Assembly (NCBI RefSeq): GCF_900182545.1
Contig: NZ_FXTJ01000004.1
Location: forward strand, 310,001 to 374,000
Direction of reading: 5' to 3'
Origin: Geodermatophilus aquaeductus
Lineage (GTDB): Bacteria; Actinomycetota; Actinomycetes; Mycobacteriales; Geodermatophilaceae
DNA length: 64,000 nucleotides
Shown: in pieces, positions 1 to 64,000 of the stretch
Numbering within the stretch: the stretch's first letter is position 1
Layout: every line of letters begins with the position of its first letter
Translations under genes and position numbers: made by a program
The notes under the pieces: generated by a model
The model's database searches: none
Told to the model about the DNA's origin: nothing
What the model saw: only the letters and a program-made list of their open reading frames with translations

Positions 1-1
1 C

Positions 2-559
2 GTCGACGTGGTCGCCGACGCGGCCGCCTCCGCCTCCGAGCCGGTGCTGTCGGCCGAGCTCGACGACGCCCTCGTCGTCCTGGTCACCGCCGGCGGTCCG
101 CTGGCCCGGCGGCTGGACGTGCTCCCCGAGCGGGTGCCCGGCGCCGTGCTCGGGACCGCGTCGCCGGTGCCGTGGGACCGGCTCGCCGACGGTGTCCGGC
201 AGGCGCGGCAGGCGGCCGGTTCCGGCCGGGCCGCCGGACGGCCGGTCACCGCCTTCCCCGACCTCGCGGGCCGGGGCCTGTCGGGCCTGCTCGACCCGGC
301 GGCCACCGCCGCCTTCGCCGAGGCCGCGCTCGCCCCGCTCGTCGCCGCCGACCGGGCCGGCCCCGGGGACCTCGTCGAGTCGCTGCGCGTCTGGCTGGCC
401 GCCCACGGGCAGTGGGAGCCGGCCGCGGCCCGCCTGGGCGTCCACCGGCACACGCTGCGCAAGCGGATCCGGCGGGCCGAGGAGCTGCTCGGCCGCGACC
501 TCGACTCCCCCGGCGTCCGGGCCGAGCTCTGGCTGGCGCTGCACCCGCCTCCCGGGTGA
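2..559 (+). CDS. PucR-family transcriptional regulator, C-terminal part (5' end outside window)
   Basis: The reading frame is open from the left edge, so only about 185 residues of the C-terminal half are visible. The last 50 or so residues form the helix-turn-helix seen at the end of PucR/CdaR regulators: a segment around 'AAARLGVHRHTLRKRIRR' followed by a conserved leucine-rich end. This family usually has a variable N-terminal sensory part, a central GGDEF-like region and this C-terminal HTH_30, and activates catabolic operons. The target is unknown; the neighbouring LLM oxidoreductase and permease point the opposite way and have their own regulator nearby. The gene ends in front of a strong inverted repeat shared with the convergent gene. 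Confidence 0.8.
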   Translation, partial: VDVVADAAASASEPVLSAELDDALVVLVTAGGPLARRLDVLPERVPGAVLGTASPVPWDRLADGVRQARQAAGSGRAAGRPVTAFPDLAGRGLSGLLDPAATAAFAEAALAPLVAADRAGPGDLVESLRVWLAAHGQWEPAAARLGVHRHTLRKRIRRAEELLGRDLDSPGVRAELWLALHPPPG

Positions 560-578
560 CGGCCCTCTGACGGCCCAG

Positions 579-623
579 GTGCACTTCCGCGGACGTGCAC
601 GGAGCACGTCCGCGGAAGTGCAC
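579..623. terminator. Perfect 20-bp inverted repeat, likely bidirectional terminator
   Basis: Two perfectly complementary 20-nt arms (579-598 and 604-623) flank a 5-nt loop (599-603). The site lies between the ends of two convergent genes (stops at 559 and 635), the usual place for a shared terminator. There is no T tract, which is common in high-GC actinobacteria. Each arm is centred on CCGCGG and is itself almost palindromic, so the element looks like two overlapping near-palindromes. Confidence 0.7.
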
Positions 624-634
624 GGGAGGTGCCG

Positions 635-1681
635 TCAGGAGAAGGCGGGCATCACCTCGTCGTGCAGCAGCCGCAGCTGCTCCTCCACCGTGGCGACGCC
701 CGAGAGCTCGCGGCCGGTGAACGCCTTGACCATCGACGCGTCGGTGATGGCGGCGATGAGGTGGTTGACCCCGGCCGGCTCGATCTCCTTGATCTTCGCC
801 GTGACCTCCTCGGGTGTGCCCGCGAAGGAGAGCTTCTCCGCGATCTCCGGGGTCGTCAGCTCGATCCCCCTGGCCAGGTCCCCGCCGCCGATGGCGTCGA
901 TGATCGGCTTGAGCTGGTCGGGGTCGACCCCGTTGCGCTCGAGCTGCTCGGCCGGCATCGAGGAGGCGTAGATGCCCACCATGCTGCGCGCGGCGTCCTT
1001 GGCGGCCGCGGAGTCCCGGCCGACGGCCACGACGACCCAGGCCCCGAAGTCCAGCGTCGTCCAGTCCTTCCCGGCCTTCTCGGCGCCCACCCGGAGGTGC
1101 TCGGCCGCGTACTCGTAGGCCTCCCGGGTGTAGCTCAGCGCGTGGTGGCAGCCGTCGGAGTGCTCGGCCGCGGCCTCGAACGAGCGGGGACCGCGCATCG
1201 CCCCCATCTTCACCGGCACCCGCTCCTGCACCGGCCGCGCGAAGGTGAACAGCCCGTCGTAGCGGAAGAACTCGCCGTCGAAGGTGATCGCGCCCTCGTC
1301 GAGGAGCGTCCGGACGACGTGCACCCCCTCGATGACGCGGGACAGCGGCTTGGTCTTGCTCCAGTCGATCTTGTACTCGGCGAGCAGGCCGAAGTTGCCG
1401 CTGGAGAGCACGACCTCGGCCCGGCCGCCGGTGAGCTCGTCGAGCGTGGCGGCGGCCTGCGCGATGAGCGTGGGCTCGCGCAGGGTCACCGACGACACGC
1501 TCGGCCCCATGCGCACCCGCGACGTCCGCGCCGCGGCCGCGGCGAAGAGCAGCCAGAGGTCCTTGTGCCAGGTCTCGTCGGCGGCGTAGACGGCGTGGAA
1601 GCCGAGCTCGTCGGCGAGCTCGATGGCCCGCAGCGACTCCTCCAGGGAGTAGTCGGGCAGCATCGCGTAGCTGAACTTCAT
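635..1681 (-). CDS. LLM-class F420-dependent oxidoreductase
   Basis: This is a 348-residue luciferase-like monooxygenase-fold protein. It starts with the beta strand 'MKFSYAMLPDYS', carries the early 'LADELGFHAVYAADE' helix-strand and has the central 'GGRAEVVLSSGNFG' loop usual in LLM enzymes that bind F420 or FMN. The length is normal. Its ATG overlaps the stop of the upstream permease by four bases (ATGA), so the two are probably translationally coupled. The context (permease, FCD regulator, FAD oxidase, aldehyde dehydrogenase) suggests it oxidises or reduces an intermediate of the imported compound. F420 rather than FMN is inferred from the subfamily look and the actinobacterial host. The substrate is not known. 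Confidence 0.8.
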   Translation of the reverse strand: MKFSYAMLPDYSLEESLRAIELADELGFHAVYAADETWHKDLWLLFAAAAARTSRVRMGPSVSSVTLREPTLIAQAAATLDELTGGRAEVVLSSGNFGLLAEYKIDWSKTKPLSRVIEGVHVVRTLLDEGAITFDGEFFRYDGLFTFARPVQERVPVKMGAMRGPRSFEAAAEHSDGCHHALSYTREAYEYAAEHLRVGAEKAGKDWTTLDFGAWVVVAVGRDSAAAKDAARSMVGIYASSMPAEQLERNGVDPDQLKPIIDAIGGGDLARGIELTTPEIAEKLSFAGTPEEVTAKIKEIEPAGVNHLIAAITDASMVKAFTGRELSGVATVEEQLRLLHDEVMPAFS

Positions 1682-3219
1682 CGGATCTCCTCACTCACCG
1701 GGACAGCGGCGTCCCGCCGGATCTGCTGGAGCTGTGCGGCCACCTCGCGGGCGTCGCCCTCGGGGATGTGGGCAGAGTGCCGGTCCGGCCGGGCCAGGAA
1801 CAGGTAGAGCAGCCCGGTGCCCGCGACGATCGCCAGGCCGATGGCGACGATCCAGCGGTCGAGGAAGGTCTCGGTGCCCGGCGCCGGCTTGATCAGCAGG
1901 ACGATCGCGAAGACGCCGTAGGCCAGGGCGAGGACGTTGACCACCAGCCCGGCCGAGCCGAGGTTCCACAGGCCCGCGGGCCGCCAGCCCCGCACCCGCT
2001 GCCGCAGCGCCGCCAGCACGACCGCCTGGAAGGCGATGTAGATGCCGAGCACCGCGAACGCGGTGACCCGGGCGAGGGAGTCGGGCTGCCAGAACACGAA
2101 CAGGCAGATCAGGGCCGGGACGACGCAGACGACGAGCAGCGCGTTGGTGGGGACGGCGTGCCGCTCGGACACGTGCGCCAGCCAGCCGCTGGCCGGGAGC
2201 ATGCGGTCCCGGGCGAAGGCGTAGAGCAGCCGGCTGCCCGCCGCCTGCAGCGAGAGCACGCACGAGATGAAGGCGACGACGGTGACGACGAGGAACACCT
2301 TCGACCCGACGGTGCCCAGCGCGTTCTCGAGGATGGTGGGGATCGGGTCGGTGTCCTCCCCGGCCATGATCGCCTGCAGCTGCGCGTCCGGGGCGGCCAG
2401 CACGTAGCCGGCGTAGGACAGCAGGCCGGAGACGCCGCCGACGAGGATGGTCAGCATCATCGCCCGCGGGATCCGCCGGGTCGGGTCGGCGACCTCCTCG
2501 GCGACGTCGCCGCAGGCCTCGAAGCCGTAGAAGAGGAACAGGCCCGAGAGGGCCGCGGCGAGGAAGGTGCCGACGTAGGCGGCGTCGCCGCCGGCGCCGA
2601 GGGTGTCGAAGAAGATGGAGAACGGCTGCTCGCGGCGGAACAGGAGCAGGAACAGGCCGAGGGCGATGACGCCGACCAGCTCCGCGGCCAGGCCGATCTT
2701 GGCGATGCGGGCCAGCGTCCGGGTGCCGCTGTAGTTGACGAGGAACGCGAGGACCAGCAGCCCCACCGCGGTCGCCAGGGCCACGCCCGGGGTCGCCTCG
2801 ATGCCGAGGAGCGCGGCGACGAAGCCACCGCCGAACTCGGCCACCGACGTGACGGTGACGATGATCGCCCAGATGTAGACCCAGGAGACGATCCAGGCGT
2901 AGCGCCGGTTCCACAGCCGCCGAGTCCACGGGTAGATGCCGCCGGCCAGCGGGTACTGCGAGACGACCTCGCCGAAGACCAGCGAGACGAGGAACTGGCC
3001 GACGCCGACGATGACGATCCACCAGATCGCCGGCGGGCCGCCGATGGACAGGCTGTAGGCGAACAGCGAGTACACGCCCACCAGCGGCGACAGGTACGTG
3101 AAGCCCAGGGCCATGTTGGCCCACAGGCCCATGCTGCGCTCGAACTGGCCGGTGTAGCCGAGTGCGGCGAGCTGGGCGTCGTCGGTGGTGCCGGCGGTGC
3201 GGTCTCCGGGTGGTGTCAC
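1678..3219 (-). CDS. APC-family amino acid/amine permease
   Basis: This 513-residue integral membrane protein has about twelve hydrophobic segments and the N-terminal APC pattern 'GLWANMALGFTYLSPLVGVY' ending in a first helix. It is related to GABA/ethanolamine/amino-acid permeases. A GTG start at 3219 is chosen because a GAGGAG ribosome-binding sequence lies five bases upstream and the family's first conserved segment begins soon after. The longer open frame reaching 3324 has no such support and would cover the promoter region. The stop overlaps the LLM gene. A motif shared with the promoter of the divergent operon at 5 kb lies 80 bases upstream, suggesting control by the FCD regulator. The substrate is probably an amine or amino acid, by family only. 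Confidence 0.85.
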   Translation of the reverse strand: MTPPGDRTAGTTDDAQLAALGYTGQFERSMGLWANMALGFTYLSPLVGVYSLFAYSLSIGGPPAIWWIVIVGVGQFLVSLVFGEVVSQYPLAGGIYPWTRRLWNRRYAWIVSWVYIWAIIVTVTSVAEFGGGFVAALLGIEATPGVALATAVGLLVLAFLVNYSGTRTLARIAKIGLAAELVGVIALGLFLLLFRREQPFSIFFDTLGAGGDAAYVGTFLAAALSGLFLFYGFEACGDVAEEVADPTRRIPRAMMLTILVGGVSGLLSYAGYVLAAPDAQLQAIMAGEDTDPIPTILENALGTVGSKVFLVVTVVAFISCVLSLQAAGSRLLYAFARDRMLPASGWLAHVSERHAVPTNALLVVCVVPALICLFVFWQPDSLARVTAFAVLGIYIAFQAVVLAALRQRVRGWRPAGLWNLGSAGLVVNVLALAYGVFAIVLLIKPAPGTETFLDRWIVAIGLAIVAGTGLLYLFLARPDRHSAHIPEGDAREVAAQLQQIRRDAAVPVSEEIR

Positions 3220-3299
3220 CGGGTCTCCTCGGCTCGATGGGGGGCCGCGTGAAAGGGCACGGGACGGACGTCGGTGTGCCCCGGGCCACAGAGGTCGGC

Positions 3300-3313
3300 G
3301 AAAACCTATAGAG
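3300..3313. promoter_or_regulatory. Putative FCD-regulator operator upstream of the permease
   Basis: The 14-mer GAAAACCTATAGAG here matches, at 12 of 14 bases, GAAAACCTATGGAA on the opposite strand of 4986-4999 in front of the Fe-S/FAD operon. The site sits about 80 bases upstream of the permease start and, read on the minus strand, overlaps a TATAGG -10-like sequence. The rest of 3220-3385 holds no other clear signal. Regulation by the FCD protein encoded at 4138-4920 is inference. Confidence 0.45.
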
Positions 3314-3385
3314 GCAGAGTTCACAGGACAAGACGGGCCGTGTTGTCTTCTCGTTGCGTTCGCGTTGCGCGCCCGCCGGTGCCGG

Positions 3386-4141
3386 TCAGCCGGCGAGGCG
3401 GTGCCCGTCGCGCACGAGGAGCAGGCGCCACGGGGTGCCCGCGACCGGCGTCCCCTCCTCCGGCGGGCCGGCGTCCGGCGGCAGCAGGCTGCCGACGAGG
3501 AGGCGGGGCGCGGTCGAGAGGACCACCCGCCCCTCGTCGTTGAGCAGCACGAACGGCGCCGGCAGCGGCCCGAGGACGCGCAGCAGGTGGGTCTCGAACC
3601 GGCGCACCGGGACGTCCGCGCCCGCGACCCCGACGAACCGCGTCCCGGCCAGGACCGGCTCGGTCAACGTGAGCAGGTAGCGGCCGGTGCCGTGGACGTC
3701 GACGTAGGGCCCGACGACGTGCCGCCGCCCGGTCCGCCGCGGGACGTCGAACCACTCGGCGGCGGTGTAGTCGTAGTAGCCGAGGCTGGTCGGCCGCAGG
3801 TCCGGCTCCAGGGTGCGCAGGGAGCCGTCGCCGGGGTCGACCTGCCACCACTCCAGCCGCAGCGGCAGCCCCTCCTCCGGCCGCGGCGCCACGACCAGCC
3901 CCAAGCCGACGGCCAGCTGCCCGGGCTCGTGCAGGAGGTCCTGCGTCCCGGGCGGCAGCACCGCGCGGGAGGCCCGCCGCCCCTCGCGCTCCAGGGCGCG
4001 CAGCGCCGTGTCGTGCACCCGCGCGACGGTGGCGAACACCTGCTCGACGACGGCGGACACCGCCGCGCCGACGCGCGCCGCCTCGCCGACGTGCACCGCC
4101 TCGCCGACGTGCACCGCCTCGCCCTCGGGCCCGCGGTTCAC
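3386..4141 (-). CDS. Soluble Cache (PDC-like) sensor-domain protein
   Basis: A 251-residue protein with a Cache-type ligand-binding domain: the pattern around 'YYDYTAAEWF', 'GPYVDVHGTGRYLLT' and 'FVGVAGADVPV' is that of PDC/dCACHE sensor folds, which normally sit outside the membrane in chemoreceptors and histidine kinases. No signal peptide or transmembrane segment is visible, so this one should be cytoplasmic. The GTG start at 4141 overlaps the stop of the FCD regulator (GTGA), so both are probably made together. A helical linker rich in V, A and E precedes the domain and contains a short tandem repeat. The pairing suggests that it binds the inducing metabolite or modulates the regulator. 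That role is inferred from context. Confidence 0.75.
   Translation of the reverse strand: MNRGPEGEAVHVGEAVHVGEAARVGAAVSAVVEQVFATVARVHDTALRALEREGRRASRAVLPPGTQDLLHEPGQLAVGLGLVVAPRPEEGLPLRLEWWQVDPGDGSLRTLEPDLRPTSLGYYDYTAAEWFDVPRRTGRRHVVGPYVDVHGTGRYLLTLTEPVLAGTRFVGVAGADVPVRRFETHLLRVLGPLPAPFVLLNDEGRVVLSTAPRLLVGSLLPPDAGPPEEGTPVAGTPWRLLLVRDGHRLAG
4080..4123. repeat. 18-bp tandem repeat, 2.4 copies, in the Cache gene
   Basis: The unit gcctcgccgacgtgcacc occurs at 4080-4097 and 4098-4115, then partially at 4116-4123. On the minus strand it encodes the repeated hexapeptide EAVHVG near the N-terminus of the Cache protein, ahead of the folded domain. Copy number may vary between strains. Confidence 0.8.
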
Positions 4142-4920
4142 GAGACCGCCCGCTGGTCGTCGCCGGTCCCGGCGGCTCCCCCGAGGCGCTGCAGCCGCAG
4201 CTCGATCGCCCACAGCGTCCGGGTCTCCACGTGCGACTCGGCCAGCGCCCGGGCCCGTGCCGCGTCACGGTCCTCGATCGCGTCCACGACGGCGCGGTGG
4301 CCGGCCACGATGACGTCCAGCAGCCCGGGGGCGTGCTCGGGCGGCCACGGCAGCTGGCCGAGCTCCAGGTGGAGGTCCATCTCCTGCATCGTCAGCCGCA
4401 CGGACTGGGCGCAGGCGGCGAGCTCGATGTAGTACCGCCCGTCGCTGCGCCGCTGGCCGGTCACTGTCTCCGCCGAGGCCAGCCGGTCGACGATGTCGCG
4501 GAGACGGGCGATCTCGGTGCGCGAGGCCCGGGACGCGGCGAGGCGGGCCGCGGCCGCGGCGATCGCGCTGTGCACGTCGCCGAGCTCGCGCAGGTCCGTG
4601 GTCCCGAGCTCCGCCAGGCGGGCGTCGGCGAGCTCGGCGAGCACGTCGTCCCGGGACCGGACGAAGCTGCCGCCGCCGCGACCGCGGCGGGTCTCCACCA
4701 GCCCGAGCTTGCGCAGCTCGGCCAGCGCCTCGCGCAGGGTCACCGTCGAGACGTTGAGCATGGTGGCGAGGTCGGCCTCGGTCGGCAGCTGCTCGCCGTC
4801 CCCCAGGAGACCCAGCCCGATCGCGCTGCCCACCCGGCGGACGACGGCCTCGCTGCGCAGGGCGCCGTCGTCGAGCGGGGCGAAGACGGCGCGCCGGGCG
4901 TCACCGCTGAGCAGTTGCAC
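4138..4920 (-). CDS. GntR-family (FadR/FCD) transcriptional regulator
   Basis: A 260-residue regulator. Residues about 40-90 form the winged helix of GntR proteins ('LPTEADLATMLNVSTVTLREAL' region, then 'GLVETRRGRGG' wing). The rest is an all-helical FCD ligand-binding domain, with histidines and acidic residues near 170-240 that usually bind a metal and a carboxylate effector. The gene is divergent from the Fe-S/FAD/ALDH operon and translationally coupled to the Cache protein. A motif found both in the divergent promoter and in front of the permease is the best operator candidate, so the protein probably represses the whole 0.6-10 kb catabolic locus until an organic acid or amine-derived effector is present. 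Confidence 0.85.
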   Translation of the reverse strand: MQLLSGDARRAVFAPLDDGALRSEAVVRRVGSAIGLGLLGDGEQLPTEADLATMLNVSTVTLREALAELRKLGLVETRRGRGGGSFVRSRDDVLAELADARLAELGTTDLRELGDVHSAIAAAAARLAASRASRTEIARLRDIVDRLASAETVTGQRRSDGRYYIELAACAQSVRLTMQEMDLHLELGQLPWPPEHAPGLLDVIVAGHRAVVDAIEDRDAARARALAESHVETRTLWAIELRLQRLGGAAGTGDDQRAVS

Positions 4921-4981
4921 GCTCGCCTCCTGGAATCGGGGTGCCCAGGAGTGTTACACCGAGGAAGCCCCCACTTAACCG

Positions 4982-5010
4982 TTGATTCCATAGGTTTTCC
5001 TCGTTAGCGT
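4982..5010 (+). promoter_or_regulatory. Promoter with operator motif for the Fe-S/FAD/ALDH operon
   Basis: A -35-like TTGATT (4982-4987) and a -10-like TAGCGT (5005-5010) are separated by 17 bases, 37 bases before the GTG start. The spacer carries the minus-strand motif GAAAACCTATGGAA (4986-4999) also seen near the permease promoter. Repression by a protein bound between the two promoter boxes would be straightforward. Binding by the FCD protein is inferred. Confidence 0.5.
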
Positions 5011-5046
5011 GACCTCCACCCCAGCCCCCTGTGACGAGGAGCACCA

Positions 5047-6540
5047 GTGACACAGGTCGAGCCGGAGCGCACCCGCGACGCGGACGCGCTCTCCCAGCCC
5101 TTCACCCCGGGGGCGCCCTCCAACCCCCCGGAGCTCGCGGCCTACCCGGAGACGCTCGCCGGCCCGGTCCCCCCGCCGCGCAGCGACCCGAAGACGGCGG
5201 CGTTCGTCGAGCAGTGGCGCAACACCTCGTACAACTGCTACTCGTCGGGCCACAAGTTCTGCCGCGAGGTCTGCCCGGTCACCCAGGTCGAGCGCAACGA
5301 GTCGTGGACGCCGACGGCCTTCCACGCCAACGTCGTGGCGATGGAGCGCGGCGAGCTCGACATCGCCGACATCGCCGCCGACTACGTCAACTGCACCCAG
5401 TGCGGGGCCTGCGAGCTGCGCTGTCCCAACACGCTGTTCACCGGCGACTTCTACCGGTTCCGCACGCGCACGGTCGACGTCGTCAAGGCGGTGCGCTCCC
5501 TGGCCGTCGAGAGCGGCGTGCACCAGCCGAGCTGGCAGATCTGGAACGAGCGCACCGACCTGCGCACCCACGAGCCCGTGCTCGGCGAGACGCCGGTCAG
5601 CCAGGAGAGGGTGCGGGACTGGGCCGAGGGCCTCGACATCCCCATCGGCGGCGAGACGGTGCTGTTCGTCGACTGCGAGGCCGCCTTCTACCGGACGTCG
5701 GTGCCCCGCGCGGTCGCGCAGATGCTGCAGATGGCCGGCTACGAGTTCGGCCTCATGGGCGAGCAGTGGTGCTGCGGCGGCCCGGCCGCGGAGATGGGCT
5801 ACGCCGAGCAGGCGCAGCGCTTCGCGCGCCACAACCTCGACAACTGGCGGGCCACCGGGACCAAGCGGGTGCTCGTGCTCGACCCGCACGACTACATCAG
5901 CTTCACCGAGGACTACCCGAAGTACTTCGGTGAGGAGTTCGACGTCGAGGTCGTCCTCGTCATCGAGGTGCTCGCCCAGCTGCTGCGTGAGGGACGCCTG
6001 ACCCCGTCGGTGCCGGTGGACCGGGCGATCACCTACCACGACCCGTGCCGGCTGAACAAGCGCAAGGGGATCTGGCAGGAGCCGCGCGAGCTGCTGCGCG
6101 CCATCCCCGGCCTGCGCTTCGAGGACGTCGACCGGGTGACCCAGTGGTCCTACTGCTCCGGCGGGGGCGGCGGGCTGCCGATCGAGAAGCCGGAGCTCAC
6201 CGCGAAGATCAGCGCGATGCGGCTGGAGCGGGCCGCCGAGCTCGACGTCGACACCCTCGTCAGCGCCTGCCCGTGGTCCGAGCGCCCGCTGTCGGAGGCC
6301 GGCGACGCGGAGGACATCGACGTCGTCGACCTGCACGAGCTGTTCGCGCAGTCGCTCGGCATCACCGTGGGCGGCTCCCGCGGCGACGTCGGTGACCGGC
6401 GACTGGCGCAGGAGCGCACCGGCGTCCCGGGCCGGGCCCGGCGGGCGCACGGGAGCTCGCGCGGCGGCTGCGGGGGCGGCGGCTGCGGCGGCGGCGGGTG
6501 CGGGAACGGTTCCGGCGGCTGCGGGTGCGGGGGGCACTGA
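5047..6540 (+). CDS. (Fe-S)-binding protein with two CCG domains (GlpC/GlcF/LutA-like)
   Basis: A 497-residue electron-transfer subunit. An N-terminal ferredoxin-like region holds an atypical first cysteine set ('CREVCPV') and a regular second one ('CTQCGACELRCP'). Two CCG modules follow, with 'CCGGPAAEMG' near residue 240 and 'CSGGGGGLP' near 370; such modules bind an extra Fe-S cluster in heterodisulfide-reductase-like and glycolate/lactate oxidase subunits. The GTG start has GAGGAG upstream. The FAD subunit follows after two bases, so the pair probably forms a membrane-linked 2-hydroxyacid or alcohol dehydrogenase. The last 29 residues are an unusual Gly/Cys tail with cysteines at 475, 480, 485, 492 and 494, not expected in the family. 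Confidence 0.85.
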   Translation: MTQVEPERTRDADALSQPFTPGAPSNPPELAAYPETLAGPVPPPRSDPKTAAFVEQWRNTSYNCYSSGHKFCREVCPVTQVERNESWTPTAFHANVVAMERGELDIADIAADYVNCTQCGACELRCPNTLFTGDFYRFRTRTVDVVKAVRSLAVESGVHQPSWQIWNERTDLRTHEPVLGETPVSQERVRDWAEGLDIPIGGETVLFVDCEAAFYRTSVPRAVAQMLQMAGYEFGLMGEQWCCGGPAAEMGYAEQAQRFARHNLDNWRATGTKRVLVLDPHDYISFTEDYPKYFGEEFDVEVVLVIEVLAQLLREGRLTPSVPVDRAITYHDPCRLNKRKGIWQEPRELLRAIPGLRFEDVDRVTQWSYCSGGGGGLPIEKPELTAKISAMRLERAAELDVDTLVSACPWSERPLSEAGDAEDIDVVDLHELFAQSLGITVGGSRGDVGDRRLAQERTGVPGRARRAHGSSRGGCGGGGCGGGGCGNGSGGCGCGGH

Positions 6541-6542
6541 CC

Positions 6543-8120
6543 ATGACGATCACCGAACCGACAGGGACCGACCCCATCGGCACCGCCGCGTTCACCACCG
6601 AGCCGCTCAGCGACGACCGGCTCGCCCAGCTGGTGGCCGCGCTGCGGCCGGTCCTGGCCGACGACCAGATCCTGCTGGCCAAGACCGACCGCTACAACCG
6701 CGCCCGCGTGCCGGCGCCGTTCCCGGTGCACCGCTGGTCCGAGCGGGTGCCCGACGTGGTCGTCATGCCCACCTCCACCGAGCAGGTGGCCGCGGTGGTG
6801 CGGGTGGCCAACGAGCTGCGGATCCCCGTCGTCCCCCGCGACGGCGGCACCGGGCTCACCGACGGCGCCGTCCCGCACCGCCGCGGGATCGTCGTCGACG
6901 TCAAGAAGATGAACCAGATCCACGAGCTGGACCTGGTCAACCGCACCGTCACGGTCGGGACCGGCATCAGCATGCTCAAGCTCAACGAGCGGCTCGCCCA
7001 GCACGGGCTGTTCTACCCGGACGACCCGGCGTCCTACCCGTGCTCGCTGGTGGGCGGCCGGATCGGCACCAGCGGCTGGTCGCTCATCGGCTCCCGCTAC
7101 GGGCACACCCGCGACCTGGTGCTGAGCTTCGACCATGTGCTGCCCACCGGCGAGGTGTTGCACGTCGGCGACGGCATCGGGCAGAAGATCAGCAAGAGCT
7201 CCAGCGGCTACCAGCTCAAGCACCTGTTCATGGGGCACCAGGGCACGCTCGGCATCGCGACGAGGGCGACGCTCAAGTTGTTCCCCAAGCCGGAGGCCGA
7301 GCTCTCGCCGTTCTGGGCGTTCGACAACTACGACGACGCGCACGCCTGCACCGGCGCGCTCGCCCGCGCGGGGGTGGCCACCTTCGCCGGCGCCGTCCTC
7401 TTCGACGAGCACAAGGTCGCCTACCTGCGCCGCGACGACGAGGCCTACATCCCGCAGCCCACCGACGTCCGGGCCCTGGTCTGCGCCGTCATGTACGGCT
7501 ACGAGGACGAGGTCCGGGCCGGCGGCCGGCGGCTGTTCCGGATCGCCAGGGAGCACGGCGCCCGCTACCTGGGCGACGAGATCTCCGAGGGCGACTGGGC
7601 GGCGCGGCACGACCGGTACGCCACTCCCCTGCACGGCCGCACCAAGGACGGCCAGGTGATCCCGATGTCCTGGCACTGCGAGGACGCCGCGGTCAACTTC
7701 TCCAACGTCCCGGCGGTCAGCCGGGCGTGGCACGAGATCCTGGCCGACCTGCGCCGCAAGACCGACGTCTTCGACGACTGGGGCATGTTCGCCTACACCT
7801 CGGCCGCCACCGGCGTCGACTACCTCACCGAGATCGACGTCGGCATCTGGGAGCAGCGCCTCGACGACGCCGCCTGGGCCGCGTGGGTGCAGGCCAAGCG
7901 GGACATCGCCGCCGTGGCGCTCGCGCACGGCGGGTCGATGAGCGCCTGCCACGGCTCCTGCCGCGAGGGCGAGGTCGACCTGCTGCCGCAGGAACTGGGC
8001 AAGGGCTTCGACGTGATGCTCGAGGTCAAGCGGGCGCTGGACCCGAACAACGTCATGAACCCGGGCAAGTACCTGCTGGACCGGGCGTACGGGAGGGACA
8101 CCACCGATGAGAACCGATGA
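6543..8120 (+). CDS. FAD-binding oxidase/dehydrogenase (GlcD/VAO type)
   Basis: A 525-residue flavoprotein with a PCMH-type FAD-binding domain. It has 'VPRDGGTGLTDGAVPHRRGIVVD' as the pyrophosphate-binding segment and a C-terminal FAD oxidase domain ending in 'LDPNNVMNPGKYLL', typical of GlcD-like and D-lactate/2-hydroxyacid dehydrogenases. The ATG at 6543 lies two bases after the stop of the Fe-S gene. The longer frame back to 6498 would overlap that gene and is rejected. It is the likely catalytic subunit that passes electrons to the upstream Fe-S protein. The substrate is uncertain; a hydroxyacid or alcohol linked to the downstream aldehyde dehydrogenase is plausible. Confidence 0.85.
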   Translation: MTITEPTGTDPIGTAAFTTEPLSDDRLAQLVAALRPVLADDQILLAKTDRYNRARVPAPFPVHRWSERVPDVVVMPTSTEQVAAVVRVANELRIPVVPRDGGTGLTDGAVPHRRGIVVDVKKMNQIHELDLVNRTVTVGTGISMLKLNERLAQHGLFYPDDPASYPCSLVGGRIGTSGWSLIGSRYGHTRDLVLSFDHVLPTGEVLHVGDGIGQKISKSSSGYQLKHLFMGHQGTLGIATRATLKLFPKPEAELSPFWAFDNYDDAHACTGALARAGVATFAGAVLFDEHKVAYLRRDDEAYIPQPTDVRALVCAVMYGYEDEVRAGGRRLFRIAREHGARYLGDEISEGDWAARHDRYATPLHGRTKDGQVIPMSWHCEDAAVNFSNVPAVSRAWHEILADLRRKTDVFDDWGMFAYTSAATGVDYLTEIDVGIWEQRLDDAAWAAWVQAKRDIAAVALAHGGSMSACHGSCREGEVDLLPQELGKGFDVMLEVKRALDPNNVMNPGKYLLDRAYGRDTTDENR

Positions 8121-8472
8121 CCAGCCCACCGGCCCGGCGGCCACCGCGCCCTACCGCTTCGCTGAGCAGCACACCCCGCCGGCGGCGCAGCGCGTCAGCG
8201 AGGTGGCCCAGACGACCTTCGAGCACGTCTACGAGGTCGACCCCCGCCTCATGCAGACCCACGTCCTCCAGCAGGTGTTCCCCAACTGGGACACGCTGCG
8301 GATCATGCGCAGCCGGCACGACCACCTGGCGTGGATGCACCGGCACTTCGCCGAGAAGGTGGTGACCGGGTCCGAGCTGCTCGCGGAGATCGAGGCCGAG
8401 GCGACCGACGTGCGGGATCCGCAGCAGTCGACCGCCGACACTGGATCGATCAGCGGCCCCGGTGCACGATGA
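8107..8472 (+). CDS. Small conserved-looking protein of unknown function, operon-encoded
   Basis: A 121-residue protein not assigned to a known family. It overlaps the end of the FAD oxidase gene by 14 bases. The middle part (residues 25-90) is rich in aromatic and charged residues, with 'FEHVYEVDPRLMQTHVLQQVFPNWDTLRIM' -like helices and three histidines in 'RHDHLAWMHRHF'. The ends are low in structure. There is no signal peptide or membrane segment. Its place between the oxidase and the aldehyde dehydrogenase suggests an accessory subunit or assembly factor, which is inference from position only. Confidence 0.6.
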   Translation: MRTDDQPTGPAATAPYRFAEQHTPPAAQRVSEVAQTTFEHVYEVDPRLMQTHVLQQVFPNWDTLRIMRSRHDHLAWMHRHFAEKVVTGSELLAEIEAEATDVRDPQQSTADTGSISGPGAR

Positions 8473-8512
8473 CCACCGGATCAGCAGTGGAGTCGAACGG
8501 GAGGGACTGGCA

Positions 8513-9958
8513 GTGAGCGAGAAGCTCGAGCTGCGCAACGTCGTCGGCGGCGAGCACGCCGACACCGCGGACGGCCACCGGATGGACCTGGTCGACCCGT
8601 CCACCGGCGAGGTGTTCGCCTCCGCGCCCGTGTCGGGTCCCGAGGACGTCGACCGCGCCTACCGGGTGGCCGCCGACGCGTTCGAGACGTGGCGGGACAC
8701 CACGCCGTCGGAGCGGCAGCAGGCGCTGCTGCGGCTGGCCGACGCGGTGGAGGAGCACGCCGAGGAGCTGGTGGCGCTGGAGAGCCGCAACACCGGCAAG
8801 CCGATCGGGCTGACCGCCTCGGAGGAGATCCCCCCGATGGTCGACCAGATCCGGTTCTTCGCCGGCGCCGCCCGGACCCTCGAGGGCCGGGCCGCCACGG
8901 AGTACATGAAGGGGCACACCAGCTTCGTCCGGCGGGAGCCGATCGGCGTCGTCGGGCAGGTCACGCCCTGGAACTACCCGATGATGATGGCGGTCTGGAA
9001 GATCGCCCCGGCCCTGGCCGCGGGCAACACCGTCGTCCTCAAGCCCTCCGACACCACCCCGGTGAGCACGCTGCGGCTGGCCGAGCTGGCCGCGGACATC
9101 CTGCCCCCGGGCGTGCTCAACGTCGTCTGCGGCGACCGGGACACCGGCCGCGCCCTGGTGGAGCACCGGATCCCGCAGCTGGTGGCGATCACCGGGTCGG
9201 TGCGGGCCGGCATGGAGGTCGCCGGGGCGGCGGCCAAGGACGTCAAGCGCGTCCACCTGGAGCTCGGCGGCAAGGCGCCGGTGGTCGTCTTCGACGACGC
9301 CGACCTCGAGGCCGCGGCCGAGGCGATCGCCGTCGCCGGGTACTTCAACGCCGGGCAGGACTGCACCGCGGCCTCCCGCGTGCTGGCCGGCCCCGGCATC
9401 CACGACGACTTCGTCGCCGCGCTCACGGAGCAGGCCCGCAACACCGCCACCACGTACGAGAAGGGCGCCGAGGACGAGGACGCCCTCGTCCCGCCGGTGA
9501 ACAACGTCAACCAGCTGGCGCACGTCACCGGCTTCCTCGACCGGGCGCCCGACCACGCCGAGGTCACCGTCGGCGGGCACCGGCAGGGCGACCGCGGCTT
9601 CTTCGTCGAGCCGACCGTGGTGGCCGGCCTCCGGCAGGACGACGAGATGGTGCAGCGGGAGATCTTCGGCCCGGTCATCACCGTCCAGCGCTTCACCGAC
9701 GAGGACGAGGCGGTGCGCTGGGCCAACGGCGTGGAGCTGGGGCTGGCCTCCAGCGTGTGGACGCGGGACTTCGGCCGCGCGATGCGGATGAGCAAGCGGC
9801 TGGACTTCGGCTGCGTGTGGATCAACACCCACATCCCGCTCGTCGCCGAGATGCCGCACGGCGGGTTCAAGCACTCCGGCTACGGCAAGGACCTCTCGCT
9901 GTACGGCCTGGAGGACTACACCCGCATCAAGCACGTCATGGCCAACATCGAGTCCTGA
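8513..9958 (+). CDS. Aldehyde dehydrogenase (betaine/aminobutyraldehyde dehydrogenase-like)
   Basis: A 481-residue NAD(P)-dependent aldehyde dehydrogenase. The family signatures are present: 'GQVTPWNYP' and 'KPSDTTPVSTL' for cofactor binding, the general-base glutamate in 'LELGGKAPVVVF', and the catalytic Cys284 in 'NAGQDCTAAS'. The start is set at GTG 8513, with a purine-rich GGGAGGGA eight bases upstream. An ATG at 8462 is possible but would overlap the small gene. The sequence most resembles gamma-aminobutyraldehyde and betaine aldehyde dehydrogenases. It probably oxidises the aldehyde formed by the preceding flavoprotein system to an acid, ending the pathway encoded in this operon. Confidence 0.9.
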   Translation: MSEKLELRNVVGGEHADTADGHRMDLVDPSTGEVFASAPVSGPEDVDRAYRVAADAFETWRDTTPSERQQALLRLADAVEEHAEELVALESRNTGKPIGLTASEEIPPMVDQIRFFAGAARTLEGRAATEYMKGHTSFVRREPIGVVGQVTPWNYPMMMAVWKIAPALAAGNTVVLKPSDTTPVSTLRLAELAADILPPGVLNVVCGDRDTGRALVEHRIPQLVAITGSVRAGMEVAGAAAKDVKRVHLELGGKAPVVVFDDADLEAAAEAIAVAGYFNAGQDCTAASRVLAGPGIHDDFVAALTEQARNTATTYEKGAEDEDALVPPVNNVNQLAHVTGFLDRAPDHAEVTVGGHRQGDRGFFVEPTVVAGLRQDDEMVQREIFGPVITVQRFTDEDEAVRWANGVELGLASSVWTRDFGRAMRMSKRLDFGCVWINTHIPLVAEMPHGGFKHSGYGKDLSLYGLEDYTRIKHVMANIES

Positions 9959-9986
9959 GGCGCATCGAGTCCTGACGGCACGCGAC

Positions 9987-10016
9987 GAGGCCCCGGTCCG
10001 ATCGGACCGGGGCCTC
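9987..10016. terminator. 30-bp perfect palindrome between convergent genes
   Basis: A perfect palindrome can fold into a 13-bp stem with a GATC loop in either transcript. It lies 28 bases after the stop of the plus-strand aldehyde dehydrogenase and 17 bases from the stop of the minus-strand one, so it should end both messages. Confidence 0.8.
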
Positions 10017-10033
10017 GCTGCATCCCGGCCGCG

Positions 10034-11476
10034 TCAGACGTCGATGCCGGTGAGGACGAGGACCCGCTCCTCGGTGAGGTCCTCCATGGCCGCGTGCACA
10101 CCCTCGCGGCCGGTGCCGGAGTCCTTCACCCCGCCGTAGGGCATCTGGTCGGCGCGGAAGCTCGGGACGTCACCGACCACCACTCCCCCGACCTCGAGCA
10201 CCCGGGCCGCGCGGAAGGCCACCTGCAGGTCGCGGGTGAAGACGCCGGCCTGCAGCCCGAACCGGCTGTCGTTGACCCGCGCGAAGGCCTCGTCCACGGA
10301 GTCCACCGTGTCGAGGACGACGACCGGCCCGAAGACCTCCTCGCACGAGACCCGCGCGTCCGCCGGCACGCCGGTGAGCACGGTGGGCGCGTACGAGGCG
10401 CCGTTCCGGGTGCCGCCGGTGAGGACGCGCGCGCCCGCGGCCACCGCGTCGGCCACCCAGCTCTCCACCCGGCGGGCGGCCTGCTCGTCGATCAGCGGGC
10501 CGACGTCGGTGGCGTCGTCCGTGGGGTCGCCGGTGACCAGCTTGCCGACCGCCTCGACCACCCGGTCGGTGAGCGCGGCGGCGACGTCGCGGTGGGCGAA
10601 GACCCGCTGCACCGAGATGCAGGACTGCCCGGCCTGGTACATCGCGAAGGTGGCGATGCGGGAGGCCGCCCAGTCCAGCGCCGCCTCGTCCTGGTCGGGC
10701 GCGACGACGGCCGCGGCGTTGCCGCCGAGCTCGAGGGTCACGTGCTTGCGCGGCACCGACTCGCGGATCGACCAGCCGACCGGCACCGATCCGGTGAAGG
10801 AGACGACCGGCAGCCGCGGGTCCTGCACCAGCCGTGCGGCGACCTCGTTGGGCACCGGGAGCACCGACCACGCCCCGGCGGGCAGGTCCGTCTCGGCCAG
10901 GATCTCGCCCAGGAGCAGCGCGGTCAGCGGCGTGGCAGGCGCGGGCTTGAGCACGATCGGCGCCCCGACCGCAATCGCCGGCGCGACCTTGTGGGCCACG
11001 AGGTTGAGCGGGAAGTTGAACGGGGCGATGCCGAGGACGGGGCCGCGGGGGACGCGCCGCACGAGCGCCATCCGCCCGGTCGCGGCGGGGTCGGTGTCCA
11101 GCCGCTGCAGGCTGCCCGACCAGCGGCGGGCCTCCTCGGCGCCCCAGCGGAACGTCGAGACGGCGCGGGTCACCTCCAGGCGCGACCACTTCAGCGGCTT
11201 GCCCGACTCGGCGGTGATCAGCGCGGCCACCTCCTCGCTGCGCTCGGCGAGCCGCCGGGAGACGTGGTCGAGGGCGGCCGCCCGCACGTGGGCGGGCAGC
11301 GCGGCGCACACGGTCCGGGCCCCCGCGGCGGCCGACACCGCGGCCTCGACGTCGTCGGCGGTGGCGTTCGTCGTCCGCCCGGCCTCGGCACCGTCGAACG
11401 GCGAGCGCACCGCGACGACGTCGGTGCCGGTACGGGGCCGGCCGGCGACCCAGTAGGGCGCAGGGGACGGGGCCAT
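10034..11476 (-). CDS. Aldehyde dehydrogenase family protein
   Basis: A 480-residue NAD(P)+-dependent aldehyde dehydrogenase, clearly different in sequence from the one at 8.5-10 kb. It has 'GIAPFNFPLNL' and 'KPAPATPLTALLL' for cofactor binding, catalytic base Glu249 in 'LELGGNAAAV' and nucleophile Cys286 in 'QAGQSCISVQ'. The ATG at 11476 follows GAGGAGG. The pattern resembles lactaldehyde/glyceraldehyde-type and general aliphatic aldehyde dehydrogenases. It is divergent from a TetR regulator of MftR type, and a remnant of a mycofactocin-coupled SDR lies 3 kb away, so it may once have worked with a mycofactocin-dependent alcohol dehydrogenase. That link is inference. Confidence 0.9.
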   Translation of the reverse strand: MAPSPAPYWVAGRPRTGTDVVAVRSPFDGAEAGRTTNATADDVEAAVSAAAGARTVCAALPAHVRAAALDHVSRRLAERSEEVAALITAESGKPLKWSRLEVTRAVSTFRWGAEEARRWSGSLQRLDTDPAATGRMALVRRVPRGPVLGIAPFNFPLNLVAHKVAPAIAVGAPIVLKPAPATPLTALLLGEILAETDLPAGAWSVLPVPNEVAARLVQDPRLPVVSFTGSVPVGWSIRESVPRKHVTLELGGNAAAVVAPDQDEAALDWAASRIATFAMYQAGQSCISVQRVFAHRDVAAALTDRVVEAVGKLVTGDPTDDATDVGPLIDEQAARRVESWVADAVAAGARVLTGGTRNGASYAPTVLTGVPADARVSCEEVFGPVVVLDTVDSVDEAFARVNDSRFGLQAGVFTRDLQVAFRAARVLEVGGVVVGDVPSFRADQMPYGGVKDSGTGREGVHAAMEDLTEERVLVLTGIDV

Positions 11477-11671
11477 GGGGTCCTCCTCGGGACGTGCGGG
11501 CAGGTCCCGAATCTGCTGGACACCGCACCCCCGGGGCGAGGGCCGATCTGTCCATGCCGCGGCCCGACGGGCTCCGGGATGGCGCCCCCGCCGCCTGGCC
11601 GGACCGGTGGCCGGCACCGGCACCCGGGCCGGAGCCGGACCGGGCGGAGCCGATGGGGCACCATCGCCGGC

Positions 11672-12274
11672 GTGGGGACCGAACCGGCGCGGCTGCGCGG
11701 GGACCGTGGCGGCCGGCCGGCGGCGACCACGCCCCACCAGCTCGCGGCGGTGGCCCAACGGCTGTTCCTCGAGCGCGGGTTCGACGCCACCAGCGTCGAC
11801 GACATCGCGCTGGCGGCCGGCATCGGCCGCCGCACGTTCTTCCGGTACTTCCCGACCAAGGCCGACGTCCTGTTCGTCGAGTCCGACGCCGAGCTGCGCC
11901 GGCTCGAGGAGCACCTCGCCGGGGGCGGCCGCACCGAGCGCTACCAGGACGTCCTGGCCCGTTCGGTGGTCGCCGCCCTGCGGTTCCCGGAGGAGGAGCG
12001 CGAGTGGGCCCGGCAGCGCGCCCAGCTGCTGCTCACGGTGCCCGCGGTCCAGGCACACGCCATGTCGCGGTACACCGCCTGGCGCGCCGCCGCCGCGAGG
12101 TTCGCCGCCGACCACTCCGGGCAGGCGCCCGACGCGCTCTTCCCGCTCGCGGTGGGGCAGGCCGTGCTCGCCGCGACCCTGACCGCCCACGAGCACTGGC
12201 TGGCCCGTCCGGAGGCCGACCTCTTCGAGGTGCTCACCCGCTGCCTCGACCTCCTGCTGCCGCCCGGTCCCTGA
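11672..12274 (+). CDS. TetR-family regulator, MftR-like
   Basis: A 200-residue TetR protein. Residues about 15-65 hold the helix-turn-helix, with 'FLERGFDATSVDDIALAAGIGRRTFFRYF' -like spacing that closely resembles the mycofactocin-system regulator MftR; the C-terminal helices form a short ligand pocket. The start is GTG 11672, the first in-frame start near the HTH; upstream ATG 11580 would add an arginine/proline-rich stretch without family resemblance. It is divergent from the aldehyde dehydrogenase, which it probably controls. MftR proteins respond to acyl-CoA; whether this one does cannot be seen. No mftA-F biosynthesis genes are in the window. Confidence 0.75.
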   Translation: MGTEPARLRGDRGGRPAATTPHQLAAVAQRLFLERGFDATSVDDIALAAGIGRRTFFRYFPTKADVLFVESDAELRRLEEHLAGGGRTERYQDVLARSVVAALRFPEEEREWARQRAQLLLTVPAVQAHAMSRYTAWRAAAARFAADHSGQAPDALFPLAVGQAVLAATLTAHEHWLARPEADLFEVLTRCLDLLLPPGP

Positions 12275-12275
12275 G

Positions 12276-12296
12276 GCCCGCCCGGTCCCCGCGGGC
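12276..12296. terminator. GC-rich hairpin between convergent TetR and VWA genes
   Basis: GCCCGC (12276-12281) and GCGGGC (12291-12296) form a six-base stem around a nine-base loop in the 22-base gap between two convergent genes. It is short but rightly placed for a shared terminator. Confidence 0.45.
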
Positions 12297-13142
12297 TCAG
12301 CCCGCGAACGCCCGGCCCAGCGCCGGGGCGACGTCGCGGTGGGTGCGGATCCGCGCGAGCCGGCCGCGCCCGGCCTGCGCCAGCTCCCGGGCCAGGTGCA
12401 CGTCCTGCTCACCGGAGACGTCGAGCAGGACGTCGAGCCGGGGCAGGCGGGCCGCCGACGGCCGCGGGTCGGGTCCGGCGTTGTGCACGCAGTCGGACAG
12501 CAGCACCACGCGGGCGTCGCGGGCCGGCACCCGCGCGAGCTCGCGCGCCGCCTGCTGCAGCGGGAAGGCGACGTTGGTGAGACCCCGCGCCGGGATCGCC
12601 AGCAGCTGGTCGAGCAGCACCAGCGGCGCGACCGGCTGCCCGAGGCGCAGGAGGAAGGCGGCGTCGGACCAGAAGGCGAGCACGGCCAGGTCGTCGCGGG
12701 ACAGCTCGCCGGCCAGGGCCGCCACGGTGGCCGCCGCCGTGCGGATCCGTTCGCCGCGCATCGACCCCGAGACGTCGACGGCCAGGACGACCGACCGCCG
12801 GGTGCGCACCCGCTCGCGGACGACGACGTCCTCGTCCTCGGGCAGCGGGCGCTCGGCCAGCACCTCGATCGTCCGGTCGAGGTCGATGTCGTCCCCGCCC
12901 CCGCGGTACGGGACGCTGGCCAGGTCGCCGGCGCCGCGCCGCGACAGCGTGTCGTGGCGCGGGCGGGGCACCGACAGCCGGGTGGCGATCTGCCGCGCCC
13001 GGGCACGCACCGCCGGGTCGGGGCCCGGTCCCTCGGCGGGCAGGGTCACCAGCTCGGCGGGCTCGTCGGTGGTCCCCGGGGCGCTGCCGCCGGCCGGTGG
13101 CGGACCCCCGCGCCGCCGTCCGCCGGGCAGCGCGGTGAGCAC
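12297..13142 (-). CDS. VWA-domain protein, partner of MoxR ATPase
   Basis: From the GTG at 13142 the protein has 281 residues. A von Willebrand factor A domain occupies the last 190, with the metal-binding MIDAS motif 'VDVSGSMRG' and the later threonine and aspartate positions in 'GLTNVAF' and 'LLSDCVH'. MoxR/VWA pairs act as chaperone-like systems that insert metals or cofactors into enzymes such as alcohol dehydrogenases. The frame stays open upstream to the MoxR stop at 13284 and reads like protein (arginine/proline-rich, then 'KELSEEPTLFD'), but contains no ATG, GTG or TTG. The true N-terminus may therefore be longer and start at a rare codon, or the ends of the pair have changed. Confidence 0.75.
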   Translation of the reverse strand: MLTALPGGRRRGGPPPAGGSAPGTTDEPAELVTLPAEGPGPDPAVRARARQIATRLSVPRPRHDTLSRRGAGDLASVPYRGGGDDIDLDRTIEVLAERPLPEDEDVVVRERVRTRRSVVLAVDVSGSMRGERIRTAAATVAALAGELSRDDLAVLAFWSDAAFLLRLGQPVAPLVLLDQLLAIPARGLTNVAFPLQQAARELARVPARDARVVLLSDCVHNAGPDPRPSAARLPRLDVLLDVSGEQDVHLARELAQAGRGRLARIRTHRDVAPALGRAFAG

Positions 13143-13283
13143 GCTGCCACCCCCGCCCGCCGGGGTCCGGTCGAACAGGGTCGGCTCCTCCGACAGCTCC
13201 TTGGGCCTGCGCCGCAGCGGCGGCCGGGCCGACGGGCGGGGCGGGCCCGGCCGGCGGAGCGGCGAGTCGGCCTCGACGGCTCT

Positions 13284-14174
13284 TCAACCGGGCGCGGCTG
13301 CCGCCGGCGTCAGGACGAAGCGGTCCTCCCAGATCTCGCGCAGCACCCGCTCGGGCGTGGTCTCGGCCGCCTCGTCGAGGTGGATCCGCCCGGACAGGGC
13401 CACGACCATCGCGTCGTGGACGGTCGGCGCGTAGCGGTCGTCGCCCGGGCCGGCGATCCCGCGCAGCTCGGCCAGTTGCAGAGCCACCAGCACCGTGTCG
13501 ATCGCGCCGCGGACGCTGCTGCCCTGCCGGACGTCGGGGTGTGCCCGCGTCGCCCGGGTCACCGCGACGCCGTCGGCCACCAGCGCCGTCCGCAGCTCCC
13601 CCTCCGCCCCGCCGGCCCGCAGCGCGACGATGTCCCGCTCGGCCGGCTCGTCCTGGTAGCCGATCGCCAGGCGGCACAGCCGGTCGTGGACGCTGGTCGA
13701 CAGCCGCGTCGTCCCGACGTTGTCGTAGGGGTTCATCGAGGCGATCACCCGGAACGTCGGCGCGGCGGTGACCGTACCGACCCGGGGAACGGCGATGGTC
13801 CGGTCGGCGATCGCCGTCAGCAGGGTGTTGAGGGTGTCCTCGGGCGCCCGGTTGAACTCCTCGATGTAGAGGAAGCCGCCCCGTTCCATCGCCTCGACCA
13901 GCGGACCCGGCACGAAGTTGTCGGCGCTGTAGTCCTCGCGCAGCACGCGCGCCGGGTTGTGGTGGCCGACGATCTTCGCGGGGGTCAGGTCGGCGTTGCC
14001 CTCGACGAACAGCAGCGGGATGCCCCACTCCGCGGTGATCGCCTTGAGGATCGTCGTCTTGCTGGTGCCCGGCGGCCCCTCGAGCACGAGGTCGCGCCCG
14101 GCGGCGACGGCCGCGAGGACGAGGTCCAGCTCGTCCTCGCGGCCGACGATCCGCGCGGCGACCCGCGCCCGCAC
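13284..14174 (-). CDS. MoxR-family AAA+ ATPase
   Basis: A 296-residue AAA+ protein with Walker A 'GPPGTSKT' (about residue 34), Walker B 'LYIEEFNRA', sensor 1 'VIASMNPYDN' and an arginine-finger region, as in MoxR and CbbQ/NorQ ATPases. The start is GTG 14174; a purine-rich GAGGGGAG further up would fit a slightly longer form beginning at a non-standard codon. It lies 37 bases after the stop of the SDR remnant and shares that gene's promoter region, so the deletion in the SDR probably left MoxR/VWA expression intact. Its client enzyme is not identifiable here. Confidence 0.85.
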   Translation of the reverse strand: MRARVAARIVGREDELDLVLAAVAAGRDLVLEGPPGTSKTTILKAITAEWGIPLLFVEGNADLTPAKIVGHHNPARVLREDYSADNFVPGPLVEAMERGGFLYIEEFNRAPEDTLNTLLTAIADRTIAVPRVGTVTAAPTFRVIASMNPYDNVGTTRLSTSVHDRLCRLAIGYQDEPAERDIVALRAGGAEGELRTALVADGVAVTRATRAHPDVRQGSSVRGAIDTVLVALQLAELRGIAGPGDDRYAPTVHDAMVVALSGRIHLDEAAETTPERVLREIWEDRFVLTPAAAAPG

Positions 14175-14211
14175 GTCCGCGATGGCGGCCGGCGCGCTCA
14201 GCGTGCTCCCC

Positions 14212-14322
14212 TCACTTCTGGGTCGAGCCGGCGTCGACCGGCAGGGTCACGCCGGTGTGGCTGCGCCCCTGACCGCGGGCGGCGCCCGTGACGAACGCGA
14301 CCTTGCCCTCCACACGACCCAT
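14212..14322 (-). pseudogene. Remnant of a mycofactocin-coupled SDR oxidoreductase (internal deletion)
   Basis: The frame encodes only 36 residues: the first 22 are the N-terminus of a mycofactocin-coupled short-chain dehydrogenase ('VEGKVAFVTGAARGQGRSH', with the TGxxxGxG nucleotide-binding motif), and the last 14 are that family's C-terminus ('TGVTLPVDAGSTQK'). About 235 middle residues, including the Ser-Tyr-Lys active site, are missing in frame. ATG, ribosome-binding sequence GGGAGGGG, promoter region and stop are all intact. Full-length members have about 270 residues and use a tightly bound NAD recycled by mycofactocin. The remnant cannot be an enzyme; whether the 36-residue peptide is still made is unknown. 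Confidence 0.85.
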
Positions 14323-14366
14323 GACCGGCCCCTCCCGTCTCGCGGTGTGATGTCGGCCACACGTTA

Positions 14367-14381
14367 TGGCACCCGATGCCA
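14367..14381 (-). promoter_or_regulatory. Inverted repeat in the promoter of the SDR remnant/MoxR/VWA unit
   Basis: TGGCA and TGCCA flank a five-base centre (TGGCATCGGGTGCCA on the minus strand), about 45 bases before the ATG of the remnant. The site overlaps a weak -35/-10 pair (TTCCAC, 16 bases, CATAAC). It looks like a regulator site that survived the deletion. The rest of 14323-14443 shows no gene. Confidence 0.4.
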
Positions 14382-14443
14382 GAAGTGGAAGGGGCAGGTC
14401 GGAGTCCCGCGTCGGTTCGACCCCGGCCACCTGCTCCGAGGAG

Positions 14444-15310
14444 TCAGTCCGCGGTGGTCCGCGACGTGCGGCCGTGCCGGCGGAAGCGGGCCAGCATGTC
14501 CCCGAACAGCAGCCGGGTGTCGACGTCGGTGTAGACCCGCCGCTCGCCCTGTCCCTGTCCCGGGGTCACGGTGGCCCGGCTGGACTCGACCGACAGCGCG
14601 GTGACGAGGACCGGCGGGCTGTCGCCCAGCGGCCACACCCCCTCGACGTCGAGCCACTCCGGCGGGTCCACGAAGTGCGACCACAGCCACTCGCCCAGCG
14701 CACCGGAGCCGGCGAGGTCCTCCTCCAGCTCGGCGACGGAGTACGCGCACTGCCGGTAGGCCTCCACGGGGAACTGGTGCACGGTCAGCCCCGGGTGCCC
14801 GAGGACGTACCGTGCCGCCTCCGCGTCGGCCTCCCGGTTGTACTCGAACCGCCCCTCCTCCACCGCCCCGCCGACCCACACCAGGGTCGTGCGGGCGGCG
14901 ACGTCGGGCGCCTGCCGCAGCGCGTCGGCGACGTTGGTGAGCGGACCGCCGCAGACGACGTACAGCGGGAGCGGGTCCGCCCGCCTCGCCGCCTCGACGA
15001 CGACCTCCGCGGCGGCCGACGTCCCCGGCCGCGACGGGTCGAAGGTGCCCTCCCGGCCGGCGGCGACCGGGGGCCGGGTGTGCCCGCCGACGACGTCGAG
15101 CAGCTCCTCGGCCAGCGCAGCCCCGTCGGCGGCCCGCGGCCTCGCGACGGGGAAGCGGGGGTCGAGCGGCGTGCTGGTGACGGCCTCGACCCGGTTGGTG
15201 GGTGAGAGCAGGTGGTGGGCGAGCGCGACGAGCCCGTCGGGGTCGCCGGACCAGTCGTTGTCGACGACCACGCGGGTCCTCGGCCGCAGGGGCAGGCGCG
15301 GCCGGCTCAC
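14444..15310 (-). CDS. Nucleoside hydrolase-like protein
   Basis: A 288-residue protein of the inosine-uridine nucleoside N-ribohydrolase fold. The N-terminal calcium-binding pattern appears as 'VVVDNDWSGDPDG', a variant of the usual DTDxxxDD, followed later by 'VVCGGPLTNVADAL' and 'TLVWVGGAV', which line the active site in this family. GTG at 15310 overlaps the stop of the preceding esterase gene in its corrected frame (GTGA). In the sequence as given the esterase frame reads straight into this gene, so an automatic caller would fuse them. It is the last gene of the first island's operon. A role in hydrolysing an N- or O-glycosidic bond of a degradation product is possible but not shown. Confidence 0.75.
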   Translation of the reverse strand: MSRPRLPLRPRTRVVVDNDWSGDPDGLVALAHHLLSPTNRVEAVTSTPLDPRFPVARPRAADGAALAEELLDVVGGHTRPPVAAGREGTFDPSRPGTSAAAEVVVEAARRADPLPLYVVCGGPLTNVADALRQAPDVAARTTLVWVGGAVEEGRFEYNREADAEAARYVLGHPGLTVHQFPVEAYRQCAYSVAELEEDLAGSGALGEWLWSHFVDPPEWLDVEGVWPLGDSPPVLVTALSVESSRATVTPGQGQGERRVYTDVDTRLLFGDMLARFRRHGRTSRTTAD

Positions 15311-16231
15311 CGGGCGGGCGTCCCGCGCAGCGCGTCGGCCAGGTACCGGACGGTGAGGCCGACGACCGCGTCGGCGTCGTCGTACCCGTCCCAGCCGGTG
15401 GCCGGCGCCGGGGACGCTCTCCAGCCGCACGTCGGCGCCGGCGTCCCGGAGCGCGCGGGCCAGCAGCTCGCTCTGCGCGTGCGGGACGACGCGGTCGGCG
15501 GTGCCGTGCACGAGCAGGAACGGCGGCGCGCCGGCGTGCGCGTGCACGACCGGGCTGGCCAGCTCCCGGGTGGCGTCGTCGACCCCGTCGAGGAGCACCT
15601 CCAGCGGCGGGACGAGGTCCTCGGGCGGCAGCGCGGCCGCGACCTCGGGGGGCAGCTCCGTCTCCGGCATCGTGGCCGCGTCGGCCACGCCGTACCAGTC
15701 GACGACCGCGTCGACGGCGCTGGAGGGTCCCCGCACCCCGACGGCGCCCTCGAGGTCGGGGCGGTCGGCGGTCAGGGCGACCAGCGCGGCCAGGTGGCCG
15801 CCGGCCGACTCACCGGCGATCCCGACCCGCCCGCCGTCGATCCCGAGCCCGGCGGCGTGGTGGCGCAGCCAGCGGACCGCGGCCTTGACGTCGTGCAGCT
15901 GGGCGGGGAAGGGAGCCTCCCGGGCGTGCCGGTACTCGACGGTCGCCACGGCCAGCCCGGCCGCCAGCAGCTCCTCGAACAGCAGGCCAGGCCGCAGGGA
16001 CCCCGGCAGCAGGTGGCGGTTGCCGACCATCCACGCACCGCCGTGGACCCACACGACCACCGCGGGGAGCGCCGGGACGGCCGGCACCCAGAGGTCCAGC
16101 TCCAGGGCGCGGTACCCGGACACGGCCGCGTAGACGGCTCCGGGGTGGTGGCGCGTGCCGTCGTCGCGGACCCACGGCGCGGGCGGGGGCAGCGACGGGG
16201 CGAGGAAGGGGTCGGCGGGCAGCTCGGTCAT
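15307..16231 (-). pseudogene. Alpha/beta hydrolase (HSL-type esterase) with one-base frameshift near its end
   Basis: The ATG at 16231 begins an esterase/lipase of the hormone-sensitive-lipase type: oxyanion-hole motif 'VVWVHGGAWMVGN', nucleophile elbow 'GIAGESAGGHLAA', acid in 'VHGTADRVVP', and catalytic His in 'VPGAGH'. Just after that histidine (about 15392-15399) the frame turns into an arginine-rich string and runs on into the nucleoside hydrolase. Dropping one base restores a normal ending, 'WDGYDDADAVVGLTVRYLADAL', with a stop at 15307 that overlaps the next start. The unit is 925 bases long, one more than a multiple of three. All triad residues precede the shift, so activity may survive. 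A sequencing error is an equally good explanation. Confidence 0.75.
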
Positions 16232-17112
16232 CGGGGGTCCTCTCGGGTGCGCCGCTCGACGGCGGCGAGCAGGCGCTGCAGGCGGAGGCCGTGCCGCACG
16301 TCGATCGCCGGGGAGCGACCGGCGGCCACGGCCGCGGCGAGGTCGCCGGTGACCCGGCGCCGCACCGCCGTGCGGTCCTCCGCGCCGGGGTCGGCGAGGA
16401 CCACCCGGCCGTCGTCGGTGACCGCCTCGCACCGCAGCGGCCCGCGTGCCCCGGGGGTCGCCACCGACAGCGTCGCGGTGCTGACCGCGCCGCCCTCGTG
16501 CTCGAGCGTCACCGCCGTCACCGCACCGGACGTGCGGGCGTGCACGACGGTCGCCGGGCCGGCCGCGGCCTCGAGCAGGTCGAGGACGTGCGGCCCGACG
16601 TCGTACAGCGCCCGGTCCGGACGCCGCCAGGGCGTGGCGAACGGTGACCCCGGGAGGGCCGCGCTGCCGACGAAGTCCGCCGTCAGCACCCGCGGCCGGC
16701 TCCCGCGGACGTCGGCGAGGAAGCGGTCCACGGCCGCCGTCCAGCGGTTGGTCAGCTGCAGCTGGGTGACGACGCCGGCGGCGTCTGCCGCGGCGGCGAT
16801 GCGCTCGGCGTCCTCGACGGTGGACGCCAGCGGCTTCTCCAGGAGCAGGTGCCGGCCGGCCGCCGCCGCGACCGGGGCGAGCTGGGCCTGCACGTCGGGC
16901 GGCACGGCGAAGGCGACGGCGTCGCAGGCGTCCAGCAGCGCCTCGAACCGGTCGACGGCGGGCACGCCCAGCCGGCCGGCCAGCTCCCGGACCGCCTCCG
17001 GCCGGCGGGCCCAGATCCCGGCGAGCGTGGTGTCCGGGCCGGCGGCGAGCATCGGGCCGGTCGACATCGAGGCCCACGGCCCCGCGCCGACCAGCCCCAC
17101 CCGCAGCGTCAC
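16228..17112 (-). CDS. Gfo/Idh/MocA-family oxidoreductase
   Basis: A 294-residue NAD(P)-dependent sugar dehydrogenase. It has an N-terminal Rossmann motif 'VGLVGAGPWA', the 'EKPLAS' signature that supplies the catalytic lysine, and a C-terminal substrate domain with 'YDVGPHVLDLLEA', where a histidine usually assists catalysis. It is shorter than the one at 23-24 kb and only distantly similar. GTG at 17112 overlaps the stop of the GH43 gene, and its own stop overlaps the esterase ATG. Such enzymes oxidise or reduce sugar hydroxyls (for example C3 of glucosides), which fits this island. The exact substrate is unknown. Confidence 0.8.
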   Translation of the reverse strand: MTLRVGLVGAGPWASMSTGPMLAAGPDTTLAGIWARRPEAVRELAGRLGVPAVDRFEALLDACDAVAFAVPPDVQAQLAPVAAAAGRHLLLEKPLASTVEDAERIAAAADAAGVVTQLQLTNRWTAAVDRFLADVRGSRPRVLTADFVGSAALPGSPFATPWRRPDRALYDVGPHVLDLLEAAAGPATVVHARTSGAVTAVTLEHEGGAVSTATLSVATPGARGPLRCEAVTDDGRVVLADPGAEDRTAVRRRVTGDLAAAVAAGRSPAIDVRHGLRLQRLLAAVERRTREDPR

Positions 17113-18611
17113 CGGGCCCAGGGCTCGGGTCCCGCGGGTCCGCCGCCGACCACGGCCGGGTCGTCGGAGCCCTCGTACTCGAAGGACCGCAGCACCACGC
17201 TGCCGTCGGTGCACCAGGCCCCGACCAGGCGGCCGGTCATGCCACCGGCCACCTCCGTGGACAGGTAGCGGCCGTCGACCTCCCCGAGCACCTCGAACCC
17301 GTCGGGCCCCTCCACGCCGGCGAGGACCCGGTCCGGTCCGCGGGCGGTGGAGAACTCGTGCCCCTGGGTGGGGGCCATGCGGAAGCCCAGGCCGGCCTCG
17401 CCGTGGAGGGCACGCTCGCCGAGCACGGTCCGGACGTCGCCCACCGCCCACACCGCCCGCACGACCCCGTCGGCCACCTCGAGGTCGAGCGCGTGCCGCG
17501 GGTCGACGCGGACCGACAGCCCTCCGGTCCCCTCGGCAACCATGCGCGCCCGCACCCGGGCGTAGAGGTGCTCCTGGCGCCGCCCGACGAAGGCGGGACG
17601 GTCCCCGGCGGGCCGGACGAGCCAGCCGCCCTCGGTGCGGGAGACGACCTCCCCCGGGAACGCCGACGCCGCCACCCATGACGGCGGGAGCGCGGTCCCG
17701 GCCAGCTCCTCGCGCGCCACCGCGTCCGCGGGCGCGGCCGGCTCCAGGTGCCCGGTCACCACCGGCCACCCGTCGCGCCACTCGACGTCGTCGGCGAAGG
17801 TCTCGCGGCCGAGGACGTGCCACTCGGGGCTCGACCCCCGGGGACGCACCCCGTGGTAGACGAGCGCCCAGCTGCCGTCCGGGCGCTGCACCAGGTCGGC
17901 GTGGCCGGTGTTCTGCACCGGCAGGTCGGTGCCGCGGTGCGTGACCAGCGGGTTGGACGGGGAGCCCTCGAACGGCCCCTGCGGCGAGGGCCCGCGGGCG
18001 ATGGTGACGGCGTGGCCGCGCTCGGTGCCGCCCTCCGCGATGAGCAGGTACCACTCCTCGCCGATGCGGTACAGGTGCGGGCCCTCGGGGAACTTGCCGC
18101 CCGTGCCCGACCAGATCCAGCGGCGCTCGGTGAGGAGCTCGCCGGTGAGCGGGTCGATCGCCGACTGCACGATGCCCTCGCCGCCGTTCGGGCCGAAGCC
18201 GGCGTAGGTCATCAGGCAGGTGCCGTCGTCGTCCCAGGCGAGGTCCGGGTCGATGCCGATGGCGCCCGGGATGCGCACGGGGTCCGACCAGGGGCCGGCC
18301 GGGTCGTCGGCCCACGCCAGGAGCTGCCCGCCCCCGTCGGACCAGTTGGTCGTGACCATCCAGAACCGGCCGTCGTGGTACCGCAGGGTCGGCGCGAAGA
18401 TCCCCCCGGACGGGCCGGCCGGCGAGACGTCCAGCTGGGACGGGCGGTCCAGCACGTGCCCGACCTGGTCCCAGGACCGCAGGTCGGTCGAGCGGAACAG
18501 CGGGACGCCGGGGGCGTACTCGAAGCTGGAGGTCACCAGCCAGTAGGTGTCCCCCACCCGGCAGACCGACGGGTCGGGGTGGAAGCCGGGCACGACCGGT
18601 CGCTGCGTCAT
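17109..18611 (-). CDS. Glycoside hydrolase family 43 (arabinofuranosidase/xylosidase type)
   Basis: A 500-residue cytoplasmic GH43 enzyme with no signal peptide. The five-bladed propeller holds the catalytic set: base aspartate in 'PGFHPDPSV' near residue 14, pKa-tuning aspartate in 'GIDPDLAWDD', and acid glutamate in 'KFPEGPHLY'. Residues 330-500 form a C-terminal beta-sandwich typical of this subgroup. ATG at 18611 overlaps the stop of the upstream gene. Its intracellular location and operon partners suggest that it removes arabinose or xylose from small imported glycosides rather than from polymer. Choosing between arabinofuranosidase and xylosidase is not possible by eye. Confidence 0.85.
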   Translation of the reverse strand: MTQRPVVPGFHPDPSVCRVGDTYWLVTSSFEYAPGVPLFRSTDLRSWDQVGHVLDRPSQLDVSPAGPSGGIFAPTLRYHDGRFWMVTTNWSDGGGQLLAWADDPAGPWSDPVRIPGAIGIDPDLAWDDDGTCLMTYAGFGPNGGEGIVQSAIDPLTGELLTERRWIWSGTGGKFPEGPHLYRIGEEWYLLIAEGGTERGHAVTIARGPSPQGPFEGSPSNPLVTHRGTDLPVQNTGHADLVQRPDGSWALVYHGVRPRGSSPEWHVLGRETFADDVEWRDGWPVVTGHLEPAAPADAVAREELAGTALPPSWVAASAFPGEVVSRTEGGWLVRPAGDRPAFVGRRQEHLYARVRARMVAEGTGGLSVRVDPRHALDLEVADGVVRAVWAVGDVRTVLGERALHGEAGLGFRMAPTQGHEFSTARGPDRVLAGVEGPDGFEVLGEVDGRYLSTEVAGGMTGRLVGAWCTDGSVVLRSFEYEGSDDPAVVGGGPAGPEPWAR

Positions 18612-20260
18612 CGGGGGTCTCCGGGAGGGATGCGCAGGAGGGTGATCCGGGCGACGCCGAGGTCGTCGAGGGGGACGACGTGCAGCCGCTCGTCGCCGTT
18701 GAGCAGGCGGCCCCGGGTCCAGCGGCCGCCCTCGAGGAGGAGCTCCTCGACCCGGTCGACCTCGACCGTCTCCCCGGGCGCGCTGAAGTCGACGGTCACG
18801 CCCTGGCCGACCAGCAGGAAGGTGTCGTCGCCCTCGGCCATGAGGAGGCCGAACGGCCGGGTGTCCCGCGGCGCCGGTGGCCCCGCCGACCCCTCCGTCT
18901 CGCTGGGTGGCGGAGGCGGCGGGGGCGGGGGCTGGACCCCGGCGTCGAGCAGCATGCGGCCGAGGAGGGCGCGCGAGTCCCGTGCGGTCACGTCGAGGCC
19001 GCCGAGCCGGAAGGAGGAGTCCGGCGCGCCGTCGTCGAGCAGGATGCCGGCGATCCGGTCCTCGCCCTGCGCCGCGGTGATGGCCGTCGCCAGCGGGCGC
19101 AGGAGGGCGTAGGCGCGGGCGAGCTGGCTGTCCGTGCGGCCGTCCTCGATGCCGAAGACGGAGAAGCCGATGGCCCGGTGGTGCCCGAGCGCCCAGAACA
19201 GGCTGCCCGTGCGGAACCGCGTCTCCGGGACGAACAGCGGGTTGTCCGGGCGGTCGTAGTCGGCCATCGCGGCCGCCGCGTCGTCGACGTAGACGTCGGG
19301 TGCGAGCAGGTCGAGCGACGGCGCGCCCGCCTTCCACACGTCGAGCACCCGGGACGTCGGCCCGCCGCTGGGGTACTCCCCCGCCCGGGCCTGGCCCGGC
19401 TGCGGTCCCAGCCAGGCGTTGACGTACATCGGGAGCGGCTTCACGGCCCTGCCCGCCGCGGCCAGCTCCTCGACGTGGCCGGCGAACGCCCAGGCCATGA
19501 AGACCTCCTCGGCCTCCTCGCCGGTGCCGAACACCTCCTCCCACGTGCCGGCGGTGCGCCGGCCGTGGCGCTCCCACAGCTCCGCGAGCTCGGGGCGCAG
19601 CCGGTCGGGGTGCTCCTCGAGGTGGGCCACGAGCTCCTTGGGCACCTCGCCGTGCCAGGCCTCGTCGGCCGCGGGCGAGCGGTCCCGGCTGTCGCCGAGG
19701 AGGCCGACCTCGTTCTCGACCTGGACCATCACGACGACGTGCCCGGGGTCGGTCTCCGCCAGGTGACGCATGAGCGCGACGAAGGCGGCGCGGTCGGCGG
19801 CGAGCAGCTCCGGGGAGAAGACCGACAGGACCGGCTTCGGCATGGCCCCCGGGTAGCTGAACGCCACCGGGCGGCCCCGGGTGACGACGGCGCGGGGGAA
19901 CCGGCCGGGATCCGACCGCACCCACCGGGGGGCGTACGTCGAGGCGGCGTTCTTGAACGCACCGAACCAGAGGAGCACCAGGCGCAGCCCGCGCTCCCGC
20001 GCCGCCTCGACCTGGGCGTCGACGTGCGCGAAGTCGAACGTGCCCTCGACGGGCTCCAGGAGCGCCCAGCTGACGCCGCCGATCACGGTGTCCGCGTGCG
20101 CGGCCGCCACGCGGTCGAGCACCCGGCGCAGGTGCCCCCCGTCGGAGGTCGCCGAGTTGTGCAGCTGGCCGCCGAGCAGGAGCGTCGGTGCGCCGTCGAC
20201 GACCAGCTGGGTCGCGCGGCCGGTGGTGCGCAGGAACGGCAGCGGCCGGGCCCCGGTCAC
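18608..20260 (-). CDS. GH35/GH42-like glycoside hydrolase (beta-galactosidase superfamily)
   Basis: A 550-residue TIM-barrel glycosidase. The clan-A layout is visible: 'VIGGVSWALLEPVEGTFDF' at strand 2, the acid/base glutamate in 'VMVQVENEVGLLG', and the probable nucleophile in 'LFVPETRFR' about 150 residues later. A beta-rich C-terminal domain follows, interrupted by a nine-proline run near residue 445. No secretion signal is present, so it acts on imported compounds. GTG at 20260 overlaps the stop of the fused C-deglycosidase-like gene. The proteins resemble DUF5597-containing beta-galactosidase-like enzymes. The sugar removed is not known. Confidence 0.8.
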   Translation of the reverse strand: MTGARPLPFLRTTGRATQLVVDGAPTLLLGGQLHNSATSDGGHLRRVLDRVAAAHADTVIGGVSWALLEPVEGTFDFAHVDAQVEAARERGLRLVLLWFGAFKNAASTYAPRWVRSDPGRFPRAVVTRGRPVAFSYPGAMPKPVLSVFSPELLAADRAAFVALMRHLAETDPGHVVVMVQVENEVGLLGDSRDRSPAADEAWHGEVPKELVAHLEEHPDRLRPELAELWERHGRRTAGTWEEVFGTGEEAEEVFMAWAFAGHVEELAAAGRAVKPLPMYVNAWLGPQPGQARAGEYPSGGPTSRVLDVWKAGAPSLDLLAPDVYVDDAAAAMADYDRPDNPLFVPETRFRTGSLFWALGHHRAIGFSVFGIEDGRTDSQLARAYALLRPLATAITAAQGEDRIAGILLDDGAPDSSFRLGGLDVTARDSRALLGRMLLDAGVQPPPPPPPPPSETEGSAGPPAPRDTRPFGLLMAEGDDTFLLVGQGVTVDFSAPGETVEVDRVEELLLEGGRWTRGRLLNGDERLHVVPLDDLGVARITLLRIPPGDPR

Positions 20261-21552
20261 CGTGCGCCTGCGAGGCTGCGCAGCAGGGCGTGCTGGCGGC
20301 GGACCTGGTCGGCACCGCGGTAGGGCTCGCGCCGGCCCTCGTACTCGCTCGACAGCCAGCCCGACCAGCCGTGCTCGAGCAGCGTCGGCACGATCTCCCC
20401 CCACGGCACGTGCAGGTCGTGCAGGTCGTCGTCGACCTCGGCGAACTTCGCCTGGATGAAGTGCACGTGCGGCAGCACCTCGACCAGGTCGGCCATCGGC
20501 ACGGCCAGCGGCCGCAGGTGCTCCGGCACCTCCCCGTCGTCGCCGACCTCGATCTCCTCCGAGAGCTCGAGCACCGGCGCGGTGTTGAAGATGCCGGTGT
20601 CGATGAGCAGCTTGAAGTGCTTGCTGCCGGTGCGCTCGATCAGGTCCACGTAGCCCTGGGTCACCGGGTGCCGGATCGGCGTCGGAGCGTGGATCTCCGG
20701 GCAGATGACGACGTCGAGGTCCGCGGCCAGGTCGAGGGAGCGCAGCACCGCCTCCTCCCACACCGGGTGCGGGTCGAGCTGCCAGGAGGTGACGCCGAAC
20801 TTCGGCCGGACGGACGTGAAGCCGAGGCGGTGCGCCAGCCGCAGGTCCAGCTGCAGCTGCGCGGCGGCCTCCTCGCCGGTCAGCGCCCGGTCGCGCCACA
20901 TCTCGGTGTCCACCCACGACCCGTAGTTGGTGGCGGTCAGCCCGTAGCGCTGCAGCAGCCCGTGCCAGGTGTCGATCCACGCCGGGTCGGGCGAGGGGTA
21001 GCCGGGCACGTTGCCCTCGCCGAGGATCTCGATCCCGGTGGCGCCGAGGTCGGCGACGTCGGCCAGCACGTCCTCGAGCGTCATCAGCGTGTAGACGTCG
21101 GCGGTGTAGCTGTAGGTGGAGACGCCGTAGCGCAGGCCGCCCTCCGGCGCCGGCGGCACCAGGACGGCCTTCGCCGAGGCGGTGAACGTCGTCCGCGACA
21201 CCATCGGCGGGAAGTAGGGCCGGCGCAGGTACACGAGGACCTCGACGTCGTGCACGCCGGTGGCCAGCCCGCCCGGCCGCGGGACGGTGATCGTCGCCGG
21301 CTCGTCGAGCTGCCAGCGGACGTCGGTGGTGGCGCGCAGCTCGTCGAGGGTGAACGTGCGGCCCTGCAGCGTCCACAGCGGGACGGAGTCAGGCACCCGC
21401 TCGCCGTCGACGACGACCTCGACGCCGTCGAGCAGGCTGGCGGCGACGCCACGGTAGTTGGGGTTGCGCAGCACGAGCTGGAAGCCGGTGACGCGGCCGT
21501 CCTCGACGACGTTGCGGAAGCCGCGGCCCTGGATGACGTTGCGGTCGAGCAC
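20257..21552 (-). CDS. Fused C-deglycosidase-like protein: DUF6379-like domain + TIM barrel (CarC-CarB type)
   Basis: A single 431-residue frame. Residues 1-125 match the small beta-sandwich subunit of C-glycoside deglycosidases (CarC/DgpB, DUF6379): a strand-rich stretch with 'NPNYRGVAASLLDGVEV' and 'RRPYFPPMV'. A short Pro/Ala linker follows, and residues 140-431 are the xylose-isomerase-like catalytic subunit (CarB/DgpC), with metal ligands expected at Glu286 ('PEIHAP'), Asp318 ('LIDTG'), His364 ('HFIQAKF') and Glu403 ('SSEYEG'). In characterised systems the two parts are separate genes, as at 46-49 kb here. GTG at 21552 sits two bases after the GMC oxidase stop, with AGAGGAG upstream. It should cleave the C-C bond of a 3-keto C-glycoside. 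Confidence 0.8.
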   Translation of the reverse strand: MLDRNVIQGRGFRNVVEDGRVTGFQLVLRNPNYRGVAASLLDGVEVVVDGERVPDSVPLWTLQGRTFTLDELRATTDVRWQLDEPATITVPRPGGLATGVHDVEVLVYLRRPYFPPMVSRTTFTASAKAVLVPPAPEGGLRYGVSTYSYTADVYTLMTLEDVLADVADLGATGIEILGEGNVPGYPSPDPAWIDTWHGLLQRYGLTATNYGSWVDTEMWRDRALTGEEAAAQLQLDLRLAHRLGFTSVRPKFGVTSWQLDPHPVWEEAVLRSLDLAADLDVVICPEIHAPTPIRHPVTQGYVDLIERTGSKHFKLLIDTGIFNTAPVLELSEEIEVGDDGEVPEHLRPLAVPMADLVEVLPHVHFIQAKFAEVDDDLHDLHVPWGEIVPTLLEHGWSGWLSSEYEGRREPYRGADQVRRQHALLRSLAGAR

Positions 21553-21554
21553 GG

Positions 21555-23102
21555 TCAGTTCTCCTCTGGGGTGAGCGCGGCGGCGATGTCCCGGGCCCCG
21601 CCGACGGCGAGGGCGACCGCGGTGAGGGTCGGGTTGCAGGCGATGGGGGTCGGGATGACGCCGTTGCCGGCGACGTAGAGGCCCGCGACGTCCCACACCC
21701 GCGAGGTCGGCGAGCACACCGAGGTGCCGTCGTCGGTCTCCCCCATCCGGACGGTGCCCTGGTAGTGCAGCGAGGCGCCGGGCGGGAAGGTCAGCGGGTC
21801 GCGGTCGTCGAGCGGCTCGCCGAGCGCGGCGGCGGCGCGCCGGACGGCGTCGCGGGCGGCCGCGATCGAGGCGGAGTCGGCCTCGGTGAGCCGGTAGTGG
21901 ATCCGCATCGCCGGCATCCCGTAGGGGTCGGTCTCGGTGTCGGAGAACTCGACCCGGTCGGACTCCTGCAGGTCCTTGGCGCAGAACCAGCCCAGCCCGA
22001 CGATCGTGCCCGGCTCCGGCTCGTCGGCGTCGGCCAGCGGCACCGGCGAGGCGTCGAGCTGCATGACCTGCCCGTGGAAGGGGTCCTCGTCGGTGTAGGG
22101 CACCCAGCTCACGCCGCTCTGCGCGACGATGCGCGGCTGCTCGCGGGGGTCGACGTCGGCCTCGGGGCCGGTGTCGACGTCGCGGAGCCGGACGGCGTAG
22201 ACCGTCTGCGGCTGGTCGTTGAGCCAGCGGCCCAGCGCCCGCGGGCGCACGCCTGAGGCCCACAGCAGCTGGGGGGTGCGCAGGGCGTCGGCGGCCACGA
22301 CGACGAACCGCGCGGCGACCACGTGCTCGCCGCCGTCCTGCAGGTCGCGCACCCGCACGCCGCGCGCCCGGCCGTCGGCGACGACGACCTCGGTCACCAG
22401 CGCCTCGGGCACCAGGGTGAACCGGGGGTTGGCGCGGGTGGGCTCGCCGAAGACGACGTCGGAGCCGGACCAGGTGACCCGCCCGTCGTCGTGCCGGACG
22501 ACGGCCAGCGGCATCGGCGCCACCCGGCGGTCCTCGGCCCGCTCGTCGTCGAGGGCGCCGGACAGGCGCTTGCGGACCTCGCCGGCGAAGGGGGCGTCGT
22601 CGAAGGCGTGGGCGTCCACGCTGAGCAGCCGCTCGCCCTCGGCGAGCAGGTCGTCGAGCTCGGGCAGGAAGCCGATCCGCTCGCGGCCGCCCGGGCGCGG
22701 GCACGCGCCGGTCCAGTGCGCGCCCATCCCGCCGACGTTGCTCGACATGGCCGCACCGGGCAGCCCGTCCTGGCCCGGCTGCCGGTAGCCCGAGGCGAGG
22801 AGGAACGTGCCGGGGCGCACCAGCCGGGGCGCCTCGGTGGCGTAGCCCTCGTTGGTGTCGGTGGGGGTGCCGGCCGGCAGCGGCGCCGGACCCTCGCTGC
22901 GGCGCTGCGCGCGGGCCCGCTCGTCGGGGTCGACGATGTTCTTGACGTGCGTGCCGGGCGGGTCGGCCAGCAGCGGCCCGACCTCGAAGACGGCGATCGT
23001 CGCGTCCGGGCACTGCTCGCTGAGCACCCGCGCGTACGCCGCCCCGCAGGGGCCGCTGCCGACGATGGCCACGTCGACGCGCGCGGGGAGGGTCCTGGTC
23101 AT
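21555..23102 (-). CDS. GMC oxidoreductase, C-glycoside 3-oxidase/pyranose oxidase type (CarA-like)
   Basis: A 515-residue FAD enzyme of the GMC family: dinucleotide motif 'GSGPCGAAYAR' at residue 15, flavin-contacting 'NVGGMGAHWT' with His129, and the catalytic pair His446 ('SLHYQGTVRMG') and Asn490 ('ACNPTLTAVALA'). This arrangement is that of actinobacterial pyranose oxidases and C-glycoside 3-oxidases, which oxidise a sugar hydroxyl at C2 or C3 with oxygen or another acceptor. The gene directly precedes the fused CarC-CarB-type protein, the same order as oxidase and C-deglycosidase in known C-glycoside pathways. Oxidation at C3 of a C-glucoside is therefore the best guess. There is no signal peptide, so it is cytoplasmic. 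Confidence 0.85.
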   Translation of the reverse strand: MTRTLPARVDVAIVGSGPCGAAYARVLSEQCPDATIAVFEVGPLLADPPGTHVKNIVDPDERARAQRRSEGPAPLPAGTPTDTNEGYATEAPRLVRPGTFLLASGYRQPGQDGLPGAAMSSNVGGMGAHWTGACPRPGGRERIGFLPELDDLLAEGERLLSVDAHAFDDAPFAGEVRKRLSGALDDERAEDRRVAPMPLAVVRHDDGRVTWSGSDVVFGEPTRANPRFTLVPEALVTEVVVADGRARGVRVRDLQDGGEHVVAARFVVVAADALRTPQLLWASGVRPRALGRWLNDQPQTVYAVRLRDVDTGPEADVDPREQPRIVAQSGVSWVPYTDEDPFHGQVMQLDASPVPLADADEPEPGTIVGLGWFCAKDLQESDRVEFSDTETDPYGMPAMRIHYRLTEADSASIAAARDAVRRAAAALGEPLDDRDPLTFPPGASLHYQGTVRMGETDDGTSVCSPTSRVWDVAGLYVAGNGVIPTPIACNPTLTAVALAVGGARDIAAALTPEEN

Positions 23103-23125
23103 GGCTGCTCTCTCTCGTGGTGCGG

Positions 23126-24205
23126 TCAGGCGGGGACGTCGACCCACCGCGCGGACGCGGCGGACTCGAGGACGGCGGCGGTGACGCGGGCGGCGCGGAC
23201 GCCGTCGGCGAAGGTGGGCAGGCCGTCGGGCGCGGAGCCGGCGACGGCGGCATGGGTGTCGGCGACGAAGGCGTCGAAGCAGTCCTGGTAGCCCTGCGGG
23301 TGGCCGGCGGGGACGACGGAGTAGCGGGCGCCGGCCGGGCCACCGGACGCGCCGCGCAGCAGCTGCCGGTTGACCTCGCGGCCGCCGATCCACAGCGAGT
23401 CGGGGTTCTCCTGGTCGAAGCAGAGGCTCTCGGCCGCGCCGTCGACGGAGAACCACAGCCGGTTCTTGCGGCCCGGCGTCACCTGGCTGACCGTCAGGTT
23501 GCCCACCGCGCCGCGGTCGGTCTCGAACAGCACGACGGCGGCGTCCTCGGTGGTGACCGGCCGGCCGCCGCGCTCCGGGTGGACGGTGAGGGTGCGCGCG
23601 GCCAGGCGGGTGATCCGGTGGCCGGAGACGAACTCGACGAGGTCGCACCAGTGCACGCCGATGTCGGCGAAGGCCCGCGAGGCACCGCCGGTGGCGGCGT
23701 CGACCCGCCAGTCGTCGTCGGTGTCGGCGGCCAGCCAGTCCTGCAGGTAGGAGCCGTGCAGCAGCCGCACCGGGCCGGCGCTGCCGTCGGCGACCCGCGC
23801 CCGCGCCTCGCGCACCGTCGGGTAGAAGCGGTAGACGAACGGCACGGTCGCGGTCACCCCGGCCGCGGTGGCCAGGTCGTGCAGCTCCTGCGCCTCGGCG
23901 GCGTCGACGGCCAGCGGCTTCTCGCACACGACGGACTTGCCGGCCGCGACCGCCGCGCGCACCAGCGGCGCGTGCGTGGCGTTCGGCGTGCACACGTGGA
24001 CGACGTCGACGTCGTCGGCGGCCAGCAGCTCCTCGACGGTGTCGGTGGCCGACTCCGCGCCGATCCGCTCGCGGCCGGCGCGCGAGGACTCCGGCGTCGA
24101 GCCGGCCACGCGGGCGACCACTCCCCCGCTGCGGCGGACCGCGCGGGCGTGCACGGTGCCCATGAAGCCGGTCCCGACGATGCCGGCCCGGATGCGATCG
24201 GTCAC
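23126..24205 (-). CDS. Gfo/Idh/MocA-family oxidoreductase
   Basis: A 359-residue dehydrogenase with N-terminal 'AGIVGTGFMG' for NAD(P), 'CEKPLAVDAAEA' with the catalytic lysine, and 'DIGVHWCDLVEFV' in the C-terminal domain where the family keeps its active-site histidine. The length is typical. GTG 24205 follows GAGGA. It is the first catabolic gene after the transporter genes and lies just ahead of the GMC oxidase. DgpA, the C-glycoside 3-oxidase of a puerarin-degrading gut bacterium, belongs to this family, so this protein could either oxidise the glycoside or reduce the released 3-keto sugar. Confidence 0.85.
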   Translation of the reverse strand: MTDRIRAGIVGTGFMGTVHARAVRRSGGVVARVAGSTPESSRAGRERIGAESATDTVEELLAADDVDVVHVCTPNATHAPLVRAAVAAGKSVVCEKPLAVDAAEAQELHDLATAAGVTATVPFVYRFYPTVREARARVADGSAGPVRLLHGSYLQDWLAADTDDDWRVDAATGGASRAFADIGVHWCDLVEFVSGHRITRLAARTLTVHPERGGRPVTTEDAAVVLFETDRGAVGNLTVSQVTPGRKNRLWFSVDGAAESLCFDQENPDSLWIGGREVNRQLLRGASGGPAGARYSVVPAGHPQGYQDCFDAFVADTHAAVAGSAPDGLPTFADGVRAARVTAAVLESAASARWVDVPA

Positions 24206-24257
24206 GTGGCGGTCCTCCTGTGTGCGGTGCGCCCGGGAAGAGGGCGCGAGGGGTCGT

Positions 24258-24280
24258 GCGGGCGGCCTCCGGCCGCTCGC
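24258..24280 (-). terminator. Hairpin inside the operon, possible attenuator
   Basis: Ten-base arms with one mismatch (24258-24267 and 24271-24280) surround a three-base loop in the 125-base gap between the ABC ATPase and dehydrogenase genes. It may lower expression of the catabolic genes relative to the transporter, or protect the upstream mRNA. The rest of the gap shows only GC-rich sequence. Confidence 0.35.
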
Positions 24281-24330
24281 CTGGTCCGTGGGGGTGGCGC
24301 CGCGCTGCGCCGGGGGTGGGTCGGGCGGGG

Positions 24331-25209
24331 TCAGCCGGCCGCCTGCGCGGCGGCGAAGCGGTGCCGTTCCGCGCGGCGCTCGGCCTGCCGCCGCGGGTCG
24401 GGCACCGGCGCCGCCAGGAGCAGGCGCCGGGTGTAGGGGTGGTCGGGGGCGGTGGTCACCGCGGCGGCGTCGCCGGTCTCGACGAGCTCGCCGCGGTACA
24501 TGACCGCGACCCGGTGGCTGATGTGCCGCACGACCGACAGGTCGTGGGTGACGAAGAGGTAGGCGACGCCGGTCCGCTCCTGGATCTCGATGAACAGGTC
24601 GAGGACGCGGGCCTGGGTGGACAGGTCCAGGGCGCTCACCGGCTCGTCGCAGACGACGAGCTTCGGGTCACGGGTCAGCGCGCGGGCGATGGCGATGCGC
24701 TGCCGCTGGCCGCCGGAGAACTCCCGCGGCAGCCGGCTCACGGCGTCGGCCGGCAGGTGCACCTGGTCGAGCAGCTCACGCACCCGCCGCTGCGCGTCGG
24801 ACCGCGACGAGCCGGTCACCAGCAGCGGCTCGGTGAGGATGTCGCCGACGGTCATCGCGGGGTTCAGCGACGTGTACGGGTCCTGGAAGACCACCTGGAC
24901 GTCGCGGCTGAGCGCCCGGCGCTCGCGCCTGCCCAGGTTCGACACGACGCGGCCGCCGAGCCGGATCTCGCCCCCGGTGACCGGCGCGAGCCCGAGGATC
25001 GCCCGGCCGAGCGTGGTCTTGCCCGAGCCGGACTCCCCGACCAGGCCGAGGGTCTCCCCGGCGCCGATCTCCAGCGAGATGCCCTTGAGGACCCGCACCG
25101 GCGGGCGGCGCCAGCCCGTGACCGGGTAGTCGACGACCAGCCGGTCGACGGTCAGGAGGGGGGCGGACACGGTGCTCGTCGACTCGGCACTCATCGGCTG
25201 GGCGCTCAT
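24331..25209 (-). CDS. ABC transporter ATP-binding protein, dipeptide/oligopeptide type (DppF/OppF-like)
   Basis: A 292-residue ATPase with Walker A 'GESGSGKTTLG', signature 'EFSGGQRQRIAIARAL', Walker B 'LVVCDEPVSALD' and H-loop 'THDLSVV'. The C-terminal extension 'HPYTRRLLLAAP' marks the peptide/opine/nickel (PepT) family. A second ATG (25194) lies five codons in and could also be used. The stop of the upstream permease-ATPase fusion overlaps its start. Together with the fused protein it powers uptake. Family members also import oligosaccharides and glycosides, which fits the enzymes downstream. Confidence 0.9.
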   Translation of the reverse strand: MSAQPMSAESTSTVSAPLLTVDRLVVDYPVTGWRRPPVRVLKGISLEIGAGETLGLVGESGSGKTTLGRAILGLAPVTGGEIRLGGRVVSNLGRRERRALSRDVQVVFQDPYTSLNPAMTVGDILTEPLLVTGSSRSDAQRRVRELLDQVHLPADAVSRLPREFSGGQRQRIAIARALTRDPKLVVCDEPVSALDLSTQARVLDLFIEIQERTGVAYLFVTHDLSVVRHISHRVAVMYRGELVETGDAAAVTTAPDHPYTRRLLLAAPVPDPRRQAERRAERHRFAAAQAAG

Positions 25210-27050
25210 CGGGGACCTCCGGAGGTCAGCGGGGCGGGCGCGATCTCCTCGGGGTGCAGGCCGGCCCCGGCGAGGGCGCCCCGGGCCGGGGTGTCCTCGA
25301 GCGTGGAGCCGAGCAGCATCCGCGTGTACTCGTGCTGCGGGTCGGCGAACAGCCGCTCCGCCGGGGCGGACTCGACGATCCGCCCGTCGCGCATGACGGC
25401 GACGGTGTCGCAGACGTCGGCGACGACGCCGAAGTCGTGGGTCACCAGGACCACGCCCATCTGCCGCTCGGCCTGCAGCTCGCGGACGAGGTCGAGCACC
25501 TCGGCCTGCACGGTGACGTCGAGGGCCGTCGTCGGCTCGTCGGCGATGAGCAGGTCGGGGTCGCAGGAGACGGCGCCGGCGATGAGGACCCGCTGGGCCA
25601 TCCCGCCGGAGACCTGGTGGGGGTAGGAGGCGAAGACGCGGGCCGGGTCGGGGATGCCCACCCGGTCGAGCAGCTGCAGGGCCCGGGTGCGCGCCTCGTC
25701 CTTCGACAGCCCGAGGTGGTGGCGCATCGGCTCGGTGAGCTGGGAGCCGATCGTGAACGAGGGGTCGAGGTTGCTCATCGGCTCCTGCGGGATGTAGCCG
25801 ATCCGGCGGCCGCGCAGCCGGTTCATCGCCGCCGGGGACAGCCCCCGCAGGTCGGTGCCGTCGAAGGTCATCCGCGCCGCGGAGGTGCGCGCCTGCGGCG
25901 GCAGCAGGCCGAGGACGGCGAAGGCGGTCTGGGACTTGCCCGAGCCGGACTCGCCGACCAGGCCGAGCACCTCGCCGCGCCGGACGGTCAGCGACACCCC
26001 GTGGACGACCTCGCGCTCGGTGCCCTCCGGCGTCGGGTAGGCCACCCGCAGGCCGTCGAGGACCAGCAGCGCGTCCGGGACGTCGGGGGCCGCCGGGACC
26101 TCCCCGCCGGCCGCGACGACCGGCGGTGCGTCCGTCCGCTGCCGGCGGCGGACCCGCGGGACCCGGCCGGAGACGCCGAGCGCGTCGCGCAGCGCGTTGC
26201 CCAGCAGGCTGAACGCGGTGACGGTGAGGACGATCGCCAGCGCCGGCCACAGCAGCAGCCGCGGTTGGGCGTAGATGTTCTGGAAGGCGTCGCTGAGCAT
26301 CCCGCCCCAGCTGGCCTGGTTGGCCGAGCCCAGGCCGAGGAACTCCAGCCCGGCCTGGATGACGATCGCGATGCCGAGCAGCTGCGAGACCTGGATGACC
26401 GTCGGCGGGACGACGACCGGGAGCACGTGGCGGCGCATGATCCGCGCGTCGGACAGCCCGGCCACCCGGGCGGCGTCGACGTAGAGCTCCTCGCGGACGG
26501 CGATCACCGACGAGCGGACCAGCCGGAAGACGCCCGGGGCGATGATCACGCCGAAGACTGCCATCGCCAGCGCGGTGCTGCGGCCGAACTGGGCCAGCAC
26601 CACCAGCAGCACGATGATCGCCGGCAGCGCCATGAGCAGGTTCGCCACCCAGCTGGCGACGGCGTCGAACCGGCCGCGGCGGTAGCCGGCGAGCACGCCG
26701 GCCGGCAGGCCGAGCAGCAGCGAGACCGCGACGACGATCAGCGACCCGATCAGGCTGGTCCGCGCGCCGTAGAGCAGCTGCGCCCAGACGTCGCGGCCGA
26801 CGCCGTCGGTGCCGAGCGGGTGGTCCCCGCCCATCGGCGCGAGCGCCTCGGTGATCTTCGACGCCGTCGGGCTCTGCGAGGTGAGCAGCGGGGCCAGGAG
26901 GGCCAGCACGGCGACGGCGACCAGCCAGACCAGCGCGACGACGGCGACGGGGTTGCGCAGCAGCCGGCGCACCGCCCCGGCACGGGCGGGCGCGGCGACG
27001 GCGTCGACGGGCGCGGGGCCGGCCGGGCCGGCGTCGGACAGGATGCTCAT
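25206..27050 (-). CDS. ABC transporter permease-ATPase fusion, dipeptide type (DppC-DppD)
   Basis: A 614-residue two-part protein. Residues 1-290 are a DppC-like permease with six membrane segments, an N-terminal extension and the EAA loop near 'YVDAARVAGLSDARIM'. After a short linker, residues 320-614 are a DppD-like ATPase with 'GESGSGKSQTA', 'QVSGGMAQRVLIAGA', 'LLIADEPTTALDVT' and the family's 'HEYTRMLLGSTL' tail. Such fusions occur in actinobacteria and cyanobacteria but are a minority form. The start overlaps the DppB-like gene's stop and the end overlaps the second ATPase gene. Confidence 0.9.
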   Translation of the reverse strand: MSILSDAGPAGPAPVDAVAAPARAGAVRRLLRNPVAVVALVWLVAVAVLALLAPLLTSQSPTASKITEALAPMGGDHPLGTDGVGRDVWAQLLYGARTSLIGSLIVVAVSLLLGLPAGVLAGYRRGRFDAVASWVANLLMALPAIIVLLVVLAQFGRSTALAMAVFGVIIAPGVFRLVRSSVIAVREELYVDAARVAGLSDARIMRRHVLPVVVPPTVIQVSQLLGIAIVIQAGLEFLGLGSANQASWGGMLSDAFQNIYAQPRLLLWPALAIVLTVTAFSLLGNALRDALGVSGRVPRVRRRQRTDAPPVVAAGGEVPAAPDVPDALLVLDGLRVAYPTPEGTEREVVHGVSLTVRRGEVLGLVGESGSGKSQTAFAVLGLLPPQARTSAARMTFDGTDLRGLSPAAMNRLRGRRIGYIPQEPMSNLDPSFTIGSQLTEPMRHHLGLSKDEARTRALQLLDRVGIPDPARVFASYPHQVSGGMAQRVLIAGAVSCDPDLLIADEPTTALDVTVQAEVLDLVRELQAERQMGVVLVTHDFGVVADVCDTVAVMRDGRIVESAPAERLFADPQHEYTRMLLGSTLEDTPARGALAGAGLHPEEIAPAPLTSGGPR

Positions 27051-27988
27051 GCGATCCGCACCTTCGGGTTGAGCCAGCCCAGCACGACGTCGACCAGCAG
27101 GTTGACCAGGACGACGACGACCACGGCGACCACGACGATCCCGAGGACCAGCGGCACGTCGCCCTGGCCCGCCGCGGACGTGGCGCGCTCGCCGAGGCCG
27201 TTGAGGCCGAACACCTTCTCGATGACGACCGCGCCGCTGATGAGCGCGATGAACTGGAGGGACAGGACGGTGAGCGACGCGGGGGCGGCGTTCCGCAGCG
27301 CGTGCTTGAGCAGCACGCTGCGCGTGGGCAGGCCCCGGCTGCGCAGCGTCCGGACGTAGTCCTGCTGCAGCACGTCGATCATCGAGCCGCGGGTCTGGGT
27401 GGCCACGGTGGCGATGGCGCCGATGGCCAGGGCGATCGCCGGGAGGGTGATCGAGGCCAGCCAGGCGCCCGGGTCGTCGGTGAACGCGGTGTAGCCGAGG
27501 GCCGGGAAGAGCCCCAGCTCGACGGCGAAGACGAGGGAGAGCACCAGCCCGACGAGGAAGTTCGGCACGGCGAAGGCCACCGTCGAGATCCCCTGCAGCA
27601 GGCCGTCGAGCCAGCCGCCGCGCACCGCGGCGACCACGCCCAGCACGATGCTCACCGCGGCGGTGAGCACGGTGGCCGCGACCACCAGCGACAGGGACAC
27701 CGGGAGGGCGTCTCCGATGAGCCCGCCGATCTGCTCGTTGGTGAACCACGACGTGCCGAGGTCACCGCGCAGCGCGCCGGTCAGCCAGTCCCAGTAGCGC
27801 TCGAGGACGGGCCGGTCCAGACCGAGCTCGGCGGACTTGGCGGCCACCTGGTCGAGGCCGGCCGTGGGGCCGAGGATGCGGCGGGCCGGGTCGGAGCCGG
27901 TGAGGCTGGTCAGGAAGAAGGTCAGCGTCGCGATGACCCAGACCAGCGCCACACCGGCGCCGAGGCGGCGGAGCAGGAAGAGGAGCAC
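27047..27988 (-). CDS. ABC transporter permease, dipeptide type (DppB-like)
   Basis: A 313-residue permease. It starts with the amphipathic 'LLFLLRRLGAGVALVWVIATLTFFL' -like first helix usual for DppB, has about six membrane segments and carries the EAA-like loop 'YVRTLRSRGLPTRSVLLKHALRNA', which contacts the ATPase. GTG 27988 is in place for the full first helix. It pairs with the permease half of the downstream fusion. A long hairpin separates it from the upstream binding-protein gene. Confidence 0.9.
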   Translation of the reverse strand: MLLFLLRRLGAGVALVWVIATLTFFLTSLTGSDPARRILGPTAGLDQVAAKSAELGLDRPVLERYWDWLTGALRGDLGTSWFTNEQIGGLIGDALPVSLSLVVAATVLTAAVSIVLGVVAAVRGGWLDGLLQGISTVAFAVPNFLVGLVLSLVFAVELGLFPALGYTAFTDDPGAWLASITLPAIALAIGAIATVATQTRGSMIDVLQQDYVRTLRSRGLPTRSVLLKHALRNAAPASLTVLSLQFIALISGAVVIEKVFGLNGLGERATSAAGQGDVPLVLGIVVVAVVVVVLVNLLVDVVLGWLNPKVRIA

Positions 27989-28021
27989 GGTCGGCCTCCG
28001 GGGCGGGATCGGTGCCGGGCG

Positions 28022-28060
28022 GCCCGTGCCGGCGGGGTGGTCTCCCCCGCCGGCACGGGC
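28022..28060 (-). terminator. 16-bp perfect stem-loop after the binding-protein gene
   Basis: Arms 28022-28037 and 28045-28060 pair perfectly around a seven-base loop, starting six bases after the stop of the solute-binding-protein gene. Such structures often protect the binding-protein message and reduce read-through, so that more binding protein than permease is made. Confidence 0.7.
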
Positions 28061-28066
28061 TCTCGG

Positions 28067-29599
28067 TCAGCTGCCGGCGGGCTCGAAGCCGGTCAGCGGG
28101 GGGACGCTCACGCCGGGCACCGCGGTGACCGCGACGTCGGTCGTGGTGATGAAGGTGCCCTCCGCGGCATCCCAGGGGGCGAACCACGCCTGGTCGACGA
28201 GGTAGCGGTTGAGCTCCTGCAGCGCCGCCGTCTGCTCGTCGCCGCTGGTCGTCTGGGCCTGCTGCACGAGGCGGTCGACCTCGGGGTCGGCGTTCTTGAA
28301 GGGGTTGAACGGCGACTGCTGGGTCAGCGTCAGGCCGATCATCTCGAACGGCGACCCGGCGGTGAGGTTGAAGAAGTTGGCCGGCCACTGGCCGCCGATG
28401 ATGCTGCCGACGACCTGGTCACCGGTGATCGGCGAGTAGGTCACCTCGATGCCGAGGGAGGCGAACGCCTCGGTCATCGCCGCCTGCTCGTCGGGGTAGA
28501 CCGGCGAGAAGTCCGGCAGCGTCATCGAGAAGCCGTCGGCGTAGCCGGCCTCGGCCATGAGCTCCTTCGCCCGGTCGACGTCGAACTCGTAGGTGTCCTC
28601 GAGCGACTCGTCGTAGGCCGGCGAGTTCGGGCCGAAGACCTGCACGGTGGGCTCGCCGAGCCCGCCCTTGACGGTCTCGACGATCGTCTCGCGGTCCATG
28701 GCGAAGTTGATGGCCTGCCGCACGCGCACGTCGGCCAGCGCCGGGACCAGCGCGCCGGCGCGGTCCCAGAGGTACACGCCCTCGATGCCGCCGTTGGTGT
28801 AGGTGGTCACGGTCAGCCCGGCGTTCTCGGCGCCGGTGGTGACGTCGCTGGTCCCGCCGGCGACGCCGTTGATCTCGCCGGAGCGCAGGCCGTTGAGGAT
28901 CGCGGTGGTGTCGTCGAGGTAGCGGATCTCGAGGGAGTCGTAGGGGAAGTCCTCGGCGTTCCAGTAGTCCTCGTTGCGCGTGTAGACGTAGGTGCTGCCC
29001 GCCGTCGAGGCGTCGGCGTCGAGCACGTAGGGCCCGGAGCCGACCGGGGCGGTGGCCAGGTCGGGGCTCGCGAGCGCCGCGGGGCTGGCCACGTAGCCGG
29101 AGCTGCGGGACAGGCTCTGCAGCAGGGCGGGGTCGGGCCGGCTGAGCACCACGTCGGCGTGGGTGGCGTCGACCACCTCGACCGAGGAGATCGCGCCCAG
29201 CGCCGACCCGGCCTCGCCGGACCTGCCCTTCGCGGCCTCGAGGTTGGCCTTGACCGCCTCGGCGTCGAAGGCCGTGCCGTCGCTGAAGGTGACGTCGTCG
29301 CGCAGGGTCAGGCTCAGCCGGGTGTTGGTCTCGTCGTAGGACCACTCGGTGACGAGGTTGGCGACCGGCTGGCCGTCCTCGTCCAGCTCGAGCAGCGTGT
29401 CGTAGACCGCCTGGTAGTAGTGGTCCTCCGGCCCGCTCTGCGCCATCTCGCCGACCGCGAAGGAGCTCGGCGGCGTCACGGCCGCGAGGGTGAGCTCCGT
29501 GCTGTCGCCGGAGCCGGAGCTCTCGCCGGAGGACCCGCCGCAGGCGGCGGTGAGGAGCAGGACGGACGCGGCCGTGGCCGCGACGAGGGACCTACGCAT
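28067..29599 (-). CDS. ABC transporter substrate-binding lipoprotein (SBP_bac_5 family)
   Basis: A 510-residue extracellular lipoprotein. The signal peptide ends in the lipobox 'LLTAAC', with Cys20 the lipidation site, followed by a Ser/Gly-rich tether. The mature part has the family 5 features: 'TLRDDVTFSDGTAFDAEAV' and 'VRVRQAINFAMDRE'. These proteins bind peptides, nickel, opines or oligosaccharides. Its operon with glycosidases and a CarA/CarB-type set suggests a glycoside ligand. It is the first gene after a strong promoter with an inverted repeat in its spacer, so it should be induced by the same substrate. Confidence 0.9.
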   Translation of the reverse strand: MRRSLVAATAASVLLLTAACGGSSGESSGSGDSTELTLAAVTPPSSFAVGEMAQSGPEDHYYQAVYDTLLELDEDGQPVANLVTEWSYDETNTRLSLTLRDDVTFSDGTAFDAEAVKANLEAAKGRSGEAGSALGAISSVEVVDATHADVVLSRPDPALLQSLSRSSGYVASPAALASPDLATAPVGSGPYVLDADASTAGSTYVYTRNEDYWNAEDFPYDSLEIRYLDDTTAILNGLRSGEINGVAGGTSDVTTGAENAGLTVTTYTNGGIEGVYLWDRAGALVPALADVRVRQAINFAMDRETIVETVKGGLGEPTVQVFGPNSPAYDESLEDTYEFDVDRAKELMAEAGYADGFSMTLPDFSPVYPDEQAAMTEAFASLGIEVTYSPITGDQVVGSIIGGQWPANFFNLTAGSPFEMIGLTLTQQSPFNPFKNADPEVDRLVQQAQTTSGDEQTAALQELNRYLVDQAWFAPWDAAEGTFITTTDVAVTAVPGVSVPPLTGFEPAGS

Positions 29600-29720
29600 G
29601 TGGACTCCTGGGAGGGCGGGACCGGGGGTCCCGGGCGGCCGGAGGGCCGGAGCGGCAGGGAGGACGGCGGTCCGGTGAGGCGCCGGGACAGGCTGTGGGG
29701 CGGGTCACGCCCTACCGCAG

Positions 29721-29748
29721 ACTTTAGTGCCGTTGGCACATATGTCAA
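29721..29748 (-). promoter_or_regulatory. Strong promoter with internal operator for the first island's operon
   Basis: On the minus strand a consensus -35 TTGACA (29748-29743) and a -10 TAAAGT (29726-29721) are separated by 16 bases. The spacer and -10 edge carry the perfect inverted repeat GTGCC-GTT-GGCAC (29727-29739), a good operator for the ROK protein encoded next door. It drives the binding-protein gene about 120 bases downstream. Confidence 0.7.
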
Positions 29749-29751
29749 CCC

Positions 29752-31014
29752 TCACATGGCCGCGGTGCGCTGCAGCGGTGCGGCGTGGCCCACGGGCGAC
29801 CCGTTCTCGATCCAGAGCCCGACCGACGACGGGTCGAAGAGGTGCTCGATGGCGAGGATCGCCGCGCCCGTGACGCCCTCGCGGAAGTCCAGCGACGCCG
29901 GCCGCACGGTGAGGCGCTGCCGGGCCAGCCGCGTGGTGCGCCCGCGGACGGTCTCCTCCAGCGTGCGCACCACCGTGTCGCCCACCCGGAGCACGCCCCC
30001 GCCCACGACGACCGTGCCCGGGTTCACGAAGTTGACGAGGTTGGCGACCGTGGTGCCGATGACCCGGGCGCCGTGCTGCACGAGCCCGGAGGCGAGCGGG
30101 TCGCCGTCGCGGGCCGCCAGGCCGACGTCCTGGGCGGTCAGGCTGCCCCGCTCGGCCAGCCGCGCGGCGAGCCGCGGGCTCTCCGCGGCCCGCGCGGTGG
30201 CCTGCCGCACCAGGCCCCACCCGCCGGTCACCGCCTCCAGGCAGCCGGTCTGCCCGCACCGGCACAGCACCGACGGGTCGTCGGTGACCTGGACGTGCCC
30301 GATGTCGCCGGCCGCGCCGGTGTCCCCGCGGAAGACCGCGCCCCTCGACACCAGCCCGGCACCCACGCCCTCGTCGGCCAGGATGTAGAGCAGGTCCCGG
30401 CCGTCCCGGGGCTCGCCGCGGTGCCACTCGCCCAGGGCCATGAGGTTGACGTCGTTGTCGACCCAGACCGGCGCGTCGTAGCGCTCGCGGAACCACGAGC
30501 GGACGCTGAACCCGTCCCAGCCGGGCATGATCGGCGGGTCGACCAGCCGGCCGGTGCCGAAGTCGACCGGCCCGGCCACGCCGATGCCGAAGGCCCAGGG
30601 CTCGGTGCGGGTGCGCCGGGCCAGGCGGGCGAACAGGCCGTCGAGGACCTCGAGCGTCTCCTCCGGGCGGTGCGCGGCATCCCAGTCCTCGTGCAGCGAG
30701 CCGAGCAGCGTGCCGTCGAGCGTGGCGACCGCCGCGGTCATCTCGGTGGCGCCGACCATGCCGGCGTACACGTGCCCGGCGTCCGAGCGGAACCGCAGCA
30801 GCCGGGACGGGCGCCCGCCGCCGGAGGGCGCGAGGTCGCCGTCCTCGAGGAGGCCGACGTCGATGGCCTGCTGCACGCGCTGGGTCACGACCTTGCGGCC
30901 GAGGCCGGTCTCCTGCTCCAGCGCGGGACGGGTCAGCGCACGGCCGGTCCGGACGAGGTTGACCAGCCGCCCGTGGACGTAGGCGTCCTGGGGCGACGGC
31001 GACGAGCTGCTCAT
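29752..31014 (-). CDS. ROK-family transcriptional regulator (NagC/XylR type)
   Basis: A 420-residue protein with an N-terminal winged helix (residues 15-75, 'RPALEQETGLGRKVVTQRVQQAI') and a ROK sugar-kinase-like domain. The zinc motif 'CRCGQTGCLE' and 'GDIGHVQV' are intact, but the phosphate-binding DxGxT at the start of the domain is changed to 'GMVGATEMT', so it should sense a sugar rather than phosphorylate it. It is transcribed leftwards towards the ABC operon and is divergent from the rhamnosidase. GTGCC/GGCAC inverted repeats occur at both ends of the gene. It most likely represses both units until a glycoside or released sugar binds. Confidence 0.85.
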   Translation of the reverse strand: MSSSSPSPQDAYVHGRLVNLVRTGRALTRPALEQETGLGRKVVTQRVQQAIDVGLLEDGDLAPSGGGRPSRLLRFRSDAGHVYAGMVGATEMTAAVATLDGTLLGSLHEDWDAAHRPEETLEVLDGLFARLARRTRTEPWAFGIGVAGPVDFGTGRLVDPPIMPGWDGFSVRSWFRERYDAPVWVDNDVNLMALGEWHRGEPRDGRDLLYILADEGVGAGLVSRGAVFRGDTGAAGDIGHVQVTDDPSVLCRCGQTGCLEAVTGGWGLVRQATARAAESPRLAARLAERGSLTAQDVGLAARDGDPLASGLVQHGARVIGTTVANLVNFVNPGTVVVGGGVLRVGDTVVRTLEETVRGRTTRLARQRLTVRPASLDFREGVTGAAILAIEHLFDPSSVGLWIENGSPVGHAAPLQRTAAM

Positions 31015-31075
31015 GGGCGACCTCCTGGAGACCTGCGCGCCGGGAGGCATATGCTCCGGCGGAACAAAACTACGT

Positions 31076-31087
31076 CGTGCCGGCACG
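31076..31087. promoter_or_regulatory. Palindrome CGTGCCGGCACG between ROK regulator and rhamnosidase
   Basis: A perfect 12-bp palindrome made of the same GTGCC/GGCAC half-sites as the repeat at 29727-29739, but without the three-base centre. It lies in the 171-base divergent promoter region, 62 bases before the ROK start and 98 before the rhamnosidase start, suggesting shared control and autoregulation. Confidence 0.5.
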
Positions 31088-31185
31088 TCAGGGAACCGCG
31101 TCGCCGGACGACATCCTCCCGGCCGTTCCCCCCGCACCGGCGCACCGGTCCGGCCCGTGTCCGGCCCCTCCTCCGGGGAGCCCCC

Positions 31186-34041
31186 GTGCCCGAGCCCGCC
31201 GTGACCCCCGCCGTGCCCCCTGCCGAGGTCCCGCCCGCCGTCACCGACCTGCGCGCCGGCCGCCGCCGCGACGGCGCGCCCTGGGCCGACTCGGCGACCC
31301 CCGTCCTGTCCTGGCGGACGGCGACGACGGCACCCGGCTGGGACCAGGCCTCGGCGACGCTCACCGTGACCCGGCCCGACCGCGACGGCGCCCCGGAGTC
31401 CGTCGAGCTGTCCGGGCCGGACTGCGTCTGCGTGCCCTGGCCCTTCGCGCCGCTGCGCTCCCGCGAGCGCGTGCTGCTCGAGGTGGCCACCACCGGCACC
31501 GACGGGGTCCCCGCCGCGCCGGCCCGGGTCGAGGTGGAGGCGCCGCTGCTCGACGGCGCGGACTGGTCGGCCCGGTCGATCTCCCTGCCCGCCGCGGCCG
31601 ACGACACCCCCGGGCAGCTGCGCACGCACCTCACGGTCGAGGAGGTGCCCGTCCGCGCGCGGTTGTACGTCACCGCCCTCGGCTCCTACGAGGTGGAGGT
31701 CAACGGCGTCCGCGTCGGCGACGAGGTGCTGGCGCCGGGCTGGACGAGCTACCGCGACCGCGTGCTGGTGCAGACCCACGACGTCACCGGCCTGCTCCGC
31801 CCGGGCGCCAACACGGTCGGTGCCTGGCTGGCCGGCGCCTGGTTCACCGAGCGCTACGGCTTCTTCGGCCGGGCCACCCGCGCCTACGAGGGCCCGGCCG
31901 CGTTCCTGGCCCAGCTCGAGCTGACGTACGCCGACGGCAGGCGCCAGGTGGTCGCCACCGGACCGGGCTGGGAGGGCAGCACCGCCGGCCCGCTGCGGTC
32001 CAGCGGCATCTACGCCGGGGAGGAGTTCGACGCCACGCGGCACGACCCCGCCTGGTCGACGCCGTCCGGCCGGGCCGGCGGATGGGCCCCGGCCGTCGTC
32101 ACCGATCTCGACCCCGCGGTCCTCTCCCCCGCCGCCGCCGAGCCGGTCCGCCGGGTGCAGGAGGTCGCCCCGGTCGCGGTCACCTCCTCGCCGTCCGGGG
32201 CGACCGTCGTCGACTTCGGGCAGAACCTGGTCGGCCGGGTGCGCATCCGGGTCCGCGGCCCGCGGGGGCACACGGTGACGCTGCGGCACGCCGAGGTGCT
32301 CGAGGACGGCGAGCTCGCCATCCGGCAGCTGCGGTACGCGTGGTCGGTCGACCGGTACACGCTGGCCGGCGACGGCGAGGAGACGTGGGAGCCGCGGTTC
32401 ACCTTCCACGGCTTCCGCTACGTGCAGGTCGACGACTGGCCGGGCGCGCTCGACCCGGCCGACGTCACCGCCGTCGTCTGTTCCTCGGACACGCGGCGCA
32501 CCGGCCGGTTCACCAGCTCCTCGCCGCTGCTCGACCGGCTGCACGAGAACGTCGTGTGGAGCACCCGCGGCAACTTCCTGTCCCTGCCCACCGACTGCCC
32601 GCAGCGCGACGAGCGGCTGGGCTGGACCGGCGACCTGCAGGTCTTCGCGGGCGCGGCGGCCACGCTGGTCGACTGCGACGCGTTCCTCGCGTCCTGGCTC
32701 GCCGACCTGGCGCTCGAGCAGCGCCGCAACGGCGGCGTCGTCCCGATCATCGTGCCGACGGCGATGGCCGAGGACACCGACGGCGTCGTGGCGGCGTGGG
32801 GCGACGCGGCGACCGTCGTCCCGTGGACGCTGTACGAGCGCTTCGGCGACCGCGACCTGCTGGCGCGGCAGTACCCGTCCATGCGTTCCTGGGCCGACGT
32901 CGAGCTGGCGCAGGCCGACGACGACGGCCTCTGGACCCGCGGCTACCAGCTCGGCGACTGGCTCGACCCGCGGGCGCCGGCCGACCGCCCGCGCGAGGGC
33001 CGCACGCACCCCTCGCTGGTGGCCTCGGCCTACCTGTTCCGCTCCCTCGACCTCGTGGCCCGCACCGCCGCCGTGCTCGGCCGCGACGAGGACGCGCGGC
33101 GGTACGCCGGCCTGGCCGAGCGGACGCGCACCGCCTTCCTCGGCACCTATGTCACCCCGCGCGGGCGGATGGTGTCGGAGGGGCCGACGACCTACGCCCT
33201 GGCGCTGGTGTTCGGCCTGGCTCCCGACCCGGACCTGCGGGCGGCGCTCGGGCGGCGGCTGGCGGAGATCGTCCGCGAGGACGGCTACCGCATCGGCACC
33301 GGCTTCGTCGGGACGCCGCTGGTCATGGACGCCCTGTGCGCCACGGGGCAGACCTCCGCCGCCGGGCGGCTGCTGCAGCAGACGGAGTCGCCGTCGTGGC
33401 TGTACCCGGTGACGGTCGGGGCGACGACGGTGTGGGAGCGGTGGGACGCGCTGCTGCCCGACGGCACGGTGAACCCGCACGAGATGACGTCGTTCAACCA
33501 CTACGCCTTCGGCGCCGTCGTCGACTGGCTGCACCGCGGGCTGGCCGGCCTGGCGCCGGCCGAGCCGGGCTACCGGCGGATCGCGGTCGCTCCCACGGTC
33601 CTCGACGGGCTGACGGCGGCGCGCAGCGAGCTGCTCACCCCGTACGGCCCGGCCGCGGCCGGCTGGGTCCTCGACGGCGACGAGGTGACCGTCCGCGCCG
33701 TCGTCCCCCCGGGGACCACCGCCGACGTCGTCCTCCCCGACGGCTCGACGGACTCCGTGGGCTCCGGTGAGCACGTGTGGACGTCGCGCTGGTCCCCGCC
33801 GCGGCCGCGGACCGTGCTCGCCGGGCTGGACACCGACCTCGCCCACCTGGTGGACGACCCCGCGGCGCTGGCGCGGGTGCGGGAGGTGCTCGCCGTGCAC
33901 GACCCCGGCCGCGCCCGCGCCTTCGACGGCGGCCTCCGCTACGAGGCCGGCTCGACGCTGCGCACCGCGCTGCTGTTCGCCGACCCCGCCGCGCTGGCCG
34001 CCGTCGAGGAGGCGCTCACCGGCCTGACCGCGCGCCGCTGA
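31186..34041 (+). CDS. Alpha-L-rhamnosidase, glycoside hydrolase family 78
   Basis: A 951-residue GH78 enzyme with the family's full domain order: an N-terminal fibronectin-like domain ('PVLSWRTATTAPGWDQ'), a Bac_rhamnosid_N domain with 'RARLYVTALGSYEVEVNGVRVG', a concanavalin-like domain, the (alpha/alpha)6 barrel, and a C-terminal sandwich. The barrel holds 'DCPQRDERLGWTGD' with the probable general acid Glu476, and later 'ATTVWERWDAL', where the base lies. There is no signal peptide. GTG 31186 is preceded by GGGGAG. It should remove terminal rhamnose from imported glycosides such as rhamnosylated flavonoids, making the core sugar accessible to the oxidase and C-deglycosidase-like enzymes of the divergent operon. 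Confidence 0.9.
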   Translation: MPEPAVTPAVPPAEVPPAVTDLRAGRRRDGAPWADSATPVLSWRTATTAPGWDQASATLTVTRPDRDGAPESVELSGPDCVCVPWPFAPLRSRERVLLEVATTGTDGVPAAPARVEVEAPLLDGADWSARSISLPAAADDTPGQLRTHLTVEEVPVRARLYVTALGSYEVEVNGVRVGDEVLAPGWTSYRDRVLVQTHDVTGLLRPGANTVGAWLAGAWFTERYGFFGRATRAYEGPAAFLAQLELTYADGRRQVVATGPGWEGSTAGPLRSSGIYAGEEFDATRHDPAWSTPSGRAGGWAPAVVTDLDPAVLSPAAAEPVRRVQEVAPVAVTSSPSGATVVDFGQNLVGRVRIRVRGPRGHTVTLRHAEVLEDGELAIRQLRYAWSVDRYTLAGDGEETWEPRFTFHGFRYVQVDDWPGALDPADVTAVVCSSDTRRTGRFTSSSPLLDRLHENVVWSTRGNFLSLPTDCPQRDERLGWTGDLQVFAGAAATLVDCDAFLASWLADLALEQRRNGGVVPIIVPTAMAEDTDGVVAAWGDAATVVPWTLYERFGDRDLLARQYPSMRSWADVELAQADDDGLWTRGYQLGDWLDPRAPADRPREGRTHPSLVASAYLFRSLDLVARTAAVLGRDEDARRYAGLAERTRTAFLGTYVTPRGRMVSEGPTTYALALVFGLAPDPDLRAALGRRLAEIVREDGYRIGTGFVGTPLVMDALCATGQTSAAGRLLQQTESPSWLYPVTVGATTVWERWDALLPDGTVNPHEMTSFNHYAFGAVVDWLHRGLAGLAPAEPGYRRIAVAPTVLDGLTAARSELLTPYGPAAAGWVLDGDEVTVRAVVPPGTTADVVLPDGSTDSVGSGEHVWTSRWSPPRPRTVLAGLDTDLAHLVDDPAALARVREVLAVHDPGRARAFDGGLRYEAGSTLRTALLFADPAALAAVEEALTGLTARR

Positions 34042-34059
34042 CGTGCGCCTCACCCCTGG

Positions 34060-35172
34060 TCACGCGGGCCGGGCGAGCTCGGCCAGGACCTCGCCGGTGA
34101 GCCGTCCCGGCAGCGAGGGGTCCCCGGGTGGGTACTGCTCCCACTCCCCCAGCCGCACCGAGGTCTCGACCACCAGCCGGCAGCGGTCGAACCGCCGCTC
34201 GCCGAAGCGCCGCAGCGCGGCCGGGACGTCGTCGTCCTCCGCGAGCACCTCGGCGAGGACGACGGCGTCCTCGATGGCCATGCCCACGCCGTAGGCCATC
34301 TGCGGGGTGGTGGTGTGCACGGCGTCCCCGACCAGGACCGTCCGGCCACGCGACCACGGCAGCGGGACCAGCAGCGACTGCAGGGAGCGCACGTCCACCT
34401 CGCCGAGCGGCGACCCCGCGACGAGCGGCACGGGGCCCCCGAAGGAGCGCAGCCGGTCGCGGAACGCCTCCGCGAGCCGCTCCGGCGCCGGCCTCGGGGC
34501 ACCGCGGTCGGGCTCGAGCAGCCAGACGTAGAGGGCGTCGTCGGACACGGGGACGACGCCGACCTTGCCCAGCTCCGGGCCGCCGTCGAGCATCGAGTAC
34601 CGCGACACCCCGGCGGGGCGGGGCGCCGGCGCCCGCCAGACCAGCTGCCCGGTCGCCCGGGGCGCAGGAGCGTCAGGGAGGACCGACCGCCGGGTCTGCG
34701 AGTGCAGCCCGTCGGCCCCGACGACGACGTCCACCGTCCGGGTCGTCCCGCCGGACAGCCCCACCTCGACCCGGTCGCCGTGGTCGGCCAGGGCGGTCAC
34801 GGTCGTCCCCAGCCGCAGCTCGCTCCCCGAGGCGGTCACCGCGCCGAGGAGGACCTCGGCCAGCGCCACGCGCGAGACCGCGATCGACGCCGGGCGGCCC
34901 GGGAGCAGGGACGGCGGCCGGAGCGTCGTCCGGACGGCGCCGCGGGCGTCGCACAGGTCGATCTCGTCGTGGGCGTATCCGCGCTCGAGGCAGGCCCCGA
35001 GGAGGCCGAGGGAGTCCAGTGCCCGCATCGGCGCGCTCTGCAGGACCAGCCCCGGGCCGGACGGGCGGATTCTCGCCCCGACCTCCACGACCGTCACCTC
35101 GTGCCCCCGGGCGCCGAGGGCCACCGCGGCGGTGCACCCGGCGGGACCGGCGCCGACGACCAGGACCCTCAC
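34060..35172 (-). CDS. FAD-dependent aromatic-ring monooxygenase-like protein
   Basis: A 370-residue group A flavin monooxygenase. It has 'VVGAGPAGCTAA' for FAD at the N-terminus, the 'GADGLHSQTRR' motif for FAD/NAD(P)H contact, and 'VLVGDAVHTTTPQMAYGVGMAIEDA' -type GD motif near residue 290. The length is typical of salicylate/para-hydroxybenzoate-hydroxylase relatives. It is the last gene of the second island and lies 46 bases after the ThuA-like gene. If the imported compounds are plant aromatic C-glycosides, it could hydroxylate the freed aglycone or one of its fragments. That role is inferred from context. Confidence 0.8.
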   Translation of the reverse strand: MRVLVVGAGPAGCTAAVALGARGHEVTVVEVGARIRPSGPGLVLQSAPMRALDSLGLLGACLERGYAHDEIDLCDARGAVRTTLRPPSLLPGRPASIAVSRVALAEVLLGAVTASGSELRLGTTVTALADHGDRVEVGLSGGTTRTVDVVVGADGLHSQTRRSVLPDAPAPRATGQLVWRAPAPRPAGVSRYSMLDGGPELGKVGVVPVSDDALYVWLLEPDRGAPRPAPERLAEAFRDRLRSFGGPVPLVAGSPLGEVDVRSLQSLLVPLPWSRGRTVLVGDAVHTTTPQMAYGVGMAIEDAVVLAEVLAEDDDVPAALRRFGERRFDRCRLVVETSVRLGEWEQYPPGDPSLPGRLTGEVLAELARPA

Positions 35173-35218
35173 GTCGCCACCTGCGGGTGCGGGGTCACGG
35201 GTCCTCCTGGTGACGTGG

Positions 35219-36136
35219 TCAGTGGCGTGCCGCGGCCGCGGCCGCGGGCGTCGCGCGGTCGAACCGCGACGGGTCGCCGTCGTAGTACGGCCAGACCCGC
35301 CACCGCGCGGCGCCGCTGCGCTCGGGCGGCCCGAGCGTGACGTGCCCGGTGGCCGCCCACTCGACGCCGCGCACGAGCAGGGTCATGAACGGGACCTTGC
35401 GGAAGGTGTCCCAGTCGTGCCCGAGGACGACGCAGACGCTGCGCCCCGCTCCCCACTCGTTCGCCCAGGCCAGCGGCTGGTCGGTGTCCATCCCGGGCAA
35501 CTCCCCGATCCCGCCGGGAGGGACGTCCACCGGGGTGTGGGCGTTGGGCCACCCGGCCCGCCGGTAGGTCTCGACATCGTCGAACACGGTGAGCAGGACC
35601 GTCGCCGACGGGTCCATCCGGGCGCCGGTCAGCACGTCGTCGTTCACCACGGCCCACTCGGCGGGCAGCCCCTCGGTGATCGGGTGGCGCGGCTCGGGGA
35701 ACCGCACCGTCACCTCCGCCTGAGGCCGGGGGCGCAGGCCCGTGGTCCGGCTGAGGGTGGCGCCGCGCATCCGGTCGAACTCCTCGGGGAAGCCCCACTC
35801 CGGCTCCTGCACCGACGAGCCGTGGAACCACAGCACCCCCCGGCCCTTCTCGCGCACGAACCGGATGAGCGCCTGCTCGGTCGTCTCGCCCAGGCGCTCG
35901 GCGACCGAGTGGTAGTCGTCGCGCCCCTCGTACATGACGAGGACCGCGTCGAACCGGTCGAGCAGCTCGTCGCCGATCCCCCGGAACTCCTCGAGCACCC
36001 GCACCCGGAACCGGCCGGTCGACTCCAGGAGCGTCGTGAGCATCGAGGTGTGCAGGCGGAAGCTGCGGTGCTCGTTGTCGTGCTCGACGCTGACGCGCCC
36101 GGTCGCGATCAGGACGTCGAGCTTGCCGGCCGTCAC
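35219..36136 (-). CDS. ThuA-like protein (trehalose-utilisation family)
   Basis: A 305-residue class I glutamine-amidotransferase-like protein of the ThuA family. It shows 'DAVLVMYEG', 'GRGVLWFHGSS', 'VVNDDVLTGARM' and, near the end, 'SVCVVLGHDWDTF', the conserved segments of this family. ThuA is needed with the dehydrogenase ThuB for catabolism of trehalose through a 3-keto form in rhizobia. GTG at 36136 overlaps the stop of the preceding isomerase-like gene. Its presence among oxidases and TIM barrels supports a keto-sugar pathway. The reaction is not established for this protein. Confidence 0.8.
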   Translation of the reverse strand: MTAGKLDVLIATGRVSVEHDNEHRSFRLHTSMLTTLLESTGRFRVRVLEEFRGIGDELLDRFDAVLVMYEGRDDYHSVAERLGETTEQALIRFVREKGRGVLWFHGSSVQEPEWGFPEEFDRMRGATLSRTTGLRPRPQAEVTVRFPEPRHPITEGLPAEWAVVNDDVLTGARMDPSATVLLTVFDDVETYRRAGWPNAHTPVDVPPGGIGELPGMDTDQPLAWANEWGAGRSVCVVLGHDWDTFRKVPFMTLLVRGVEWAATGHVTLGPPERSGAARWRVWPYYDGDPSRFDRATPAAAAAARH

Positions 36137-36909
36137 GCGTCGGCCGCGACCGACCGGATGTACTCCACCGACGTCGTCGTCTCGACGGCCGGGAAGTACT
36201 CCAGGCCGATGGGGCCGTCGTAGCCGGAGGCGCGCACCACGGCCAGCTGCGCGGGCCAGTCGACGTCGCCACTCCCGGGCTCGTGCCGGCCGGGGGCGTC
36301 GGCGAGCTGCACGTACTTGACGAAGCCGGCCGCGTTGGCCAGCTCGGTCGCCGGGTCCTCCCCCTGGACGATCGAGTGGTAGAGGTCGTAGAGGATGCCG
36401 AACCGCTCCGAGCCGATGGCACGGGCCACGTACACGGCGTCCTCGGTGCGGTCGGTGAGCGCGCCGGGGTGGTCCACCCGCGAGTTCACCGGCTCGAGGC
36501 AGAAGTCGACACCGGAGTCGCGGTGCCGCGCCACCGCCTCCCCGTACAGGTCGATGACCACCTGGTGGTTCCGCTGCCGGTTCATGCCCGGGAAGCCGAC
36601 GCCCGAGGCGAGCACGATCCGCGGGCACCCGAGCCGGCGGGCGTGCTCGACGGCGACGTCCAGTCCCTCGTGGGCCGGGGTGAGGTCGGTGCCCGGGAAG
36701 GTGAAGCCCATCCGCGGCCCCGCGAGCAGGGAGGTCAACTGCACACCGGTGTCGGCGAGCGCCTTCTCCAGCGAGTCGAGGTCCTTGTCGGTGGAGAACC
36801 ACATCTCGACCGCGTCGAAGCCGGCGGCCGCGGCGGCGCGGACCCGGTCGCCGGCGTCGGTGCCGGCCTCGGTGAAGAGCAGTTCGATGTTGGCGGACAG
36901 CTGGTACAC
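36133..36909 (-). CDS. Hydroxypyruvate-isomerase-like TIM-barrel protein
   Basis: A 258-residue AP-endonuclease-2/xylose-isomerase-like barrel. It opens with 'SANIELLFTEAG', the first strand of hydroxypyruvate isomerase (Hyi) relatives. The metal and base positions appear at the glutamate in 'FCLEPVNSR', aspartate in 'ILYDLYHS', the 'YVQLADAPGRHEPG' segment, and the glutamate in 'GLEYFPA'. The length fits Hyi and related ketose isomerases or epimerases. It lies between the four larger TIM-barrel genes and ThuA, and overlaps the latter. It probably interconverts a small keto/aldo sugar product. Confidence 0.8.
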   Translation of the reverse strand: MYQLSANIELLFTEAGTDAGDRVRAAAAAGFDAVEMWFSTDKDLDSLEKALADTGVQLTSLLAGPRMGFTFPGTDLTPAHEGLDVAVEHARRLGCPRIVLASGVGFPGMNRQRNHQVVIDLYGEAVARHRDSGVDFCLEPVNSRVDHPGALTDRTEDAVYVARAIGSERFGILYDLYHSIVQGEDPATELANAAGFVKYVQLADAPGRHEPGSGDVDWPAQLAVVRASGYDGPIGLEYFPAVETTTSVEYIRSVAADA

Positions 36910-36979
36910 GGGGACCTCTTCCTGAGGGTGTCGGTGACTGGGTGGCGGAGCGGCTCAGCGGCCGCGTCGACGGGCGGGG

Positions 36980-37960
36980 TCAGGCACGGACGGCCTCCGC
37001 CACGAGCGGCGCGAGCTCGCGCTGGACGAGGTAGCCGGCGAGCAGGGCGCTGGCGGCCGGGTGCGGGCTCTGATCGCTCTCGACGACGATCCAGCCGGAG
37101 TAGCCGGCGTCGAGCAGGGCGCGGGTGACCGCCGGGAAGTCCACGAGCCCGCCGTCGGCACCGGGCTCGGCGAACCAGCGCGGGACCTCCCGGGCGCCGC
37201 CGCGCACGCGGACGGTCCAGTGGGCGTGCGGCTGCAGGTACTCCTCGGCGTCGTCGACGGCGAGGGCGTCCTTGAACTGCACGTGCGCGATCCGGTCGCC
37301 GTATGCGGCGATCACCCCGAGCGGGTCGATGCCCCCGGCGGTCAGCTCGCCGGTGTCGAGGGCGAGGCCGACGAGCGCCGGGTCGGTGCGGTCGACCAGC
37401 CGGGGTACGTGGTCCCGGCGCAGCGCCGAGAGGAAGTCCACGTGCAGCGCCAGGCGGACGCCGTGCTCCGCTGTGGCACGGCCGGCGGCGTCCCAGCAGG
37501 CGGCGACCCGGTCGAGGGCGTCGTCGTCCAGCGGCTCGACGTCCCCGGCGCCCGGTACGGGGCGCACGAGCAGCACGGACCCACCGAGCTCGGCCAGCGC
37601 CCCTGCGAGCACGCCGGCCCGCTGTGCGATGGCGGGGGCGTCGGCCTCCGCCAGCGGGGACAGCGGCCCGGTGAGGTCCTCCATCGAGCGCTCCGCCGGG
37701 TCCCAGTACCAGCTGCTGACCGCGTCGACGGCGCAGCTGCGCAGGAAGTCCCCGAAGCCCGCGACCGAGCCGAAGTTGGCAGCGAGCTGCTGCGGGTTGC
37801 CCAGCGGCTCCCACCGCCCGGTGCCGTAGGTCAGCTCGACGCCCTCGAAGCCGGCGATCGACAGGGTCTTCAGCGCCCGCTCGTGCTGCTCCCGGCGGAC
37901 GAAGTCGTCGAACTGCGGCTTCCACTGGTTGATGGCGTACGACCAACGGATGGCGCTCAC
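36980..37960 (-). CDS. Sugar isomerase/epimerase-like TIM barrel, type A copy 2
   Basis: A 326-residue barrel starting 'AIRWSYAINQW', clearly paralogous to the type A protein at 38.9-39.9 kb (same 'GFEGVELTYGTGRW' early segment). Metal-site positions: aspartate in 'LALHVDFLSA', aspartate in 'LALDTGELTAGG', histidine in 'HVQFKDAL', glutamate in 'IVVESDQ'. GTG 37960 overlaps the stop of the type B copy 2 gene (GTGA), so the two are coupled. No exact function is recognised; isomerisation, epimerisation or a lyase reaction on a keto-glycoside are the options the fold allows. Confidence 0.75.
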   Translation of the reverse strand: MSAIRWSYAINQWKPQFDDFVRREQHERALKTLSIAGFEGVELTYGTGRWEPLGNPQQLAANFGSVAGFGDFLRSCAVDAVSSWYWDPAERSMEDLTGPLSPLAEADAPAIAQRAGVLAGALAELGGSVLLVRPVPGAGDVEPLDDDALDRVAACWDAAGRATAEHGVRLALHVDFLSALRRDHVPRLVDRTDPALVGLALDTGELTAGGIDPLGVIAAYGDRIAHVQFKDALAVDDAEEYLQPHAHWTVRVRGGAREVPRWFAEPGADGGLVDFPAVTRALLDAGYSGWIVVESDQSPHPAASALLAGYLVQRELAPLVAEAVRA

Positions 37961-38907
37961 CGGTAGATCTCCTCGAGGACGTTCTTCGCGTACCAGCGGG
38001 AGATCGCGGTGCTCTCGGAGTAGTCGCCGCCCTCCTTGTTGGCCTTGTCGTGCTCGACGGAGATCCAGCCGCGGTACCCGTTGTCGCGGACCGCGGTCAT
38101 CATGGCCTCGAAGTCGACGAGCCCGTGCGGGGTACCCATCTCGTGGAACCACTTCCCGGTGGTCGGCGCCATGATCTCGGAGTCGGGCCGGTGCCGGTGG
38201 TCGTCGCCGGTCGCGACGTCGCGGGTGTCCTTGAAGTGGAAGCCGCTGACCCGGTGGGCGTGCCGCCGGTAGAACGCCACCGGGTCGACCGATGCGATGC
38301 AGTGCTGGGCGGTGTCCACGAACAGCGACACGTACCGGTCGTCGGTGTGGCTGTAGAAGGTCTCCAGGTCCGGCTCGCTCTGGATGCCGCAGAAGAACTC
38401 GTGGTGGCAGGTGAGCCGCACGCCGAAGCCGGCGGTGATCTCCCCGACCTTGTTCCAGCACTCCGCGGTGTACTTGATCTTGTCCTCGGTGATCGGCTCC
38501 ATGTCGTAGTAGAGCGTCGCCGGCATCACGATGATGTTGTCCAGCTCGATCTCCGACCAGCGGCCCATCGTGACCCGGAAGTCCTCGAGGATGTTCTCGT
38601 GCGTCTCCGGCAGGTGCGGCGCGTAGTTGCGGACGTCGTAGTCGGCGGCGTGGAAGGTGTTCACGATCCGCTCCAGCCCGTGGTCTCGGACCATCTCCTG
38701 GTACTTCGCCGGGCCGCCGTAGTCGCCGTACATCTGCCAGATGCGGAAGTCGAAGGTGTCGATCGCGTCGAACCCGGTCGCCTTGATCTGCTTGAGGAAA
38801 GCCGACATGGTCCTGTGCGAGTGCCACTGGTCGACCGGCCCGGCCGGCCCGTTGCTCCGCCAGTGGTCCATGTAGGACCACCTGATGGCGCGCTCCGCCG
38901 AGGTCAC
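37957..38907 (-). CDS. Sugar isomerase/epimerase-like TIM barrel, type B copy 2
   Basis: A 316-residue barrel starting 'AIRWSYMDHWR', paralogous to the type B protein at 39.9-40.8 kb. Metal-site residues by position: glutamate in 'CHHEFFCGI', aspartate in 'LFVDTAQHCIA', histidine in 'GFHFKDTRD', glutamate in 'ISVEHDKANK'. Relative to type A it has Glu instead of Asp at the first ligand. Start and stop overlap type A genes on both sides. The strict pairing suggests hetero-oligomers or successive steps on one substrate. No member of known function is recognised. Confidence 0.75.
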   Translation of the reverse strand: MTSAERAIRWSYMDHWRSNGPAGPVDQWHSHRTMSAFLKQIKATGFDAIDTFDFRIWQMYGDYGGPAKYQEMVRDHGLERIVNTFHAADYDVRNYAPHLPETHENILEDFRVTMGRWSEIELDNIIVMPATLYYDMEPITEDKIKYTAECWNKVGEITAGFGVRLTCHHEFFCGIQSEPDLETFYSHTDDRYVSLFVDTAQHCIASVDPVAFYRRHAHRVSGFHFKDTRDVATGDDHRHRPDSEIMAPTTGKWFHEMGTPHGLVDFEAMMTAVRDNGYRGWISVEHDKANKEGGDYSESTAISRWYAKNVLEEIYR

Positions 38908-39875
38908 TTGGCCACCCCCAGCTCGTGCTGCAGGTACCAGCTGTTGAGCATGGCCAGCTCGGCCGGGTTGCCGCCGTGGTCGCTCTCGATGACGACCCAG
39001 CCGGGGAAGTCCCGCTCGCGCAGGGCCGCGACGAAGCCCGGGACGTCGACCAGCCCGTCCTCGGTACCGAGCTCGTAGAACCAGCGCTCGATCCGCCGTC
39101 CGGCGCCGCCCTTGAGCATCGTCGACTCCGCGCCGGGCATGCGGTACTCCTCGCCGGTGTCGGCGTACCGGGTGTCCTTGAGGTGCACGTGGGTGACCCG
39201 GTCGGCGTGCTCCCGGTAGTAGGCGACCGGGTCGATGCCGCCGATCGTGAACTCGGCGGTGTCCAGGGCCAGCCCGACGGTGGCCGGGTCGGTCGCCTCG
39301 AGCAGGCCGGTGAGCTCCTCGGTCGTGTGCACGGCGCCCAGGCAGTCGTAGTGCAGCGCCAGCCCGAGACCGGCCGCTGACGTCAGCTCACCGATCCGGT
39401 TCCAGACGTCGCCGATCACCTTGATGCCATCGGCGCCGAGCGGCGGGCTCATCCAGGCGGAGCCGACCGGCCGGACCACCAACTGCTCCGCACCGACGCC
39501 GGCGAGGAAGTCCACGAACGGCTTGGCCCACTCGACGATCGCGTCGTGGTCGTCGGGGTTCGCCGTGGAGCGGAAGGCGTACCCCTCCTCCTCCTCCGCG
39601 GGAGCCTGCGGGTCCCAGAACATGCTGGAGACGCCCTGCACCCTCGCCCGGCGCAGGAAGTCCAGGAAGCCGGAGTGGCTGCCGTGGTTGAGCAGGATGA
39701 CCTCGGGGCGGCTGATGTTGTCCCAGCGACCGGTCCCCGACGCCAGCTCGATGGTGTCGAAACCGCAGGCGGAGACGGTCTTCAGCGCACGCTGCTGGTC
39801 CTCGTGCCGGACGAAGACGTCCAGCCGGACGTTCCACTGGTTGAGGGCGTAGGCCCAGCGCAGGGTGTCCTTCAT
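38904..39875 (-). CDS. Sugar isomerase/epimerase-like TIM barrel, type A copy 1
   Basis: A 323-residue barrel starting 'LRWAYALNQWN'. Expected metal ligands: Asp177 ('LHYDCLG'), Asp205 ('ALDTAEFTIGG'), His231 ('HLKDTRY') and the glutamate of 'WVVIESDHGG'. The spacing is that of xylose-isomerase-like sugar isomerases, epimerases and C-deglycosidases, but the termini differ from the CarB-like proteins encoded at 46-49 kb. ATG at 39875 overlaps the type B copy 1 stop; its own stop overlaps the next type B start. Function unknown beyond sugar chemistry. Confidence 0.75.
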   Translation of the reverse strand: MKDTLRWAYALNQWNVRLDVFVRHEDQQRALKTVSACGFDTIELASGTGRWDNISRPEVILLNHGSHSGFLDFLRRARVQGVSSMFWDPQAPAEEEEGYAFRSTANPDDHDAIVEWAKPFVDFLAGVGAEQLVVRPVGSAWMSPPLGADGIKVIGDVWNRIGELTSAAGLGLALHYDCLGAVHTTEELTGLLEATDPATVGLALDTAEFTIGGIDPVAYYREHADRVTHVHLKDTRYADTGEEYRMPGAESTMLKGGAGRRIERWFYELGTEDGLVDVPGFVAALRERDFPGWVVIESDHGGNPAELAMLNSWYLQHELGVAK

Positions 39876-40840
39876 CGCACGCTCTCCAGTCCGCGGCGCG
39901 CCTCGGCCTCGGCCTCGGCGAGCACGTTGTCGATGTACCACTTGGCCACGGCGGTGGCCTCGGCGTAGCTGCCGCCGCCGAGCTCGGCCTTGTCGTGCTC
40001 GACGGTCAGCCAGCCGTCGTAGCCGCTGGCGACGATCTCCTTCATGAGCGCCGGGAAGTCGACGAGGCCGCCCTCGCCCATCTCGTAGAACCAGCGCGTC
40101 ACGTGCGGCGCCATGAGCTCCGGGTCCGGCGGCGTGCGGTAGGCCTCGTGCTCGTCGACGTTCTTGGTGTCCTTGAAGTGGAACCCGGTGCAACGGTCCC
40201 GGTAGTCGCGGAACATCTGGATCGGGTCGACGCCGGCGATCGTGTGCTGCGCGGTGTCGCAGAAGAAGTAGACGTACTCCGGGTCGGTGTACTCGAAGAA
40301 CAGCTCGAGTTGCGGGCGGGTGCGGATCGCGCCCCAGAACTCGAAGTGACAGGTCGTCGTCATCCCGTGCTCGAGGGTCAGCTTGCCGACCCGGTTCCAC
40401 AGGTCGGCCACGACCTTGATGGTGTCGTCGGTGACCGGTTCGGTCTGCCAGTAGGTCGACGTCGGCATGACGATGAAGTTCTCGACGCCGGTCAGGCCCT
40501 CGCAGGTGCGCAGGGTGTTCGTGCAGTCGGCGACGATCCGGTCGTGCGTCTCCCGGACGTGGGGCGCCGTGTACCTCGTCGCCGAGGGGTACGCGGAGAA
40601 GATCCCGGTGATCTTCTCGAACCCGTTGTCCTGCAGGAAGCGCTCGAAGCCCGGCACCGAGCCGTACATCCCGCCGAGCATGTGCAGGTAGAAGAAGAAG
40701 GTGTCGAAGCCCGTGAAGCCCAGAGCCGACAGCTGCTTGACGTACCGGTCCATGTAGGCGCGGTTGAACGACGGGGGCTGCGGCCCCTGCGGTGTCTCCG
40801 TCACCCAGTGGTCCATGTAGGACCACTTGGTCCAAGTCAC
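39872..40840 (-). CDS. Sugar isomerase/epimerase-like TIM barrel, type B copy 1
   Basis: A 322-residue barrel starting 'TKWSYMDHW'. Expected metal ligands: Glu167 ('CHFEFWG'), Asp195 ('CDTAQHTIAG'), His221 ('HFKDTKN') and Glu281 ('TVEHDKAE'). It is the first of four alternating barrel genes (B1, A1, B2, A2). GTG 40840 follows GAGGGGAA. The 77-base gap to the MFS gene upstream shows no promoter, so it is probably read from the same long transcript. The repeated aromatic N-terminal 'WSYMDHW' is a good marker for finding relatives. Confidence 0.75.
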   Translation of the reverse strand: MTWTKWSYMDHWVTETPQGPQPPSFNRAYMDRYVKQLSALGFTGFDTFFFYLHMLGGMYGSVPGFERFLQDNGFEKITGIFSAYPSATRYTAPHVRETHDRIVADCTNTLRTCEGLTGVENFIVMPTSTYWQTEPVTDDTIKVVADLWNRVGKLTLEHGMTTTCHFEFWGAIRTRPQLELFFEYTDPEYVYFFCDTAQHTIAGVDPIQMFRDYRDRCTGFHFKDTKNVDEHEAYRTPPDPELMAPHVTRWFYEMGEGGLVDFPALMKEIVASGYDGWLTVEHDKAELGGGSYAEATAVAKWYIDNVLAEAEAEARRGLESVR

Positions 40841-40917
40841 GATCGGTTCCCCTCTGCCGTTGTCCGGCGGGTCGTGTGTGCGTGTTCCGTGCAGAGATGG
40901 AGATCGGCGCGCCGCGG

Positions 40918-42384
40918 TCAGCCGGGCTGGTGCCGTCCCCGGCGCCGGCCCGGCAGCGCTGAACCCAGGACGGCGGCGACCAGGAGGAGGACCACGCCAC
41001 CGGTCAGGCCGACGGCGAAACCCCGGGTCAGTGCCTCCTCCGCCGGCCCGGGTGCGCTGGCCGTCCACGAGCTGGCCACGGCGACCAGTGCGGCCAGGCC
41101 CACCGCGCTGCCCACCTGCCTGGCGGTGCTGAGCAGGCCCGAGGCGAGTCCGGCCCGCTCCACACCCAGCCCCGAGGTGGCCGTGATGGTCAGGGGCAGG
41201 CCGGCGACGCCGAACCCCGTCATCGCCAGCACCATCGGGAGCAGGACGTCGGACGCGTATGAGCCCTCGACGTCGATGCGGGACAGCCAGGCGAGAGCGA
41301 CCGCCGACAGCAGGGTGCCCGCCACGAAGACCCCTCGGGGACCGAGCCGGTCCATGAGGCGCGGGGCCAGTTGCGCGCCGACGGCGATGCCGAGCCCGGT
41401 CGGCGCGAGGGCGAGCCCGGCGGTGAGTGGGTCGAGGCCCTGCACCTGCTGCAGGTAGAGGACGAGGAAGAACATCATCGCGGGGAGGACGCCGCCGACG
41501 AGTGCCGCGAGCCCGTTGGCCACCGTCACCGGCCGGACGCGCAGGACCGCCAGGGGGACGACCGGTTCCGGGACCCGCCGCTCCACCACGACGAAGACGA
41601 CGAGCGCCGCACCGGCCCCACCGAGGCAGGCCAGGGCCGGCACCGAGAGCCAGCCCCGCTCCTCCCCCAGGATCACCGCCGAGACGAGCAGCGCCGTCGC
41701 GGCGGTCACCGACACCGAACCCGGCAGGTCCAGTCGGCCGCGGACGTGCCCCGCCGGGCGGGCGGCCAGTGCACCGGCCGCCGCGACCACGAGGACCGCA
41801 CCCAGGGGGATGTTGACGAACAGCACCCACCGCCAGCTCAGCAGACCGGTCAGGACACCGCCGATGACGCCACCCAGGGCCCCGCCTGTGGCGGCTGCCG
41901 CGGTCAGCAGCCCGAGGGCGCGGGCCTTCGCCCGCGGATCAGGGAAGCCCGTGGTGACCAGGCTCAGCGTCGTCGGCACGAGCACCGCTCCCCCGACGCC
42001 CTGCACGAAGCGGGCCGCGACCAGCTGCCAGCCCTCCTGGGCCAGGCCGCCGGCCAGGCTGGCCACGGAGAAGAGCACCAGCCCGGCGAGGAACGCCCGC
42101 CGACGGCCCCAGAGGTCCCCGACCCGGCCGCCGAGCAGCAGGAACCCGGCGAAGGTGAGGGTGTAGCTGCTCACCACCCACTGCAGGCCGGTCGCGGAGA
42201 GCCCGAGACTCGTCTGCATCGACGGGAGCGCGACGTTGACGATCGAGGTGTCGAGGACGCAGATGAACTGCGCCGCGCACGCCACCGCGAGGACCAGCGC
42301 CGGACGCCGCACCTCGCCGGTGCGCGTGCCGCCGGGAGCGGGGGACTCGGCGAGGTCCTCCTGCTGCGGGATGGCCGCGCTCAC
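40918..42384 (-). CDS. MFS transporter, DHA2 (14-helix) drug/proton antiporter type
   Basis: A 488-residue membrane protein with about fourteen hydrophobic segments and the DHA2 signatures 'VLDTSIVNVALP' in helix 1, 'GGRVGDLWGRRRAF' in loop 2-3 and 'GGALGGVIGGVLTG' in helix 5. GTG 42384 shares its G with the stop codon of the NTF2-like gene. Members export drugs or metabolites. Inside this island it may expel the aglycone or a toxic aromatic product. Import is less likely, since an ABC system is present. Confidence 0.85.
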   Translation of the reverse strand: MSAAIPQQEDLAESPAPGGTRTGEVRRPALVLAVACAAQFICVLDTSIVNVALPSMQTSLGLSATGLQWVVSSYTLTFAGFLLLGGRVGDLWGRRRAFLAGLVLFSVASLAGGLAQEGWQLVAARFVQGVGGAVLVPTTLSLVTTGFPDPRAKARALGLLTAAAATGGALGGVIGGVLTGLLSWRWVLFVNIPLGAVLVVAAAGALAARPAGHVRGRLDLPGSVSVTAATALLVSAVILGEERGWLSVPALACLGGAGAALVVFVVVERRVPEPVVPLAVLRVRPVTVANGLAALVGGVLPAMMFFLVLYLQQVQGLDPLTAGLALAPTGLGIAVGAQLAPRLMDRLGPRGVFVAGTLLSAVALAWLSRIDVEGSYASDVLLPMVLAMTGFGVAGLPLTITATSGLGVERAGLASGLLSTARQVGSAVGLAALVAVASSWTASAPGPAEEALTRGFAVGLTGGVVLLLVAAVLGSALPGRRRGRHQPG

Positions 42385-43166
42385 TACTTGAACGTGTCCT
42401 CGAAGTCGGTGTACGGCAGCGGCGGCACCGGGTCGAGCGTCTGTGCCCTGTCGTTGGCGTACGGGTGGTACTCGGTCTCCACCGGCTCGTCGACCTGCGG
42501 CAGGAAGACCGGGACCCCGTCGTCGCCGAACCAGGCCAGCTGCGAGTCGTGGCTCTCCTGGTTGTCCGCGGCGAAGGAGATCCAGTCGCGGTTGAACGGC
42601 GCCCGGGCGACCTCGTAGCAGCGGAAGTGCCAGATCCGCCACTCGCCGTCCTGCTTGACGAAGTCGACGCCGTACTTGCACCAGACCCAGTGCGCCCAGA
42701 CCGGCTTGCCGTCGACGTCCCCGCCGGAGAGGACCCACGGGGGGACGTTCCGCGCGACCTCGGGGTCCATGAGGCCGGACTCGAGGCCGGCCATGATCCA
42801 GATGCCCTTCGCGGTCTGCCCGTCCGCGCCGACCTCGATGACCGGAGTGCTCGCGTAGTGGAAGAGCAGCTTGCCGATCGGGCGGGGACGGCCCCGGTGG
42901 TAGGCGGTCACCGACTCGTAGGTCGTGTAGCGGCCGACGTTGTTGTAGCGCGACCACATGCCCGGCGTGCCCGGCTGCGCCCAGAGCTCGGCGATGATCC
43001 GCTCGTCCTCGTAGGCGTTGTGGTAGTGCATGTAGCGGTTGAAGACGTTGTCCACCGCGCCGCGGTCGGCCGCGCGGGTGGCCTCCCGGCGCGTCTGCTC
43101 CAGCTGCTGCTGCAGCTCCTCGACGCGGCGCGCGAGGGCCTCGACGGAGATCTCCGTGGTGGTCAT
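42384..43166 (-). CDS. NTF2/SnoaL-like protein with N-terminal coiled coil
   Basis: A 260-residue protein. Residues 5-40 are a charged heptad-like helix ('VEELQQQLEQTRREATRAAD'), followed by a SnoaL/NTF2-type cone with 'NVFNRYMHYHNAYEDERIIAELWA', typical of the first helix and strand of this fold, and several tryptophans and histidines lining the cavity. The C-terminal 70 residues are extra and proline-rich. NTF2-like proteins include cyclases, dehydratases, isomerases and ring-hydroxylase small subunits. Its position right after the two GMC oxidases suggests a small enzyme acting on an oxidised glycoside or its aglycone. No specific family is recognised. Confidence 0.7.
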   Translation of the reverse strand: MTTTEISVEALARRVEELQQQLEQTRREATRAADRGAVDNVFNRYMHYHNAYEDERIIAELWAQPGTPGMWSRYNNVGRYTTYESVTAYHRGRPRPIGKLLFHYASTPVIEVGADGQTAKGIWIMAGLESGLMDPEVARNVPPWVLSGGDVDGKPVWAHWVWCKYGVDFVKQDGEWRIWHFRCYEVARAPFNRDWISFAADNQESHDSQLAWFGDDGVPVFLPQVDEPVETEYHPYANDRAQTLDPVPPLPYTDFEDTFK

Positions 43167-43206
43167 GTCAGCTCCTGTCTGCTCAGGTGGGTCGATCCGG
43201 AGGTCG

Positions 43207-44733
43207 TCACTGGCTCGCCACGCCGGCCACCGCCGGGGTCCCGGCGAGGTCGGCCGCCAGCGCCCGGGCCGCCCGGATCGCCAGCGCGACGCTGGTGAGC
43301 GTCGGGTTGCACGAGTTGGCCGTGGGGATGAGCCCGTTGCCGGCCAGCACGAGGCCGGGGACGCCCCAGACCCGGGAGAACGGGTCGCAGACGCTCGTGC
43401 CGTCGTCGACCGGGCCCATGCGGACCGTGCCCATGTAGTGCAGCGAACTGCCGGCCGGCATCACCTTCGGCATCCCGTCGAGGAACTCGCCGAGCGCGGC
43501 GGCCACCCGGGCCTGGTGCACGCGGGCGCGGGCGAACTCGGCATCCTCGCGCTCGGTGAGCGCGTAGGCGATGCGGATGCCCGGCAGCCCGTGCTCGTCG
43601 GGCCGGTCGTCCTCGAAGGTCAACCGGTCCTCGGGACGGGGCCACTTGCGGATTCCCCAGCCCATGCCCACGTAGCCGGCCGGGTTGTCCCGGAACCGGC
43701 TGCCCTCGCGCAGGGGCGCCGGCGAGACCGGGTTCCACATCAGCTGGGCGTGGTAGGGGTGCCGCTCCTCGTCGAAGCCGACGGACACGATGGCCCGGAT
43801 CGGGTCGACCGGCGCCGTCGGGTCCTCCCGCTCAGGCACCAGGTCGGGCCGCACGGCGACCACGCCGAACAGCAGCGGGTGCTCGGTGAGATAGCGGCCG
43901 AGCGCGGCGGGCCGGATGCCGGAGGCCCAGAGCAGCTGCGGCGTGCGGAGGGCGTCGGCGGCGACCACCACCGCGTCGGCGCGCACCTCCTCCTCGTCCC
44001 CGGTGCGCAGGTCGCGGAGCACGGCACCCACGACCCGGTCACCCTCGCGCACCAGCCGGACGCACAGGGTCTGCGACCGGAGGGTGAACCGCTCGTCGTC
44101 GGGGACGCCGTCGAGGACGACGTCGGTGCCGCTCCAGCGCAGTGAGCCGTCCGGTCGCGGATCGGCCGCCACCGGCAGCGGTCGCACGGTGATGCCGTCG
44201 GGGGCGAGCTCGGCGCGGACCGCCTCCAGGATGGCCGAGGCCTGCGGCGCTCCCTCGAAGCTCGGCCGGTGGACGTGCAGCACCCCCTCGGCCTCGGTGA
44301 CCAGTTCCTCCCACTCGGCCTCGTCGAGGAACGGGATCCGCTCGCTGCCGACCGGCCGCGGGGTGGCGCAGGTCCAGTGCACCCCCTGGCCGCCGACGCA
44401 CGTGGCGCCCGCGGCCGCGGGCATACCCGGGGAGCCCTCGGCGGCCGTGCCGATCAGGTGGGTGCCCTGCCGCGCGGTGATGGTGCCCTCGACGACGACG
44501 CCGCCGGGGATGCCCGACACCCCGCTCTCGGTGGAGGGTCCCTGGGACGCCAGCCGGGCGGCCGCCTGCTCCGCGGGGTCGGGGATGTTCTTCACGTTCA
44601 TGCCGGCCGGGCGGCTGACCACGGGCCCGGCCTCGACCATGAGGACCGAGACGTCGGCCAGGTGCTCGAGCAGGACCCGGGCATGGGTGGCGCCGGTGGG
44701 TCCGCTGCCGATCACGAGGATCCGGGGGGTCAT
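43207..44733 (-). CDS. GMC oxidoreductase, C-glycoside oxidase/pyranose oxidase type (second of tandem pair)
   Basis: A 508-residue FAD enzyme with 'VIGSGPTGATHARV', flavin-contact 'CVGGQGVHWTCA' (His119), and catalytic His432 ('SSLHYMGTVRMG') with Asn476 ('SCNPTLTSVALA'). It differs clearly from the neighbour upstream, for example Gln instead of Met before the GVHWT motif, and has a different middle section, so substrate or position specificity should differ. ATG 44733 overlaps that neighbour's stop. It should oxidise a sugar hydroxyl of an imported glycoside. Confidence 0.8.
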   Translation of the reverse strand: MTPRILVIGSGPTGATHARVLLEHLADVSVLMVEAGPVVSRPAGMNVKNIPDPAEQAAARLASQGPSTESGVSGIPGGVVVEGTITARQGTHLIGTAAEGSPGMPAAAGATCVGGQGVHWTCATPRPVGSERIPFLDEAEWEELVTEAEGVLHVHRPSFEGAPQASAILEAVRAELAPDGITVRPLPVAADPRPDGSLRWSGTDVVLDGVPDDERFTLRSQTLCVRLVREGDRVVGAVLRDLRTGDEEEVRADAVVVAADALRTPQLLWASGIRPAALGRYLTEHPLLFGVVAVRPDLVPEREDPTAPVDPIRAIVSVGFDEERHPYHAQLMWNPVSPAPLREGSRFRDNPAGYVGMGWGIRKWPRPEDRLTFEDDRPDEHGLPGIRIAYALTEREDAEFARARVHQARVAAALGEFLDGMPKVMPAGSSLHYMGTVRMGPVDDGTSVCDPFSRVWGVPGLVLAGNGLIPTANSCNPTLTSVALAIRAARALAADLAGTPAVAGVASQ

Positions 44734-46235
44734 GCGTGCGCCTCCTCGGCGACGGGGGCCATCTGGGCGACCAGGGCCCGGGCGGTGAGCACGCCGAACG
44801 CGACGGCGGTGAGGGTGGGGTTGCAGGCGGTCGCGGTCGGGATGACGTTGTTGCCCCCGACGTGCAGGTTCGCCGTCCCCCACACCCGTCCGGTGGGGTC
44901 GCAGACGCTGCTGCCGTCGTCGGACGTGCCCATCCGGGTGGTGCCGAGGTAGTGCAGGGAGCTGCCGGCCGGCATGAGGAACGGCTCGCCCAGCGGCCGG
45001 CCCAGCGCCTCGGCGGCGCCGCGGATCTCGGCCGTGGCCTGCGCGATGGTCGCGCGGTCGGCGTCCGAGAGGCGGTAGTCGATCCGGATCGCCGGGAGGC
45101 CGTGCTCGTCGGTCGCGGTGTCGTCGAACCACACGCGGTTGTCGGGTGAGAGCTCCTTGCGGCAGAACCAGCCCAGCCCGACGACCTGCCCGGGCCGCAC
45201 CGTCACGCCCGGGTCGAGCGGCACCGGGGAGGCGTCCATCTGCATGACCTGGCCGTGGAAGGGACGGTCGGCCGCGTAGGGCACCCAGGAGACCCCGGAG
45301 ACCGGCACGATCGCACCGCCGCCCGGCGCCGCGGCGGACGAGCGCGGCAGGTCCACGTCGACGGGCGCGCCGGCGGCCACGTACCGCTCGTCGAGCACGG
45401 ACGCGGCCATGACCTGTGGGTGCTCGGTGAGATAGCGGCCGAGCGCCGTCGGCCGGATGCCGGAGGCCCACAGCAGCTGCGGCGTGCGGAAGGCGTCGGC
45501 GGCGACGACGACGGCGCGGGCGGCGACCGTGTCCCGGGCACCGGTGGCCAGGGCGACGACCTCCACGCCGGTGGCCCGGTCGCCGTCGAGCAGGACGCGG
45601 CGCACCAGCGTGCGCGTGCGGAGGGTGACCTGCGGCCGGTCCCACAGGTCACCGGCGACGACCGCCGGGCCGGTCCAGTGCAGCGCGCCGTCCTCCCCCA
45701 CGCTCACCGCGACCGGCATGGCGCCGACGGGGCGGCGCCCGGGCCGGTCGAACAGCTCGCCGAGCACCCGCTGGACCGCGCCGGTCAATGGCGCCCGGTC
45801 GAAGGCGTGCGTGGTGACGGCGAGCAGCTCCTCGGCCCGGGTGAGCGCGGCGTCGAGCACCGCCGGGTCGACGCAGTCGGGGACCTCGTCGTCGGCGGGC
45901 CGCGGGCAGGCCGCCGTCCAGTGGGCGCCCATCCCGCCGACGTTGGTGGAGATCGCGGCGTTGGGCATGTCCGCGGACCCCACCAGGACGGTGCCCGGCC
46001 GCGCCGCCGTGCCGCCGGGCAGCGCTGCCGGGCCCCCGGCCAGCGCTGCCAGGGCGGCGTCGCGGGCCGCGACGTCGGCGATGTTCTTGACGTGGCCGCC
46101 GGGCACCTCGCCGACGACCGCGCCGGCCTCCACGACGAGGACCTGCAGGGAGGGATCGAGGTCGGTGAGCTCCCGGGCGACGGCGGTGCCGACGGGTCCC
46201 GAGCCCACCACGACGACGTCGTACGAGGCGCTCAT
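44730..46235 (-). CDS. GMC oxidoreductase, C-glycoside 3-oxidase type (CarA-like, first of tandem pair)
   Basis: A 501-residue FAD enzyme with 'VVGSGPVGTAVAREL', 'TNVGGMGAHWTAACPRP' (His105), catalytic His428 ('SSLHYLGTTRMG') and Asn472 ('ACNPTLTAVAFG'). It is closer to the GMC oxidase at 21.5-23.1 kb than to its tandem neighbour (same GGMGAHWT and 'VSWVPYAADRPFHGQVMQMDASP' region). Its ATG overlaps the stop of the CarB-like gene, so oxidase and C-deglycosidase-like subunits are translated together, as expected for successive steps. Confidence 0.85.
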   Translation of the reverse strand: MSASYDVVVVGSGPVGTAVARELTDLDPSLQVLVVEAGAVVGEVPGGHVKNIADVAARDAALAALAGGPAALPGGTAARPGTVLVGSADMPNAAISTNVGGMGAHWTAACPRPADDEVPDCVDPAVLDAALTRAEELLAVTTHAFDRAPLTGAVQRVLGELFDRPGRRPVGAMPVAVSVGEDGALHWTGPAVVAGDLWDRPQVTLRTRTLVRRVLLDGDRATGVEVVALATGARDTVAARAVVVAADAFRTPQLLWASGIRPTALGRYLTEHPQVMAASVLDERYVAAGAPVDVDLPRSSAAAPGGGAIVPVSGVSWVPYAADRPFHGQVMQMDASPVPLDPGVTVRPGQVVGLGWFCRKELSPDNRVWFDDTATDEHGLPAIRIDYRLSDADRATIAQATAEIRGAAEALGRPLGEPFLMPAGSSLHYLGTTRMGTSDDGSSVCDPTGRVWGTANLHVGGNNVIPTATACNPTLTAVAFGVLTARALVAQMAPVAEEAHA

Positions 46236-47263
46236 CGGGCGGCCACCGCTGGTTCGGCCTCGAGCAGCCGCTTGAGCATGTCGTGCTGCGACCGGATCTG
46301 GTCGAAGGCGCTGTACCGGTCGCTGTAGGCGTGCGCCTCGTACTCGCTGGAGACGAACCCGGTGTAGCCCTGCTCGCGCAGGACGCGCGCGACGGCCGGC
46401 CAGTCGATCGACGGGTCGGTGAGGCCGTCCGGGCCGTCGACGATCCCGTAGAACTTGCCGTGCACGTGCACGACGTGGGGGAAGAACTCGGCCCACCGCT
46501 CGGGCGCCATCCGCCCGTGCATCGTGAACAGCATCCGGAGGTTGCCCAGCTGCGCCGGGGTCGCGCCGGCCTCGGCGGCGCGCCGCTCGAGCTCGGGGAA
46601 CTTCGCCATCGTCGGCCCGGGCTCGGCCCACAGCTCCTTGGTCAGCGCGGTGAGCTCCGGGGAGATGCCGGCGACGCGGTGGGCGTCGTCGACGGCGTCG
46701 GGGACCGCCCGCATGCTCGCGCTCATGTCGGGGATGAAGCCCAGCCACGGGGTGTCCAGCCGGGTGAACAGCTCCTTGAGCGCGGCGACCGGCGGCGCCT
46801 CGATGGTCAGCGGGGCGTGGATCTCCACGCCGACCTTGACGCCGAGCTGCTCGGCGAGCGGCAGCAGCCGGGTCATGATCTCCGGGCCGCACTCGATGCC
46901 CACCCGGACGGCGGGGAAGCCGAGCGCCGCGGCGCCGCGCACCTGGACGGCGACGTACTCGTACGCCTCGTCGTCGGACAGCAGCCGGCCGGGGTAGAGC
47001 CCCAGGTCGAGGTTGATCGCCAGGCAGGACGGGGTGAGCCCGGAGGCGTCGATCACGCCGCGGACCTCGCGGACGGCGTCGTCGTCGAGGCGCGGCCAGC
47101 CGCGCAGGCTCTGGAAGGCGACCATCTCCAGCCCGGGACCGAGGTCGCGGGCGGCGACCTCGGCGACCAGGCTGGCGAGGTCCCGGCCGGGCCTGCGCTG
47201 CTCGAGGGTGAGGCTGAACAGGGTGGTGCCGAGGCGGGGCAGCCCCGGCGCGGTGTCCGTCAC
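46232..47263 (-). CDS. C-deglycosidase alpha-subunit-like TIM barrel (CarB type, divergent copy)
   Basis: A 343-residue barrel with metal ligands expected at Glu147 ('GVEIHAP'), Asp179 ('FIPDMSAS'), His268 ('HVHGKFYG') and Glu307 ('SSEYEAHAY'). The 'EIHAP', 'PDM' and 'SSEYE' motifs are shared with the other CarB-like proteins in this window. The N-terminal third is quite different ('LGTTLFSLTLEQRRPG'). GTG 47263 overlaps the stop of the small DUF6379-like gene, the expected partner. It probably cleaves a C-glycosidic bond after oxidation, but could act on another 3-keto glycoside. Confidence 0.75.
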   Translation of the reverse strand: MTDTAPGLPRLGTTLFSLTLEQRRPGRDLASLVAEVAARDLGPGLEMVAFQSLRGWPRLDDDAVREVRGVIDASGLTPSCLAINLDLGLYPGRLLSDDEAYEYVAVQVRGAAALGFPAVRVGIECGPEIMTRLLPLAEQLGVKVGVEIHAPLTIEAPPVAALKELFTRLDTPWLGFIPDMSASMRAVPDAVDDAHRVAGISPELTALTKELWAEPGPTMAKFPELERRAAEAGATPAQLGNLRMLFTMHGRMAPERWAEFFPHVVHVHGKFYGIVDGPDGLTDPSIDWPAVARVLREQGYTGFVSSEYEAHAYSDRYSAFDQIRSQHDMLKRLLEAEPAVAAR

Positions 47264-47670
47264 GTGCGTGCTCCCGCCGCGGTCAGGGTCTTGTCGGTGG
47301 CACTGGGCGCCACCAGGGGCACCCGGTCCGGGCCGGTGAGGATGTAGGGGATCGACAGGCCCAGCAGCAACTGGACCCGGTGCTCGCGGCCGGGCGCCGT
47401 CTCGACGGGGACGTGCAGCACGAGCGGGTCGGTGGTGAACCAGTACTCGTCGCCGGCCTCTGCCAGCCCGGAGAAGGGGTGGCGGGTGCCGTTGACCGTG
47501 ACCGACAGCTCCGCCGGGTCGATCCGGCGTCCGTCGACGGTGAGGTCGACGCGGGCCAGCGAGGGCAGCGGCAGCGCGCGGTACCAGTGCGAGTAGACGG
47601 CGATGTCGAGGCCGTCGGCCGTGGCGGTGAGCGAGTCGGCGCGGACGACCTGGTCGTCGAGGGGTCCCAT
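47260..47670 (-). CDS. DUF6379-like small subunit (CarC type, divergent copy)
   Basis: A 136-residue beta-rich protein with the layout of C-deglycosidase beta subunits: 'SLARVDLTVDGRRIDPAELSVTVNGTRHPFSGL', then a basic/aromatic strand 'DEYWFTTDPLVLHV', and a last strand before 'SIPYIL'. ATG 47670 has GAGAGGAC upstream. It lies between another CarC-like gene (11 bases upstream) and the CarB-like gene that overlaps its stop, so its natural partner is the latter. In known enzymes the small subunit shapes the substrate entrance. Identification rests on size, strand pattern and gene pairing. Confidence 0.7.
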   Translation of the reverse strand: MGPLDDQVVRADSLTATADGLDIAVYSHWYRALPLPSLARVDLTVDGRRIDPAELSVTVNGTRHPFSGLAEAGDEYWFTTDPLVLHVPVETAPGREHRVQLLLGLSIPYILTGPDRVPLVAPSATDKTLTAAGART

Positions 47671-47681
47671 GGCGTGTCCTC

Positions 47682-48068
47682 TCAGGCGGCGAGCGTCAGG
47701 CGCTTGGTGTCGCGGCCGCCGCCGGGCACCGGCATGTAGGAGATCCGCAGCCGCACGGCGACGGCGACCTCGTGCTCGCCGGGCGTGAGCGGCTCGTCGG
47801 TCTCGAACGCGAGCTGCGCCCGCTCCCCCATCTCCCAGCGGTCGTCGGTGGTGTGCGGCAGCTGGTCGAAGCGGTAGGTGCGGCCGTGCACCGTGAACGT
47901 GGTGCGTGCCGGCGGCACGGGCCGGCCGTCGAGGACGAGGTCGACGGCCTCGACCATCGACAGCGTCAGGCCGCGGTAGTAGGGCATCCGTACCTCCACG
48001 ACGCCGCCGGTGCGGCCGTCGTCGAGGGCGCGGAAGCCCTCCTCGCAGACGATGTAGCGGTCGAACAT
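47682..48068 (-). CDS. DUF6379-like small subunit (CarC type)
   Basis: A 128-residue protein close to known CarC/DgpB subunits: 'EEGFRALDDGRTGGVVEVRMPYYRGL', the 'LVLDGRPVPP' turn, 'FTVHGRTYRFDQLP' and 'ERAQLAFETDEPLTPGEHEV'. Its ATG shares one base with the stop of the CarB-like gene upstream (TGATG), so the two subunits should be made in equal amounts. It is more like the N-terminal half of the fused protein at 20-21.5 kb than like the other CarC copy. Confidence 0.8.
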   Translation of the reverse strand: MFDRYIVCEEGFRALDDGRTGGVVEVRMPYYRGLTLSMVEAVDLVLDGRPVPPARTTFTVHGRTYRFDQLPHTTDDRWEMGERAQLAFETDEPLTPGEHEVAVAVRLRISYMPVPGGGRDTKRLTLAA

Positions 48069-49090
48069 CAGGCGTCCTCTCCGGTGGTCTCGCCGAGCAG
48101 GCGGGCGAACATGGCGTGCTGGCGGCGGACCTGCTCGACGCTGTCCACGGGGAAGGCGTCCTGGATGTGACGGTTGCCCTCGTACTCGCTGGACAGGTAG
48201 CCGTCGAAGCCGCCCTCGACGAACACCGGGACGATCCGGTCGTAGGGGATCGAGTACTCGACCTCGGCCCCCGTCGCCTCGTCCAGGGTCATCTCGTAGA
48301 ACTTCGCCTGGACGTGCCCGATGAGGGGCATGTGCTCGAGCATCGCCTTGGGCTCGGACCAGATGTAGTGCGTCGCCTGGCGGGCCAGGCCGAAGTCCAC
48401 CGGGCCGCCGCCGCGGTAGTTGACGACGTCCGTGAGCGCGTGCGTGTCGCCGTGGTCGTCGTAGGTCTTGACGATGTAGTCGACGAGCTCGGGCTTGGCG
48501 CCGTCGCGCAGCGCCCGCTCGCTGACCACCCGCGGGAAGCGCTCGACGTAGGTGCCCATGTCGGGCATGAGGCCCAGCGCCGGCGACCCGGTGCGGTACA
48601 TGACCTCGAGGTGCTCGAGGATCCACGGGTGCCCGTAGTGGAAGGGCGCGTGCACCTCGAGCAGGAGCCGGACGCCCTGCTCCTCCGCGTAGGGGGCCGC
48701 CTCCTCCATGACCTCCGGCGGGGTGTTGATGATCGCCCGGACCACGGTCGCCCCCAGCCGGACGGCGATGTCGACGTCGCGGCAGACCGAGGCGACCTGC
48801 TCCTCCTGGCTGAGCCAGCGGTCGGGGTGCAGCTTGGTGTCGAGGAACAGGTCGGTGGCGACCGGCGTCGTGCCGTACTTCTCCATCCAGGCCGACCAGT
48901 CCGCGAGGAACTCGTCGCTGACGTGCGGGAAGCCCGGGATCATCTGCTCGGGGATGAGCTCGATCCCCGTGGCGCCGATCTCGCCGGCCACGCGGATGCA
49001 GTCCTCGACGGACATGGTGCGGAGGAAGTACTCCTCCTGGAACGAGTAGAGGCTCACGCCCCGCTTGATCTGGTGTGCCGGTGCGCTCAC
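48068..49090 (-). CDS. C-deglycosidase alpha-subunit-like TIM barrel (CarB type)
   Basis: A 340-residue barrel of the best-recognised type: N-terminal 'IKRGVSLYSFQEEYFLRTM', metal ligands expected at Glu145 ('LEVHAPF'), Asp177 ('LMPDMGTY'), His259 ('GHVQAKFYEM') and Glu302 ('SSEYEGNRH'). This pattern is that of the catalytic subunit of bacterial C-glycoside deglycosidases, which removes the 3-oxo sugar from C-glycosyl flavonoids with a Mn-type metal. GTG 49090 lies 13 bases after the ABC ATPase stop. It is coupled to the following CarC-like gene. Confidence 0.85.
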   Translation of the reverse strand: MSAPAHQIKRGVSLYSFQEEYFLRTMSVEDCIRVAGEIGATGIELIPEQMIPGFPHVSDEFLADWSAWMEKYGTTPVATDLFLDTKLHPDRWLSQEEQVASVCRDVDIAVRLGATVVRAIINTPPEVMEEAAPYAEEQGVRLLLEVHAPFHYGHPWILEHLEVMYRTGSPALGLMPDMGTYVERFPRVVSERALRDGAKPELVDYIVKTYDDHGDTHALTDVVNYRGGGPVDFGLARQATHYIWSEPKAMLEHMPLIGHVQAKFYEMTLDEATGAEVEYSIPYDRIVPVFVEGGFDGYLSSEYEGNRHIQDAFPVDSVEQVRRQHAMFARLLGETTGEDA

Positions 49091-49103
49091 GGGGTCCTCC
49101 CGG

Positions 49104-50330
<1,227 letters not shown>

Positions 50331-50357
50331 GACTGCTCCTGCTGCGGGGTCGGGGGG

Positions 50358-51281
50358 TCAGGACGGGCTGTCGGCGGGGGCGGGCTTCCGTGGGTCCACC
50401 CAGTGCGGGAGGTCCCAGGGCCGGGCGAGGGCCGCGCGGAGCCGGCCGGCGAGCTCGGCGCCGTCCGGCAGGGGTGAGCTGCGCCCGTCCTCGCGGGCGT
50501 AGACGCGGCAGGTGAGGGCCGGCGGGGTGGCGACGGGGAACAGGTCGCGCCGGCCGACCTGGAACGTCGGCGACCCGGGGAAGGCGAGCTGGGTGGCCTC
50601 CTCGCGGGTGCGGACCTCCCGCTCCACGACGCGCACCTCGTCCCGGCCGAGGCCGGCGAGGGTCTGGCGGAGCAGGTCGGCCGCCCGGTCGTGGGTCGGG
50701 CAGCCCGCCCACCAGAGCAGCTCCACGCGCCACGTGACCGAGCAGCCGGCAGGAGAGGTCAGCGGCCGGGCCACGTCCCGTCCGGCGAGGACGTCCTCCA
50801 GGGCTTCCCGCAGCCACGCGGCGTCCTGGGCGGGGTCGTCGTGGTCGGCGTCGGGGGCGCCGTGGTAGCGGACGAGCCCGGCCCGGTCGACGACGAAGAC
50901 CTCCGGGGTGGCCGTCGCCCCGTAGGCCTGCCCGACGGCCTGGTCGGCGTCGCGCAGGAAGGGACCGGCGAGCTCGCCGGCGGCGACGCGCCGGCGCATG
51001 CCCTCGAGCGAGTCCTCGGGGTGGTCGGCGTCGTCGTTGCTGACGACCTGCAGGAAGGCGACGTCGCGGGAGGCGTGGTCCCGGGCCACGGCCTGGAGGC
51101 GATCGTGCCACGCCAGGGCGAAGGGGCAGCCGCTCGACGTGAACACGACGACGGTGGCCTCGTGCGCCGCGGGCTGCAGGCCGATCGGCGACCCGTCGGT
51201 GTCCGGGAGGGTGAACCGCGGTGCCGGGTTCCCCACCGTCAGCCGCCCGGTGCCGACGCGGGTGTGGTCCTGCTCGAGCAC
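50358..51281 (-). CDS. Redoxin-like protein with second thioredoxin-fold domain
   Basis: A 307-residue protein. Residues 15-175 form a TlpA/AhpC-TSA-like domain ('NPAPRFTLPDTDG', then 'VVVFTSSGCPFALAWHDRL'), with a single CP cysteine instead of CxxC. Residues 205-300 form another thioredoxin-like fold ('VELLWWAGCPTHDRAADLL'), also with one cysteine. GTG 51281 follows AGAGGAGG. It opens the long operon carrying the ABC ATPase, CarB/CarC-like and GMC genes and has the island's operator in front. Peroxide removal for the oxidases, or redox repair, would make sense; neither is shown. Confidence 0.7.
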   Translation of the reverse strand: MLEQDHTRVGTGRLTVGNPAPRFTLPDTDGSPIGLQPAAHEATVVVFTSSGCPFALAWHDRLQAVARDHASRDVAFLQVVSNDDADHPEDSLEGMRRRVAAGELAGPFLRDADQAVGQAYGATATPEVFVVDRAGLVRYHGAPDADHDDPAQDAAWLREALEDVLAGRDVARPLTSPAGCSVTWRVELLWWAGCPTHDRAADLLRQTLAGLGRDEVRVVEREVRTREEATQLAFPGSPTFQVGRRDLFPVATPPALTCRVYAREDGRSSPLPDGAELAGRLRAALARPWDLPHWVDPRKPAPADSPS

Positions 51282-51320
51282 GGGATCCTCCTCTGCCGAG
51301 TGGTTGGTGGCTTGCACCAC

Positions 51321-51350
51321 ATACTTCTTCCGAAGAGCGGAGGAAGTCAA
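51321..51350 (-). promoter_or_regulatory. Promoter and operator (9-7-9 inverted repeat) of the redoxin/CarBC/GMC operon
   Basis: On the minus strand TTGACT (51350-51345) and AAGTAT (51326-51321) lie 18 bases apart. Within them are the half-sites ACTTCTTCC (51323-51331) and GGAGGAAGT (51339-51347), a 9-7-9 inverted repeat. Sequence and spacing match the promoter at 54715-54744 almost exactly. The ROK protein encoded at 54.8-56.1 kb is the likely ligand-controlled binder. Confidence 0.65.
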
Positions 51351-51445
51351 TCGTGCGGTGCCTGTTCCGGCTGATGCCACGCATCAGCCGCGCGGATGGG
51401 TGGGGCCGGCCTCCTCCGCCGTTTCCGGCAGGGAGAGCTCGCCGG

Positions 51446-52279
51446 CTACTTGATGCCGCCGGCGAAGCCCTGGATGAATCGCTTCTGCGCGAAGAGGTAG
51501 AAGGCCAGGATCGGGATCATCGAGATGATCACGATGGCGAAGATCTTGTTCCAGGCGGAGACCAGCGACCCGACGTAGTAGTACATCGAGACCGTCAGCG
51601 TCTGACTGTCCGAGCCGCCGAGGAAGATCAGTGCGGAGAAGAAGTCGTTCCAGACGATCAGGCCGGTGAGGATCGCGACGGTCCCTGTAGCCGGGGCCAT
51701 GAGCGGCAGGACGACGCGGAAGAACACCCGGGCCGGGCTCGCGCCGTCCAGCGCCGCCGCCTCCTCGTAGTCCCGGGGCAGGTTGCGGAAGAAGCCCGCG
51801 TAGAGGAAGACCGCCAGCGGCATGAGGGTCCCGACGTAGAGGACGATCATCCCCCAGACCGAGCCGACCAGGCCGAGCTGGCGGGCGCCGATGTAGAGCG
51901 GGATGAGCCCGAGCTGGGTCGGCAGGACGATCGCGACGAGGAACAGGTAGAACGCGACGCTCCCCCAGCGCGCCGTCGTACGGGCCAGCACGTAGGCGGC
52001 CAGCGAGCCGAAGGCGACCAGGCCGGCGATGCTGCCCACGGTGATGACCACGCTGTGGAACAGGCCCATCAGGATGTTCGAGTCACCGCCGGCGGTCAGC
52101 ACCTCGGTGAAGTTCTCGATCGTCGGCCGGCTCGGCGGGGTCGAGGATCCGGTGGTGAGCAGTTCCTCGTCCGGCTTGAGCGCGTTGATGACGAGGAAGT
52201 AGAACGGCAGCAGGGTCAGCAGCGCGACGGCCCAGACCAGCGCCTCGCGCAGCGCGGTCGCCTTGGTGTATCGGAACAT
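51446..52279 (-). CDS. ABC sugar transporter permease, MalG type
   Basis: A 277-residue permease with six membrane segments and the EAA loop 'YEEAAALDGASPARVFFRVVLPL' near residue 190. The N-terminus 'REALVWAVALLTLLPFYFLVINALK' is standard for MalG relatives (CUT1 family). It is the partner of the MalF-type protein upstream. The gene ends 165 bases before the redoxin start; that gap contains the operator-promoter described separately. Confidence 0.9.
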   Translation of the reverse strand: MFRYTKATALREALVWAVALLTLLPFYFLVINALKPDEELLTTGSSTPPSRPTIENFTEVLTAGGDSNILMGLFHSVVITVGSIAGLVAFGSLAAYVLARTTARWGSVAFYLFLVAIVLPTQLGLIPLYIGARQLGLVGSVWGMIVLYVGTLMPLAVFLYAGFFRNLPRDYEEAAALDGASPARVFFRVVLPLMAPATGTVAILTGLIVWNDFFSALIFLGGSDSQTLTVSMYYYVGSLVSAWNKIFAIVIISMIPILAFYLFAQKRFIQGFAGGIK

Positions 52280-52291
52280 GGCACGGATCCC

Positions 52292-53245
52292 TTACGACCG
52301 GTCCTTGGTGGCAGCCTGCTGCAGCACCGAGAAGACGAGCATGATGAGGGTCAGGAGCAGCGCGAGCGCGGCACCGAAGCCGAAGTTGCTCAGCGCGAAG
52401 GTCTCCTTGTAGACCTGTGTGGCGAGGGTCTCGGTGGCTCCGGCCGGACCGCCGCCGGTGAGGGCCATGACCTGGTCGAACACCCGCAGTCCCTGGATGA
52501 GCATGAGCGTCGACGCGATCGCCACCGACGGGCGGATCGAGGGCAGCGTGATGTGGCGGAAGCGCCGCCACGTGCTGGCGCCGTCGAGGGCCGCGGCCTC
52601 CTCGATCTCCATGGGCACGGTGGCCAGCCCGGCCAGGTAGATCACCATGACCATCCCGGTCGTCTGCCAGGACATGACGACGAGCACCGCCCACAGCGCC
52701 AGCGTCGGGTCGGCCAGCCACGTCCTCGGCTCCGCGCCGAACCAGGCGAGCACGCCGTTGAGCGGGCCGTTGAAGTCGAAGATGAACTTCCAGATGTAGG
52801 AGACCGCCAGCGGACTCAGCACCACCGGCATGAAGAACAGCACCCGGAGCACGTAGCGCGTCTTCAGCGACCGGTTGAGCGCCAGGGCCAGGAGGAGGCC
52901 GAAGACGTTCGTGGCGATCAGGAAGCCGAAGGCGAGGAACAGGGTGTTCTTCAGGGACCCGATCAGCGCCGGGTCCTCGAGGATGCGGCGGAAGTTGTCG
53001 AGGCCGACGAAGTCGAAGTCGCCGATCCCCGTCCAGTTCGTGAAGGCGTAGAACGCCCCGCCGGCCGTCGCGACGTAGTGGATGAGGAGCACGGCCAGGA
53101 CGGCCGGCAGCGCCCACCACCAGCGCCCGTAGGAGATCAGGGGCCGGCTGCGCCGGGGGCGGGCGGGCTGCCCGCCCCCGGCGGCCGGGGCCGTCCCCCG
53201 GACCAGCGCACCGGTGTCCTGCGGAGTGCCCATGGTTGCGGTCAT
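52292..53245 (-). CDS. ABC sugar transporter permease, MalF type
   Basis: A 317-residue permease with six membrane segments and the EAA loop 'EIEEAAALDGASTWRRFRHITLPSI'. The proline/arginine-rich N-terminal 35 residues are cytoplasmic. A start at an internal ATG (53233) is also possible. Together with the MalG-type protein it forms the channel of a CUT1-type importer for oligosaccharides or glycosides. It lies 66 bases after the binding-protein gene. Confidence 0.9.
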   Translation of the reverse strand: MTATMGTPQDTGALVRGTAPAAGGGQPARPRRSRPLISYGRWWWALPAVLAVLLIHYVATAGGAFYAFTNWTGIGDFDFVGLDNFRRILEDPALIGSLKNTLFLAFGFLIATNVFGLLLALALNRSLKTRYVLRVLFFMPVVLSPLAVSYIWKFIFDFNGPLNGVLAWFGAEPRTWLADPTLALWAVLVVMSWQTTGMVMVIYLAGLATVPMEIEEAAALDGASTWRRFRHITLPSIRPSVAIASTLMLIQGLRVFDQVMALTGGGPAGATETLATQVYKETFALSNFGFGAALALLLTLIMLVFSVLQQAATKDRS

Positions 53246-53311
53246 CGTCAGTCCCTCGGTGCGGTCCGGAGGTGCGGTGGGGAGATCGTGTCCGGGCTCA
53301 GCCGGCCCGGG

Positions 53312-54613
53312 TCACTGGTCCCAGGCCTGATCGATGCCCTCGAGCACCGACTGGACGTCGCCCTGGCCGGCGAGCAGGCCCTGGACGCCGGTCGACAGCG
53401 CGTCGTAGACGCCCGGGTTGGGCCACGCCAGGTTCGGCAGCGGCGCGTAGTCGCCGTTCTCGAGCAGGTCGGCGACCGGCTCGTAGACCGGCGAGAGGTT
53501 CTCGTCCGGGCCGGTGATGGCGACCCCGCCCTGCAGCTCGGTGAAGCGGGCGGCGTTCTCCGGCTCGGCCATCCAGGCGAGGAAGTCCTGCGCGGCCTCC
53601 TTGGCGCCCTCGTCGGACGAGGCGTTGATCGACAGCGCGTAGTTCGGGCTGGCGAGCAGGTACGACTCACCGCCGTCGGCCGGGGGGAACGGCTGCACCT
53701 GCAGCTCGAGGCCCGGGGTGGCCTTGGCCAGCTCGGTGGCCGCGGCACCGGGGACGAAGGCGCCCAGCGAGGTGCCCTGGGTGAGGCCCTGGGTGATGGC
53801 GTCGAACCCGCCGCCGGCCGCGCCCTGCTGGAAGCAGCCGGCCTCGTTCATGTCGACGATGGTCTGCAGCGTGGCCTGCCAGCCCTCGCTGTCGGCGAAG
53901 CTGACGTCACCGGCCGTCCGCTGCTCGTTCCAGTCCGGCGTCTCGGCGTAGACCCGGGTGGCCGAGATGGCCATCGCCATGAGGCCCATGTTCGGCGGCG
54001 CGGACCCCGCGACGGCCAGGAAGGACTTCCCGTCCTCGGCGAGGGTGCCGCAGGCGTCGAGCATGGCGGACTCGTCGGCGGGGACGTCCACGCCGGTGTC
54101 GGACGCGGCACCGGTGTTCCAGACCACGCCGACGGGGATGATGTCGGTCGGCTGGGCGTAGGTCTTGCCGTCGATCTGGAACAGCGACTCGTTGCCCTCG
54201 GGGATGAGGGACGCCGACTCGTCGCCGAGCTCCTCGATGTAGCCGGCCTCGGCCAGCGGTAGCACGGCGTTGGCGTTGCCGGCACCGGGCGAGAACATCA
54301 TGACGTCGGGGGCGTTGCCGCCCTGCAGCTGCGTGCGCATCGTCAGGCCGTAGCTGTCCGGGGGCAGGCCCTGCGTCTCGATCTGGACGCCGGACTCCTC
54401 GGCGTACTCGTCGGCCAGGAGCTGCCAGGGGTTCTGCTGTCCGCCGGAGGCGTTCTCGAAGGCGAACGTGAAGCTGTCCGCGGATCCGCTGGAGCCGTCC
54501 GAGCCGCTGGCCTCGTCCCCACCGCCACAGGCGGCGAGCGTCAGCGCGCTCAGTGCCGGAACGGCGGCGAGGACGCCGATGCGGCGGAGCCCCCGGTGGC
54601 GGTGCTGGGTCAT
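53312..54613 (-). CDS. ABC sugar transporter substrate-binding lipoprotein (SBP_bac_1 family)
   Basis: A 433-residue lipoprotein: basic start, hydrophobic core and lipobox 'LTLAAC', Cys29, then a Gly/Ser/Asp tether. The mature domain has 'FENASGGQQNPWQLLADEYAEESGVQIE', the start of family 1 sugar-binding proteins, and 'NAPDVMMFSPGAG'. ATG 54613 is preceded by GAAAGG; the open frame runs on to 54760 but would cover the promoter. It is the first gene of the importer unit and carries the island operator. Confidence 0.9.
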   Translation of the reverse strand: MTQHRHRGLRRIGVLAAVPALSALTLAACGGGDEASGSDGSSGSADSFTFAFENASGGQQNPWQLLADEYAEESGVQIETQGLPPDSYGLTMRTQLQGGNAPDVMMFSPGAGNANAVLPLAEAGYIEELGDESASLIPEGNESLFQIDGKTYAQPTDIIPVGVVWNTGAASDTGVDVPADESAMLDACGTLAEDGKSFLAVAGSAPPNMGLMAMAISATRVYAETPDWNEQRTAGDVSFADSEGWQATLQTIVDMNEAGCFQQGAAGGGFDAITQGLTQGTSLGAFVPGAAATELAKATPGLELQVQPFPPADGGESYLLASPNYALSINASSDEGAKEAAQDFLAWMAEPENAARFTELQGGVAITGPDENLSPVYEPVADLLENGDYAPLPNLAWPNPGVYDALSTGVQGLLAGQGDVQSVLEGIDQAWDQ

Positions 54614-54714
54614 GTGGATGCCTTTCGGAGCGGGTCCGGCGACCGGACGACGACTGCGACGGTGGGTCCGAGCACCACGTCCGGCCTGTGATCCGTTCAC
54701 GTGATGGCAACCAC

Positions 54715-54744
54715 ATACTTCTGCCAGTCTGCGGAAGAAGTCAA
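54715..54744 (-). promoter_or_regulatory. Promoter and operator (9-7-9 inverted repeat) of the sugar ABC transporter
   Basis: On the minus strand TTGACT (54744-54739) and AAGTAT (54720-54715) are 18 bases apart. Half-sites ACTTCTGCC (54717-54725) and GGAAGAAGT (54733-54741) form a 9-7-9 inverted repeat inside the promoter. The same boxes and spacing occur at 51321-51350, so both units should answer to one regulator. The 230-base gap to the ROK gene holds nothing else clear. Confidence 0.65.
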
Positions 54745-54842
54745 TGCAACCGGGACGCAACCTCGCTGATGCGCGGCATCAGCCCTGCTGATGACCTGGA
54801 CCACACTGCGGCCGGCCGAATTCCGGGGCGACGGGGTCCGGG

Positions 54843-56129
54843 TCAGGCGGGGAGACGCACCTCGGCGGACGCGACCTCGGGGAGCCCCGAGGGGGACCCG
54901 TGCGCCAGCCACAGCGGCAGCCGGGCGGGTGAGAAGACGTTGTCGAGCACCAGGTGGACCGCGCCGGCGAGACCGGCGGCCTCCCCCAGCGTCGACGGCT
55001 CGATGCGCAGCGTGCGGGTGGCCAGCGGCAGAGAGCGCCGGTAGACCGACTCCCGGATCGCCGCGAGGACGTGGTCCCCGGCGTGGACGACACCGCCCCC
55101 GAGGACGACGAGTCCGGGGTTGTAGAAGCTCACGAGGGTGGCCAGCGTGGCGCCCACCAGACGTCCTGCCCGGGCCAGCACGGCCCGTGCCGCCGGGTCG
55201 CCGCGCTCCGCCGCGGCCGTCACGTCGGCTGCCGTCAGACTCCCGCGGGCGGCGAGCAACTCGGCCAGGACCGGGCTGCTCCCGCCCTCGGCCAGCCGAC
55301 GCCCCTCCCGGGCGAGTGCGTCACCGCCGGCCACGGCCTCCAGGCAGCCGACGTTGCCGCACCGGCAGACGACCGTGTCGGCCTCGGCGACCGCGACGTG
55401 TCCGACGTCGCCGGCGCACCCGTTCACCCCGCGGTGGACCCGCCCCCCGGAGACCAGGCCCGCGCCGATGCCGGTGCCGATCTTGACGTAGAGCAGGTCA
55501 CCCACCGCGGCGGCGGCCGGGTTGGCGCGCAGCTCCCCGAGGGCCAGCACGTTGACGTCGTTGTCCACCCACACCGGCGCACCGAAACGGGCGGACAGCC
55601 GCTCACGGATCGGGTGGCCGTCCCAGCCGGGCATGATCGGCGGGGCGACGGGGCGGGAGGTGGCGAACTCCACGGGACCGGGGACGCCGATCCCGACGCC
55701 CCACACCGGAGGCGGGTCGTCCAGAGCGTCGAGGAGCACGGTGAGCAGGTGCTCGGCCCGCCCGAGCACGACATCGGGCCCGTCGGAGACGTCGATCGGC
55801 TCGCGGACCTCCGTCAGCACCGCGCCGGTGAGATCGGCCAGGCCCACCGCCATGCCGGTCGCCCCGATGTCGACTCCGGCGACGAGCCCCGCGGCGGCCC
55901 GCAGACGCAGCAGGCGTGGGGCCCGCCCGCCGTTGGACGGCGCGCGCCCGTCCTGGACGACGAGCCCGGCCCCTTCCAGCCGGGCCACCCGCTGGGCGAC
56001 CACCGTCCTGCCGAGTCCCAGCCGCCGCGCGATCTGCGTCTGGGTCACGCCGGCGCCGGCGCGGATGGCCTCCAGGACCGCGACCAGTCCGTCCGTCCGC
56101 TCACCGGCCATGGCCCGCCGCACCTCCAT
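54843..56129 (-). CDS. ROK-family transcriptional regulator
   Basis: A 428-residue regulator (422 if the ATG at 56111 is used). The winged helix lies at residues 15-75 ('TQTQIARRLGLGRTVVAQRVARLE'). The ROK domain has 'VDIGATGMAVG', close to the DxGxT phosphate motif, 'GDVGHVAV' and the zinc motif 'CRCGNVGCLEA'. It is similar to the ROK protein of the first island (shared 'PPIMPGWDG' and 'VWVDNDVN' segments). A weaker copy of the 9-7-9 repeat lies upstream, indicating autoregulation. It is the best candidate to control the sugar ABC unit and the CarBC/GMC operon. Confidence 0.85.
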   Translation of the reverse strand: MEVRRAMAGERTDGLVAVLEAIRAGAGVTQTQIARRLGLGRTVVAQRVARLEGAGLVVQDGRAPSNGGRAPRLLRLRAAAGLVAGVDIGATGMAVGLADLTGAVLTEVREPIDVSDGPDVVLGRAEHLLTVLLDALDDPPPVWGVGIGVPGPVEFATSRPVAPPIMPGWDGHPIRERLSARFGAPVWVDNDVNVLALGELRANPAAAAVGDLLYVKIGTGIGAGLVSGGRVHRGVNGCAGDVGHVAVAEADTVVCRCGNVGCLEAVAGGDALAREGRRLAEGGSSPVLAELLAARGSLTAADVTAAAERGDPAARAVLARAGRLVGATLATLVSFYNPGLVVLGGGVVHAGDHVLAAIRESVYRRSLPLATRTLRIEPSTLGEAAGLAGAVHLVLDNVFSPARLPLWLAHGSPSGLPEVASAEVRLPA

Positions 56130-56164
56130 CGCGCCGTGCGCGCTCCGGTACGGAGAGTAGACCG

Positions 56165-56189
56165 ACTTTGGTCGGTTCGCGGAAGAAGT
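56165..56189. promoter_or_regulatory. Weaker 9-7-9 inverted repeat upstream of the ROK gene
   Basis: ACTTTGGTC (56165-56173) and GGAAGAAGT (56181-56189) are spaced by seven bases, as in the two strong sites. The right half-site is identical to that of the ABC promoter; the left matches less well. It lies about 36 bases upstream of the ROK start, a sensible autoregulatory position. Confidence 0.45.
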
Positions 56190-56214
56190 CGCCGGAGTGC
56201 AGGACGGCGCCGGC

Positions 56215-57483
56215 TCAGGCCGGCAGGCCCTGCTCCTCGACCAATGACTGCGCCGCCCCGACCGCCCGGGCGTCGAGCACCCTCGGCAGGTGCTCGGGAC
56301 TGAAGAGCTCGCCGAGTGCGAACTCCACGGCTCCGGTGATCCCGGCGATCTCCTGGTCGAACGCCGACGGCTCGACGCGCAGGTCCCGGGTCACCGCCGG
56401 CAGCGCCGACCGGTAGATCTCCTCGCGGATCGCCGCCAGCACGTGGGCGCGCGCCCGGGCGATGCCGCCGCCGACGACCACCAGATCAGGGTCGAACACG
56501 TTGACCAGCGTCGCCAGGCTGCGCCCCAGCAGCACCGCCGCCCGGTGCAGCAGGGCCCGGGCGGCCGCGTCGCCGAAACCGGCTGCCTCGGTGACGTCGC
56601 TCGGACGGATCCGACCCGTTCGTTCGAGGACGTCGGCGAGTGCCGGGCTCTGCCCGGTCTCGGCGAGCAGCCGCCCGTCCCGCGCCAGCGCCGCGCCACC
56701 GGCAACCGCATCGAGGCAGCCGGTCTTGCCGCAGCGGCAGACGACGTCACCCGCGCCCGGTACGGGGACGTGGTCGATGGCGCCCGCGAGACCGTGCGCC
56801 CCCCGGTGGATGCGGCCGCCCACGACCACCGCCGCGCCGATGCCGTAGCCCCCGCCCAGGTAGACCATGTGCTGGGACCGCGCGGCAACCGGGTTCACCC
56901 TCCGCTCCCCCAGGGCCGAGAGGTTCGTGCGGTTGTCCATCCACACGGGGACCCCGAAGCGGTCGGTCAGCCGCTGGCGGGTCGGATGACGACTCCACTC
57001 GGGCATGGTCGGCAGGGCGGCGGGACCGCCGTCGGCGTAGGCCACCGGTCCCGGCATGCCGATCCCGAACGACCACAGGCTCCGGTGGGCGCCGACCCCC
57101 TCGACGAGCTCGCCGGCCAGCTCCTCGACCGCGCCCACCACGGCGTCCGGCCCGTCGACGACGTCGATCTCCCGGTGGCGGGTGTCCAACAGGTTCCCCG
57201 CGAGGTCCGCCACCCCGACCACGAGCTCGTTGGTGGCGATGTCGGCCCCCAGCACGTACCCGGCCTCGGCGTGGAGCCGCAGCCGGCGCGGCGCCCGGCC
57301 CCCGGTGGAGGGCCCGAACCCGTCCGAGACGACCAGGCCGGCCGCCTCCAGCTCAGCCACGCGCTGCGCCACCACACTCCGGCCGAGGCCCACCCGCTCG
57401 ACGATCATCGGCTGGGTGGTGTCCGCCGAGCCGCGGATGGCGCCGAGCACAGCCGCGAGCCCCGCATAGCGATCGATCGGCAC
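56215..57483 (-). CDS. ROK-family transcriptional regulator, atypical
   Basis: A 422-residue ROK protein next to and in line with the previous one. The winged helix ('PMIVERVGLGRSVVAQRVAELE') and zinc motif 'CRCGKTGCLDA' are kept, but kinase-type motifs are lost: DxGxT reads 'ADIATNELV', the DND sugar-contact motif reads 'DNRTN', and 'GAIDHV' replaces GExGH. It should bind DNA and perhaps a different ligand, without kinase activity. GTG 57483 is the only start near the HTH. Its targets are not evident, and none of the operators noted here lies directly in front of it. Confidence 0.8.
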   Translation of the reverse strand: MPIDRYAGLAAVLGAIRGSADTTQPMIVERVGLGRSVVAQRVAELEAAGLVVSDGFGPSTGGRAPRRLRLHAEAGYVLGADIATNELVVGVADLAGNLLDTRHREIDVVDGPDAVVGAVEELAGELVEGVGAHRSLWSFGIGMPGPVAYADGGPAALPTMPEWSRHPTRQRLTDRFGVPVWMDNRTNLSALGERRVNPVAARSQHMVYLGGGYGIGAAVVVGGRIHRGAHGLAGAIDHVPVPGAGDVVCRCGKTGCLDAVAGGAALARDGRLLAETGQSPALADVLERTGRIRPSDVTEAAGFGDAAARALLHRAAVLLGRSLATLVNVFDPDLVVVGGGIARARAHVLAAIREEIYRSALPAVTRDLRVEPSAFDQEIAGITGAVEFALGELFSPEHLPRVLDARAVGAAQSLVEEQGLPA

Positions 57484-57675
57484 GTCTGGGTCTCCTTCAG
57501 GCCGGTGTCGACCACCATCATCCTGCGGCGGCGGCAGCGCGCGACCCCCACGCCACCGGATCGTCCCGACGGGTCACCCCGCCGGGCGGGATCGCCGGTC
57601 CCCGCGCCCCCGTGCTGCCACAGGCGGCACGGATCCCCCGCACCGTCGCCCCGGCGCGCTGCCGTCGGCCACTGT

Positions 57676-57688
57676 CCCGGCAGGGAGG
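57676..57688 (+). promoter_or_regulatory. Shared motif upstream of the SpoIIE phosphatase gene
   Basis: CCCGGCAGGGAGG lies 72 bases before the start of the phosphatase gene. An almost identical 13-mer (59914-59926) lies 61 bases before the next gene, which suggests a common promoter or operator. It is the only notable element in the 276-base gap 57484-57759. Confidence 0.3.
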
Positions 57689-57759
57689 CGCCTGGCATGG
57701 TTGGGCAGAGGTGCTCCCGTCGAGCAGGCGCGGGACCCTCGTCCGTGGCGGAGGCCCCG

Positions 57760-59844
57760 ATGACACGCCTGCCCGTGCCCTGGCGGCTGGTCCTCGTGGT
57801 GGCCGCCTGCTACGCCGCGGGGTCGCTGTCCTCCTTCCTACTCTTCGCCTCCTCGAGCACGGGCGCGGTCCTGTTCCTGCCGGCCGGGGTCACCCTCTCC
57901 GCGCTGGTCCTCACCGACCGGCGCAGGTGGCCGTGGATCCTGGCCACCGCCGCGCTCGTCGAGCTGGTCGTCGACCGCAGCCAGGGCATCGGCCCCGTCG
58001 CGGTGTGGGGGTTCGTCCTGGCCAACACGGCCGAGCCCCTGGTCGGCGCGAGCCTGCTGCGCCGGTTCGCCCCCTCCCCCGACCTCAGCCGCCGCCGGGA
58101 CCTGGGCGCCTTCCTGCTCTGCGGCGTGCTGGCCGGCCCGCTCGTGGGCGCGCTCGTCGGCTCGGTGACCATCCACGTGTCGCAGGGCCCGGACGTCCTC
58201 GACGGTCTCCTGCCGTTCTGGGCGGGTGACGGTCTCGGCGCGCTCACCGTGGGCGGCGCCGTGCTGACCTGGCGGCTCGACCGCGGCCGGTCCGGCGCCC
58301 CCGGCCCGCTCCTGCGGGCGGTGCTCCTGCTGCTGACCGCCGTGGTGACCGCGGCCGTCTTCTGGCCGGACGCCGTCCCCCTGGCCTACCTGACGCTGCC
58401 GTGGCTGTTCTGGCTGGCCGTCCGGTACGGGGTCGCCGTCGTCACCGAGGCCGGGCTGGTGGTCGCGGTCACCGCCAACGTGATGACCGTGCTGGGGCGC
58501 GGCCCGTGGGCCCGGCTCAGCGACTCGCCGCGCATGGAGGCCGCCGTCCTGCAGGTGTTCATCGCCGTGGCGGTCCTCGGCGCCTGGCTGCTGGCCGTGG
58601 AGATCGCCGAGCGCGAGCGCGCCCGGGGGGCGTCCCGGCGGGAGACCGCCGCCCGGCGCCGGGTGGAGGCACTGCAGGAGGTGACCGCCGGCCTGGCCAC
58701 CGCGGCGACCACCGACGCGATCGCCGAGGTGCTGGTCCGCTCCGGCATCGGCCTGCTCGCCGACGCCGGCGCCGTCGGGATCACCACCGCCGACGGCACC
58801 CGGCTGCGCGTCTGGACGACGTCCGGGCAGGTGGGCGACCTGCCGCTGGACGACCTCTCGGCACTGGCGACCGCCGCGCGACGCCACGCCCCGGTGCGGT
58901 CCTGGTCGCCCTCCGCGCTGGCGGTGCCGGCCCGGGCCGCCGGCCGGACGTTCGGGGCCCTGGAGTTCCGGTTCGCCGACGAGGCCGCGGTCGACGACGA
59001 CGGAGCCGCGATGGCCCGCACGCTGGCCGAGCTCATGGCGCCGGCGCTGCACCGGGCGCGGCTGTACGAGGAGGAGCGGGAGGCGGCCCACCAGCTGCAG
59101 CGGGCGTTCCTGCCGGCCGTGCCCGACGAGCTGCCCGGGGTGGGGTTCGCCGGCTGCTACCTCCCGGCCGACCAGCAGCACGACATCGGCGGTGACTGGT
59201 ACGACGCCTTCCCGCTGCCCGGCGGCCGGGTCGGGTTCGCCGTCGGCGACGTCGTCGGGCACGACCTGCGGGCCGCGGCCGCGATGGGGCGGCTGCACGC
59301 GGCGCTGCGCGTCCTGGCCTGCGAGCTGCACGAGGGGCCGGCCGCGGTCCTCGAGGCGCTGGACCGGGCGTCGTCGGCGATCCCCGGCGCGGCGCTGGCC
59401 ACCATCGGCTACGGCGAGTACGACCCGGTCACCGGCCGGCTCTGCTACGCCTGCGCCGGCCACCCGCCGCCGCTGCTGGTCACCGGCTCCTCCGCCGGGT
59501 ACCTCGCCGGCGGCCGGTCCCGGCCGCTCGCCACCGCCACGGGACCCCGCCCGCAGGCCACGGTCGACGTCCCGCCCGGGTCGATGCTGGTCTGGTACTC
59601 CGACGGGCTCGTCGAGCGCCGCGACGACGACCTCGACGCCGGGCTCGACCGGCTGGCGGCGGTCGCCTCCGGGCTCGACGGTGCCGACCCCCGGGTCTGG
59701 TGCGACACCGTGCTGCACGAGCTGACCGCCGGACAACGGCTGCGCGACGACGTCGTGGTCGTCTGCCTGCGGATGCAGTCCCCCGCATCCGCCGCCGTCC
59801 TGCTCCCGGTGCGGGCGGCCGTGGTCCCGTCCCTGCCCGGCTGA
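57760..59844 (+). CDS. Membrane-bound PP2C/SpoIIE-type phosphatase with MASE1 sensor
   Basis: A 694-residue signalling protein. Residues 1-290 form a MASE1 domain with about eight membrane helices ('FLPAGVTLSALVLTDRRRWPWI' region). A GAF-like domain occupies residues 310-440, and residues 455-680 a SpoIIE/RsbU phosphatase domain with metal-binding 'DIGGDWYDAF', 'GDVVGHDLRAAAAMGRL' and 'LVWYSDGLVERRD'. ATG 57760 follows GGAGG. Such proteins dephosphorylate anti-sigma-factor antagonists to start stress responses. No partner gene is adjacent. Confidence 0.9.
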   Translation: MTRLPVPWRLVLVVAACYAAGSLSSFLLFASSSTGAVLFLPAGVTLSALVLTDRRRWPWILATAALVELVVDRSQGIGPVAVWGFVLANTAEPLVGASLLRRFAPSPDLSRRRDLGAFLLCGVLAGPLVGALVGSVTIHVSQGPDVLDGLLPFWAGDGLGALTVGGAVLTWRLDRGRSGAPGPLLRAVLLLLTAVVTAAVFWPDAVPLAYLTLPWLFWLAVRYGVAVVTEAGLVVAVTANVMTVLGRGPWARLSDSPRMEAAVLQVFIAVAVLGAWLLAVEIAERERARGASRRETAARRRVEALQEVTAGLATAATTDAIAEVLVRSGIGLLADAGAVGITTADGTRLRVWTTSGQVGDLPLDDLSALATAARRHAPVRSWSPSALAVPARAAGRTFGALEFRFADEAAVDDDGAAMARTLAELMAPALHRARLYEEEREAAHQLQRAFLPAVPDELPGVGFAGCYLPADQQHDIGGDWYDAFPLPGGRVGFAVGDVVGHDLRAAAAMGRLHAALRVLACELHEGPAAVLEALDRASSAIPGAALATIGYGEYDPVTGRLCYACAGHPPPLLVTGSSAGYLAGGRSRPLATATGPRPQATVDVPPGSMLVWYSDGLVERRDDDLDAGLDRLAAVASGLDGADPRVWCDTVLHELTAGQRLRDDVVVVCLRMQSPASAAVLLPVRAAVVPSLPG

Positions 59845-59913
59845 CCGCGGCGTGCGGTTCCGGCGCCGCGTCAGGGAGCCTGCGGCCCCGCGCGGAGGGC
59901 CGTTGTCCGGCGT

Positions 59914-59926
59914 CCCGCCAGGGAGG
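59914..59926 (+). promoter_or_regulatory. Shared motif upstream of the ABM-like gene
   Basis: CCCGCCAGGGAGG differs by one base from the motif in front of the SpoIIE phosphatase gene and sits at a similar distance (61 bases) from the downstream start. The function is unknown. The rest of the gap 59845-59986 is GC-rich with a weak hairpin just after the phosphatase gene. Confidence 0.3.
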
Positions 59927-59986
59927 AGGCTCGACCGGTGCGGCGGTGCCGCAGGGGCGTCGCCGCCGGTCCGAGAGGAGGGCGTC

Positions 59987-60613
59987 ATGTACGCCCGATC
60001 CACCACCATCGCCGGGACCCCCGGCTCCCTCGACGACGCCATCGCCTACGTGCGGGACGAGGTCTGGCCGGCCGTGCGGGACATGGACGGCTGCGTCGGC
60101 CTGTCGATGATGTGCGACCGCGAGAGCGGCCGGTGCATCGCGACGTCGGCCTGGGAGGACCAGCAGTCGATGCGGGCCAGCGCCGATCGCGTCGCGCCGA
60201 TGCGCCAGCGCCTGATGGACACCTTCGGGGCCGGCGAGGACCTCGAGGTGCAGGAGTGGGAGATCGCCGTCCTGCACCGCGAGCACGCGGCTGGGGACGG
60301 CGCCTGCGCCCGGATCACCTGGACCCGCGCCGACCCGACGACGGTCGACCAGGTGCTCGACATGTACCGCACCAGCCTGATGCCGCGGATCCAGGAGATG
60401 CCCGGGTTCTGCAGCCTCAGCCTGCTGATCGACCGCGAGAACGGGCGCGCCGTCGGCACCGTCGTCCTCGACGGCCGCACGCACCTGGAGGAGACGCGCG
60501 AACAGGCGCGCACCCTGCGCGAGGAGGCAGTCAGGATCATGGGCATCGACGTCCTCGACGTCGCCGAGATGGAGGTCGTCCTCGCCCACCTGCGGGTACC
60601 CGAGACCGTCTGA
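59987..60613 (+). CDS. ABM-like (dimeric alpha/beta barrel) protein, two repeats
   Basis: A 208-residue protein with two copies of a roughly 95-residue ferredoxin-like unit. Each has a strand-helix start ('AIAYVRDEVWPAVRDMDG' and 'VLDMYRTSLMPRIQEMPG'), a central strand ending in a 'DRESGR' or 'DRENGR' turn, then a helix rich in R/E. This is the build of antibiotic-biosynthesis-monooxygenase-like proteins, many of which have no known enzyme activity. ATG 59987 follows GAGAGGAGG. The shared upstream motif links it to the SpoIIE phosphatase, so it may belong to a stress response. Confidence 0.7.
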   Translation: MYARSTTIAGTPGSLDDAIAYVRDEVWPAVRDMDGCVGLSMMCDRESGRCIATSAWEDQQSMRASADRVAPMRQRLMDTFGAGEDLEVQEWEIAVLHREHAAGDGACARITWTRADPTTVDQVLDMYRTSLMPRIQEMPGFCSLSLLIDRENGRAVGTVVLDGRTHLEETREQARTLREEAVRIMGIDVLDVAEMEVVLAHLRVPETV

Positions 60614-60693
60614 CCCCCGCTGGGGACCGGCGCCGTTCCCGAGCCCGTCGGAGCGGCCCGGCCCGTCGGGCGGACGGTGCCATCCTGGACGCG

Positions 60694-61413
60694 ATGACCC
60701 CTCCCCTCGCCGTCCTCGTGCACGGCCTCTGGCACGGCGCCTGGTGCTGGGACGACGTCCGGGCCGCGCTGTCGGCCCGCGGCGTCGACAGCGTCGCCGT
60801 CGACCTGCCCCTCACCGACCTCGCCGCCGACACCGCGGCCGTGCGCGCCGCGCTGGACGCCGCCGGCCGGCCCGCCGTGCTGGTCGGGCACTCCTACGGC
60901 GGCGCGGTGGTCACCGCGGCCGGCGCGCACCCGCTGGTCCGCGAGCTGGTCTACGTCGCCGCCTTCCAGCTCGACGACGGCGAGTCGGTGAGCCGCACCC
61001 GGTTCGCCGACCTGCCCGACACCCGCCTGGCCGAGGCGATGGTGGTCGACGGCGACGAGGTCGGGCTGGACCCGGTGCTCGGCGCGCGGCTGCTCTACGG
61101 CGACGCCCCGGCCGACGTCACCGCGGCGGCCGTGGCACGCCTGCGCCCGGTCGGCCGGCGGGTGTTCCGCGGCGTCCCGGAGGCGATCGCCTGGCGCAGC
61201 GTGCCCTCGACCTCCGTCGTCTGCACCGCCGACGAGGTCGTGCACCCGGAGCGTCAGCGGGCGATGGCCGCGCGCGCCACGCGCACCGTGGAGTGGGTGT
61301 GCGGCCACAGTCCGCTGGCCACCCGCCCCGACGCGGTCGCCGGCGTGGTCGCGGGGCGTGTCGCCGCCGTGGCCGCGGAGCCCGGTCAGCCGGGGGCGGC
61401 GCCCAGCAGGTAG
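60694..61413 (+). CDS. Alpha/beta-fold hydrolase
   Basis: A 239-residue hydrolase with the oxyanion-hole segment 'VLVHGLWHGAWCWD', nucleophile elbow 'LVGHSYGGAVV' and a late histidine in 'CGHSPLATRP', like EstC/salicylate-esterase relatives. The probable acid lies in 'VVCTADEVVHP'. It is cytoplasmic, with no signal. The last 28 bases overlap the end of the convergent TetR gene. The substrate is unknown; small esters are typical. Confidence 0.85.
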   Translation: MTPPLAVLVHGLWHGAWCWDDVRAALSARGVDSVAVDLPLTDLAADTAAVRAALDAAGRPAVLVGHSYGGAVVTAAGAHPLVRELVYVAAFQLDDGESVSRTRFADLPDTRLAEAMVVDGDEVGLDPVLGARLLYGDAPADVTAAAVARLRPVGRRVFRGVPEAIAWRSVPSTSVVCTADEVVHPERQRAMAARATRTVEWVCGHSPLATRPDAVAGVVAGRVAAVAAEPGQPGAAPSR

Positions 61414-62042
61414 CGCACCGCCGTCTCGCCCAGGTCGGCGACGAACCGCTCGTCGTCCACCGGGACCGGCGTGGCGAAGGCGGGGCCGTAGGCGACCCGG
61501 ATGACCGACGTGGCGAACACCGTGCCGAAGACCGAGCGGACGGCGGCCTCCGGGTCCTCGTGCCCGATCTCGGCACGCGCCCGCAGCACCACCCGCGCGA
61601 AGCCCTCCCCGAGCTCCTCGCCGTACCGCGACCCCCGGCGCCGGACCTCCTCGTGGGCCGCCGACACCAGCACGACCGCCTGCAGGAAGCGCGCGTGGCG
61701 CAGGGAGACGCCCACCATCTCCGCGACCGCGCCGCGCACCAGGTCCGCCGCGGCGAGCCCGTCCCAGCGCGCGTCGTCGGCGAAGACCTCCTGGCCGGCC
61801 CGCAGCCGGGCGATGCCGTGCTCGTACACGGCCAGGAACAGCGCGTCCTTGGTGTCGACCCGCGCGTACAGGGCGCGCGGCGCCACGCCGGCGCGCTCGC
61901 AGACCGCCGCGATGGTGAACGCGTCGTAGCCGCCGTCCTCGAGCAGCGCGACCCCGGCGTCGAGCACCCGGTTCCAGGCCTCCCGGCTGCGCCGCTGCAG
62001 CGGCGGCCGGACCTCCAGCGACGTCTCCGCGGCGGCACTCAC
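61386..62042 (-). CDS. TetR-family transcriptional regulator
   Basis: A 218-residue TetR protein: the helix-turn-helix is at residues 22-65 ('YDAFTIAAVCERAGVAPRALYARV'), followed by all-helical ligand-binding domains. The start is GTG 62042, just after the GGGAGGG region; the longer frame to 62114 would overlap the divergent promoter. A perfect inverted repeat in the divergent region is the likely operator, so it probably represses the flavin monooxygenase gene and itself. Confidence 0.8.
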   Translation of the reverse strand: MSAAAETSLEVRPPLQRRSREAWNRVLDAGVALLEDGGYDAFTIAAVCERAGVAPRALYARVDTKDALFLAVYEHGIARLRAGQEVFADDARWDGLAAADLVRGAVAEMVGVSLRHARFLQAVVLVSAAHEEVRRRGSRYGEELGEGFARVVLRARAEIGHEDPEAAVRSVFGTVFATSVIRVAYGPAFATPVPVDDERFVADLGETAVRYLLGAAPG

Positions 62043-62128
62043 GGACCCATGCTCCCGCCCTCCCCGGCCGGCCGGCGGACGCGGTCCTTGACACGGCGGT
62101 GAGCCGGACCACATCCTCTCCCACAGAG

Positions 62129-62144
62129 CGTAGTGCTCACTACG
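62129..62144. promoter_or_regulatory. TetR operator candidate, perfect inverted repeat
   Basis: CGTAGTG and CACTACG flank a two-base centre (62129-62144) in the 125-base divergent region, 24 bases before the monooxygenase start. Size and position are typical of a TetR-family operator. Confidence 0.6.
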
Positions 62145-62167
62145 GTTCGGACACCAGGAGATCTGCG

Positions 62168-63376
<1,209 letters not shown>

Positions 63377-63385
63377 GCGCGCCGG

Positions 63386-63799
63386 TCAGGCGCCCGCGGC
63401 CAGCCGCCGGCCCATCTGCTCGTGGACGGTCTGGATCGCCTGCAGGGGACGCACCATCACCCGGAACTCCACGATCCGCCCGGCCTCGTCGCAGCGGACG
63501 ATGTCGACGCCGTTGACGTACTTGCCCTCGACGCTCGTCTCGAACTCCAGGACCGCGGTGTCCCCGGCGAGGACCTCCTTCGTGTACCGGAACGCCCCGC
63601 CCGGGCCGTCGGCGGTGGCGTCGCCGGCCAGGGCGACGGCCGCGGCGGCGAGGTACCGCGCGGTGACCTCCCTGCCGCGCTGCGGGGTGAAGACGACCGG
63701 TGAGTAGAAGACGACGTCGTCGGCGAGCAGGTCGTCGAGGGCGGCCGGGTCCCCGCCCTCCATGTACCGGTGCCAGCGGGCGATGACGTCGTCGATCAC
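63386..63799 (-). CDS. SnoaL/NTF2-like small protein
   Basis: A 137-residue cone-fold protein ('WHRYMEGGDPAALDDLLADDVVFYSP' opening, 'VRCDEAGRIVEFRVMVRPL' near the end), typical of SnoaL-like proteins with about 130 residues. GTG 63799 overlaps the stop of the upstream transporter gene. The function is unknown; relatives include ketosteroid-isomerase-like enzymes and proteins without activity. It ends ten bases after the convergent monooxygenase gene. Confidence 0.75.
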   Translation of the reverse strand: MIDDVIARWHRYMEGGDPAALDDLLADDVVFYSPVVFTPQRGREVTARYLAAAAVALAGDATADGPGGAFRYTKEVLAGDTAVLEFETSVEGKYVNGVDIVRCDEAGRIVEFRVMVRPLQAIQTVHEQMGRRLAAGA

Positions 63800-64000
63800 G
63801 GGGTTCCTCCTCGTCGGCTGCGCAGGCCCCGATCGTGCACCCCCGCGGCCGTCGCGCGGAGGACGTCGACGCTGAGCGCGGCGCCGACCGCCGCGACGAG
63901 CCCGGCGAGGAGGAAGGGCACGAGGAACGAGCCCGACGTCTCGGCGAGCAGTCCGCCCAGCGGCGGCCCGCACAGCTGCGCCAGGCCGAAGGCCAGCGTG
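63796..64000 (-). CDS. MFS-type transporter, C-terminal end (5' part outside window)
   Basis: The minus-strand frame is open from the right edge and encodes about 68 residues, with 'AQLCGPPLGGLLAETSGSFLVPF' and a second hydrophobic stretch, as in the last two helices of YbfB/YjiJ-like or other MFS transporters, then a basic tail. The stop overlaps the GTG start of the SnoaL-like gene. The family assignment is tentative, because so little of the protein is visible. Confidence 0.6.
   Translation of the reverse strand, partial: TLAFGLAQLCGPPLGGLLAETSGSFLVPFLLAGLVAAVGAALSVDVLRATAAGVHDRGLRSRRGGTP

Follow-up and report, generated by a model that had tools for sequence, protein, structure and literature searches.

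Described relatives of the fused deglycosidase

The nearest solved relative of the protein analysed here is the C-glucosyl deglycosidase of Microbacterium testaceum, released on 2025-04-23 as PDB entries 8QRZ (wild type) and 8UN2 (cryo-EM). Like the protein encoded in our window, the 64,000-nucleotide stretch of Geodermatophilus aquaeductus DNA that was analysed, 8QRZ is one chain (435 residues) with a beta domain followed by a TIM barrel; the two proteins are 50% identical, have the same fold over 422 residues and share a Gln at the fourth metal-ligand position. A literature search for a fused C-glycoside deglycosidase (CGD) or for 8QRZ/8UN2, with subscription journals mostly outside its scope, gave no paper among the matches listed, and activity data sought for 8QRZ were not found. 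The original prediction knew of no described example of such a fusion, which is contradicted by 8QRZ/8UN2, a natural single-chain enzyme. With a natural example already solved, the architecture is in itself no discovery; what is modestly new and merits following up is the probably repeated fusion and the Gln found at a metal-ligand position.

The other solved CGDs compared are built from separate chains. For both parts of the fused protein, the nearest solved two-chain enzyme is EuCGD (DfgA-DfgB of Eubacterium cellulosolvens; 7BVS, 7DRE), with E values of 5.5e-59 for alpha and 3.1e-20 for beta. Its alpha subunit is described as having no four-helix lid domain (PMC8563793), and the fused alpha part has the length of the DfgA chain (290 residues each); EuCGD differs in its separate chains, reported to assemble as alpha4beta4, and in the His at the ligand position. 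MiCGD and AgCGD2 (CarB-CarC and AgCarB2-C2; 7DNM) have the reaction class and metal site predicted for the window protein, but consist of separate chains, and AgCGD2 is described as carrying a lid domain and as having His among its ligands. The barrel had been called CarB-like; it is indeed related, but DfgA is closer (5.5e-59 versus 1.1e-16 for 7dnm_A). DaCGD of Deinococcus aerius (8QVC, 8UMC), from the same family, likewise has separate chains and a His at the ligand position. The levoglucosan beta-eliminase LgdB1 was considered as a relative of the same architecture and rejected: its cluster is described as PF01261 proteins of about 275 residues (PMC10066097), and LgdB1 itself as about 30 kDa (PMC7676230).

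A single reading frame joins both deglycosidase domains

The fused gene lies at 20257..21552 on the minus strand and encodes 431 residues plus a stop from a GTG start. This GTG is separated by 2 bases from the stop of the upstream GMC oxidoreductase gene, and a Shine-Dalgarno-like GAGGAG (21561..21566, minus strand), located within the 3' end of the GMC gene, ends 8 bases before it. The surrounding open frame extends to 1028 aa in GC-rich DNA, so openness is weak evidence and the weight rests on homologues. An alignment with 17 fused relatives showed conservation over the full length of the protein (51-83% identity), and the G+C content of codon position 3 was 0.98 in the beta part, 1.00 in the linker and 0.99 in the alpha part, which together rule out a chance open frame.

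Residues 1-125 (21178..21552, minus strand) form the beta domain (CGDB, formerly DUF6379), which holds Tyr33 and matches PF19906 at residues 2-113 (E 1.9e-38). It is followed by a linker of residues 126-141 (21130..21177, minus strand) and by the alpha TIM-barrel domain of residues 142-431 (20260..21129, minus strand), which contains Glu286, His288, Asp318, Gln367, Lys369, Glu403 and Glu405 and matches AP_endonuc_2 (PF01261, xylose-isomerase-like TIM barrel) at 164-426 (E 9.8e-18). Both Pfam matches are over their cut-offs, and the barrel lies C-terminal to the beta domain in the same chain, as in 8QRZ. The translation and the two domains within it confirm the uninterrupted 431-residue frame that had been proposed, and the Pfam order and the homologues support a natural fusion of an N-terminal small (beta) subunit to a C-terminal barrel. 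The N-terminal part folds like a beta subunit, as expected; in the structure model of the fused protein, residues 34-36, beside Tyr33, had pLDDT below 50. Sequence and homology to the solved single-chain enzyme thus show that both domains stand together in one chain; hetero-oligomeric CGDs are described with separate alpha and beta chains (PMC8563793). It is reasonable to infer, as the prediction did, that a single chain would show domain proximity to be sufficient or could fix a 1:1 ratio.

Unfused genes were also claimed for the window, and at the Pfam level they are present. On the minus strand, we identified an alpha TIM-barrel subunit (48068..49090; nearest solved chain DaCGD 8qvc_A), a beta subunit (47682..48068; PF19906, E 1.8e-30), a second beta subunit (47260..47670; PF19906, E 1.1e-9) and a second alpha TIM barrel (46232..47263; PF01261, E 3.1e-12). 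Together with a putative GMC oxidase, they form a second C-glycoside-type cluster (44730-50330, minus strand; oxidase, alpha, beta, beta, alpha); a MalK-type ABC ATPase is encoded upstream. This cluster is similar to the arrangement described near PsG3Ox, with two B and two C genes (PMC10646112).

Gene neighbourhood

The GMC oxidoreductase gene upstream of the fused gene (21555..23132, minus strand; start putative) is of the C-glycoside-3-oxidase/PsG3Ox type according to Pfam and to its PDB matches, 7qf8 (PsPOx/PsG3Ox; E 1.2e-203) and 7dve (MtCarA; E 2e-200); its match to NCBIfam pyranose_ox is below the family cut-off. Further upstream on the same strand are a Gfo/Idh/MocA oxidoreductase gene (23126..24205; Pfam, with NCBIfam matches below cut-offs) and the genes of an Opp/Nik-type ABC transporter (24331..29599), comprising an ATPase, a permease-ATPase frame, a permease and a binding protein. 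The NCBIfam matches of the transporter are strong yet below equivalog cut-offs, and so do not name the transported compound. The permease-ATPase frame (25206-27050, minus strand; 614 residues) is another subunit fusion, with an Opp-type permease at 26-291 and an ATPase at 327-589. A GH35-type beta-galactosidase-like gene identified by Pfam (18608..20224, minus strand; NCBIfam NF051902, 542.6 bits, cut-off 500) is located downstream of the fused gene.

A GMC homologue, counted at E 1e-20 or better with coverage of at least 60%, was present in 21 of the 22 named loci with a fused gene. In 12 of these 22 loci it lay immediately upstream in the same orientation; in the other 10 it was elsewhere in the stretch, on the opposite strand or, in Marinomonas, absent from the stretch. 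Among the close split loci, in which alpha and beta are separate genes, the homologue was directly upstream in 9/10, and the contig of the tenth starts about 366 bases before the gene. These counts indicate that the order GMC-beta-alpha is common to many fused and split forms.

Distribution of fused and split forms

The fused protein had matches at E 0.001 or better in 20 of the 397 genomes of an order-wide sample. For 13 of these, the source genome included, the match spanned both domains in one stop-free frame; for the other seven, matches were partial or separate. A full-length fused gene was found in 14/112 genomes of the family sample (source included; E 1e-30), in seven of 12 genera, and is thus patchy in the family. 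Carriers were few across phylum-wide samples: P0001 matched 3/396 genomes at E 1e-10 and PF19906 matched five, three of them over the cut-off.

We then compared 37 named-genome loci, a set that was found with patterns from the window protein and is hence biased toward close kin; several of its loci are the same genes as loci outside the set. Twenty-two were fused and 15 split. Of the fused loci, 21 were from Actinomycetota (Blastococcus, Klenkia, Geodermatophilus, Goekera, another Geodermatophilaceae bacterium, Streptomyces, Actinocorallia, Actinomadura, Microbacterium, Pseudolysinimonas and Pseudoclavibacter) and one was from Marinomonas. Ten of the split loci are close (Arthrobacter, Paenarthrobacter, Amycolatopsis, two Streptomyces and one Microbacterium); the other five, which come from Bacillus, Neobacillus and two uncultured gut-type assemblies, are distant. 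One genome (G352) carried two fused copies, L010 (76% identity to the window protein) and L024 (62%). In the gammaproteobacterium Marinomonas spartinae, the fused gene (L064, 8001-9284) was 59% identical, with no GMC oxidase in the 17 kb of sequence covered; its presence there suggests horizontal transfer.

Evolutionary relationship between fused and split forms

In the close split loci (L055-L063, L065), the stop of the beta gene and the start of the alpha gene overlap at the position of the linker, as ATGA in eight loci and GTGA in two, the alpha start codons being inferred from the overlap; the flanking residues could be aligned to the fused protein in all ten. An ATGA overlap is likewise present in the basal split gene of G566. 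Across the 34 fused rows measured, the anchors were 45 residues apart in 29 and 46-47 in five; in the 11 split rows, the distance was 42 residues in nine and 45 in two. These counts include duplicates and leave out four rows that had no anchor.

Within the close family, linker-free trees required two changes of the fused/split state. AU tests rejected one clade for all fused rows (p 0.021) and one clade for all split rows (p 0.027), to be read with caution given the long branches L071, L064 and L024, the groups having been set by gene architecture and the rows thinned after the first tree. By change count, two fusions and one fusion with a later split fit equally well; that both fused clades have linkers of equal length mildly favours one fusion followed by a split. 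The solved 8QRZ belongs to a different clade of fused proteins from the window protein: against 8QRZ, the fusion L052 from Microbacteriaceae reaches 825 bits and the window protein 450.

A second type of beta-alpha fusion, AgCGD2-like and about 500 aa long, occurs in Microbacterium sp. C5A9, Pseudolysinimonas and two Pseudoclavibacter, each time close to the first fused gene (L050:9306-10802, L051:9259-10767, L052:5950-7464 and L053:5347-6861; open frames of 499-505 residues). CGDB and PF01261 were both over cut-off in each of the three proteins checked. The four proteins can be aligned throughout, the linker being more variable, at 41-47 residues by the anchors used. For L051, the one protein searched, the best solved relative was the two-chain AgCGD2 (alpha E 4.8e-126, beta 7.4e-24); the structure model, built from four sequences, was of middling quality (pLDDT 70.5). 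The sequences point to an independent fusion in another branch of the family. All these suggest, with somewhat better than even confidence, that fusion of deglycosidase subunits is recurrent, with at least two origins in distinct two-chain lineages (DfgAB-like and AgCGD2-like). In the DfgAB-like type, at least one further switch between one chain and two would have come about through a shift of frame at the ATGA/GTGA overlap, the order oxidase-beta-alpha being kept.

Active-site residues

In AgCGD2, the metal ligands are Glu147, Asp179, His269, Lys271 and Glu305, and His149 is the base; Glu307 is named as well (PMC8563793). By alignment, their counterparts in the window protein are Glu286, Asp318, Gln367, Lys369 and Glu403, His288, and Glu405. 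Apart from position 367, none of these varied across the 39 distinct close alpha sequences (53 rows); at 367, Gln was found in 38, and the single His belonged to the G566 gene (three rows). Of the active-site set originally proposed, Glu286, Asp318 and Glu403 hold, being invariant in the fused alignment, but His364 lies off the ligand position, where the aligned residue is Gln367, and is His in just 24/39 sequences.

The ligand set described for hetero-oligomeric CGDs, of one His, two Glu, one Asp and one Lys (PMC8563793), is therefore altered, with Gln367 at the His position. The solved two-chain enzymes AgCGD2, PuCGD, EuCGD and DaCGD have a His there, and its replacement by alanine is reported to strongly reduce activity in PuCGD and MiCGD (PMC8563793). 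Gln is likewise present in 8QRZ, an entry whose title names a CGD, so His is not defining for the wider family. Among 49 more distant alpha rows (duplicates included), 30 carried His at this position and 19 carried Gln, and the window's unfused alpha (48068-49090) has Gln, whereas its nearest solved relative DaCGD has His. Gln thus occurs in the fused family as well as in a DaCGD-like unfused group, and is not tied to fusion.

In the beta domain, Tyr33 aligns with Tyr39 of DgpB (7bvr_B) and is invariant in 18/18 fused proteins. It is equivalent to beta Tyr39 of PuCGE, a residue described as specifically important for the cleavage of C-glycosides (PMC10628242).

Proposed function and alternative explanations

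Judged from its sequence, the product of 20257..21552 is very likely a single-chain C-glycoside deglycosidase, a putative metal-dependent beta-eliminase of 3-keto glycosides; its substrate, metal and activity are predicted, and a preference for C- over O-glycosides is not readable from the sequence. In the proposed pathway, the Opp-type ABC transporter would import a plant C-glycoside, and the GMC oxidase encoded just upstream would oxidise C3 of the glucosyl group. Removal of the C2 proton would then fall to His288 and the barrel metal site (Glu286, Asp318, Gln367, Lys369 and Glu403), and Tyr33, in the beta domain, may help to hold the ionised phenol while the bond between sugar and aglycone is broken. 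Weighing against this reading are Gln367 in place of the ligand His, the low model confidence beside Tyr33 and the 10 of 22 named fused loci that lack an adjacent upstream GMC gene on the same strand. A single-chain enzyme with the same fold and chemistry might instead act in nature on a 3-keto O-glycoside or on some other conjugate of a 3-keto sugar; the two readings differ in substrate alone, and their likelihoods are not exclusive. PuCGE is reported to cleave both 3-keto O- and C-glucosides (PMC10628242), glycosidase-like genes occur in the locus, and Gln replaces the metal-ligand His, but the conserved beta domain and Tyr33 are linked to C-glycoside cleavage (PMC10628242), the neighbouring oxidase is of the C-glycoside-3-oxidase type and the closest enzyme with a solved structure bears the name C-glucosyl deglycosidase, which leaves this substrate unlikely.

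The gene structure could also be read otherwise. Close relatives have separate genes that overlap by 4 bases at exactly the linker, so that one frameshift, a lost stop or a base error would mimic a fusion. This explanation is ruled out for practical purposes by the uninterrupted gene in 12 other genomes of the order sample, 14/112 family genomes (source included) and 22/37 named loci, by the near-constant linker (anchor distance 45 in 29/34 fused rows, some being duplicate genes) and by the existence of a solved single chain; the search for the same fusion in other genomes, which the prediction had named as a check, thereby also disposed of the sequencing error it had allowed for. It is, finally, highly improbable that the one gene has two products, a start within the linker also yielding a free alpha subunit. 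The window gene has a GTG at codon 132, with AAGG ending 8 bases before it, but among 23 fused genes examined a Shine-Dalgarno-like match at that GTG was seen in the window gene alone; the match in L034 is at a different codon (TTG140), and for L040, L050 and L051 the scanned stretch contains no start codon. A conserved internal start was thus unsupported by the scan.

The single chain encoded at 20257..21552 therefore stands as the preferred reading. Single-chain CGDs should be simpler than two-subunit ones to express and engineer. If the fusion is indeed recurrent, the natural pairs of fused and split enzymes, about 60% identical, would allow a direct test of what the covalent link buys.
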